37,282 bases of DNA from Dysgonamonadaceae bacterium (GTDB lineage: Bacteria; Bacteroidota; Bacteroidia; Bacteroidales; Azobacteroidaceae), in the NCBI GenBank assembly GCA_031257875.1, contig JAIRNV010000193.1:1-37282 (forward strand). The letters run 5' to 3'. Both the position numbers and the translations under genes were made by a program. Shown in pieces: positions 1 to 37,282 of the stretch. The number at the start of each line of letters is the position of its first letter. The first letter of the stretch is position 1. The notes below the pieces were generated by a model, which was not told where the DNA came from, ran no database searches, and worked only from the letters and a program-made list of their open reading frames with translations.

Positions 1-86
1 TTTTGCGTGCCGTTGACTGTCCGGCCTTGCTTGACCGGGTTGTTGCTCCCGCAGTGGGGACACTTAATTACTGCCGTATGTATCAT
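1..86 (-). CDS. IS1-like transposase, N-terminus only (runs off the window)
   Basis: Read on the minus strand from the ATG at 86, this begins MIHTAVIKCPHCGSNNPVKQ and stays open to the window edge. The CPHC pair followed by a short basic stretch is the N-terminal zinc-ribbon of IS1-family (InsA-type) transposases. Only 28 codons are visible, so the catalytic part and the insertion-sequence ends cannot be seen. A Bacteroidota -7 box lies 20 bases upstream. It could also be the zinc-ribbon of another transposase family. Confidence 0.6.
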   Translation of the reverse strand, partial: MIHTAVIKCPHCGSNNPVKQGRTVNGTQ

Positions 87-105
87 ACTTTCTGTTTTTT
101 GACCG

Positions 106-113
106 CAAAGGTA
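106..113 (-). promoter_or_regulatory. -7 box (TACCTTTG) for the IS1-like gene
   Basis: The minus strand reads TACCTTTG, matching the Bacteroidota -7 consensus TAnnTTTG, 20 bases before the ATG at 86. No convincing -33 element was seen. Confidence 0.45.
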
Positions 114-182
114 ATTATTCATTCCGATAATCTATGACATTACCGAACCATAAAATTCACCCTTTTAAATCACCGCCTCTGT

Positions 183-1997
183 TTATTTACCATCCCTCAA
201 CTGATTCAAAATATCAAAACAGGAATTGATTTGTTCCCGTGATAACCGGGACGTAAAAACCTCAGGCTTTTCCCTGTATATTTCCTCCATTTTCAGAAGC
301 AAACGGTAAAGAGCATCATAATCTTTGTTATTTATATATATACCGGCAAGTTGAACGTAAGGCAAAGCATACGCAGGAAATTTGGATACGGAAGATTCAT
401 ATATTTGGATTGCCTCATTTATTTTTCCTTCTCTAATCAACACATTAGCATAGTTATATCCCGTGCGGGGGTCGTTTTGATGACACAGATAAGCCCTTTT
501 TTCCCAATACAGACTTTTTTCTTTCAGGTTATTTGACGAAAATATCGCACCAAGCATCGACTCGTTACTGAAAGAGTTTTTATAGTATACAGCCGGATCT
601 TTTTCAAACGCTTTTTCCACCCACCCGATTGATTTGTCGGTCGCATTGGTAACAATCCATAGCGAAGTGTGCATCATGGAAAAAACAGCCATTACGCAAA
701 CACCGTATTTTATGTTTTTTACAGTTTTTTGTCGGTGCAAGTCCAATAGCAGGAAAGCGGCTGTGAAATTGGTTACTGCAGCTCCAAACGACGATATGTC
801 CCAGTCACCGCTACCGCGCCACAAATCAATCATAAATAAAAATCCTGTTACCGAGCAGGATAGTATAGACAAAAACCAGTGGATGGCCGTAAATTTTATA
901 TTTTTGTTGAGAACATAAAAAAACAAAAGTGCTACCCATATCACAAAAACAAACCCTCCTCCAAGTATCTGCGCATTGATAAACTCTTTGTAATGAGCTA
1001 TAGAAAACAGGGTCATAATATTTTTATTTTCGGAAGAAAAAGGAAGCATCACCGGCAGCGCAATAGATATAAACACATGGTACGCAAAGATAACAGCAAG
1101 AATTGATAATAATATTAGCGTATTTTTCTTTCTGAAAAATGGATGTTTCCACAAAACGCTGCGATAAAACAGAAAAACAAGTGAAGGTAGCATGTAAGCG
1201 AGCATATAATGTGCAACAATACCTGTTGCCATTGCCACAATCGGGAAAATGATATGCGCTTTGTTCTGCAAATGCAAGATAGACAGATATACGTACAATT
1301 GCAGCAACAATAAATCCATCGCATACGTTTCCGAATATCCGCAAAACTGCATAAGCGCTGCCAATGAAAGAGTTGACAGCACAAAACAAGCTGTTTTCTG
1401 TTTTAAACTCTTGCCTGTAATATCTGCCATCAGTAGCGAAATCAAAACGAAAAGGCTACCGGATATATATGACACAGTCTGTATTGTTTGTAATCCCGAA
1501 AAAGTCCAATGACTGTTCAACCATGTATATAAGCGCGTCAATATGAGCATAGTAAGATATTCGCCTCGAATGTCTGTTTTGCCTTCTTCTATCTCCGCAG
1601 GCCTTATCCCGACATCGCCAAGAAAGACATATTTTACCTGCAATTCGTGAAATGCAAAGCCCGCGCCGACAGCAATAAGAATGAATAAAACGGTTTTGTA
1701 TTTGCGCACTGTGTCTACTATCTTTTTTTGAGTGATTGAAGTGAAAAAATCAACCATAACCTTATTTACCGGAGGCAAACATACGGCAATCATTACCGTG
1801 TAAAACAGGCAGATGACAGCGGGATCGAAAAATCTTACAAAATTTACGCCCCATCCTCTTTCTACGGTAGGACTTAACGATACAAATAAATGTATCAGAA
1901 TAAAGAGGACACTGAAAAATATAAAAGGAAATGTTTGGATTTTTGTTTTTTCTGCAAGAGTAACTTTCGGTTTTCTATTGTTATATGTCTTTTTCAT
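183..1997 (-). CDS. Polytopic membrane protein with C-terminal TPR repeats, GT-C glycosyltransferase-like
   Basis: This 604-residue protein has about ten to eleven hydrophobic helices from residue 22 to about 450, then a soluble tail. The motif GYSETYA near residue 220 and the acidic loop after the third helix (around GDVGIRPAEIEEGK) resemble GT-C fold lipid-phosphate-sugar-dependent glycosyltransferases. Residues about 490-580 form two or three TPR-like helical pairs (NYANVLIREGKINEAIQIYE). It is the last gene of an operon with two glycosyltransferases, 10 bases downstream of the STELLO-like gene. Inference: it may transfer a sugar from a polyprenyl-phosphate donor across the inner membrane, with the GT2 gene at 3026 making that donor. 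The exact substrate cannot be told. It could instead be a membrane TPR protein without transferase activity. Confidence 0.7.
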   Translation of the reverse strand: MKKTYNNRKPKVTLAEKTKIQTFPFIFFSVLFILIHLFVSLSPTVERGWGVNFVRFFDPAVICLFYTVMIAVCLPPVNKVMVDFFTSITQKKIVDTVRKYKTVLFILIAVGAGFAFHELQVKYVFLGDVGIRPAEIEEGKTDIRGEYLTMLILTRLYTWLNSHWTFSGLQTIQTVSYISGSLFVLISLLMADITGKSLKQKTACFVLSTLSLAALMQFCGYSETYAMDLLLLQLYVYLSILHLQNKAHIIFPIVAMATGIVAHYMLAYMLPSLVFLFYRSVLWKHPFFRKKNTLILLSILAVIFAYHVFISIALPVMLPFSSENKNIMTLFSIAHYKEFINAQILGGGFVFVIWVALLFFYVLNKNIKFTAIHWFLSILSCSVTGFLFMIDLWRGSGDWDISSFGAAVTNFTAAFLLLDLHRQKTVKNIKYGVCVMAVFSMMHTSLWIVTNATDKSIGWVEKAFEKDPAVYYKNSFSNESMLGAIFSSNNLKEKSLYWEKRAYLCHQNDPRTGYNYANVLIREGKINEAIQIYESSVSKFPAYALPYVQLAGIYINNKDYDALYRLLLKMEEIYREKPEVFTSRLSREQINSCFDILNQLRDGK

Positions 1998-2007
1998 ATT
2001 TCAAAAT

Positions 2008-3006
2008 TTAATTCATCTTTGACAAATCTTTTAGCCATGCCTCAATCAGTTTTATTTCGGTTTTGTCAATAAGCCCCATGCGAATAAATTGCTCATAACA
2101 AATCAGTAGATTGTCGGGAATATTTTCAATTCCGGGTTTCAGTTTCAGTTGTTTCAGGTTTTCTACCATGATGTGGTTGTAAAGATAGCCTTGTATTTCA
2201 TCTTCGAAATCACGGGTCAGGTTATGATCGTTGCGTTCCTGCCAAACCGTTGCCTGATGAAAAAGAATATTCCATTCATTTTCCCGGCAAATACGCTGCG
2301 CCACGAAACTGCGCCAAATATCCGTCATACGGAAACTGCAGTAAGAAGGCAAATACAATAACGGAAAAGCCTCTTTGAACCATGTGGTATTCTGACTGTT
2401 GAACGGACAAATGGTATTTTTGCCTAAAGCTATATGCTTGTGTTTATTGAATGTAACCGGCAAAGGTAAAATCAGACGATATATTGCATCCACATCGGGA
2501 TTTTTGTCGGCCAATCCTTGTTGTACGGGACTGTTGACAAGTTTTTCCGCCGTTAATACAGGCGGTTCATTCCTGATGTCGTTAAGTGAAAATCCTCTGG
2601 GCCAAATATTTGTTTCCGCAAAATATTTATATACATTAACCCATTCTCTATCTTGTATTTGATAAGCCGGCTGCATCTTTTCCCTTTTATGCCAAAATTC
2701 GGGATATGGATAATTATCGTCGTCTGTTTCAATAATAATATCGGCTTTTTTTGAAATAGCTATCAGATAGCCAATGTTTTTTCGCGCATAATGTTTAACG
2801 GGTAAAAGTTTTGCAAGTTCAAGATTCAATTTCCGTTGCCGTTCTATGGAATAAAAATCACATCCTGCAAGATTAAAATCTTCAGGACTGTTGATATCGC
2901 CAATTACAATAAATGGAATATTATGCACCGCGGCCTGAACAGAAAATTGTTTTAAGGCGGGATGTTTATGCCCTGCAATGGAAGTTATCACTAAAAAGGC
3001 GTTCAT
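2008..3006 (-). CDS. STELLO-like glycosyltransferase (PF03385/DUF288 type)
   Basis: This is a 332-residue soluble protein. It starts MNAFLVITSI, and the sequence around residues 30-60 (PFIVIGDINSPEDF...) and the acidic motif ETDDDN (Asp95-97) fit the STELLO family, a GT-A-like fold in which the acidic triplet would bind a metal and nucleotide sugar. I chose the ATG at 3006: a TTG at 3033 would extend the frame but would overlap the stop of the upstream GT2 gene, and an A-rich Bacteroidota-style leader precedes 3006. It lies between a polyprenyl-phosphate sugar transferase and a GT-C-like membrane protein, so a role in a surface glycan is likely. Acceptor and donor are unknown. Confidence 0.75.
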   Translation of the reverse strand: MNAFLVITSIAGHKHPALKQFSVQAAVHNIPFIVIGDINSPEDFNLAGCDFYSIERQRKLNLELAKLLPVKHYARKNIGYLIAISKKADIIIETDDDNYPYPEFWHKREKMQPAYQIQDREWVNVYKYFAETNIWPRGFSLNDIRNEPPVLTAEKLVNSPVQQGLADKNPDVDAIYRLILPLPVTFNKHKHIALGKNTICPFNSQNTTWFKEAFPLLYLPSYCSFRMTDIWRSFVAQRICRENEWNILFHQATVWQERNDHNLTRDFEDEIQGYLYNHIMVENLKQLKLKPGIENIPDNLLICYEQFIRMGLIDKTEIKLIEAWLKDLSKMN

Positions 3007-3025
3007 TGTTAATTTTTTATGAATG

Positions 3026-3757
3026 TTAATCAATATAAGGAGCTTTACCTCTTAATCGAAGCAAAAAATAGTGCAACAAAGTATCCAGCGAATTATAAAT
3101 TGCTTTTTTCGATACGCTTGGCGACGGGGCTTTATAATGAATGGGGACTTCTTTATAATGGGTTTTACGTAACAGATAGCGCAATTCGGTTTGATAGAAA
3201 TGAGCTTTGGACAGCAATTCACAGTTTAGAAATTTTTCTACGATCCTGGCATTAAATCCTTGATAACCGGATGTCATGTCGTGCAATTTGGTTCCAAGCA
3301 ACAGGTTGGAAAGAACTGTTCCGCTTTTCGACAGAAGATATCTTTTCCAGTTTGAGTCGTGAATAGACCCTCCGGCTATGAACCTGCTTCCGAATACGCA
3401 ATCATAACCTTCGGTTAAAACCTGTAGAATCGTCGGCAAAGCCTTTGGATCATGCGACCCTCCGGCGTCCATTTCGATAATAAATTCGTGTTTGTTGCGA
3501 ATCGCTTCTTTGTAGCCGGCTAAATAAGCGTCAACTACATTTTTATTGTCGGGAGACCAAACGGTGATGAAACGGTTATCTTTATCCGAAAGATTTTTGC
3601 ACAACTCCAGTGTATTATCTTTCGATACGGTATCAACCACCAAATATACTTTACCTGCTTTCAATGCGTCTAACACTGTACATAGAGACGATATAAACGG
3701 GAAAAAATCATTCGCCTCATTCGCCATGGGAATAACTATAGCAAAATTAACTGTCAT
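3026..3757 (-). CDS. Family 2 glycosyltransferase, DPM1/polyprenyl-phosphate sugar transferase-like
   Basis: A 243-residue GT2 protein. The N-terminal strand NFAIVIPMANEAND, the VVDTVSKDNT loop and the metal-binding motif EMDAGGSHDP (Asp97) follow the dolichol-phosphate mannosyltransferase pattern, as do FGSRFIAGGS and DMTSGYQGFNARIV further on. Members of this group transfer a sugar from a nucleotide donor to a polyprenyl phosphate at the inner membrane. It has no C-terminal membrane helices, so it resembles the short DPM1 type. It is the first gene of the operon 3757-183, and a -7 box lies about 80 bases upstream. The donor sugar cannot be predicted. Confidence 0.82.
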   Translation of the reverse strand: MTVNFAIVIPMANEANDFFPFISSLCTVLDALKAGKVYLVVDTVSKDNTLELCKNLSDKDNRFITVWSPDNKNVVDAYLAGYKEAIRNKHEFIIEMDAGGSHDPKALPTILQVLTEGYDCVFGSRFIAGGSIHDSNWKRYLLSKSGTVLSNLLLGTKLHDMTSGYQGFNARIVEKFLNCELLSKAHFYQTELRYLLRKTHYKEVPIHYKAPSPSVSKKAIYNSLDTLLHYFLLRLRGKAPYID

Positions 3758-3836
3758 TGTTTTTAATAATAGTCGTTATGATTTATACATAGTGTATTGG
3801 TTGTAAAGTTAACAACCTTTACCACCTTTGTCGGGA

Positions 3837-3844
3837 CAAAGGTA
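3837..3844 (-). promoter_or_regulatory. -7 box (TACCTTTG) for the glycosyltransferase operon
   Basis: The minus strand reads TACCTTTG, matching TAnnTTTG, about 80 bases before the ATG at 3757. The box sits inside a small hairpin (ACCTTTGT/ACAAAGGT, 3826-3845), and a second hairpin (GGTTGT/ACAACC, near 3799-3817) follows in the predicted leader. Confidence 0.5.
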
Positions 3845-3902
3845 GCATATTTTCAGAAATTTTTAGTACCCGTGCACGATAAAATTTCTTTTCGAAATCC
3901 AT

Positions 3903-3962
3903 GCTGCACCGGCAGGTTATCCGGTATACTTGCTGTAGTAGGATAGGGGATTCCCCCGACTT
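3903..3962 (-). other. Degenerate cobalamin-riboswitch-like 3' tail (tentative)
   Basis: In the 227-base gap between metH and the next gene, the minus strand carries a GGGGGAATCCCC hairpin followed by CCGGATAACCTGCCGG. The latter resembles the 3' end of cobalamin riboswitches (consensus near GGAGACCTGCC). The conserved B12-box core is not present, and the location is downstream of metH instead of upstream. It may be a relic or chance similarity. The rest of the gap holds only the promoter hairpins noted separately. Confidence 0.22.
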
Positions 3963-3984
3963 CATGATTAATGAAAAAGCATTC

Positions 3985-6900
3985 TCACAGCATCATGGCA
4001 GCCAGCCATTTCCGGGCTTCATCCGTCGAGATTCCCTTTCTCACAGCATAATCGGCTATTTGTTCTTCGTCGATTTTGCCTACCGTAAAATATTCCGATT
4101 CGGGGTTCGAGATAAAGATGCCCGAAGTAGTTGCGGGTGGATTCATTGCACCGTTAGGCGTTAGTTCTACGCCTATCTGCTTCATATCGAGCAGGGAATC
4201 AATCACGAAATTCAGGGAAATATCGGGATGCGAAGGATAGCCGGACGCCGGACGTATGCCGGGAACGGAAGCATGCGGTAATTCTTCCGGTGTGCAGGCC
4301 TCGTCGGGATTGTAGCCCCACCAGGTTTTCCTGACTTTTTCGTGCAGATATTCGGTAGCGGCTTCCGCCAGGCGGTCGCGAAGAATCTGCTTGATCATGT
4401 CCGTATAAGTATCCGGCTCATGCGAGAGACCACAGTCGCAGACTTTTGCCGTTGTGTTCGAACCGGCTGTCACTACAAAAAATCCGATATAATCGCCGTC
4501 GGGATGAAAGAAATCGGCTAAAGATTTGTAACGGTCATCTTCCCTTTTTTCCTGTTGCCGCAGGAAAGGAATACTTATTCCTTCTACATGAATCGTTTCC
4601 GAATCCCGTGTTACGGGATAAAAACCGATAATCGCCTTTATAAATCCGGTGTCATACTCCGTCCAGCCCAGCAGGATTTTTTCCGTATCGTCCATCAACC
4701 GAACGGCTTCTTCCGCTTTCGGATTTCCTTCCCTTTCGGAATCGCGCAACCATGCTTGCTTTTCGGCGCCGGTTTTCAGTTTCATATATTTTCCGTATTT
4801 TGCCGGAAATTTCCAGGCCGTCAGATATGCTGCCCAATTAATATAGGGAACTGTTTCTTTCACAGGTAAAGACGGAAAAACTTTTGTCCCCGTAAACATA
4901 GGCGCAAAAGATTGATATTTAGACCAGTCAATCGCAAAAGGATGTTTCCGTGCATAATCCAGAGAAACCAGTTCTTTTTTGGAGGATTGACTGCGTAAAG
5001 CCTCGTATCCGTTTTTGACTTCCCTGATATATTCGCTTCCGGTTTCCGGATTCAGCAGCTGATTCGCAGCCGGCACGGCAAGGGATGCGTCGGGAACATG
5101 AATTACCGCGCCATGATAACACGGATCAATTTTCAAAGCCGTATGCAATTTGGAGGTTGTCGCCCCGCCGATCATCAGGGGAACGGAGAATCCGGCTTTT
5201 TCCATTTCGGAAGCAACGACAGTCATTTCTTCCAGACTGGGCGTAATCAATCCGCTCAGGGCAACCATGTCTACTTTGTGTTTTTTTGCATTTTGAATGA
5301 TTACTTCGGGGGGAACCATCACGCCGAGATCGATAATGTCGTAGTTGTTACATGCCAAAACGACGGCGGTAATATTTTTACCGATGTCGTGCACATCACC
5401 TTTGACGGTGGCTATCAATATTTTACCGACTTTCTGAATATCCCCGCTTTGACTGGCTTCAATAGCCGGCTGGATAATCGATACCGCCTTTTTCATGGTG
5501 CGGGCGGTTTTCACTACTTGCGGAAGAAACATTTTTCCTGCGCCGAACAGGTTTCCGACCGTGTTCATGCCTTCCATCAGCGGGCCGTCGATGATATCTA
5601 TCGGTTTGGCATACGTTTGCAAGGCTTCCGCCAAATCCTGCTCCAGGTAATCTTCAATGCCTTTTACCAGCGCATATTGCAATCTTTCGGAAAGCGGAAG
5701 CGCACGCCAGGTTTCCTGTTTATTTTCTTTTTCTTCCCTGTCGAAAGTATTTTGTTGAGCGTAATCCGTCAGCCGCTCGGCAGCATCGGGGCGACGGTTG
5801 AAAATCACGTCTTCGATTAAAGTAAGTAACTCCGCATCAATGTCTTCATACAATACAGAAGAAGAGGGATTTACAATTCCCATATCCAGTCCTTTGCCGA
5901 TGCAATGGTAGAGGAAAACGGCGTGCATGGCTTCCCGCAGTCTATCATTGCCCCGGAAGGAAAAAGAGAGGTTGCTGATTCCGCCGCTCACTTTAGCTCC
6001 GGGCAGATGGGTTTTAATCCATTCGACGGCACGGATAAAACTGAGGGCGTAGTCGGCATGTTCCTCAATACCGGTAGCCACTGCTAAAACATTGGGGTCG
6101 AAGATTATATCGTAAGGCGGAAATCCGGCCTGCGTGGTCAGCAAACGGTATTCGCGGGCTGCAATTTCAATTTTCCGCTCAAAAGTATCCGCCTGGCCTT
6201 TTTCGTCGAAAGCCATTGCAATCACAGCAGCTCCGCAGGAACGGACGGTGCGCGCTTTTTCCAGAAAATCGGCTTCCCCGTTTTTGAGGCTGATGGAATT
6301 GACAATGGATTTTCCCTGCAAGCATTTTAATCCGGCTTCGATGACTTTCCAGTTCGAGCTGTCAATCATCACCGGCACCCGGATAACATCGGGATCGGAG
6401 GCTATCATATTCAGGAATGTTGTCATTTCTTCGACGCCATCCAGCAAACCGTCGTCAAGATTGACATCCAGCACTTGCGCACCGTCTTCCACCTGTTTGC
6501 GGGCAATGCCAAGCGCTTCTCCGTATTTTTTTTCTTTAATCAGGCGAAGGAATTTGCGGGAGCCTGCCACATTGCAGCGTTCGCCGATAAGAGTGAAAGG
6601 TACGGGGCGATGGGCGAAAGAAAGCGGCTCCAATCCCGACAAAACCAGTTCGTCCGTTGCTTTTGCCTTTTGCCTTTTGCCTTTTGCTTTTTCGACAAGC
6701 GCGACGTATCCGGCAATATGCGCCGGCGTTGTTCCGCAGCAGCCGCCCACGATATTTACCAAACCTTCGTCGATATATTCTTTGATTTGGGGCGCCATTT
6801 TTTTGGGCGTCTCGTCGTATTGCCCCAAATTGTTCGGCAAACCGGCATTGGGGTGAGCGCTAATATAACAAGGTGCGACGAGCGCCAGTTCTTTCAGGAA

Positions 6901-7653
6901 AGGCTTCATATCGGCGGCGCCGAAAGAGCAGTTTAAACCCACGCTCAGGAGTTTGGCGTGTGAAATAGAAGCAAGCGCCGCTTCAATCGTTTGCCCCGAC
7001 AGTATCCGTCCGCTTTTCCCGACAATGGTGAAGGAAACCATGATGGCAATTTTTTTCCCGGATTCCGACAGGGACTGTTCGGCAGCCATCAGAGCGGCTT
7101 TCAGGTTCAAGGTATCGAAAACCGTTTCAATCAGAAGCACATCTACTCCACCCTCAACCATAGCGTTGATTTGTTCCCTGTAAGCGGTTCGCAATTCGTC
7201 GAAAGTAACGTTTCGGAGCGCCAAATCGGAAATGTCCGGCGAGATAGAAGCTGTTTTGTTGGTCGGGCCGATGGAGCCGGCTACAAAACGGGGTTTATCC
7301 GGATTTTTTGCCGTGTATCCGTCGGCCGCTTCACGGGCGAGGCGTACAGCAGCCAGATTCATTTCACGGATGTGATCCGTCATGCCGTAATCGGCCATGG
7401 AAATGCGGTTTGCATTGAACGTATTGGTTTCTATGATGTCGGCGCCGGCCTCTAAATATTGTAAGTGAATGGCCTTAATGATAGCCGGTTGAGTGATGCC
7501 CAGCAAATCGTTGTTGCCTTTCTGCTGTTTTTGGGAACTGGCGAAACGGGTTCCTCTGTAATCCTCTTCCGTGAGATTATATTGCTGAATCATAGTCCCC
7601 ATGGCTCCGTCGAGGATGAGGATTCGGTCTTTTAGGAGATTTGTTATTGTCAT
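3985..7653 (-). CDS. metH: Cobalamin-dependent methionine synthase
   Basis: This 1222-residue, full-length MetH moves a methyl group from 5-methyltetrahydrofolate to homocysteine via cobalamin in the cytoplasm. The four modules appear in order. The homocysteine domain (about 1-325) starts LLKDRILILDGAMGTMIQQY and carries the zinc cysteines LNCSFGA and GGCCGTTP. The folate domain (about 350-610) contains GERCNVAGSRKF and DVNLDDGLLDG. The B12 domain (about 640-880) carries DVHDIGKN, whose His is the lower axial cobalt ligand. The reactivation domain with the AdoMet motif RPASGYPSHPD is near the C-terminus. The linker between the first two domains (KAKGKRQKAKA) is encoded by a heptamer tandem repeat. 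The gene starts 60 bases after the upstream RhuM-type gene. No riboswitch was found upstream. Confidence 0.97.
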   Translation of the reverse strand: MTITNLLKDRILILDGAMGTMIQQYNLTEEDYRGTRFASSQKQQKGNNDLLGITQPAIIKAIHLQYLEAGADIIETNTFNANRISMADYGMTDHIREMNLAAVRLAREAADGYTAKNPDKPRFVAGSIGPTNKTASISPDISDLALRNVTFDELRTAYREQINAMVEGGVDVLLIETVFDTLNLKAALMAAEQSLSESGKKIAIMVSFTIVGKSGRILSGQTIEAALASISHAKLLSVGLNCSFGAADMKPFLKELALVAPCYISAHPNAGLPNNLGQYDETPKKMAPQIKEYIDEGLVNIVGGCCGTTPAHIAGYVALVEKAKGKRQKAKATDELVLSGLEPLSFAHRPVPFTLIGERCNVAGSRKFLRLIKEKKYGEALGIARKQVEDGAQVLDVNLDDGLLDGVEEMTTFLNMIASDPDVIRVPVMIDSSNWKVIEAGLKCLQGKSIVNSISLKNGEADFLEKARTVRSCGAAVIAMAFDEKGQADTFERKIEIAAREYRLLTTQAGFPPYDIIFDPNVLAVATGIEEHADYALSFIRAVEWIKTHLPGAKVSGGISNLSFSFRGNDRLREAMHAVFLYHCIGKGLDMGIVNPSSSVLYEDIDAELLTLIEDVIFNRRPDAAERLTDYAQQNTFDREEKENKQETWRALPLSERLQYALVKGIEDYLEQDLAEALQTYAKPIDIIDGPLMEGMNTVGNLFGAGKMFLPQVVKTARTMKKAVSIIQPAIEASQSGDIQKVGKILIATVKGDVHDIGKNITAVVLACNNYDIIDLGVMVPPEVIIQNAKKHKVDMVALSGLITPSLEEMTVVASEMEKAGFSVPLMIGGATTSKLHTALKIDPCYHGAVIHVPDASLAVPAANQLLNPETGSEYIREVKNGYEALRSQSSKKELVSLDYARKHPFAIDWSKYQSFAPMFTGTKVFPSLPVKETVPYINWAAYLTAWKFPAKYGKYMKLKTGAEKQAWLRDSEREGNPKAEEAVRLMDDTEKILLGWTEYDTGFIKAIIGFYPVTRDSETIHVEGISIPFLRQQEKREDDRYKSLADFFHPDGDYIGFFVVTAGSNTTAKVCDCGLSHEPDTYTDMIKQILRDRLAEAATEYLHEKVRKTWWGYNPDEACTPEELPHASVPGIRPASGYPSHPDISLNFVIDSLLDMKQIGVELTPNGAMNPPATTSGIFISNPESEYFTVGKIDEEQIADYAVRKGISTDEARKWLAAMML
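6658..6690. repeat. TTTTGCC heptamer tandem repeat inside metH
   Basis: On the plus strand there are three perfect TTTTGCC copies (6661-6681), a fourth with one change (6682-6688), and a partial copy before them. The tract encodes the basic linker KAKGKRQKAKA of MetH. The unit is seven bases, so gain or loss of one copy would shift the reading frame. Confidence 0.8.
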
Positions 7654-7713
7654 ATTATTTCTCCATTTGTTTTATCAATCTTTCAAAATCACTGACATAA
7701 TTTCTATCTTGGA

Positions 7714-8619
7714 TTATGCGAAATTCACTGTACGCATTTCAGCAATATCCAAAAACGCAGAAATCACCAATGCAAGCCGCTTAAGTTCGGTTTCTTCGAG
7801 ATAATTTTTGGCAACAGTTACGTCTGTCCGTAAAATTTTCCCATCAGGGGCATACTTCCATGTTTGCAAGCCCATATTTTCCTTTGTCTTGTCGGCACGA
7901 TCGTAAATAATTTCGGCAGCCGTACTACCTGCAACGGCAAAATGCAGTTGGTTTTGAATGAAAGCAAAAAAATGCCGAGCAATAGCGCTGTTTTTGTCGT
8001 AATCGGAAGCAAGGGAGAATATATCAGTGATTTTCAAATAAATACGGCGTTCCGAAAGTCGAATTTCGCGTATGCGTTCTAACATTTCACGAAAATAACT
8101 CTCGTCGAATTGATTACCCTTCTTAAATCTATCATCGTTAATAACAAACCCTTTCTGAATATACTCGTGTAAAACACGCGTAGCAAACTTGCGAAATTGA
8201 GTGGCTTTCAACGAATTAACGCGATAGCCGACAGAAATAACGAGGTCAAGATTGTAAAAATCAATATCACGCCCAACTTGTCTTGTGCCTTCGGTTTGAA
8301 CTCGCCGAATTTTTCGGTGAGTTGGATTTTCATTTAATTCTCCGGATTTATAGATATTTGTAATGTGGTTACTGATTGTTCGTGGGTCAATGTCAAAAAG
8401 TTGCCCCATTGTTTCTCGATTGAACCACATATTGTCATCGGAAAAATACACTTCTACTTCGGTTTCGCCTTTTTCGTTGGTATAAAAAGCCAATCCGACA
8501 CGCTCGGGAACTTCCTTATTGAATTTCTTGCGCCACTCAACAAGTTGATTGTCTATTGTTTGCTCCGCCATTTCTTTTTTCGTTTTGTCTGTTGTTTCCG
8601 TTTTTTTTGTTGTATACAT
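7714..8619 (-). CDS. RhuM-family protein (COG3943)
   Basis: This 301-residue protein matches the virulence-protein RhuM family. Visible family features are VEVYFSDDNMWFNRETMGQLF, the helix-turn-helix-like stretch IDPRTISNHITNIYKSGEL, and DLVISVGYRVNSLKATQFRKFA. The biochemical role of RhuM is not established; homologues sit in genomic islands. Residues 1-20 (MYTTKKTETTDKTKKEMAEQ) are not part of the family core and closely copy the leader of the two antitoxin-like genes upstream. The C-terminus looks short. In a shifted frame the sequence continues as EFRIIQDRNYVSDFERLIKQ to a stop at 7655, so a small frameshift may have clipped the end. It is preceded by a copy of the smpB 3' end. Confidence 0.78.
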   Translation of the reverse strand: MYTTKKTETTDKTKKEMAEQTIDNQLVEWRKKFNKEVPERVGLAFYTNEKGETEVEVYFSDDNMWFNRETMGQLFDIDPRTISNHITNIYKSGELNENPTHRKIRRVQTEGTRQVGRDIDFYNLDLVISVGYRVNSLKATQFRKFATRVLHEYIQKGFVINDDRFKKGNQFDESYFREMLERIREIRLSERRIYLKITDIFSLASDYDKNSAIARHFFAFIQNQLHFAVAGSTAAEIIYDRADKTKENMGLQTWKYAPDGKILRTDVTVAKNYLEETELKRLALVISAFLDIAEMRTVNFA

Positions 8620-8621
8620 AA

Positions 8622-8670
8622 ATCATTATTTTTCAAATATACTGTCAATCGCCCGCTCATCATCCCTTTC
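8622..8670 (-). repeat. Duplicate of the smpB 3' end (full 49-bp copy)
   Basis: This stretch matches 9861-9909, the 3' end of smpB plus its stop, at 43 of 49 positions. On the minus strand it encodes ERDDERAIDSIFEK and a stop, against [14 protein letters not shown] in SmpB. It sits just upstream of the RhuM gene, as an attachment-site duplicate would after integration at the smpB end. Confidence 0.75.
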
Positions 8671-8695
8671 TCCACACTCGGGGTGTAGCGTCCTC

Positions 8696-8976
8696 GCCAA
8701 TATCGTTAAGTTAAGGAGTAAGTATCTATCAATTACCGTGATATAATAAGGTAATAAGGTTGGTTGTAGATGGAATAATTCTCTGCTACTAAGGTTGTTT
8801 TGTTGTTAAATAAGGTTGGGAATAAGGTTTTTTCTTGACGTCGGTTTAAACCGCAACGGGTATAAACCTTATTTCAACCTGATTTCTCCCAACAAAACAA
8901 CCTGAGTAGCAATGAATAACGGTAATATCTCCATAACCTTATTACCTTGATTTATCTTAACTTAATGATATTGGGC
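8696..8976. mobile_element. 281-bp MITE-like long palindrome, no coding content
   Basis: The terminal inverted repeats are GCCAATATCGTTAAGTTAAG (8696-8715) and CTTAACTTAATGATATTGGG with a further C (8956-8976). Internal arms also pair: GGTAATAAGGTT with AACCTTATTACC, and GCTACT-AGGTTGTTTTGTTG (8785-8805) with 8890-8910. Nearly the whole element can fold on itself. The termini resemble those of the element at 16144-16347. It is flanked by the two halves of a GC-rich REP hairpin (GTGTAGCG... and ...GCTACGCCGAGCG), so it seems to have inserted into that hairpin. Confidence 0.7.
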
Positions 8977-9000
8977 GTTCTTGCTACGCCGAGCGGTATT

Positions 9001-9417
9001 TCATTTATCATTAAAAATAAAGTCTAATTTTTGTTTGCGATAATGGTGAAACTTTGTATCGCTGCTGATTAAAGGGATTTGTTCGGTAATGGCTTGTGCG
9101 ATAATCATGCGGTCGAACGGATCACCATGCCCTTCTGTCGGAACTATACCGGCAAACGTAATCAAATGTTCTTTTTGTACGTATTTAACTGTACAAAATA
9201 ATTCGTTCTCAATGTAGTTAAAAACATCAAATGGTTTTTGCCATTGTTTTACGTTCAATTTATTGTCCCGTATAAGCATATAAATTTCCTGTATGCTTAT
9301 TGCGCTAACATACATCAGGTTATCTGTATCTTCAATGATATTCCGCACATCTTTTGAGATAGCAGCGGGAGTGCCAATGAACCGAATAAGAATATTTGTA
9401 TCTAATAAATATCTCAT
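9001..9417 (-). CDS. PIN-domain toxin, VapC-like
   Basis: A 138-residue PIN-domain protein, typical VapC length. It begins MRYLLDTNILIRF with the first acidic residue of the PIN site (Asp6). Further acidic positions appear in the conserved stretches ISIQEIYML (Glu) and HGDPFDRMIIAQA (Asp), and the C-terminus has LISSDTKFHHY. VapC toxins are metal-dependent RNases that cleave tRNA or rRNA. I chose the ATG at 9417, one base after the stop of the upstream antitoxin-like gene, instead of an upstream start inside that gene. The pair is translationally linked. A deleted second copy lies at 9650-9698. Confidence 0.85.
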   Translation of the reverse strand: MRYLLDTNILIRFIGTPAAISKDVRNIIEDTDNLMYVSAISIQEIYMLIRDNKLNVKQWQKPFDVFNYIENELFCTVKYVQKEHLITFAGIVPTEGHGDPFDRMIIAQAITEQIPLISSDTKFHHYRKQKLDFIFNDK

Positions 9418-9418
9418 T

Positions 9419-9580
9419 TTAATTATATAAAATAGACCGGTCATTAATAACTACACCTTTTAATCCGAGAGGATGTTTACGCATCCATTCTCCTGCAGGT
9501 GACAATTTTTTAGGTTGTGCCGCCATTTCTTTTTTCGTTTTGTCTGTTGCTTTCGTTTTTTTTACTGTCTCCATCATCAT
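9419..9580 (-). CDS. Small antitoxin-like protein paired with the PIN toxin
   Basis: A 53-residue basic protein. It begins with three consecutive ATG codons (9580, 9577, 9574), continues ETVKKTKATDKTKKEMAAQ, and ends KLSPAGEWMRKHPLGLKGVV plus a short tail. Short proteins of this kind often precede PIN toxins in Bacteroidota. Antitoxin function is inferred from size and from the one-base gap to the VapC-like gene. The N-terminal Lys/Thr leader is shared with the orphan copy at 9701 and with the RhuM gene at 8619. No clear DNA-binding fold is visible. Confidence 0.6.
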   Translation of the reverse strand: MMMETVKKTKATDKTKKEMAAQPKKLSPAGEWMRKHPLGLKGVVINDRSILYN

Positions 9581-9596
9581 TTTATATTTTTTTAAT

Positions 9597-9614
9597 CCTG
9601 TCAATTGTCCTGCT
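9597..9614 (-). repeat. Short remnant of the smpB 3' end
   Basis: CCTGTCAATTGTCCTGCT matches the start of the smpB tail (CCTGTCAATCGCCCGCTT), with 10 of the first 12 bases identical. It sits just upstream of the first antitoxin-toxin pair, where a third copy would be expected if each cassette carries an smpB end. It is short and could be coincidental. Confidence 0.45.
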
Positions 9615-9640
9615 CGGCGTAGCGAGACGCTACGCCGAGC
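9612..9640. repeat. GC-rich REP-like hairpin
   Basis: Perfect 13-bp arms GCTCGGCGTAGCG and CGCTACGCCGAGC are separated by AGA. Related hairpins lie at 14952-14979 and, split by the MITE, around 8677-8995. Confidence 0.8.
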
Positions 9641-9649
9641 GTGAATATT

Positions 9650-9698
9650 TCATTTATCATTAAACATAAAGAATATTCGTATCTATCAAATACCTCAT
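9650..9698 (-). pseudogene. VapC-like toxin remnant (internal deletion)
   Basis: The minus strand reads MRYLIDTNIL, identical at nine of ten residues to the start of the intact toxin. It then jumps directly to sequence matching that toxin's last codons (TTTATGTTTAATGATAAATGA against the intact end). About 370 bases of the middle are missing and the frame stops early. It directly follows the orphan antitoxin-like gene at 9701. Confidence 0.75.
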
Positions 9699-9700
9699 TT

Positions 9701-9844
9701 TTAATTGTATAAAACAGATTGGTTGTTAATAACAAAACCTTCTAATCCGTGAGGATGTTTACGCATCCATTCTCCTGCCGGCGACAGTTTCTTAGGTTGC
9801 TCCGCCATTTCTTTTTTCGTTTTGTCTGTTGTCTCCATAATCAT
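9701..9844 (-). CDS. Orphan antitoxin-like protein (second copy)
   Basis: A 47-residue protein with start MIMETTDKTKKEMAEQ and body KLSPAGEWMRKHPHGLEGFV. It is an evident paralogue of the antitoxin-like gene at 9419-9580. Translation could also begin at the ATG at 9838. The reading frame is intact while its toxin partner has been deleted to a stub. It lies 20 bases after the smpB stop codon, so it may be cotranscribed with smpB. A kept antitoxin without its toxin could neutralise the paralogous toxin, but that is inference. Confidence 0.55.
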   Translation of the reverse strand: MIMETTDKTKKEMAEQPKKLSPAGEWMRKHPHGLEGFVINNQSVLYN

Positions 9845-9864
9845 TAACCATTAATCATTAATCA

Positions 9865-10320
9865 TTATTTCTTAAACATCCTGTCAATCGCCCGCTTGTC
9901 ATCCCTTTCCCGCAATGTTTGCCGTTTATCGTAGGATTTTTTCCCTTTTGCAACGGCAATAACTACTTTGGCCAGACCTTTTTCATTGAGAAACAGCTTG
10001 GTGGGTACGATGGTGAAACCGGTATCTTTGGAGAGCCTCTCCATTTTGTTCAGTTCTTTGCGGTTCAGCAGCAATTTGCGGTCGCGGCGGGCGGAATGGT
10101 TGTTGTAACTTCCGTAAAAGTATTCGGAAATATTCATGTTTTTTACCCATAATTCCCTTTTAACGAAGGTACAGTAAGTATCTACCAAACTTGCTTTCCC
10201 GAGCCGGACGGATTTGATTTCCGTTCCGGTCAGGACAATTCCGGCGACAAAGGTTTCTGTAAATTCGTAATCAAAAGCAGCTTTTTTATTTTTGATAACG
10301 ATATTGTTCTGTTGAGCCAT
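9865..10320 (-). CDS. smpB: SsrA-binding protein SmpB
   Basis: This 151-residue protein binds tmRNA and delivers it to stalled ribosomes for trans-translation. The family hallmarks are present: [71 protein letters not shown], and the basic tail [21 protein letters not shown]. An in-frame upstream ATG at 10356 would put the start on top of the promoter box, so the ATG at 10320 is used. The tmRNA gene itself was not found here. The 3' end of this gene is duplicated downstream, as in a genomic-island attachment site. Confidence 0.96.
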
Positions 10321-10353
10321 AAGTTGTTTTATTGCATTTGATATGATTGGCCG

Positions 10354-10361
10354 CAAAGGTA
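10354..10361 (-). promoter_or_regulatory. -7 box (TACCTTTG) for smpB
   Basis: The minus strand reads TACCTTTG, 33 bases upstream of the chosen smpB ATG. That is a usual leader length for Bacteroidota, and the box rules out the longer upstream start. Confidence 0.6.
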
Positions 10362-10493
10362 ACGATTATTTTTTAAAGGAATGGGCTTTTTACCGCAAGT
10401 ATATTCCCAAAATGGATGGGCTCTACAGTTATTAAACACCCATCCGTTTGGAAAGGAAACACGGATAGAATCTGCAAGAGGAATAGAGGCATT

Positions 10494-11522
10494 TCAGGGC
10501 GTAACAATAGAGCTATATTTCTTATTCCTTTTAATATAATATTCCCATAACAAATTGATTTTAAAAATCCCCGGGGGCAAGCCGGATTTTGATTTTTCCA
10601 GATTCTCCCTGCGGATGGCTTTGTAATTCTTTTTTTGTCCGGCAAAATCCCAGTGCGCTTTTATTACGGAAAATGCATTGGCAGGGTAGCCTTTCAACAG
10701 GAATTGCAGCGCCGCCAAACAGTCGGTTAAAATTCGGTATCGCATTATCCTGCAATAATATTTTTCAGGCAGGTTTTTGTAAATCATCAAAAGGTTGTTT
10801 CGGAAATTCAGGAAAGTTTTACGCGGATGTTCCATTTTCAGCGTGGCGCCGCCAACATGATAAACCGTCGATTGCGGCAGACAGACGATTTTCTTTCCTC
10901 TTGACCGCAATCGCCAGCATAAATCAATTTCTTCCTGGTGCGCAAAGAAATAAGCGTCTAATCCGCCGGCTTCCAGGTAGTCTTTCCGCCTGATAAACAG
11001 GCAGGCGCCGCTGGCCCAGAGGACTTCCGCTTCCCGGTCATATTGTCCCGCATCCTTTTCAATCGTGTTGAAAATTCGCCCCCTGCAAAAAGGATATCCG
11101 TATAAATCCAAAAAACCGCCGCAGGCCCCGGCGTATTCAAAAGTCAATTTATCATTGTAAGACAATATTTTGGGTTGTAATGCAATTACTTCCGGATGGT
11201 TTTCCAGGTAACTGATTGCCGTTGTCAGCCAGTTTTCGGCAACTTCCACGTCGGAATTGAGCAGCACGACATACTCGTGATTCAATTGCGCCAAAGCCCT
11301 GTTATAACCTTCCGCAAAGCCGTAATTTTTATCCAGCGGGATAAGCCGGACGGAAGGATACGACTGCTTGAGAAAGGGTAGGGAGGTATCGGTAGAACCG
11401 TTGTCGGCCACGATGATATCCGTTTCTTCTGCGGGTGTATTTTTTATCAGTGCGGGAAGGAATTTTTCCAGCAGTTTCCGGCCGTTCCAGTTGAGTATGA
11501 CGACCGCTGTTTTTTTGTTCAT
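10494..11522 (-). CDS. Family 2 glycosyltransferase (rhamnosyltransferase-like)
   Basis: A 342-residue GT2 enzyme. The N-terminus TAVVILNWNGRKLLEKFLPAL, the DNGSTD nucleotide-binding loop, the LLNSDVEV metal-binding motif and the ASGACLFIRRKDY...HQEEIDLCWRL block are characteristic of inverting GT2 enzymes acting on surface polysaccharides. The C-terminal 80 residues include amphipathic helices likely to contact the membrane. Its start overlaps the stop of the LpxL-like gene by four bases, so the two are translated together, hinting at a role in lipid A or other cell-envelope glycolipid assembly. Donor and acceptor are unknown. Confidence 0.85.
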   Translation of the reverse strand: MNKKTAVVILNWNGRKLLEKFLPALIKNTPAEETDIIVADNGSTDTSLPFLKQSYPSVRLIPLDKNYGFAEGYNRALAQLNHEYVVLLNSDVEVAENWLTTAISYLENHPEVIALQPKILSYNDKLTFEYAGACGGFLDLYGYPFCRGRIFNTIEKDAGQYDREAEVLWASGACLFIRRKDYLEAGGLDAYFFAHQEEIDLCWRLRSRGKKIVCLPQSTVYHVGGATLKMEHPRKTFLNFRNNLLMIYKNLPEKYYCRIMRYRILTDCLAALQFLLKGYPANAFSVIKAHWDFAGQKKNYKAIRRENLEKSKSGLPPGIFKINLLWEYYIKRNKKYSSIVTP

Positions 11523-12409
11523 AAACCGTGTTTTTTATATTTCCATCGATTGTGTGTCCACAGATAACCGGCGGGATTGCGCAAAATGGTTTTTTCCAGT
11601 AAAGCCATGTATTTTTCCGTAATTTCAAATTCCCGGTTTTCGGCCGGATTTTCGGAAATCAGTTTCACTTTTCCTTCGTAGAAACTCCTTTTTATTTTCT
11701 TAATATCTAAATAACAGACGGCAGCGCCTGTGTGCAGGGCGATTTTTTCCGTTCCGGTCAGTACCGGCGTATCCTGATTAAGGAAACGAACCCAAATGTG
11801 CGGGTTATTCGGCGAAGGTTTCTGGTCGGACATGAACCCCAGCAGCCAGTTTTTCCCTGCTTTCCGCATTTTTACAATTTCCCTGTACACATCGTATTTG
11901 TTGAATCCGACCGAATGGAAACTTTTCCGGATACGCAGGAAAAGCCTGTCGGAAACCTTATTTCGCAGCGGGCGGTATACCTGTCCGATAACCGGGTTTT
12001 CACCGGATTTTATCCACAGGGTGACAGAGGTTACCCATTCCCAGTTTCCGAAATGTCCCAGCAGTAAAATCACCGGTTTGCCCTGTTTCAGGAAATACTG
12101 GAGAAGTTCTTCGTTTTTGAAAACAAAATGCCTTTTCATGCGCGATGCGGGCATATTCAGCAGTTTGACGGTTTCAAAAAAATAATCGCAGAAATGGCGG
12201 TAAAACGATTTTTCTATAGCGCGGATTTCTTTCGGGGATTTACCGGGAAACGAATGAAGCAGGTTTGTGCGGGCTGTTTTTTTTCGATAACCAACTATAT
12301 AATAAATAATAAACCAGGCTATATCGGAAAAAAAATACAGCAGGCGCAACGGCAAAAGGGACAGTAGAAAACACAGTGCGAAAGTAATATAATATAAAAA
12401 CCGGTTCAT
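11519..12409 (-). CDS. LpxL/HtrB-family lysophospholipid acyltransferase
   Basis: A 296-residue lipid A late acyltransferase-like protein. An N-terminal membrane helix (residues 2-22, FLYYITFALCFLLSLLPLRL) anchors it in the inner membrane. The catalytic H(x4)E motif is in LLGHFGNWEWVTS, followed by GQVYRPLRN and GFMSDQKPSPNN, as in the LpxL/LpxM family. These enzymes transfer an acyl chain from acyl-ACP to a lipid A precursor, though family members also act on other lipids. It is the first gene of a pair with the GT2 at 10494. Confidence 0.9.
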   Translation of the reverse strand: MNRFLYYITFALCFLLSLLPLRLLYFFSDIAWFIIYYIVGYRKKTARTNLLHSFPGKSPKEIRAIEKSFYRHFCDYFFETVKLLNMPASRMKRHFVFKNEELLQYFLKQGKPVILLLGHFGNWEWVTSVTLWIKSGENPVIGQVYRPLRNKVSDRLFLRIRKSFHSVGFNKYDVYREIVKMRKAGKNWLLGFMSDQKPSPNNPHIWVRFLNQDTPVLTGTEKIALHTGAAVCYLDIKKIKRSFYEGKVKLISENPAENREFEITEKYMALLEKTILRNPAGYLWTHNRWKYKKHGL

Positions 12410-12588
12410 GTATTTCTATCGGCGGATTACAGTTTGTTTACTGATGATATATGTAAGATATTTACCCGGATATAAAGTAACAGTATAGCGAGTATGCTTT
12501 TTACTTTTACTTGTATCTGTACGTTTAAATAGCCTTAATAACCTTAGCCAGAAAACAATTATTTTTACAATTAACCTTATTAACATAT

Positions 12589-13935
12589 TTATCTGTTTTT
12601 TATTATCGGGTTCGCAATGACGCAATGAGGCTGAAATACCCCTCTGTTTTCGTTAAAATCGCCCAAAGTTACGGGAATCAATTGATTTATCCAAGAAATC
12701 CGGTAATCGGTTTCCACTTTGATATAATTTTCCGTAAAACCGTGCATTTTATTTCCCCTTTTTGTGTGTTCAAACAGTGCCTGATGGCGTGTTCCAACCT
12801 GCGAGCGGTAAAATTCCCTGATCTTTTGGTCGGAAATTTCCAGTAATTGCCGGCTCCGTTCCTGCTTAGTCTGCGGATTTACCTGTCGGTCGATGTTCAA
12901 AGCCGCCGTTCCCGGCCGCTCGGAATAGCTGAAAACATGCAGTTGGGAAACCGGCAAGGACAGGATAAACTGTTTGGCCGCTTCAAAATACTCGTCCGTC
13001 TCGCCTCTTGTTCCGACAATTACGTCCACGCCGATAAAGGCGTCCGGCAATAATTCCCTGATTTTATGAATTTTGGAGGCAAACAGATGCGTGCCGTATT
13101 TTCTCCGCATCAGTTTCAAAACTTCATCGGAGCCGGATTGCAGCGGGATATGGAAATGCGGGGCAAATCGCCGGGACTGGGCGACAAATTCCAGGATTTC
13201 GTCTGTCAGCAAATTGGGTTCGATGGAAGAAATCCGGAACCGTTCTACGGATTCGACCCTGTCCAGCGCTTTCAGTAAATCGAGGAAAGTTTCCCCAGTC
13301 GATTTGCCGAAATCGCCGATATTTACGCCGGTCAGGACGATTTCTTTTCCGCCGTCTTTTCCCGCTTTCCCGGCCATTTCCACCAGGCCGGCAACAGGGC
13401 CGTTGCGGCTGCGTCCGCGGGCAAAGGGAATGGTGCAGTATGAACAGTAATAATCGCAACCGTCCTGGACTTTCAGGAAATAGCGTGTGCGGTCGCCTTT
13501 TGAGCAGGAAGGCGTAAATGTGTGAATATCCGCGACTGGCGAAACAAATACCCTGCCGTCATTGCGGGCGTGGGCGAAGTTATGCAGGAATTTGGCGATT
13601 TCCGCCTTTTGCCCTGTCCCCAAAACCAAATCGACGCCTTCTATCCTGCTCACTTCCTCCGGCTTCAACTGTGCGTAACACCCCACCGCAACCACGTAAG
13701 CGCCGGGATGCTGCCTGCCGATTTTCCGGATGGCCTGGCGGCATTTCTTATCTGCCAGTTCCGTGACGGAGCAGGTGTTGATAATGCAAATATCGGCTAT
13801 TTCGCCCGGCAAGGCTTTGCGGACACCCTGTTCGGCCAGTTGCCTGCCGATGGTGGAAGTTTCGGCGAAATTGAGTTTGCAGCCTAAAGTATAATAGGCT
13901 GCTTTTTTATTTTCAAAAACGTTTTTGTCGATCAT
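12589..13935 (-). CDS. mtaB: tRNA t6A37 methylthiotransferase
   Basis: A 448-residue radical-SAM methylthiotransferase that converts t6A to ms2t6A at position 37 of tRNAs reading ANN codons. The N-terminal UPF0004 domain carries the first cluster cysteines (TLGCKLNFAE, NTCSVTE, VGCYAQ). The radical-SAM motif CDYYCSYC lies near residue 158, then FARGRSRN, and a TRAM-like domain ends the protein. The TLGCKLN start and the overall length point to MtaB instead of MiaB or RimO. The gene is apparently monocistronic. Between its end and 12409 there are about 180 bases with no supported gene. Confidence 0.93.
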   Translation of the reverse strand: MIDKNVFENKKAAYYTLGCKLNFAETSTIGRQLAEQGVRKALPGEIADICIINTCSVTELADKKCRQAIRKIGRQHPGAYVVAVGCYAQLKPEEVSRIEGVDLVLGTGQKAEIAKFLHNFAHARNDGRVFVSPVADIHTFTPSCSKGDRTRYFLKVQDGCDYYCSYCTIPFARGRSRNGPVAGLVEMAGKAGKDGGKEIVLTGVNIGDFGKSTGETFLDLLKALDRVESVERFRISSIEPNLLTDEILEFVAQSRRFAPHFHIPLQSGSDEVLKLMRRKYGTHLFASKIHKIRELLPDAFIGVDVIVGTRGETDEYFEAAKQFILSLPVSQLHVFSYSERPGTAALNIDRQVNPQTKQERSRQLLEISDQKIREFYRSQVGTRHQALFEHTKRGNKMHGFTENYIKVETDYRISWINQLIPVTLGDFNENRGVFQPHCVIANPIIKNR

Positions 13936-13943
13936 TTTTTTTT

Positions 13944-13971
13944 TAATGATTAATGATTAATGATTAATGAT
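13944..13971. repeat. TAATGAT heptamer, four tandem copies
   Basis: Four perfect TAATGAT units lie just upstream of mtaB on the minus strand. Similar ATTAATC-type units occur at 9849-9866 between smpB and the orphan antitoxin. Confidence 0.85.
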
Positions 13972-14026
13972 TTATCTGAAAACCGTTATTTGAAAATAAG
14001 GATTAATATTTAATATCACAATACAG

Positions 14027-14899
14027 TCATTCAATAGATTTTAAAAATTCCAACCCTTTTTCATAGCCATACATATATACTTTTTGCAAACTTTCTTCTG
14101 TAGCTGCATAATAATCAACACCCATTTCTTTCAGATTCACATCCGGCCGGATAAAATCTATTTTACAATTGTCTATAGCAGACGGAATTTCATCTGCGGA
14201 AAAAATATCTGTCTTTTTATTGTCATGTTCGGTTAAAATGCATATTATATATTGATAACCGAGATTTTTCAAGGGAACGGCCGGACAAAGCGATGTGTAA
14301 CTGCCGTCTATGTAAGCTTTCCCTTCAATATAAGCCGGGATATGCCATGCATGCAACATCCTTGTGGTAGCGTATGCAACTGCTTCAAAATTTTCGGGGG
14401 ATAATAATTTTGTTCTGTCATCTTTTACTGTATCATAGAGATGCAGTTCGAGATTATCATCTTTCCATGTTGTAATATTTCTTGAAGCTTCTATCAATAA
14501 TTTCTGTCCGAATCGTTTAGCCTTTTCCGTTTGGGTTACGGACTCAGCTTCTCCGGTTTTTACATAACTGGTTGCTATTAATAACCTGCGCGCTGCCGGC
14601 AGCCATAATTCTTTCCGTATGACGGGAAATGTTTGGGTTATTGAATGTATGATTGCATTGCTTTGGCTGTTTCCCTCGATTTTACTTATTTTTAAACCGT
14701 CTGTCCATAAGGAAATATCAAATTCTTTTATTTTCCCAAAAGCTGCATAAGCTGCAATTAAAGCAGACGATGAGCAACCGGCATAAGCTTCCGCTATAAA
14801 TTCATTATCTTCAAAAGCAGTAAGTACGCCTTGAGTAAAAATTGTTTTATATCCTCCGGACATACACGAAACAGCGTTGTTTTTTAATAATTTACACAT
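14027..14899 (-). CDS. Patatin-like phospholipase family protein (divergent)
   Basis: A 290-residue protein with the patatin layout. A Gly-rich oxyanion loop (SCMSGGYKTIFTQGVL, residues 11-26) is followed by the nucleophile elbow YAGCSSSALIAAY with Ser43, and by the Asp-Gly motif AYIDGSYTSLCP near residue 197. The elbow reads GCSSS instead of the usual GxSxG, and DGS replaces DGG/DGA, so it is a divergent member. Bacterial patatin-like proteins hydrolyse acyl chains of phospholipids. No signal peptide is visible. It stands alone, flanked by repeats, with no clear promoter. Confidence 0.75.
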   Translation of the reverse strand: MCKLLKNNAVSCMSGGYKTIFTQGVLTAFEDNEFIAEAYAGCSSSALIAAYAAFGKIKEFDISLWTDGLKISKIEGNSQSNAIIHSITQTFPVIRKELWLPAARRLLIATSYVKTGEAESVTQTEKAKRFGQKLLIEASRNITTWKDDNLELHLYDTVKDDRTKLLSPENFEAVAYATTRMLHAWHIPAYIEGKAYIDGSYTSLCPAVPLKNLGYQYIICILTEHDNKKTDIFSADEIPSAIDNCKIDFIRPDVNLKEMGVDYYAATEESLQKVYMYGYEKGLEFLKSIE

Positions 14900-14951
14900 G
14901 TTTTTTTTTATAATTTTTTTTAATATTATTTTAAGTTGTAATCAGCCCCCG

Positions 14952-14979
14952 CCCGGTGTAGCATCCCCGCTACGCCGGG
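14952..14979. repeat. REP-like hairpin (CCCGGTGTAGC ... GCTACGCCGGG)
   Basis: The arms CCCGGTGTAGC and GCTACGCCGGG (one mismatch) are separated by ATCCCC. It is a relative of the hairpin at 9612-9640. Confidence 0.7.
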
Positions 14980-15033
14980 TAGAGGTCGCAATGATACAGT
15001 GAGATTGAAGTACCGTTAATCACCGATCATTAA

Positions 15034-15702
15034 TTACGGCACAATAGCCTTTTCAATTTCGCTAAAGGGTCCCTTTTCGCCCTTTCCATTTTACCGGCAG
15101 ACAGCGATATAAACCGTTTTTTTCCCGCGTTCTTCTTCCGTAAATTCGAGGATATGCGGTGTGCGGGTAGCCGGCACGCTGCGGGTAAGAGCGTCAATAC
15201 CGGCCGGCGGGGCGTCAAGCATGGCGTAGACAATAACGGCGCCGATTGCTCCGTAAGGTTTTCCTTTACCTTTTGTTTTCATGTTGTGGAAAAAAACCTT
15301 CAGGCGGCGAAAACCCACTACCTTGATGATAACTCCGGGACATAACTTTGGAACATTGATGGCTGTCGGCCTGGTGTCGCGCACATGAAGTCCCACTGCA
15401 ATCCGTTCGGCATCGGAAATAACGGGATTCCTTAGCCGGAAATCTGCCGGCGTGCGGATGATGCTTTCAAGATTTTTGCGCGCATCATTTTTTTGCACCA
15501 CAATAATGGCATTTTTCGCCGGACTGTCGGCCTACTTTTGAAACTCGGCAAAGGCAGCATTGGCAGCTTGCAGGTCGGCAACTTCTTGGGGTGTAATACC
15601 CCATGCCTGCGCATTAGCGGATACCTGCGCGTAAAAATTGGCGCTCCACGGCACTAAATCGGCATCTTTTTTTCTTGAAATATAATCTTTTCTAATTTTC
15701 AT
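15034..15702 (-). pseudogene. Broken conserved Bacteroidota hypothetical protein
   Basis: Starting at the ATG at 15702, the minus strand reads MKIRKDYISRKKDADLVPWS and so on for 56 codons to an amber TAG at 15532-15534. The same frame continues without another start into ADSPAKNAIIVVQKNDARKN and on to YIAVCR and a stop near 15097. One base shift later the expected family ending NGKGEKGPFSEIEKAIVP plus stop (15034) is found. This matches, from memory, a Bacteroidota family of about 220 residues that starts with a KKDADF-like motif and ends in a RGEKGPWSE-like motif. It therefore carries one nonsense and one frameshift mutation. Its function was unknown even when intact. Confidence 0.75.
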
Positions 15703-15717
15703 ATTAACGGTAATTTA

Positions 15718-15945
15718 TTAGATATATTTATAGGATTCGTTGACGTCAACAAGTCTTCCGTTGACGTCAACAAGTCTTCCGTTGACGTCAACAAGTCTTT
15801 CGTTGACGTCAACAAGTCTTCCGTTGACGTCAACAAGTCTTTCGTTGACGTCAACGAATCTTCTGTTGACGTCAACGCGCCTTCTGTTGATGTCAACAGA
15901 TAATTTATTTTTGAAAATTAAGTGATATGTTCTTACTTCTGTCAT
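15718..15945 (-). CDS. Possible 75-residue heptad-repeat peptide in the leader of the broken gene
   Basis: An open frame from the ATG at 15945 reads MTEVRTYHLIFKNKLSVDIN and then repeats of RLVDVNG/RLVDVNE, because the 21-bp repeats are exactly seven codons long. It sits 23 bases after a -7 box and in the same frame as the broken gene that follows. All three frames of such a repeat tend to be open, so coding is doubtful; the array may act as DNA or RNA. Confidence 0.25.
   Translation of the reverse strand: MTEVRTYHLIFKNKLSVDINRRRVDVNRRFVDVNERLVDVNGRLVDVNERLVDVNGRLVDVNGRLVDVNESYKYI
15739..15897. repeat. Array of eight 21-bp repeats with a GTTGACGTCAAC palindrome core
   Basis: The 12-bp perfect palindrome GTTGACGTCAAC occurs at 15739, 15760, 15781, 15802, 15823, 15844 and 15865, with a one-base variant (GTTGATGTCAAC) at 15886. 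The spacing is exactly 21 bp. The nine-base linkers are AAGTCTTCC or AAGTCTTTC in the first five gaps, then GAATCTTCT and GCGCCTTCT. The spacing equals two turns of B-DNA. The array lies 37 bases upstream of the broken gene's start and downstream of its likely promoter. Confidence 0.95.
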
Positions 15946-15967
15946 TTCTGTTTGATAAAATTTCCTG

Positions 15968-15975
15968 CAAAGTTA
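15968..15975 (-). promoter_or_regulatory. -7 box (TAACTTTG) upstream of the repeat array
   Basis: The minus strand reads TAACTTTG, matching TAnnTTTG, and would place the 21-bp repeat array inside the transcript leader. Confidence 0.4.
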
Positions 15976-16138
15976 TAGTTTTTTTTATTTTACAAAAAAA
16001 ATTATTGTATGGCTAAATCTAACCGATAAATCGCACAATCTTACTATATTGAATTTTCATAGCGCCTCAAAAAAAGATTTGGCCTGTTGTATGGGAAGAA
16101 ACAACGCATTAAAACTTTGTATGCAATACGCCGTCAGG

Positions 16139-16352
16139 CGTAACCCAATGTCGTCAACTTAAGGCTGAAAGCCTTGTATCAATAGCGCAGGGCAACGTCG
16201 AGCGGGGACAAAGTATAATTGATTAAGGATTGTTTTGAACGCGAATTGCGCAAATTACGCACATTTTACATTTGAATTTTATCAAATCAATTTGTGTAAT
16301 TCGCGTTCAAAACAGATTTGACCCCGCCTTAAGTTGACGGCATTAGGCGTAA
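16139..16352. mobile_element. 204-bp MITE with CGTAA target duplication
   Basis: The element at 16144-16347 begins CCCAATGTCGTCAACTTAAG and ends with the near-complement CTTAAGTTGACGGCATTAGG, giving 22-bp terminal repeats with two mismatches. It is flanked on both sides by CGTAA (16139-16143 and 16348-16352). A second inverted pair (GTTTTGAACGCGAATT at 16232-16247, AATTCGCGTTCAAAAC at 16298-16313) lies inside. It has no coding capacity. A third copy of the terminus (AGTTGACGACATTGGG, 16398-16413) follows nearby, suggesting a second, broken copy. The rest of the 600-base gap up to the sod promoter holds only the small HTH-like remnant listed next. Confidence 0.8.
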
Positions 16353-16421
16353 TCTGTGAATAACTCCATCAAACGGATTCCGCTACCGCCGGAGAGGAGT
16401 TGACGACATTGGGCGCCGGCC

Positions 16422-16538
16422 ATGGAACTGGGCGTGAGCCGGCAAACGGTATACGGAGTACTGGCGGGAACGAGAAGGAGCGCCCGCGTGCTTTCGGGGC
16501 ATAGTATGCAATTCCGGGCAATGCATAACCGGTTTTAA
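16422..16538 (+). pseudogene. Possible remnant of a helix-turn-helix regulator
   Basis: A short frame reads MELGVSRQTVYGVLAGTRRS and a further 18 residues to a stop. The AxELGVSRQTVYxVLxG pattern is a classic helix-turn-helix, but no upstream domain is attached. The MITE and its broken copy lie directly before it, so this may be the stump of an interrupted regulator gene. Chance similarity is possible. Confidence 0.35.
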
Positions 16539-16583
16539 ATAAAAAGAGAAGAAAAAAACAGGGGTAAATTACAAATTTCTTGC

Positions 16584-16591
16584 TACTTTTG
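16584..16591 (+). promoter_or_regulatory. -7 box (TACTTTTG) for the superoxide dismutase gene
   Basis: TACTTTTG matches TAnnTTTG, 26 bases before the ATG at 16618. Confidence 0.6.
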
Positions 16592-16617
16592 TCGAAACTA
16601 TAATAAAATAAGATAAT

Positions 16618-17193
16618 ATGAAATTTGAACTGGTAAAATTACCCTACGCACCGGACGGCCTGGAACCTGTAATCGGAAAACAAACCATTGACTTCCATCA
16701 TGGTAAACATCTTCAAACTTACGTAAATAACCTGAACAGCCTGATTCAGGGTACAAATTTTGAAAACGCCACTCTCGAAACGATTGTCAAAGAATCGGAC
16801 GGAGCTATCTTCAACAACTCCGGGCAAGTGTTAAATCACAACTTTTATTTCACGCAATTTTCCCCCAACGGAGGCGGAAAACCTTCGGGAAAATTAGCGG
16901 ATGCTATTGATGCCGTATTCGGCTCGTTTGAAAACTTCCAAAAAGAATTTGAAACAGCCGGTGTCGGCCTGTTCGGTTCCGGCTGGGTTTGGCTTGCCGC
17001 GGACAAAGACGGCAAACTGTCCATCACCAAAGAAAGCAATGCCGGAAATCCCGTAACCAAAGGATTGAAACCGCTTTTAACCTTCGACGTCTGGGAACAT
17101 GCCTACTATTTAGACTGCCAAAATCGCCGCGCCGACCATTTGAAAGCCCTCTGGAAAATCATTGACTGGAAAGCGGTGGAAACAAGGTATTGA
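16618..17193 (+). CDS. sodB: Superoxide dismutase, Fe/Mn type
   Basis: A 191-residue cytoplasmic enzyme that dismutates superoxide to peroxide and oxygen. The expected metal ligands are visible: His in TIDFHHGKHLQTYV near residue 27, His in NHNFYFTQF, and the Asp and His of FDVWEHAYYLDCQNRRADHL. The GSGWVWL motif and the length are standard for the Fe/Mn family. Iron or manganese preference cannot be decided by eye; the symbol follows usual Bacteroidota naming. A TAnnTTTG box lies upstream, and trkH starts 24 bases after its stop, so both may be cotranscribed. Confidence 0.95.
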   Translation: MKFELVKLPYAPDGLEPVIGKQTIDFHHGKHLQTYVNNLNSLIQGTNFENATLETIVKESDGAIFNNSGQVLNHNFYFTQFSPNGGGKPSGKLADAIDAVFGSFENFQKEFETAGVGLFGSGWVWLAADKDGKLSITKESNAGNPVTKGLKPLLTFDVWEHAYYLDCQNRRADHLKALWKIIDWKAVETRY

Positions 17194-17217
17194 CTCGTAA
17201 CTCGTAACTGGAATAAT

Positions 17218-18678
17218 ATGAAATCCGTCAACTGGAAATTTGTATTTCGCGTTACCGGATTAACGCTAATGCTGGAATCGGTTTTCATGTTCTTCACGGC
17301 AGGCGTATCCTTTTATCTGAAAGAAGCGGTTGAAATTTTCATTCTTTCGGGAATTATCACGCTATCGGCAGGATGGGCGCTTTTCTTTTTTTCCGACTTC
17401 AAAACCAAATTTAAAATCGTTGAAAAAAAAGAAAGCTGCCTCAGTGTAACTTTTGCATGGATATCGTTTGCCGTTTTCGGCGCATTGCCTTTCCTTTTAA
17501 GCGGTCAGACGGGTTCTTTCACCGACGCCGTTTTCGAATCGACTTCGGGAATAACGACCACCGGCGCCTCCATCCTCAACAACGTCGAATCCCTGCCTGC
17601 AAGCCTCCTCTTCTGGCGCAGCCTGATACAATGGATGGGCGGACTTGGGATAATTGTGTTTTCGCTGGCGCTGTTTCCTTTGATGGGCGGAGGCGCCGCT
17701 TATTTGTTCGACTCGGAAACGACGGGACTTACCCACGACAAATTCCGTCCGCGCGTCAATGAAATGGCTCTGCGGCTGTTGCTTATTTATGTATCTCTCA
17801 CCGGCGTGATGATTGTCCTTTTGATAGCAGGCGCGATGAGCGCTTTTGATGCGGTTTGCCATGCTTTTTCCACCATTTCAACCGGTGGATTTTCGTCCAA
17901 AGGGTCAAATCTCGCTTACTGGGACTCTGTTTATATAGAAACCGTTACCTGTGTCTTCATGCTGACCGGCGCCACCAATTTTGCGCTGCTTTATTTTTTG
18001 TTTAAGGGAAAAATCAAAAAGTTTTTTTGCGATGAAGAATTGCGGTGGTTTGCGGCTATCATTTTAGTGACGGGTTCTTTTATAGCCGTTTGTTTGCAGT
18101 GGGGACGGGAATGGACGCATATAGCCGATTCGGTTCGCATCGCTTTTTTCCGGGTCATTTCCGTCATTACCGGCACGGGGTTTTCAACGGGAGATTCGGT
18201 TCAATGGAGTCCGGCCTACTGGATTCCGTTTATGTTTCTGATGTTTGTATGCGGTTGCGCCGGCTCGACCAGCGGCGGGATGAAAGTCATACGCGTAGTT
18301 GTTCTGATAAAAAACACATTCCACGAATTTAAGCGCATGACGCATCCCCGCGCTGTTATTCCTGTGCGCATCAACGGGGAAACCCTGTCTTTCGAGACTG
18401 TTCAGCGCCTGCTGGCATTCGCTTTTCTTTATCTTTTGATTATTTTTGTCAGTTGGGGAATACTGGTTTGTTCGGGAATGACTTTTATGGAAGCCCTGGT
18501 TGCGGCATTGTCATCGCTTGGCAATACGGGGCTTGGCTTTGCGGAAACCGGACCTTCCGGCAGTTTTGCCGGTATATCGGCATTTGCCAAATGGTATATG
18601 GCTTTTCTGATGGTTGTGGGGCGTGTGGAAATTTTTACGGTACTGATTCTGTTTATACCGGCATTTTGGAAAAATTAA
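17218..18678 (+). CDS. trkH: TrkH-family potassium uptake protein
   Basis: This 486-residue inner-membrane protein has about ten hydrophobic helices and the four pore loops of the Trk/Ktr superfamily: SGITTTGASIL, FSTISTGGFSSKG, ITGTGFSTGD and SSLGNTGLGF. Each carries the selectivity-filter glycine. TrkH works with the NAD-binding regulator TrkA, which is not in this window. The final basic/aromatic segment VVGRVEIFTVLILF is typical. The gap after sod contains a duplicated CTCGTAACT. Its stop is two bases from the stop of the convergent T9SS gene, with no clear terminator between them. Confidence 0.93.
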   Translation: MKSVNWKFVFRVTGLTLMLESVFMFFTAGVSFYLKEAVEIFILSGIITLSAGWALFFFSDFKTKFKIVEKKESCLSVTFAWISFAVFGALPFLLSGQTGSFTDAVFESTSGITTTGASILNNVESLPASLLFWRSLIQWMGGLGIIVFSLALFPLMGGGAAYLFDSETTGLTHDKFRPRVNEMALRLLLIYVSLTGVMIVLLIAGAMSAFDAVCHAFSTISTGGFSSKGSNLAYWDSVYIETVTCVFMLTGATNFALLYFLFKGKIKKFFCDEELRWFAAIILVTGSFIAVCLQWGREWTHIADSVRIAFFRVISVITGTGFSTGDSVQWSPAYWIPFMFLMFVCGCAGSTSGGMKVIRVVVLIKNTFHEFKRMTHPRAVIPVRINGETLSFETVQRLLAFAFLYLLIIFVSWGILVCSGMTFMEALVAALSSLGNTGLGFAETGPSGSFAGISAFAKWYMAFLMVVGRVEIFTVLILFIPAFWKN

Positions 18679-18680
18679 CC

Positions 18681-18998
18681 TTACCTGACGACAAATTTTT
18701 TCACAACACCGTCTAATTTGAAAATATAAATAGCTCGCGGAAGGTTCAGTTCATACTCCCCGTCCGGCGTTTGGATTTCTATTTGCCGAACTTTATTTCC
18801 GAGGATGGTAAATATTTCGACCCGCCGTCCTGCCTGTGCGTTCTTTAATGTTAATTTATTGTTAGCCAGTGTCATTTCCGGTACGGCAAGCGCTTCCGCT
18901 ACCGCAGCCTGTTTCCTGTTTTGCTTGTCTTGAGCGAAAACAACAGTCCCGAAGCAGCAGGAAAAAAAGAATAGGATGATAAATACAATCGGTTTCAT
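18681..18998 (-). CDS. Small secreted protein made almost only of a T9SS C-terminal sorting domain
   Basis: A 105-residue protein. The ATG at 18998 gives a signal peptide (MKPIVFIILFFFSCCFGTVVFAQ), and the last 65 residues (NKLTLKNAQAGRRVEIFTIL ... PRAIYIFKLDGVVKKFVVR) match the type A sorting domain of the type IX secretion system. About 20 low-complexity residues lie between. Normally this domain is the tail of a large secreted enzyme or adhesin; here nothing else is attached. An in-frame upstream start at 19073 would lie before the promoter box and is rejected. It could be a small surface protein or what remains of a larger gene. Confidence 0.8.
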   Translation of the reverse strand: MKPIVFIILFFFSCCFGTVVFAQDKQNRKQAAVAEALAVPEMTLANNKLTLKNAQAGRRVEIFTILGNKVRQIEIQTPDGEYELNLPRAIYIFKLDGVVKKFVVR

Positions 18999-19026
18999 AA
19001 AAAAACGTAACGAACTTATTGGGTTG

Positions 19027-19034
19027 CAAAAGTA
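19027..19034 (-). promoter_or_regulatory. -7 box (TACTTTTG) for the T9SS-domain gene
   Basis: The minus strand reads TACTTTTG, 28 bases upstream of the ATG at 18998, supporting that start. Confidence 0.55.
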
Positions 19035-19227
19035 ATACTTTTTGTTTAATTTACAACCTTCAGTGGGGTGCATTTAAATTGTTGCACGTTAAAAAAGTTC
19101 TTTGAGATTCCGGCAAAACTGAAATTCTCCGGCGAAAAGACATGAGTTTTCGTCGGTAATTATCATAATTATCATTAATGAATGTTAATTACAGGATTTT
19201 TCTTTCCATTGATATTATTCTTTTTTA

Positions 19228-19235
19228 TACCTTTG
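19228..19235 (+). promoter_or_regulatory. -7 box (TACCTTTG) for the first biosynthetic unit
   Basis: TACCTTTG matches TAnnTTTG, 52 bases before the ATG at 19288. It marks the left edge of the polyketide-like cluster. Confidence 0.55.
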
Positions 19236-19287
19236 CCAACAGAAATGTCAAACATGGCATTAAAGCAAAAAGATTGATTTGATATTT

Positions 19288-20268
19288 ATGGCACAAATAA
19301 TATTTTTAACCGGTTCTACCGGTTTTATCGGCTACAATATTGCCCGCCAGCTTTTGAAAACAGGTTATACGGTACGAATGCTTACAAGAACTGATAATCA
19401 TATACTGGTACATGAAAATGCCGAATATGTATCCGGGGATATACGCAATTACGAAGATGTTCGAAAATCAATGAAAGGTTGTAATATTGTAATCCATACG
19501 GCAGGGCTGTTTACATTTGATACCTCTTTACGAAACGATATATACGAAACGAATGTGACCGGCACGGAGAATATCTGTAAGGCCGTAGTAGAAAACAAAC
19601 CGGAAAGATTTATTTATACCAGCTCCGCAGCCACGATCGGTAAAGATAAAGATTACAAATGTCTTTCAAATGAGAATACCAAATTTAATTTATGGAAAAT
19701 CAGCAGTCACTACAAAAAATCGAAAGTGCTGGCAGAAGAAATTGTATTGCGGTATTATATGGAATACGCTATTCCGGTGGTCATACTTAATCCGTCGTTA
19801 CCATTAGGGGCGTATGACTTCAAACCTACTTCTACGGGAATGATGATAAAATCTTTCCTCAATTCCTCAATGAAAATGTATATAAACGGGGGCTTTAATT
19901 TTGTCCATGTCAATGATGTTGCCAAAGCCCACATTTTAGCGCTTCAAAGAGGCAGGACAGGGCAAAAATATATTATTGGAAACGAAAATCTCCTGCTGAA
20001 AGAATTTTATCAAAAACTTCTAAAGTACAAACCGGATACGAAAATCAAACAGGTTCCGTATTTTGTGGCATTACTGGGCGCCTGGGTAGCTGTAATGTTC
20101 GGATTTTTAACGAAAAAACAGCCTGCCGTAACACCCCGGGGAGTACAGTTGTCCGGAAAGAAAATGTTTTATGACACGTCTAAATCGCAAGAAGAATTAG
20201 GCATCAAATATACTTCTGTTGATGAAGCCATTAAGGATTCCGTGAACTGGTTTATGAACAACAAATGA
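19288..20268 (+). CDS. Extended SDR, HpnA/3beta-HSD-like NAD(P)-dependent epimerase-reductase
   Basis: A 326-residue extended short-chain dehydrogenase. The Rossmann motif GSTGFIG is near residue 9, IHTAG and YTSSAATIG follow, and the catalytic Tyr-Lys pair is in SHYKKSK. LNPSLPLGAYDFKPTSTG and FNFVHVNDVAKAHILALQRG closely follow the pattern of HpnA, the hopanoid-associated dehydrogenase, and of 3beta-HSD-type enzymes. I use the ATG at 19288; an upstream TTG at 19279 is less likely. It is cotranscribed with the SRPBCC gene eight bases downstream. In this context it is a candidate ketoreductase or carbinol oxidoreductase acting on the polyketide product; that role is inferred. Confidence 0.85.
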   Translation: MAQIIFLTGSTGFIGYNIARQLLKTGYTVRMLTRTDNHILVHENAEYVSGDIRNYEDVRKSMKGCNIVIHTAGLFTFDTSLRNDIYETNVTGTENICKAVVENKPERFIYTSSAATIGKDKDYKCLSNENTKFNLWKISSHYKKSKVLAEEIVLRYYMEYAIPVVILNPSLPLGAYDFKPTSTGMMIKSFLNSSMKMYINGGFNFVHVNDVAKAHILALQRGRTGQKYIIGNENLLLKEFYQKLLKYKPDTKIKQVPYFVALLGAWVAVMFGFLTKKQPAVTPRGVQLSGKKMFYDTSKSQEELGIKYTSVDEAIKDSVNWFMNNK

Positions 20269-20275
20269 TAATGGC

Positions 20276-20788
20276 ATGGACATAAAGGATACGGTTAAAC
20301 AACTCAGGCAAGACTCGAAAGATTACTTTCTGTTACACGATATGCCATTGCCGATATCGGCTGAGAAGATGTTCAATATCATGTGTAAGCCGGAAAATTG
20401 GCAGGTGGTGAACTTTCCGATAATCAAAAAGGTCGAAGTTATTGAATCAAAAGATAATTCCGTCTCGTTTTATCTTTATGAAAAACTGCTTGGAAAATAT
20501 TATAAATCGAAAATAATCCTGACTTACAATATCAATGATTTACGCATTGAATATTGCCATGAAAAGCCAACGTTTCCTTTTGTAAGCAAAATGGCCTCCG
20601 TATGGTATTTTGTTAACGAGGATGCCTATATCTCCCACTTCTATATAATCAGGAATTTTACTGTAAAGAACGTGTTTATAAAGTTTTTTTTCCTGTTTAT
20701 TAAAAAAATCATTGACAAACATGTGGCCGATTATCATAAACAGTTGATTGCAGTAACAAAAAACCTCTCATTAAGTAATGCAAAATAA
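20276..20788 (+). CDS. SRPBCC (START/Bet v1-fold) protein 1, cyclase/aromatase-like
   Basis: A 170-residue protein of the polyketide cyclase/dehydrase type. The pattern PISAEKMFNIMCKPENWQVV followed by VEVIE and alternating beta strands is the usual start of SRPBCC domains. A hydrophobic helix (VFIKFFFLFIKKIIDK, about residues 133-148) ends the domain and may contact the membrane. Two further SRPBCC genes lie downstream at 24987 and 25441. This one belongs to the transcription unit of the SDR and is separated from the ketosynthase operon by a hairpin and a new promoter. The catalytic role and substrate are unknown; the fold can also be a lipid carrier. Confidence 0.7.
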   Translation: MDIKDTVKQLRQDSKDYFLLHDMPLPISAEKMFNIMCKPENWQVVNFPIIKKVEVIESKDNSVSFYLYEKLLGKYYKSKIILTYNINDLRIEYCHEKPTFPFVSKMASVWYFVNEDAYISHFYIIRNFTVKNVFIKFFFLFIKKIIDKHVADYHKQLIAVTKNLSLSNAK

Positions 20789-20836
20789 ACAGGATATAAC
20801 AGTTATAAATTTTCTTTTCGTGTTACTCCGTGAAAA

Positions 20837-20890
20837 CAACTCCGAGAAACTCCGTGTTAAAATAATTGAACACAGAGTTTCTCGGAGTTG
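20837..20890. terminator. Strong hairpin between the two biosynthetic units
   Basis: The arms CAACTCCGAGAAACTCCGTG plus TT (20837-20858) and its complement (20869-20890) pair at 21 of 22 positions across a ten-base AT-rich loop. No long T-run follows, so it may be a REP-type element or a processing/termination site instead of a classic intrinsic terminator. It lies after the SRPBCC stop and before the ketosynthase promoter. Confidence 0.6.
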
Positions 20891-20931
20891 ATCGCTGCAT
20901 GTTATTTATTTTTTATCTCTAAATACATATA

Positions 20932-20939
20932 TATGTTTG
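20932..20939 (+). promoter_or_regulatory. -7 box (TATGTTTG) for the ketosynthase operon
   Basis: TATGTTTG matches TAnnTTTG, 21 bases before the ATG at 20961. It starts a second transcription unit after the hairpin. Confidence 0.55.
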
Positions 20940-20960
20940 ATTGAATATAAAACAGGCATT

Positions 20961-22208
20961 ATGAAGAAAAGAGTTGTGATTACAGGCATGGGAGCTGTTT
21001 CCCCTTTCGGTGTAGGGGTGCAGACATTTTGGAATAATTTAATTCAGGGGAAAAGTAAAATTGAATTGCTTAACATTGGTTTGGACAAAGAAATATATAC
21101 GCCTTACGGGGCTTTATTGAAGAATTTCAATTTTGCGGATCATTTTGTGCAGGCCGACCGGTATGCTCCCTATCTTGACCGGGCAATGCAATTCGTATTG
21201 ACGGCAACACACGAGGCATGTGAACAGGCCGGCTTATTCAAAGATACCGAACGCATTAGTCGTGACAGGGTCGGCGTGTATGTTGGAACAACAACAGCCG
21301 GACATGTTTCCGCATATAACCAGGCGCAAAAGTTATATAACGAAGGCGAGAAGTTTTCCACACACAATCTGTTTCAGTGCACACCCGGCGTATGGCCTAT
21401 GATTATAGGTAAATTCATTCATGCCAACGGCCCGATGAAATCATACTGTATCAGTTGCAGTGCAGGCGGTGAAAGCATAGGAAACGCATTCCGCGATATT
21501 CGCGACGGTATTGCCGATGTAATCGTAACCGGTGGCGGCGATGCTCCCATCTCGAAAATTAATTATCTCAGTTTCTACCTTATAAAATCCACATCAAGAT
21601 GGAAAGGCAATCCTTCGGAAGCGTGCCAGCCATACTCCAAAAACAGACCGGGAATGGTGTTCGGAGAAGGAGCCGGAATGCTGGTACTGGAATCCTATGA
21701 ACATGCTGTGCAAAGAGGTACGAAGATACTCGGCGAGATTGTCAATTATGCAGCCAATACAGACGGTTTTCACATAGTAGCTCCCGATCCCGAAGCTGTC
21801 AGGTATGGAGATACGATTACCGCGGTGTTTAAAGAGGCCGGCCTGCAGCCAGGGGATATCGGCTATATCAGTTGCCACGGAACAGGTACATATAGGAATG
21901 ATGCGGCGGAAACCAAAGCAATTAAAAGATCACTTGGCAAACATGCTCACAGGATAAAATTAAGCAGCATAAAAAGTATGCTGGGGCATGCTTTCGGCGG
22001 ATCGACAGCCCTTGAACTCATATCATTGACAAAATCTCTAAAGGAAGGCGTCGCGCCGCCAACAATAAATTACAAGGAATTTGATCCCGAGTGTGATTTG
22101 GACTGCGTGCCTAATCAGTGTGCAAAAATTGACACGGATTATGGGATTAAAATAGCAACAGGATTTGGAGGATCAAACAATGCTTTACTGCTCAAAAGAG
22201 TCAAATAA
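20961..22208 (+). CDS. Beta-ketoacyl synthase with complete active site (KS-alpha-like)
   Basis: A 415-residue condensing enzyme of FabF/type II PKS length. It starts MKKRVVITGMGAVSPFG. The nucleophile is Cys166 in SYCISCSAGGES, the two histidines are His306 in SCHGTGTYRNDAAE and His343 in KSMLGHAFGG, and Lys338 is present. This is the full Cys-His-His-Lys set, at nearly the FabF positions. Such enzymes perform decarboxylative condensation of malonyl-ACP with an acyl chain. I chose the ATG at 20961; an in-frame TTG at 20937 overlaps the -7 box. It is followed four bases later by a degenerate ketosynthase, the arrangement seen for KS-alpha and chain-length factor. It is unlikely to be the housekeeping FabF, given that partner and the cyclase genes. 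Confidence 0.9.
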   Translation: MKKRVVITGMGAVSPFGVGVQTFWNNLIQGKSKIELLNIGLDKEIYTPYGALLKNFNFADHFVQADRYAPYLDRAMQFVLTATHEACEQAGLFKDTERISRDRVGVYVGTTTAGHVSAYNQAQKLYNEGEKFSTHNLFQCTPGVWPMIIGKFIHANGPMKSYCISCSAGGESIGNAFRDIRDGIADVIVTGGGDAPISKINYLSFYLIKSTSRWKGNPSEACQPYSKNRPGMVFGEGAGMLVLESYEHAVQRGTKILGEIVNYAANTDGFHIVAPDPEAVRYGDTITAVFKEAGLQPGDIGYISCHGTGTYRNDAAETKAIKRSLGKHAHRIKLSSIKSMLGHAFGGSTALELISLTKSLKEGVAPPTINYKEFDPECDLDCVPNQCAKIDTDYGIKIATGFGGSNNALLLKRVK

Positions 22209-22212
22209 TGCC

Positions 22213-23388
22213 ATGAATGTCAAAATAGAAGGATTTGGAATCGTATCACCTATAGGGGATAAAAACAAAATATGGGAACATATATGTGAAAATGAGTCTC
22301 CTGAATGTGAAATCATTCATCAGAACGGGATTAACAAGTGCGTGTCTCCTATAGACACGGGAAATAATAATATAGACCCCAAATTTTTCCGCCGGATGGA
22401 CAAACAGGTGGTTTATGAGTTGATGGCTGGAAATGAAGCGGTAAACGGGAGTGAGTCGTACCTGTCTTCCCTCGACAGGGAAAAGATTGGTGTTTTTACA
22501 GGCAGTTTGTTTGCACAGTTGCAGTTTGGCATGGATCAGATAAGGGCATTGATCAGTTCCGGCAACAAAAACGAAATATCCATGTATACGGGTGTATCAT
22601 TTTATTATGGCGCTGCTTCCGGCGAGATGTCAATCCTTATTTCTTCCAAAGGAGAGAATGCATCTGTCTGTTCGGGTGCATGTTCTGGAATAGACTGTGT
22701 AATCGAAGGCGCTAAAAACATTGACCGTGGAGTGAACAGTCTTTTGCTATCTATCGGAGGAGAGAATCTGGATGAAGCGGTCATATCCGATATGATGCCG
22801 AAAAATAACGGAACAAATTCTGTTTTCATGCCAAAAAAATATTTTTATTCCAGCGGAGCTGTATGTGTATTGTTAGCATCCAATGAAAAATCCGGTTCTT
22901 CGATAGAAATAATATCTTCTCGCAATGTCAACGACAGCGAATCGCTGTTTGAATGCCGCGAAAGTTTCAGCAGTGTGCTGGAAGATTCGATTGTCAAGTG
23001 CCTGTCGGATGCGAAACTTACTGTTGACAGTATTGATTTGGTAATACCAGGAATAAATAATACGGGAGAATATGATATTGCCGAGTTATCGGTATTGGCC
23101 AAGCTGTTTCACGGTAAAAAGAATTTTATCTATATTCCTACTGCTCTAACCGGCGACATGTTGAGCGGTTCCGGCAATCTGAAAATATATGTTGCATCCA
23201 GATGTATGCTGGCAGGTATCATACCTGCTAATAATCCGGACTTTTACAACCAGCGGGTACTGGATTTATACAAAGCGTTTTTTAATTGGAAAAACAAACA
23301 GAAAGAGTTAAGATACTCTCTTGTTATCCAGCGGGATATTGTTGGCGGGCGAATCAGTCTTTTATTAATAAAAAACAACAGGATATGA
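22213..23388 (+). CDS. Degenerate ketosynthase, chain-length-factor-like (KS-beta)
   Basis: A 391-residue ketosynthase-fold protein beginning MNVKIEGFGIVSPIG. It keeps a cysteine at the nucleophile position (Cys157 in CSGACSGID). The first histidine motif reads PGINNTGEYDIAE instead of HGTGT...D..E, and the KSMLGH motif reads TALTGDMLSGSG, so both histidines and the lysine are gone and Asp315 stands where His343 is in the partner. It therefore cannot perform normal decarboxylative condensation and is best read as the heterodimer partner of the upstream KS. Classic chain-length factors instead replace the Cys by Gln. An upstream in-frame start at 22165 is possible but lies inside the previous gene. 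Its stop overlaps the next start. Confidence 0.78.
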   Translation: MNVKIEGFGIVSPIGDKNKIWEHICENESPECEIIHQNGINKCVSPIDTGNNNIDPKFFRRMDKQVVYELMAGNEAVNGSESYLSSLDREKIGVFTGSLFAQLQFGMDQIRALISSGNKNEISMYTGVSFYYGAASGEMSILISSKGENASVCSGACSGIDCVIEGAKNIDRGVNSLLLSIGGENLDEAVISDMMPKNNGTNSVFMPKKYFYSSGAVCVLLASNEKSGSSIEIISSRNVNDSESLFECRESFSSVLEDSIVKCLSDAKLTVDSIDLVIPGINNTGEYDIAELSVLAKLFHGKKNFIYIPTALTGDMLSGSGNLKIYVASRCMLAGIIPANNPDFYNQRVLDLYKAFFNWKNKQKELRYSLVIQRDIVGGRISLLLIKNNRI

Positions 23389-24206
23389 AGATTATCGACC
23401 TGAGCATACCGATAAAAAATAAAGCGATGGAACCTCAGTCTTCTACGATTAAATATGTCGGTTATAAACTGGGGGCGCTTCTGTTGGGACTGGAAGGTTT
23501 GACATATAAAGGCAAACCGCTGAAAACATTTTGGAATTACCTGCTTTTTCTATTGGGTGTAAAGAAGGTATCGGCCGGAGATTTCCCTGATGGTCTGGGT
23601 TTAAGCTGGGACAACATTAAAACAATGTCGCACAGGGGAACACATGTAGATGCGCCATCCCATTACGGGCCAACCTGTGAAGGGAAAAAGGCTAAAACAT
23701 GCTCCGAACTGCCACTGGAATGGTTTTTCAGTGATGGAGTATTGCTCGACATGGGACACAAGGGAAAGAAGGAAATAATCACGCTAAATGATATTAAGGA
23801 TGAATTAAAGGCTATTGATTACCGGATTAAGCCGTATGATATAGTTTTGATCAGGACAGGAATGGATAAGTTTTGGGATCATGATAATTATCTTTTAGAT
23901 TCTCCCGGATTAGCGCCCGAAGGCGTTGAGTGGATAATAAATCAGGGAGTGAAAGTGATAGGAATAGACAGTTACAGTTTGGATTTACCGGCGTCCGTTA
24001 TGGTTAATTCCTATTTAAGGGATAGAAACAAACAGCACTTATGGCCAACACACATGTTGGGACGTAAATATGAATATTGCCATATCGAGAAACTGGCAAA
24101 TCTCGACAAACTTCCTGCAAGAAAAGGTTTCACTGTATGTTCATTTCCGGTGCACATTGAAAACGCAAGCGCCGGATGGTGCCGCACGGTAGCAATTTTT
24201 AACTGA
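23385..24206 (+). CDS. Cyclase-family protein (PF04199, kynurenine formamidase-like)
   Basis: A 273-residue protein. The family signature HxGTHxDxPxH is complete as HRGTHVDAPSH at residues 83-93, a metal-binding active site. It begins MKIIDLSIPIKN and also shows DIVLIRTGMDKFW and LAPEGVEWIINQGVKVIGID. PF04199 members include kynurenine formamidase (amide hydrolysis) and proteins of antibiotic clusters that gave the family its cyclase name. The start overlaps the stop of the KS-beta gene (ATGA), so they are translationally coupled. Together with the KS pair, a role in cyclising, hydrolysing or releasing the polyketide is plausible. No tryptophan-degradation genes are nearby. Confidence 0.85.
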   Translation: MKIIDLSIPIKNKAMEPQSSTIKYVGYKLGALLLGLEGLTYKGKPLKTFWNYLLFLLGVKKVSAGDFPDGLGLSWDNIKTMSHRGTHVDAPSHYGPTCEGKKAKTCSELPLEWFFSDGVLLDMGHKGKKEIITLNDIKDELKAIDYRIKPYDIVLIRTGMDKFWDHDNYLLDSPGLAPEGVEWIINQGVKVIGIDSYSLDLPASVMVNSYLRDRNKQHLWPTHMLGRKYEYCHIEKLANLDKLPARKGFTVCSFPVHIENASAGWCRTVAIFN

Positions 24207-24222
24207 CTAAAAAACATATTCA

Positions 24223-24990
24223 ATGGACAATAAAGTTTTTTTGCAAAAGGTTGTTTTCAACAACAAAACAAGTAACAAAGTACTGTTTTACATAATAACA
24301 GTCTGTTTTCTAACTGTAGCAGGTACATTTTTTTATTTGGTAGACCCTGTCAGTCCGTTTGCACCGGTAATTTCTCAATTCATTATTGTTTTACTGGCTT
24401 TAGTGGGGCTTGGCGGTTTTTACACATCCAAGAAAAAACTGCTGGTCAAAAATTCAAATACTGCCGCTTATCGTAAAGCATTCTTCCGGTTTCATGTAAC
24501 TTTTATTCCTTTTGTATACATGGGAACAATACACAGCTATTTTGTCTGTCAGCCTCCTTTGGTTGATAATCCGTGGTTTAATCTGCGTTACATATTCGCG
24601 GCATACCTGATATTAACCGGTATCACCTTGCATATCCGCGCCCGCAAAATATTTGGAACAGATAATCTGTTTATGTATTACGTCTATCATCCCGATGAAA
24701 ATAAGATGATTGAATCAATCATTCACGGTATCATCCGGCACCCTGTTTATTCGGCGATGAATCGGATTGCCTGGGCTGGTGCGTTTTTTAGCGGTTCATG
24801 GGTCTCGTTTATACTGGCATTCCTTTTTACATGCAATCAGGCAGGCTGGCTGGTTTTTTATGAAGAACCCGAACTCGTTAAACGTTTTGGAAATAGTTAT
24901 GTTGACTTTAAAAAGAGAACTCCTGCGCTTTATCCAAAATTAAGCAGATATGCCGACTTTATTAAATTTTTATCGGGAAAAGTAAAATGA
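24223..24990 (+). CDS. ICMT/PEMT-like integral-membrane methyltransferase
   Basis: A 255-residue protein with about five or six membrane helices (from residue 22 onward: FYIITVCFLTVAGTFFYLV, VISQFIIVLLALVGLGGFY and others). The C-terminal half carries GIIRHPVYSAMN and then EEPELVKRFGNSYVDFKKRT followed by PALYP. This is the RHPxY ... EExxLxxxFGxxYxxYxxxxPxxxP signature of the isoprenylcysteine/phospholipid methyltransferase superfamily, where these segments bind S-adenosylmethionine. In the cluster it may O- or C-methylate a lipophilic intermediate at the membrane. It overlaps the next gene by four bases. Non-methyltransferase members of the superfamily exist, so activity is not certain. Confidence 0.78.
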   Translation: MDNKVFLQKVVFNNKTSNKVLFYIITVCFLTVAGTFFYLVDPVSPFAPVISQFIIVLLALVGLGGFYTSKKKLLVKNSNTAAYRKAFFRFHVTFIPFVYMGTIHSYFVCQPPLVDNPWFNLRYIFAAYLILTGITLHIRARKIFGTDNLFMYYVYHPDENKMIESIIHGIIRHPVYSAMNRIAWAGAFFSGSWVSFILAFLFTCNQAGWLVFYEEPELVKRFGNSYVDFKKRTPALYPKLSRYADFIKFLSGKVK

Positions 24991-25448
24991 TGCTGGTTAA
25001 AGTTGTCAATAAGCAAAGGATCAATGCTTCGGTAGAAAAAACGCTGGAAGCAATACTGGACTGTGAGAAATGGCCGGTATTTATCCCTGCGGTAAAGAAG
25101 ATAGAGTTTCTGGAGAAAGAAGGGAACTATGCCAAAAGAATTTTACACAGCGAGATCAACGGTGTTTTGGCTAAAATGGTTACCGAAACCAATTATAAAC
25201 CCGCTGAAAACGAAGTGGAATACAATCAGATTAAAACGCCATGGCCGTTAGTAAGTAACAAGGGGGTCTGGAAAGTAAATGAAATCTCCGGCGGGCAGGT
25301 TGAATTGTTATTAACTCATGTATTCAAAGTTAAATACTGTATTTTAGGGTATATTTTCGGACTACTGGTTATTGGTCCCTTTTTCATATATGCCCACAAT
25401 AAAAAAGACCTGCGACTTTATAAAAAATATATAGAAGGAAATGTTTAA
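24987..25448 (+). CDS. SRPBCC protein 2, aromatase/cyclase-like
   Basis: A 153-residue SRPBCC-fold protein. INASVEKTLEAILDCEKWPVFIPAVKKIEFLEKEGN follows the pattern of actinobacterial aromatase/cyclase domains (helix, then W-P-x-(F/L)-x-P and a beta strand), and LVSNKGVWKVNEISGG fits the later strands. A strongly hydrophobic segment (residues about 117-137, YCILGYIFGLLVIGPFFIYA) near the end could anchor it in the membrane, which is unusual for soluble aromatases. It overlaps both neighbours (four and eight bases), indicating tight coupling in one operon. Confidence 0.72.
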   Translation: MMLVKVVNKQRINASVEKTLEAILDCEKWPVFIPAVKKIEFLEKEGNYAKRILHSEINGVLAKMVTETNYKPAENEVEYNQIKTPWPLVSNKGVWKVNEISGGQVELLLTHVFKVKYCILGYIFGLLVIGPFFIYAHNKKDLRLYKKYIEGNV

Positions 25449-25908
25449 GGTTCAAATTCATATCTGTTTAAATGCCGGTTCTGCCGACATATACAGTATC
25501 CTTACAAATATACAGGCTTATCCTGCTATTTTTCCTTTCTATATAGAAACAAGAGAGATTGATAGAAATATATGGTCTGTTAAGGCTCGGATGAATAAAG
25601 GTTTTTTTTCGGAGAAAAAAGGAGAACTCTACGAATGGAAGACTAAGTTACAGTCGGATGCTCAAAAGCTTACCATAAGAACGGAAGAACTCGGTCCAAA
25701 ATTCCCTTTGAAACGGCTGGAAGCAACGTGGGAAATATCGGTTTCTGGGGAATATACAAAAATAATGTTTACTCATGAGTTTGAAATAATTAATTTTGCA
25801 TTCACTAAATACATTTTGTATCCAATCGTTTCTTTTATTATAAAAAAGAACTCAAGGAAACTGCTGGATAAACTAATCTATTACCATAATAATTATCGGA
25901 ATGATTGA
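25441..25908 (+). CDS. SRPBCC protein 3, aromatase/cyclase-like
   Basis: A 155-residue protein with an SRPBCC start (IHICLNAGSADIYSILTNIQAYPAIFPFY) and a run of alternating strands through TWEISVSGEYTKIMFTHEFEI. The C-terminal region (FTKYILYPIVSFIIKKNSRK) is hydrophobic to amphipathic, as in the two other SRPBCC proteins of the cluster. Paired aromatase/cyclase proteins are typical of type II polyketide pathways. It overlaps the start of the truncated TetR gene by eight bases, so the regulator used to be the next gene of this operon. Confidence 0.68.
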   Translation: MFKVQIHICLNAGSADIYSILTNIQAYPAIFPFYIETREIDRNIWSVKARMNKGFFSEKKGELYEWKTKLQSDAQKLTIRTEELGPKFPLKRLEATWEISVSGEYTKIMFTHEFEIINFAFTKYILYPIVSFIIKKNSRKLLDKLIYYHNNYRND

Positions 25909-26026
25909 AAAAAATCAAAACACGGAACAGGTCATACTGCAAGTAGCCAAAGATGTTTTCATTGAAAAAGGATATGCTGCGGGTAAATACGTACTTATTG
26001 ATCGGCCTTTACGGACGGCTGCGTAA
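25901..26026 (+). pseudogene. TetR-family regulator, truncated after the first helix
   Basis: The frame reads MIEKNQNTEQVILQVAKDVF and IEKGYAAGKY, then stops 11 residues later, 41 in all. The first 27 residues match the first helix of TetR DNA-binding domains (xxILxVAxxxFxxKGYAxT). The helix-turn-helix and the whole ligand-binding domain are missing. The stop lies inside a perfect 31-bp palindrome, so the gene was probably cut by an insertion or deletion there. An intact copy would likely have controlled the exporter, as TetR genes often precede this pump type. Confidence 0.75.
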
Positions 26027-26051
26027 CATCGGTTAATAACCGATGTTACGC
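26021..26051. repeat. Perfect 31-bp palindrome at the tetR break
   Basis: GCGTAACATCGGTTA and its exact complement TAACCGATGTTACGC are separated by one A. A related half (GTTACGCACCGGTTAATAA) lies at 32407-32425, just beyond the other end of the exporter operon. Confidence 0.9.
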
Positions 26052-26119
26052 ATCACGCAATGATTGGCAAAACCCGACGCCTGTGAATAACAAGAGTTAT
26101 TAATGTAACAAGAATAGAT

Positions 26120-27388
26120 ATGAGAAGAGTAATAACGATTTTTTTTATTTTTGCCGGATTTTGTTCCGAAAATTATGGACAGCAAACACTGGACGAATGC
26201 CAGCGGATGGCGCGTGAGAATTATCCTTTGGTCAGCCAGCTCGAACTGATAGAAAATTCGAGAGAACTGAACCTCTCCAATGCGGCGCGGTCATGGTTGC
26301 CGCAATTCAGCATTACGGGAATGGCCTCAATTACGGAAGGGATTCCCGATATAGCATTGCCGGGAACGGCAACGGGGAATGGCAATCATCAATTCGCCGG
26401 AATTGCCGGCCTGTCGCAGACGATATGGGACGGAGGCAATTCCAAAGCACAGCGCAGGATGGCCGATGCTGCCGCCGACACTGAAAGGGAATCGGTAGAA
26501 GTGGAACTGTACCAGCTCCGGGAGCGGGTCAATCAACTCTATTTCGGCGTTTTGCTTATCGACGAACAACTCCGGCAGACCAATATTCTGATGGAAACGC
26601 TCCGTTCCGGTTTTCGCCGGGCAGAAGCGTCGGTCGGGAGCGGAATAGCCTATCCGTCGGATATGGATAAAATAGCGGTGGAAATCCTTAATACGGAACA
26701 GACCCTTATCAATTTGCAGGCCTGCCGCAGGGCATATTGCAGAATGCTCGGCCTGATGACAGGGCAGGACATTACATCTCAAACAACGTTCGAGAAGCCC
26801 GCAACCGTTCAACACACTGCCGCCATGCCGGTTGACCGCCCCGAACTGCGGCTTTTCGAGAGTCGGCGACAGTTGAACGACGCCCGCAATCTCGCCGTCA
26901 CCTCCTCTTATATGCCAAAGATAGGATTGCGGGGTTATGCGGTGGGTATGACGCCCGGCATCCATATCGGCGGCAACAAACTGGATTATCTGATGGTGGC
27001 TGGCATAAGCCTGTCGTGGAGTAGCAGCGGGCTATACACCAAAAACAACGAGCGCAATAAAATAAAAATAAGCAACAGGATGATCGATGCCCTGCAACAG
27101 ACTTTTCTTATGAATACCCATCTGGAGTTGAGCAGGCAGGACGGAGAGATAGAGCGTTGCCGGCAACTTATCCGCAAGGACGACGAGATAGTGCGCCTGC
27201 GCGAAAGAATAAAAAAAGCGTCGGAAACCAGATACGGGAACGGGGCCTGCACCATGACCGACCTGCTTAATGATATTAATGCGGAGCATCTTGCGCGGCA
27301 GACCAAAGTGCACCATGAAACAGAATTTCTTATGTATCTGTATCAACAGCAAACTACATCCGGTAATAACGGCCGCAAGGTTAAATAA
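26120..27388 (+). CDS. TolC-family outer-membrane efflux protein
   Basis: This 422-residue protein starts with a signal peptide (MRRVITIFFIFAGFCSENYG) and the family start QTLDECQRMARENYPLVSQL. It has the duplicated long-helix architecture of outer-membrane efflux channels: AQRRMADAAADTERESVEVELYQ in the first half and LSRQDGEIERCRQLIRKDDEIVRL in the second. It forms the outer-membrane duct for the pump encoded downstream. It begins 93 bases after the broken tetR, and a palindrome of about 100 bp separates it from the adaptor gene. Confidence 0.9.
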   Translation: MRRVITIFFIFAGFCSENYGQQTLDECQRMARENYPLVSQLELIENSRELNLSNAARSWLPQFSITGMASITEGIPDIALPGTATGNGNHQFAGIAGLSQTIWDGGNSKAQRRMADAAADTERESVEVELYQLRERVNQLYFGVLLIDEQLRQTNILMETLRSGFRRAEASVGSGIAYPSDMDKIAVEILNTEQTLINLQACRRAYCRMLGLMTGQDITSQTTFEKPATVQHTAAMPVDRPELRLFESRRQLNDARNLAVTSSYMPKIGLRGYAVGMTPGIHIGGNKLDYLMVAGISLSWSSSGLYTKNNERNKIKISNRMIDALQQTFLMNTHLELSRQDGEIERCRQLIRKDDEIVRLRERIKKASETRYGNGACTMTDLLNDINAEHLARQTKVHHETEFLMYLYQQQTTSGNNGRKVK

Positions 27389-27389
27389 T

Positions 27390-27488
27390 CGCAGCTGTCA
27401 TTGCGAGGGCGAAGCCTGAAGCAATCCAGAGTTATTTTAAATATTTCCGGATTGCTTCATTGCTTCGCAGTTCGCAATGACACTGCGA
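27390..27488. repeat. REP-like inverted repeat between tolC-like and adaptor genes
   Basis: A left arm starting TCGCAG-TGTCATTGCGA and ending GAAGCAATCC pairs with GGATTGCTTC...TCGCAATGACACTGCGA on the right, around an AT-rich centre. This CATTGCGA...GCAATCC element type is dispersed in many bacterial genomes. Confidence 0.8.
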
Positions 27489-27539
27489 CAACTTGAAAAT
27501 TCACCCGTAATAAAACAACAGTAAAAAATATAAAAAACG

Positions 27540-28436
27540 ATGAAAAAATCAGTATTCCTGATCCTTTCCCTGCTGCTTGCGGCAGGATGCAACAACAACA
27601 AACTGCAATACGACGCCGCCGGAACTTTTGAGGCGACAGAAATCCTTATTTCTTCCGAAGCGTCGGGAGTGATAAGGCAATTCAACATTGAGGAAGGGCA
27701 GGTCGTGAAGGCCGGAACACAGGTCGGCGTTATCGACACCACACAGCTTTATCTTCAAAAACTGCAACTGCTTGGTACACGGCGGTCGTTGCAGGTGAGT
27801 CGCCCTGACGTGGACAAACAAATCACGGCCACCCGTGAGGAAATAGCGCGGCTTCGGACGGAAAAAGCCCGTATTGAGAACCTTATCCGGGGCGATGCCG
27901 CCACGGGACAGCAACTTGACGAGGTTAACGCACATCTGCGGATGGCGGAAGGAAGGCTGTCGGCTCAAATAAATTTGCTGCAATCAACTGTCGGAAGCCT
28001 CGAAGAACAGAGTTCGACGGTTGATATTCAGGTGGCGCAGATAGAGGATAAACTGGCGAAATGCCGCATCGTGAATCCTGTAACCGGTACGGTGCTGAAA
28101 AAATACGCCGAAGTGTATGAGGTCAGTTCTCCCGCCCGCCCGCTCTACAGGATTGCCGATTTGGAAACCGTGTATCTGCGGGCTTATATCACTTCCGACC
28201 ATCTGACGAAAGTGCAGTCAGGCCGGCAGGTAAAGGTTTATGCCGATTACGGCGACAGGGAACGGCGGGAATACGGAGGGCGGATAGTCTGGATTTCCGA
28301 CCGGGCCGAATTTACGCCTAAAACCATACAAACCAGGAACGAAAGAGCCCATCTTGTTTATGCCGTTAAGATAGCCGTTCCCAACGACGGTTGCCTGAAA
28401 ATCGGGATGTATGGCGAGGTGGCTTTCGATCAATAA
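27540..28436 (+). CDS. HlyD-family periplasmic adaptor, lipoprotein (YbhG-like)
   Basis: A 298-residue membrane-fusion protein. The signal peptide ends in the lipobox LLAAGC (Cys at residue 19), so it is a lipoprotein. A biotinyl-lipoyl half-motif (ASGVIRQFNIEEGQVVKAGTQVGVID) is followed by a long coiled-coil hairpin (about residues 75-165), then IVNPVTGTVLKKYAEVYEVS and a beta-barrel segment. It would link the inner-membrane ABC transporter to the TolC-like channel. It is followed 11 bases later by the first ATPase gene. Confidence 0.9.
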   Translation: MKKSVFLILSLLLAAGCNNNKLQYDAAGTFEATEILISSEASGVIRQFNIEEGQVVKAGTQVGVIDTTQLYLQKLQLLGTRRSLQVSRPDVDKQITATREEIARLRTEKARIENLIRGDAATGQQLDEVNAHLRMAEGRLSAQINLLQSTVGSLEEQSSTVDIQVAQIEDKLAKCRIVNPVTGTVLKKYAEVYEVSSPARPLYRIADLETVYLRAYITSDHLTKVQSGRQVKVYADYGDRERREYGGRIVWISDRAEFTPKTIQTRNERAHLVYAVKIAVPNDGCLKIGMYGEVAFDQ

Positions 28437-28447
28437 AAGGATATGAA

Positions 28448-29317
28448 ATGATCACGGCGGAAGATTTACATAAAAACTACGGCGGAACAGAAGCCCTGAA
28501 AGGTGTTGGTTTCAAAGTAAACCGGGGAGAGATATTCGGCATTATTGGGCCTGACGGAGGGGGAAAGACCACGCTTTTCCGCATCCTTGCCACGCTTACA
28601 GGGGCGGATAGCGGCAGAGCATCTATAGGCGGGCTGGACGTTGTGCGTGATTTCGGGCAGATACGCAGGATGATCGGGTATATGCCGGGACGGTTTTCGC
28701 TCTATCCGGATTTGACGGTGGAGGAAAATCTGAATTTCTACGCTATGGTGTTCGGTACTGCGGTTGCGGATAACTACAATCTGGTAAGGGACATTTACGG
28801 ACAGATAGAGCCGTTCAGAAAGCGCAGGGCGGGTGCGTTATCCGGCGGCATGAAGCAAAAACTGGCTTTGAGTTGTGCGCTGATACACCGCCCGAAGGTG
28901 CTGATGCTCGACGAGCCGACAACCGGCGTTGATCCCGTTTCGCGCAGGGAGTTTTGGCAGATGCTGAAAAAATTGAAGGAGCAGGGAATGACGATACTCG
29001 TTTCCACGCCCTGTATGGACGAGGCTACTTTGTGCGACCGGATTGCCCTGATGCAGAACGGTGGTATACTGAGTATCGACACCCCTGAAAAGATGGTGGC
29101 CGCCTACCCCGAAAAACTGTATGCCGCCCGTTCGGGCAATAACTACCGCCTGCTCGAAACGCTGAAAGCGCGGAACGATATAAAAATGTGCTACATATCA
29201 GGGGAAAGCCTGCGTGTGATTTTCCGGACGGAAGAAACGCCGAAGATGGAGGGCATGGAGATACGCCGGATGGAGGCCACGGTCGAGGATTGTTTTATAT
29301 ATCTTATGCAACAATGA
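28448..29317 (+). CDS. ABC transporter ATPase 1 (like the N-terminal half of YbhF)
   Basis: A 289-residue nucleotide-binding subunit. Walker A is GPDGGGKTT, the signature is LSGGMKQK, and Walker B is VLMLDEPTTGVDP. Two usual residues are altered: the Q-loop reads GYMPGRFSLY (no Gln) and the switch region reads STPCMDEA (Pro for His). This suggests a regulatory or weakly hydrolysing site in a heterodimer with ATPase 2. About 70 residues after the ATPase core form a C-terminal extension. The ATG at 28448 matches the family start. The stop overlaps the next ATG. Confidence 0.9.
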   Translation: MITAEDLHKNYGGTEALKGVGFKVNRGEIFGIIGPDGGGKTTLFRILATLTGADSGRASIGGLDVVRDFGQIRRMIGYMPGRFSLYPDLTVEENLNFYAMVFGTAVADNYNLVRDIYGQIEPFRKRRAGALSGGMKQKLALSCALIHRPKVLMLDEPTTGVDPVSRREFWQMLKKLKEQGMTILVSTPCMDEATLCDRIALMQNGGILSIDTPEKMVAAYPEKLYAARSGNNYRLLETLKARNDIKMCYISGESLRVIFRTEETPKMEGMEIRRMEATVEDCFIYLMQQ

Positions 29318-30060
29318 CAAACAAAGCGATAACGGTAGAAAACATCACAAAGCGTTTCGGCGGCTTTACGGCGGTAGACGGTATTTCGTTCGGCATCGAA
29401 CGGGGCGAGATATTCGGTTTCCTCGGAGCCAACGGAGCTGGTAAAACAACCGTCATGCGGATGTTGTGCGGATTGAGCAAACCCACCTCCGGTAGCGGCA
29501 TGGTGGCAGGTTTCGACATGATGACGGAAACGGAAAGTATCAAGCGGAGCATCGGATATATGAGCCAGAAGTTTTCGCTTTACGCCGATTTGACCGTAAG
29601 GGAAAACCTGCGGCTGTTCGGGGCGATTTACGGATTGCGGGGACGGGCAATAGCGGTCAGGACGGTAAAAATGTTGCGGGAACTGGGATTTTACGCCGAA
29701 CGCAATACGATGGTAAAAGACCTGCCGCTCGGATGGCAGCAAAAACTGGCGTTTTCGACAGCTATTTTCCATTCCCCTGAAATCGTTTTTCTGGATGAGC
29801 CTACCGGCGGGGTCGATCCGCTTACACGCCGGCAGTTCTGGGAATTGATATATAAGGCCGCCGACAGTGGAATAACCGTTTTCGTTACTACACACTATAT
29901 GGACGAGGCCGAATATTGCGACCGGGTTTCGATCATGGTGGACGGACGGATAGAAGCGCTGGACACCCCGTCGAATCTTAAACGGCAGTATAATGCCGCC
30001 TCTATGGATGATGTATTTCAGCGGCTGGCACAGACGGCAAAACGAAACGATACGATATGA
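29314..30060 (+). CDS. ABC transporter ATPase 2 (like the C-terminal half of YbhF)
   Basis: A 248-residue nucleotide-binding subunit. Walker A is GANGAGKTT, the Q-loop GYMSQKFSLY is intact, Walker B is IVFLDEPTGGVDP, and the switch histidine is present in TTHYMDEAEYCD. The signature is the variant LPLGWQQKL, usual for this YbhF-type subgroup. It pairs with ATPase 1 to energise the two permeases. It overlaps both neighbours by four bases. Confidence 0.92.
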   Translation: MTNKAITVENITKRFGGFTAVDGISFGIERGEIFGFLGANGAGKTTVMRMLCGLSKPTSGSGMVAGFDMMTETESIKRSIGYMSQKFSLYADLTVRENLRLFGAIYGLRGRAIAVRTVKMLRELGFYAERNTMVKDLPLGWQQKLAFSTAIFHSPEIVFLDEPTGGVDPLTRRQFWELIYKAADSGITVFVTTHYMDEAEYCDRVSIMVDGRIEALDTPSNLKRQYNAASMDDVFQRLAQTAKRNDTI

Positions 30061-31160
30061 AACAGTTTATTTCCTTTGTACAAAAAGAGTTCCGGCACAT
30101 CTTCCGCGACAGGCGGACGATGCTGATACTGATAGGAATGCCGATCGTTCAGATTGTTCTGTTCGGTTTTGCCATCACTACCGAAGTGCGAAATATCAAC
30201 GTGGTGCTGCTCGACCCTGCCAAAGACAGGGTTACCCGGCAGATAACGGAGAAACTTGCCGCAAGCGATTATTTCAATATAGTTGGAATTATCGGCAATT
30301 CACATGAAACAGAGCGGGTTCTTCTCGACGGAACGGCCGATATGGTAGTCGCTTTCGATGAAAGGTTCGATGAGAAACTTTACCGCGAAGGCAAGGCGGC
30401 CGTACAGCTCATCGTCGACGCTACCGACCCCAATACCGCTATAACGGAAATCAATTATGCCGCGCAGATAATAAGAGAAACACAAATGGAAATGTCGGGA
30501 ATATCTCCCTCAGGACAGATTATTCCCGATATGCGAATGCTCTACAATCCGCAGATGGAAAGCGCCTATAATTTCGTTCCGGGAGTGATGGGACTTATCC
30601 TGATGCTGATATGCGCCATGATGACCTCCATATCCATTGTGCGGGAAAAGGAAACAGGAACAATGGAATTGCTGCTGGTTTCCCCCGTCAAGCCGCCGTG
30701 CATTATACTGTCGAAAGCCGTTCCCTATCTGGTTATTTCCTGTGCAAACATGATTACCATACTGCTAATGGCGGTTTTCGTTCTTCAGGTGCCATTCGCC
30801 GGGAGCGTCGCATGGATGGCTGCCATTTCGCTTCTATATATTCTGGTCTGCCTGTCACTGGGGCTGCTGATTTCCACGTTGGTGAAAACACAGGTAGCGG
30901 CAATGCTCATTTCAGGCGTCCTGCTGATGATGCCTGCGCTGCTGCTCTCCGGCATGATATATCCGGTAGAGAATATGCCGAAAATACTGGAGTCCGTTTC
31001 CAGCATCATTCCCGCACGGTGGTATATAGCTTCGGTAAAAAAACTGATGATACAGGGGCTGGAAATTTCCTGTGTATGGAAAGAATTCATCATACTCCTG
31101 TTTATGGCGGTTTTTCTTCTGGCGGTAAGTATAAAGAAATTTAAGTTAAGATTACAGTGA
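30057..31160 (+). CDS. ABC-2 type permease 1 (YbhS/YbhR-like)
   Basis: A 367-residue inner-membrane subunit. It begins with an amphipathic stretch and helix (EFRHIFRDRRTMLILIGMPIVQIVLFGF), then a large periplasmic domain (residues about 50-170). Five more helices follow, including FVPGVMGLILMLICAMMTSISIVREKETGTMELLLVSPVKP, the ABC-2 signature loop. Together with permease 2 it forms the membrane channel. It is translationally coupled to ATPase 2. Confidence 0.92.
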   Translation: MKQFISFVQKEFRHIFRDRRTMLILIGMPIVQIVLFGFAITTEVRNINVVLLDPAKDRVTRQITEKLAASDYFNIVGIIGNSHETERVLLDGTADMVVAFDERFDEKLYREGKAAVQLIVDATDPNTAITEINYAAQIIRETQMEMSGISPSGQIIPDMRMLYNPQMESAYNFVPGVMGLILMLICAMMTSISIVREKETGTMELLLVSPVKPPCIILSKAVPYLVISCANMITILLMAVFVLQVPFAGSVAWMAAISLLYILVCLSLGLLISTLVKTQVAAMLISGVLLMMPALLLSGMIYPVENMPKILESVSSIIPARWYIASVKKLMIQGLEISCVWKEFIILLFMAVFLLAVSIKKFKLRLQ

Positions 31161-31173
31161 TGTAAGGTTAATA

Positions 31174-31230
31174 AATTACGAATTACGGTAATTCGTAATT
31201 CGTAATTCGTAATTTGTAACTCGTAATTTT
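31174..31230. repeat. ATTCGTA-type heptamer repeats between the two permease genes
   Basis: The 77-base gap contains runs of AATTCGTAATTCGTAATTCG followed by variants (TTTGTAA, CTCGTAA), and an inverted partner AATTACGAATTACGG before them. The CTCGTAA unit also occurs twice between sod and trkH at 17193-17207. Confidence 0.75.
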
Positions 31231-31237
31231 TCTAATT

Positions 31238-32344
31238 ATGTTATTAAAATTTTTACTGGAAAAAGAAATTAAACAGATAAGACGCAACCCGTTTCTGCCG
31301 CGGCTTATCATCGCATATCCCGTTTTGGTTATGCTCGTGTTCCCCTGGGTTGCCAATCTCGAAGTGAAAGATATAAATCTCTGTATCGTGGATAATGATC
31401 ACAGTGTCTATTCTCAACGGTTGACAGAACAGATATCGGCATCGGAATACTTTTGTCTGTCGGGAACAGCCGCGACCTGCGACGAAGCGATGGAAAGCAT
31501 AAAGCGCAACGATTCGGACGTTATTTTAGAGATAGATGCAGGTTTCGAGAAGGATTTGGTGCGTGGGGGCAATTCGACGGTAATGATCTCGCCCAATTCG
31601 GTAAACGGTACGAAAGGAGCTTTTGCCGCCAGTTATCTCTCGCAGATACTTTCGGATTTTTCGGACGGCATCAGGGAAGAATTGCCATCTGGCGGGCCAC
31701 CGTCCGGAATAATTGAGATAAATCCTCAATACCGCTATAATCCCTGTCTGGACTACAAAACCTTTATTATCCCCGCCCTGATGGTCATACTGCTTACGGT
31801 AATATGCGGATTCCTCCCCACGCTGAACATTGTCGGGGAAAAAGAGAAGGGAACCATTGAGCAGATAAATGTAACGCCTGTAAAAAAATCCCTGTTCATC
31901 CTTTCCAAACTTATACCCTACTGGATAACAGGAATATTCATACTGACCGTATGTCTCGGTCTTGCCGCGCTGATATACGGCCTTATTCCTGCGGGAAGCC
32001 TGCTTACGGTATACCTGTTTGCGATATTGTTTGTGGTTACTTACTCCGGCCTCGGTCTGGTTGTTTCCAACTACTCGACAACCATGCAGCAGGCTATGTT
32101 CGTGATGTTTTTCTTCACGATTGTTATGTTGCTAATGAGCGGCATATTCACGCCTGTCAGAAGTATGCCCGGCTGGGCGCAGGCTATTACTTATGCCAAT
32201 CCGTTGCGGTATTTTGTGGAAGCGATGCGGGCGATTTACCTGAAAGGCAGCGGGTTTTTCGCATTGATCACACAGTTTTTTGTTCTTTTGGGAATTGCCG
32301 GCCTGTTCGGCATCTGGGCGATAATGAGTTATAAAAAGCGATAA
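31238..32344 (+). CDS. ABC-2 type permease 2 (YbhR/YbhS-like)
   Basis: A 368-residue paralogue of permease 1. It starts LEKEIKQIRRNPFLPRLIIAYPVLVMLVFPW, has a periplasmic domain with conserved NPQYRYNPCLDYKTFIIPAL, and the loop NIVGEKEKGTIEQINVTPVKK, followed by helices ending near residue 360. This is the last gene of the exporter operon and is followed by a terminator-like hairpin. The substrate is unknown; its position next to the polyketide-like genes makes their product a candidate. Confidence 0.92.
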   Translation: MLLKFLLEKEIKQIRRNPFLPRLIIAYPVLVMLVFPWVANLEVKDINLCIVDNDHSVYSQRLTEQISASEYFCLSGTAATCDEAMESIKRNDSDVILEIDAGFEKDLVRGGNSTVMISPNSVNGTKGAFAASYLSQILSDFSDGIREELPSGGPPSGIIEINPQYRYNPCLDYKTFIIPALMVILLTVICGFLPTLNIVGEKEKGTIEQINVTPVKKSLFILSKLIPYWITGIFILTVCLGLAALIYGLIPAGSLLTVYLFAILFVVTYSGLGLVVSNYSTTMQQAMFVMFFFTIVMLLMSGIFTPVRSMPGWAQAITYANPLRYFVEAMRAIYLKGSGFFALITQFFVLLGIAGLFGIWAIMSYKKR

Positions 32345-32449
32345 ATACAGCGGCTATGTCTGGTGTTTGGATGCCTTATTCCCAACCTTTAATTATATAA
32401 CTCGTGTTACGCACCGGTTAATAATTCACTACTATCCGGTAAAAAATAA

Positions 32450-32479
32450 AGAGCGGGGAATTTTGAGTTTCCCCGCTCT
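32450..32479 (+). terminator. Terminator hairpin after the exporter operon
   Basis: AGAGCGGGGAA and TTCCCCGCTCT (11-bp arms) flank a short TTTTGAGT loop, about 105 bases after the permease stop. The following T-tract is weak (GAGGTTCTCTTTG). Confidence 0.65.
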
Positions 32480-32517
32480 GAGGTTCTCTTTGTAATCACA
32501 ACAAAACAAAGTAAACC

Positions 32518-32628
32518 ATGGGCAAAAATACAAATTTTATCGGACAGCCGCTACCGAATCAGCTGTTATACTTTACGCGGTATGGTTTTGTGCATCCGGA
32601 TTTATCAAAAATTAATGATTTGTGGTGA
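32518..32628 (+). pseudogene. IS4-type transposase remnant (N-terminus)
   Basis: A 36-codon frame starts MGKNTNFIGQPLPNQLLYF. The GKNTNFxGQPxxxQLL start is that of the IS4-family transposases with a DUF4372-type N-terminus, like the one at 36942. The frame is lost directly afterwards and no catalytic region follows. Confidence 0.5.
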
Positions 32629-32640
32629 ACGGTGAACCGG

Positions 32641-32773
32641 CATCTCGCAGAGATGCAAAGCTCGGTAGAAAATAGCGTTCCCCCACCTTCACCGGCATCT
32701 CGCAGAGATGCGGCATTTGTCCGCATAACTGACGTCATGCGGGGCGTTGTGCAATCAAACGTTTCTACCGAGC
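32641..32773. repeat. Composite inverted/direct repeat element
   Basis: CATCTCGCAGAGATGC occurs at 32641-32656 and 32696-32711 and is itself partly palindromic. GCTCGGTAGAAA (32660-32671) pairs with TTTCTACCGAGC (32762-32773). A small hairpin AATCCC/GGGATT follows at about 32777. It has no coding content. Such repeats are dispersed in Bacteroidota genomes. Confidence 0.7.
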
Positions 32774-32844
32774 TGTAATCCCTGACGGGATTATTATCCG
32801 TATCCTGCCCGCAATGCACAAAACCATACTCTTTTGAAACAACA

Positions 32845-32972
32845 GGAACACAGATAAAACGGATGATACGGATAGACACAGGTTTTTATATTTTTGACCG
32901 GCCGATAATTACGTTTTTCTACCAAAAGAAATATTCGGTGAAAATCCGTGTTATCCGTCCCGTCTGTGTTCC
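32845..32972. repeat. Inverted repeat with 29-bp imperfect arms
   Basis: GGAACACAGATAAAACGGAT (32845 onward, through ACGGAT at 32873) pairs imperfectly with 32944-32972 (ATCCGTGTTATCC...GTCTGTGTTCC). With the two preceding elements it accounts for most of the 680 bases between the exporter and the greA promoter. Confidence 0.65.
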
Positions 32973-33023
32973 AATCACTCTTTTATAACTTGAATCTGCA
33001 ATGTTATAAAACATCCTTCAAAA

Positions 33024-33055
33024 TTTGGAAAAACAATAAATTCACTTTACCTTTG
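33024..33055 (+). promoter_or_regulatory. Complete Bacteroidota promoter for greA
   Basis: A -33 element TTTG (33024-33027) and a -7 element TACCTTTG (33048-33055) are separated by 20 bases, the classic spacing. The ATG at 33131 follows after a leader of about 70 bases. Confidence 0.7.
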
Positions 33056-33130
33056 ACCTCACAAACATAGAGTTCCGGTCTGAATTGATCGGAATTCTTT
33101 TTATTTTTAATATTTAACATTTAATTTGAT

Positions 33131-33601
33131 ATGGCTGTACATTATTTGACAAAAGAGGGATACAACAAACTCCTCGAGGAAGTGAATTATTTGGAAACGG
33201 AACGGCGTCCTGCAATTTCGAGACAAATTGCGGAAGCCCGTGACAAGGGCGATTTATCCGAAAATGCGGAATATGATGCGGCTAAAGAAGCGCAGGGAAT
33301 TTTGGAAGCTAAAATTTCACGCTTAAAAACCCTGCTTTCCAGCGCCCGTTTGATCGACGAAAGCCAAATATCAACCGATAGCGTGCAAATTTTAAACAAA
33401 GTTACAATCCGAAATACCCGGAATAACCAAAAAATGTCCTATACTTTAGTTTCCGAAAGTGAAGCGGATTTGAAACAGGGAAAAATCGCCATCGGTACTC
33501 CTGTCGGGAAAGGTCTTTTAGGTAAGAAAGTGGGTGATATTGTGGATATTAAAGTTCCGAACGGAATAATGAATTTTGAAATTGTTGATATTGCCTTATG
33601 A
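33131..33601 (+). CDS. greA: Transcription elongation factor GreA
   Basis: A 156-residue protein that rescues backtracked RNA polymerase by stimulating transcript cleavage. The N-terminal coiled coil (residues 1-75) contains LTKEGYNKLLEEVNYLETER and the acidic tip ARDKGDLSENAEYDAAKEAQ, whose Asp/Glu reach the polymerase active site. The C-terminal FKBP-like domain has SEADLKQGKIAIGTPVGKGL. The stop overlaps the start of the HIT gene by four bases. Confidence 0.97.
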   Translation: MAVHYLTKEGYNKLLEEVNYLETERRPAISRQIAEARDKGDLSENAEYDAAKEAQGILEAKISRLKTLLSSARLIDESQISTDSVQILNKVTIRNTRNNQKMSYTLVSESEADLKQGKIAIGTPVGKGLLGKKVGDIVDIKVPNGIMNFEIVDIAL

Positions 33602-33990
33602 CTGTTTTCAGTAAAATAATAGCAGGCGAAATACCGGGCTACACTGTAGCGGAAAATACTGATTTTTATGCTTTTCTGGATATCAATCCCTTAGTAAAAG
33701 GCCATACGCTTGTTGTCCCTAAAAAGGAAGCAGATTATATTTACGATTTGGATGACCGGATGGCGGGAGAAATGTTTGTTTTCTCGAAACGGGTAGCAAA
33801 AGCCATACAAAAAGCGATTCCCTGCAAACGGGTAGGGATTGCGGTCATCGGACTGGAAGTGCCGCACGCTCATATCCACCTGATTCCCCTTAATCAGGAA
33901 TCGGATATGATTTTTTCAAATCCCAAACTGAAACTTACTTCGGAAGAATTTCAAAACATTGCTTCGGCTATTGCTTCGCGTTTTGAATAA
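33598..33990 (+). CDS. HIT-family (histidine triad) hydrolase
   Basis: A 130-residue HIT protein. It starts TVFSKIIAGEIPGYTVAEN and FLDINPLVKGHTLVVPKKEA, and has the triad motif EVPHAHIHLIPL near residue 90, which reads HxHxH. HIT proteins hydrolyse nucleotide phosphoramidates or related dinucleotides in the cytoplasm. It is translationally coupled to greA, a gene pair common in Bacteroidota. Confidence 0.93.
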   Translation: MTVFSKIIAGEIPGYTVAENTDFYAFLDINPLVKGHTLVVPKKEADYIYDLDDRMAGEMFVFSKRVAKAIQKAIPCKRVGIAVIGLEVPHAHIHLIPLNQESDMIFSNPKLKLTSEEFQNIASAIASRFE

Positions 33991-34222
33991 AAAAACGTCC
34001 CTTTCCGAAAACAGATACGCCTGCATATGTAATTCTCACGATTGGCCTGCTTGGATTTTACAGGCGAAAAGCCTTTGGCGACTAAAGTATACTTGAACCT
34101 TGACTGTTGTTCTTTTTTTCTCCCCGAATCGCAGATTTTTTTACTCTAAACGGAATTCACGTAACAATTCCTGAAGGGCTTCAATGCACCGGAACAAAAA
34201 AGGAAGGGATCAACACGGCAAA

Positions 34223-34246
34223 TCATTCCCGCGAAAGCGGGAATGA
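34223..34246. repeat. REP hairpin (TCATTCCCGC GAAA GCGGGAATGA)
   Basis: Perfect 10-bp arms around a GAAA tetraloop. The surrounding 300 bases between the HIT gene and the methyltransferase hold no other supported feature except the next promoter box. Confidence 0.85.
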
Positions 34247-34284
34247 CAGGACGGCAACCAAATGCCTGGTTAGAAAAATTTTCC

Positions 34285-34292
34285 TACCTTTG
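34285..34292 (+). promoter_or_regulatory. -7 box (TACCTTTG) for the methyltransferase-HNH gene
   Basis: TACCTTTG matches TAnnTTTG, only 11 bases before the ATG at 34304. The second in-frame ATG at 34322 would give a more normal leader. Confidence 0.5.
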
Positions 34293-34303
34293 CCAGCATA
34301 AAA

Positions 34304-35560
34304 ATGAATAAAAATCACAAAATGAACGGTTCTTTTACCAACACATTATATACAAACGACAATCTGTTCATATTAAACGGACTGAACAGCAATTGGGTTG
34401 ACTTGATATATTTAGATCCGCCCTTCAACTCAAAGCGGTTTTATTCTGCCCCCATAGGCAGCAAAGCGGCAGGTTCGAGTTTCAAAGATATGTGGACATG
34501 GCAGGATGTTAATGAAGAATATCTTAACACGTTAGCGGAAAATTATCCGGCATTGACGGAATTTATTGCTGCGGCGGGCGTGATGCACAGCAAAGCCATG
34601 GCGGCGTATTTAACCTGTATGGCTCAACGTATCGTTGAAATGCACCGCGTATTGAAAGATACCGGCAGTCTGTATCTGCATTGCGACCCTACGGCAAGCC
34701 ATTATTTGAAAGCATTGTTAGATGAACTTTTTGGCAGGAAAAATTTTAGAAATGAAATAATATGGTGCTATAAAAGACCTTCTGCACCAAAGCAAAGACA
34801 ATTACCAAGATTACACGATGTTATCTTTTGGTATTCAAAAGGAGACACTTGGACTTTTAATGGGGACAATATTAGAGTACCTTATGCTCAAAGCAGTATG
34901 GACAGAGCAGGCTATGCCGCTAATGCAAGCAAGATGACGGATGGGGGAATTGTAGAATTAAAGGATGGAGGGAAATTACCTGAAGACTGGTGGGACATTC
35001 CAATGTTAAAGGGGAATTCAAAGGAATCCACCGGCTACCCAACCCAAAAGCCGCTCGCATTGCTTCACCGCATTATCAAAGCATCGTCCAACGAAGGCGA
35101 TATTGTAATGGACCCGTTTTGCGGCTGCGCCACCACTTGTGTTGCAGCTCAGCAGCTCGGCAGAAAATGGATCGGTATTGATATAGAAAAGCAGGCCGTC
35201 AGCATATTGATTGAAAGATTAAGCAACGATGCCGGACTTTTTAAAGATTTTGTACATACCTCGCTTATTCCGCAAAGGACGGATATACGCTTTGAAGCGC
35301 CGTCGGCACCGGTAAAAGAACGCCTGTACAAAGAACAGAACGGTTTGTGCAATGCCTGCGGAAGTGCATTTGACATCCGGAATCTGGAAACAGACCACAT
35401 CATTCCCAAGGCAAAAGGGGGCGGAGATTATTACGAAAACTATCAGCTGTTATGCAGCAGCTGCAATAAAATAAAGGGCGACAGGCCGATGGAATATCTG
35501 CGGTTAAAGATAGAAACGCGCAAAAAACTGTTGAAAGAAAAAATAACTTTTGGGGAATAA
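34304..35560 (+). CDS. DNA methyltransferase fused to an HNH nuclease domain
   Basis: A 418-residue fusion. Residues 1-310 are a beta-class amino-methyltransferase. Motif IV DPPF (in IYLDPPFNSKR, Asp38) comes first, GSLYLHCDPTASHYLKALLD follows, and the AdoMet-binding motif I DPFCGCATTCVAAQQLGRKW with GIDIE near residue 270 comes last; it methylates adenine N6 or cytosine N4. Residues 340-400 are an HNH module: two Cys pairs (CNACG and CSSCN) bracket the catalytic His in ETDHIIPKAKGG, followed by ENYQLLCSSCNKIKG. No separate restriction or specificity gene is next to it, so modification and cleavage may reside in one polypeptide. Translation may start at 34322. Confidence 0.88.
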   Translation: MNKNHKMNGSFTNTLYTNDNLFILNGLNSNWVDLIYLDPPFNSKRFYSAPIGSKAAGSSFKDMWTWQDVNEEYLNTLAENYPALTEFIAAAGVMHSKAMAAYLTCMAQRIVEMHRVLKDTGSLYLHCDPTASHYLKALLDELFGRKNFRNEIIWCYKRPSAPKQRQLPRLHDVIFWYSKGDTWTFNGDNIRVPYAQSSMDRAGYAANASKMTDGGIVELKDGGKLPEDWWDIPMLKGNSKESTGYPTQKPLALLHRIIKASSNEGDIVMDPFCGCATTCVAAQQLGRKWIGIDIEKQAVSILIERLSNDAGLFKDFVHTSLIPQRTDIRFEAPSAPVKERLYKEQNGLCNACGSAFDIRNLETDHIIPKAKGGGDYYENYQLLCSSCNKIKGDRPMEYLRLKIETRKKLLKEKITFGE

Positions 35561-35606
35561 AAAACTCCGTGTCCCCTCCGTGGTAGAATATTAACCGTGT
35601 CCTGCA

Positions 35607-36635
35607 TCAGTACTGCGACAATTCTTTGACCGCATTTTCCTTATCAATCAAAAGCTGTGCCTTTAATCCGGATAACCCGTTAAACGACTGGTCTTCCCGA
35701 AGGAATTTTACGAACTCCATGCGGAGCGTTTTCCCGTACAAATCGCCTGAAAAATCAAAAATATGCACTTCCATGCGCTGTTCGCCGTCCGAAACCACCG
35801 TCGGCCGTTTGCCGATGTAAGCCATTCCCTGATATTTTGCCGTCCCTGTATACACCCAAACGGCGTAAATGCCTTCTTTCGGAATGATTTTGTTTTTGTC
35901 GTTCACGTCAAGGTTGGCAGTGGGAAATCCTATTCTCCGGCCTGTTTTGTCCCCTTCGATTACCGTGCCTTCCAGGCTGTAACTGTACGTCAGCAACCGG
36001 TTGGCTTCTTCCGTGCGGCCTTCGGTCAACTGTTGCCGAATCAGCGTTGAGCCGACATGCCCGGCAAAGCCCGGCAATTCAGACGCCTGAACGACTTTCA
36101 GTCCGCAATCCCGCCCGTATTTCACATAATCGGAAAAACCTTCTGCCCGGTTTTTCCCGAAACGGTGGTCATATCCAATCAGCAGCTGTTTGACGCATAA
36201 TTGTTTACACAGGACGTCCGAAATAAAATCCCGTGCACTGAGTTGGGAAAGCTCTTTGGTAAAATCGATCACATAGCAGAAATCAATATCCAGAGCGGCC
36301 AGGAGGTTGAGTTTTTCGTCCGGTGTAGTGAGCAGTGCGGATTTGTAGCCCGCCTGCAGGACAGACTGCGGGTGTTGCCTGAAAGTGATTACGACAGACG
36401 GCAGGCCTTCGGAAGCGGCGAGTTCTTTTAACTGTTTGATAAGGAAGCGGTGGCCGGCGTGGACGCCGTCGAAGAAGCCGACGGTTCCCAAGCCCCCCCC
36501 GGCCCCCCCGAAAGGGGGGAGCGGTGACAGTGAGATTGGGTATTTCGCTGTGGAAAACTCAGAGATTAAGTATTTTGCTGCGCCAAACTCCCCCCATTCG
36601 GGGGAGCCGGGAGGGGCTGGGAATAAGTATTTCAT
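35607..36635 (-). CDS. ribF: Bifunctional riboflavin kinase / FAD synthetase with an inserted N-terminus
   Basis: A 342-residue protein that phosphorylates riboflavin and adenylylates FMN to FAD. The FAD synthetase half starts at about residue 50 with GTVGFFDGVHAGHRFLIKQL (HxGH motif), then LLIGYDHRFGKNRAEG. The kinase half has GDKTGRRIGFPTANLDV and the C-terminal YGKTLRMEFVKFLREDQSF. Normal RibF starts only about 15-20 residues before that first motif. Here some 45 extra residues rich in Pro and Gly (FPAPPGSPEWGEFGAAKY ... LPPFGGAGGGLG) come from a GC-rich palindrome read in frame. The enzyme is essential in most bacteria, so the extension is probably tolerated. Confidence 0.93.
   Translation of the reverse strand: MKYLFPAPPGSPEWGEFGAAKYLISEFSTAKYPISLSPLPPFGGAGGGLGTVGFFDGVHAGHRFLIKQLKELAASEGLPSVVITFRQHPQSVLQAGYKSALLTTPDEKLNLLAALDIDFCYVIDFTKELSQLSARDFISDVLCKQLCVKQLLIGYDHRFGKNRAEGFSDYVKYGRDCGLKVVQASELPGFAGHVGSTLIRQQLTEGRTEEANRLLTYSYSLEGTVIEGDKTGRRIGFPTANLDVNDKNKIIPKEGIYAVWVYTGTAKYQGMAYIGKRPTVVSDGEQRMEVHIFDFSGDLYGKTLRMEFVKFLREDQSFNGLSGLKAQLLIDKENAVKELSQY
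36487..36625. repeat. GC-rich nested palindromic element inside ribF
   Basis: Two hairpins (GCCCCCCCGAAAGGGGGGAGC near 36509, and CTCCCCCCATTCGGGGGAG near 36588) are the arms of a larger inverted repeat. Its ends are CCCAAGCCCCCCCCGGC and GCCGGGAGGGGCTGGG. The interior has three AAATAC-type repeats. It lies wholly within the first 50 codons of ribF and keeps the frame. Confidence 0.85.
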
Positions 36636-36941
36636 CTTGCAATGATGAAAGTAAGGTTTTGTGTCCGCGGTAAACGCTTTTTCCGTGAGCGGCGATGCGC
36701 TTCATTGGGCAAACAATTAAATAATAAAGTTTTAAATTTTAACATAACTTATTAATGATTAGTTGACCGACATAAATAATTCGTTTATTTAGAGAAACCG
36801 TTAATTGTTTTGATTTCGGGGTCAAAATTAGGTAAAAAATCACTACTGACCGACTAAATTTTCAGCCTTAAAAAGGGCGAATTTTTACAGTCGCCCTGAA
36901 AAGTTGTACTTTTGACATTGCAAAACATAAAATTTACAACT

Positions 36942-37155
36942 TTGGACAAAGATAGGACAAAAAATTTAATCGGACAGCCGATTTTTAAGCAAATATTGAA
37001 ATTGATACCGATCGAGGTACTCAATCGCGTGATATTGCAATCGCAAAGCGACCGTTATTACAAGTGGTTTTCGACCTATGACGAGTTAATAACGCTATTG
37101 TTCGGCATCTTTGAACGCTGCGATTCAGCCCGTGAAGTCTGCGATGGAATGGCTA
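36942..37155 (+). pseudogene. IS4-type (DUF4372) transposase, N-terminal part only
   Basis: The frame, probably starting at a TTG near 36942, reads DKDRTKNLIGQPIFKQILKL followed by IPIEVLNRV and DRYYKWFSTYDELITLLFGI, then SAREVCDGM. This is the N-terminal domain of IS4-family transposases of Bacteroidota. A TACTTTTG box lies at 36907-36914. After CDGM the family sequence ends abruptly and is replaced by intron-type reverse-transcriptase sequence in another frame. The 300 bases upstream, to 36636, show no other gene. Confidence 0.65.
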
Positions 37156-37159
37156 CCCT

Positions 37160-37282
37160 GCAGAACTGGCTGATATTGCGAAAGAAATCAACCCCGTCAT
37201 TCAGGGGTGGATAAATTACTATGGGCAGCATAACCCCACAGTATTAAAACAGGTTCTTAAACATGTCAATGACAGGCTTGTC
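37160..37282 (+). pseudogene. Group II intron reverse transcriptase/maturase, C-terminal fragment (runs off the window)
   Basis: A frame from about 37160 reads AELADIAKEINPVIQGWINY and continues YGQHNPTVLKQVLKHVNDRL to the window edge. NPxIxGWxNYYG is the conserved maturase (X) domain motif of group II intron-encoded proteins. The reverse-transcriptase domain is absent, so only the tail is present. It is fused directly behind the IS4 transposase start. Confidence 0.7.

Follow-up and report, generated by a model that had tools for sequence, protein, structure and literature searches.

Type II polyketide synthases (PKS) of the aromatic kind are known mainly from actinomycetes. Sets of KS-alpha, KS-beta, PF04199, and SRPBCC genes also exist in Bacilli: on plasmids of Priestia megaterium, Lactobacillus gasseri, Apilactobacillus kunkeei, and Staphylococcus saccharolyticus, the KS-alpha/KS-beta pair stands upstream of genes for an acyl carrier protein (ACP), a methyltransferase, an AMP-ligase, a cupin, a PF04199 protein, and an SRPBCC protein. 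In Priestia, L. gasseri, A. kunkeei, S. haemolyticus, S. saccharolyticus, and Streptomyces, PF04199 belongs to a KS-alpha/KS-beta cluster, and in 4 of these 6 an SRPBCC or polyketide-cyclase protein comes directly after it. McBride et al. (2023) reported 6352 pairs of ketosynthase (KS) and chain-length factor (CLF) in 14 phyla, the Bacteroidetes not being named (PMC10132072), and a 2026 paper describes the type II PKS of Gram-negative bacteria as largely unexplored (PMC13213394). In cispentacin biosynthesis, the degenerate KS partner of the AmcF-AmcG pair directs cyclisation, and FAS enzymes are recruited in trans (PMC10698177). No report of such a cluster from Bacteroidota was found in the open-access literature searched.

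The window analysed here, a stretch of 37,282 nucleotides from a Dysgonamonadaceae bacterium, contains 8 genes that appear to form a cluster resembling a type II PKS within the genome of a Bacteroidales bacterium, an assignment that is well supported by the kinship of the degenerate ketosynthase KSb and by the gene content. The cluster shares adjacent KS-alpha/KS-beta genes, PF04199, and SRPBCC with the 4 Bacilli plasmids. The Bacilli clusters have their own ACP, class I methyltransferase, AMP-ligase, cupin, and often a PPTase, all of which the window lacks, whereas the HpnA-like SDR, the membrane methyltransferase, and the set of three SRPBCC proteins are particular to the window; the intact ketosynthase KSa also lies outside the Bacilli KS-alpha clade in the best tree. 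With actinobacterial aromatic type II PKS (the actinorhodin KS/CLF and three Streptomyces clusters) the window shares the KS-alpha/KS-beta logic, the clade in which KSb falls, and aromatase/cyclase folds, but it differs in having no ACP, in the position of KSa outside the actinobacterial clade in the best tree, in its phylum, and in its tailoring genes.

Gene content and layout

All 8 genes lie on the + strand between 19288 and 25908, with open frames throughout. The features of the cluster and its 3' flank are as follows.

19288–20268, + strand: HpnA-like extended SDR, probable ketoreductase/dehydrogenase (Pfam/NCBIfam; GxxGxxG and YxxxK motifs by eye)
20276–20788, + strand: SRPBCC/START-fold protein 1 (SRPBCC1), with an AlphaFold match to aromatase/cyclases
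20819–20894, no strand: 75-bp palindromic repeat, present at about 40 places across the genome
20961–22208, + strand: KSa, KS-alpha-type ketosynthase (PF00109 and PF02801)
22213–23388, + strand: KSb, KS-beta or chain-length-factor-type ketosynthase (PF00109, N-terminal half only)
23385–24206, + strand: PF04199 cyclase (Pfam), with the HRGTHVDAPSHY metal-site motif at residue 83
24223–24990, + strand: membrane PEMT/ICMT-like methyltransferase (PEMT, PF04191)
24987–25448, + strand: SRPBCC protein 2 (SRPBCC2; PF10604/PF03364)
25441–25908, + strand: SRPBCC protein 3 (SRPBCC3; PF03364), with AlphaFold matches to WhiE-ORFVI, ZhuI, and TcmN
25901–26026, + strand: TetR regulator gene remnant, about the first 29 codons homologous, at the 3' border of the cluster
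26120–32344, + strand: exporter operon TolC-HlyD-ABC-ABC-permease-permease, common in the genus

The earlier note on this DNA had listed 8 genes of these families between 19228 and 25908, and the open frames, the Pfam and NCBIfam matches, and, for SRPBCC1, a fold model confirm that list. Its statement that starts and stops mostly overlap describes only part of the layout. Three pairs do overlap (KSb and the cyclase, at an ATGA, the methyltransferase and SRPBCC2, and SRPBCC2 and SRPBCC3), but KSa and KSb are separated by 4 bp, the SDR and SRPBCC1 by 7 bp, and SRPBCC1 and KSa by a gap of 172 bp. The palindromic repeat lies in this gap and divides the cluster into two groups of genes.

The gene content is unlike that of aryl polyene clusters, as the earlier note had also held, and comparison with the cluster of E. 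coli CFT073 bears this out. Both that cluster and an operon on contig C190 of the same genome as the window resemble the window in pairing a ketosynthase with a degenerate partner, but they have an ACP, a dehydratase, and a FabG-type reductase that the window cluster lacks, and KSb does not group with them. Among the genes from 19288 to 25908, the search for aryl polyene or flexirubin marks found no ACP, dehydratase, FabG-type ketoreductase, ligase, or LolA/MMPL transport genes.

The two ketosynthases

Our trees contained KS-alpha/KS-beta pairs from Streptomyces, Pseudonocardia, and Azospirillum and from plasmids of Priestia, Apilactobacillus, Lactobacillus, and Staphylococcus, FabF proteins of E. 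coli, Anaerolineae, and Bacteroidota (that of this genome among them), and, as other references, the E. coli CFT073 aryl-polyene ketosynthases and NodE. KSb falls within the type II PKS KS-beta clade with support of 100/100 and 100/97 in two trees. This placement was obtained with other long degenerate ketosynthases in the tree and was kept when either the KS-beta proteins of actinobacteria or those of Bacilli and Azospirillum were left out (97 each). A control degenerate ketosynthase from the same genome fell outside the KS-beta clade in the best tree, its joining the clade being not firmly rejected (p 0.07). KSb is highly divergent, with a branch of 4.2–4.4 and 18–24% identity to other KS-beta proteins, and because the branch is so long it is uncertain which KS-beta group is its sister. 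The best two PDB sequence matches to KSb are both degenerate or KS-beta chains, 1tqy_B (actinorhodin) and 6smo_C, the latter from the Photorhabdus anthraquinone KS/CLF pair. That pair comes from a Gram-negative bacterium, and the match to its degenerate chain ranks first among those in the PDB, with 47 bits and low identity.

In alignments, the catalytic Cys of KSb is replaced by A156, the two His by G280 and D315, and the Lys by T310. Since both His and Cys are lost, KSb cannot be a normal condensing enzyme, as is expected of a chain-length factor. KSb has the features of a KS-beta/CLF partner: it is adjacent to KSa, has no catalytic Cys, and falls among known KS-beta proteins.

KSa retains C166, H306, K338, and H343; none of these residues varies when it is aligned with nine KS-alpha proteins of type II PKS, and its C166, H306, and H343 make up the Cys-His-His triad of a discrete KS-alpha. 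By identity it is nearest to FabF, at about 38–41%, and the genome has a separate FabF gene on contig C7. In the best tree KSa lies outside both the FabF clade and the canonical KS-alpha clade, and the FabF clade without KSa has support of 96–97/95–98 in the best trees. AU tests rejected neither a position inside FabF (p 0.18) nor one with KS-alpha (p 0.38). The earlier proposal that the ketosynthases are not housekeeping FabF proteins stands for KSb; for KSa the best tree agrees, against the sampled FabF clade, but the AU test does not reject a position inside it. Similarly, the description of the two as a KS-alpha/KS-beta type II pair is supported on the KS-beta side, but in the best tree KSa does not group with the canonical KS-alpha proteins.

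Tailoring enzymes and the acyl carrier protein

The SDR matches PF01370 and scores 302.8 bits against HpnA (TIGR03466), under the cut-off of 367.65, and is therefore HpnA-like only, as first described. The cyclase (PF04199, 122 bits) and the methyltransferase (PEMT PF04191, 41.6 bits) also bear out their first assignments. The cyclase is 43% identical over its full length to a Priestia PF04199 protein and 45% identical to a Crinalium PF04199 protein encoded beside a type I PKS; a tree of PF04199 proteins was not resolved. PF04199 alone is not diagnostic: two Bacteroidales homologues lack a neighbouring ketosynthase, and several plasmid homologues sit in other surroundings. Of the PF04199 neighbourhoods examined, which were picked as top matches and are not a random sample, roughly half are unrelated to PKS.

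Three SRPBCC proteins had been proposed, and two are recognised by PF10604/PF03364; the first (20276–20788) has no Pfam or NCBIfam match and is assigned by its model fold only. Its AlphaFold model, built from the three SRPBCC proteins of the window (pLDDT 73.5), matches the aromatase/cyclases ZhuI, BexL, and WhiE-ORFVI in Foldseek, but plant ABA receptors score nearly as high, and the match therefore gives the fold, not the function. For SRPBCC3, the top Foldseek matches are a START-like protein, WhiE-ORFVI, ZhuI, and TcmN. Taken together, PF04199, PF03364/PF10604, and predicted folds like those of ZhuI, WhiE, and TcmN point to the presence of aromatase/cyclase genes.

Among the genes from 19288 to 25908 there is no ACP, malonyl transferase, PPTase, or ligase, and the cluster thus departs from a minimal PKS, in which the ACP is encoded in the cluster. 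The genome, which is 84.7% complete, shows two ACPs, one on C7 beside FabF and the other on C190 in the second ketosynthase operon. The cluster could most simply work with a borrowed ACP; its ACP may also lie on a missing contig. Strictly, one defining feature is absent, the cluster's own ACP, and we call the cluster a variant that would work like a type II PKS, not a full member.

Genomic setting, distribution, and proposed function

Upstream of the cluster, TrkH (17218–18678) and the next small gene are found in the same order in five congeners, at 76–88% and 74–85% identity. None of the five continues into the cluster: the contigs of G023, G001, and G018 end 0.4 to 2.6 kb past TrkH, and G021 and G004 carry other genes there. 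Assembly contamination is ruled out by this synteny together with the genome-wide palindromic repeat inside the cluster, which truly belongs to this Azobacteroides-group genome. The genus as grouped here includes Candidatus Azobacteroides pseudotrichonymphae: contig 1 of genome G003 begins with 8 kb that are identical to NC_011561, a plasmid of this termite-gut protist symbiont. GC3 is 32–44% in the cluster genes versus 50–52% in the exporter, TrkH, and SodB, a difference that is consistent with an origin outside this genome and is no proof of it.

Operons for this exporter, with TolC, HlyD, two ATPases, and two permeases, are frequent at other sites in the genus. Since the exporter occurs there without the cluster, it is not specific to the cluster, and a link between the two by conservation was rejected. 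In G018 and G021 an intact TetR gene precedes the exporter; in the window about 29 codons of it are left, from position 25901 onward, with an overlap into SRPBCC3, the last gene of the cluster. The exporter may have escaped repression and been recruited.

The expectation that the neighbours would be conserved together in related genomes was not borne out, since the cluster was not found in the family, order, and phylum samples. For KSb, 100 genus and family genomes gave only FabF-level matches; for KSa, nothing above FabF level was found in 395 phylum and 393 order genomes; and no orthologue of the methyltransferase was found in 295 order genomes. Two Bacteroidales PF04199 homologues were found, with no ketosynthase nearby. 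Three scans with a single protein or a fragment, and one motif scan of viral contigs, gave no match. A collection-wide contig scan for KSa returned only a stand-alone FabF and a distant ketosynthase; its alignment consisted of KSa and three altered copies that steered the motifs, and a hit required one of two exact motifs, making the scan insensitive, so that rarity holds for the sample and does not amount to uniqueness. In the phylum sample FabF swamps the KS-beta profile, and other Bacteroidota may therefore have KS-beta genes. With no second genome carrying the cluster, conservation gives no support for function.

Our best reading is of a type II PKS that was acquired horizontally, borrows its ACP, and makes a reduced, cyclised, and methylated polyketide. 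That it is a type II PKS with a cyclised polyketide as its product we consider somewhat better than an even bet. The ketosynthase-pair part is well supported, and we infer the heterodimer, the ACP borrowing, the reaction order, the export, and the product class. KSa and KSb would pair as a heterodimer in which KSa condenses malonyl units and KSb, its catalytic residues lost, sets chain length, with the chain held on an ACP from elsewhere, either the fatty-acid ACP (C7) or that of C190. Reduction of a ketone would fall to the SDR, and ring closure or dehydration would be guided by the SRPBCC proteins and the PF04199 enzyme. The membrane methyltransferase would cap the product, and the neighbouring ABC exporter, its TetR gene truncated, may carry it out. 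The small pathway for a cyclised, methylated polyketide or lipid that was first suggested is in keeping with the kinship of KSb and the gene content, but lacks its own ACP and a conserved gene order. More specifically, and tentatively, the locus could represent a Bacteroidota aromatic-type PKS that combines a chain-length factor of the canonical clade with an independently recruited FabF-like ketosynthase, taking its ACP from fatty-acid synthesis or the second operon.

A lipid pathway, which we regard as unlikely, would have the ketosynthase pair lengthen a fatty acyl chain, carried by the fatty-acid ACP, by 1–2 units, after which the membrane methyltransferase and SRPBCC lipid binders would yield a membrane lipid or pigment and not an aromatic polyketide. 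The lack of a dedicated ACP and the identity of KSa to FabF are in its favour, as are the PEMT-type methyltransferase and the SRPBCC folds, which suit lipid substrates (SRPBCC/START folds also bind lipids), and the resemblance of the SDR to HpnA, SdmB, and OleD of lipid and hopanoid contexts. However, KSb groups with polyketide chain-length factors, the best relatives of the PF04199 enzyme are in PKS clusters, and aromatase/cyclases rank first or nearly so for the SRPBCC folds. Quite improbable, in our view, is a partial and non-functional cluster that lost its ACP and other genes on insertion and is decaying: the missing ACP, truncated border TetR, internal repeat element, and relatives without the cluster would fit, but all 8 frames are open, catalytic motifs are retained, and spacing is tight. 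We give only a slim chance to a ketosynthase and cyclisation-factor pair like AmcF-AmcG of cispentacin, performing one condensation with the degenerate partner guiding ring closure. The precedent exists, and KSa does score weakly with the AmcF model (172.7 bits, the cut-off being 325 bits), but NCBIfam FabF models fit KSa far better, KSb has no NCBIfam match to any Amc protein, and no adenylating enzyme is nearby.

The cluster is of a kind resembling the genes for cyclic antibiotics in actinomycetes, and its host is related to a termite-gut symbiont. The eight-gene set offers a test case for a type II PKS running on a borrowed ACP. If genuine, it would represent a transfer of type II PKS machinery into a symbiont group, and a genuine pair in insect-gut-associated Bacteroidales would widen the known range of antibiotic-making machinery.

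Promoter-like boxes and repeats around the cluster

Features in the window, the boxes and the inverted repeat having been located by eye only:
19228-19235, TAnnTTTG box upstream of the HpnA-like SDR gene
20819-20894, 75-bp palindromic repeat inside the cluster
20932-20939, TAnnTTTG box upstream of the KS-alpha-type ketosynthase gene
25901-26026, truncated TetR gene preceding the exporter operon
about 26025-26055, near-perfect inverted repeat taacatcggtta / taaccgatgtta

Both boxes resemble Bacteroidetes -7 promoter elements and hint at two transcription units. The palindromic repeat recurs at about 40 further places across the genome. At the matching place in two genomes of the same genus (G018 and G021), the TetR gene is intact. 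The inverted repeat, directly 3' of the TetR remnant, could act as a terminator, or it could be a scar.

Other genes of the window

A RhuM-family gene (7714-8619) lies close to a PIN-domain gene (9001-9444), and a single protein (34304-35560) joins a DNA methylase (N6_N4_Mtase) to an HNH endonuclease domain.

A second ketosynthase operon

Besides the cluster, the genome carries another ketosynthase operon, on contig C190 (locus L050).

L050 (373-6304, minus strand), genes in order:
ACP, FabG-like SDR, KS, short KS-like protein (degenerate), FabA-like dehydratase
after the dehydratase, M50-peptidase-like protein, then a 401-aa protein

The M50-peptidase-like protein has an N-terminus that appears PqqD-like by eye; the 401-aa protein has no match in Pfam. 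The operon possibly encodes a type II PKS of the highly reducing kind; a lipid-peptide hybrid is the other possibility.
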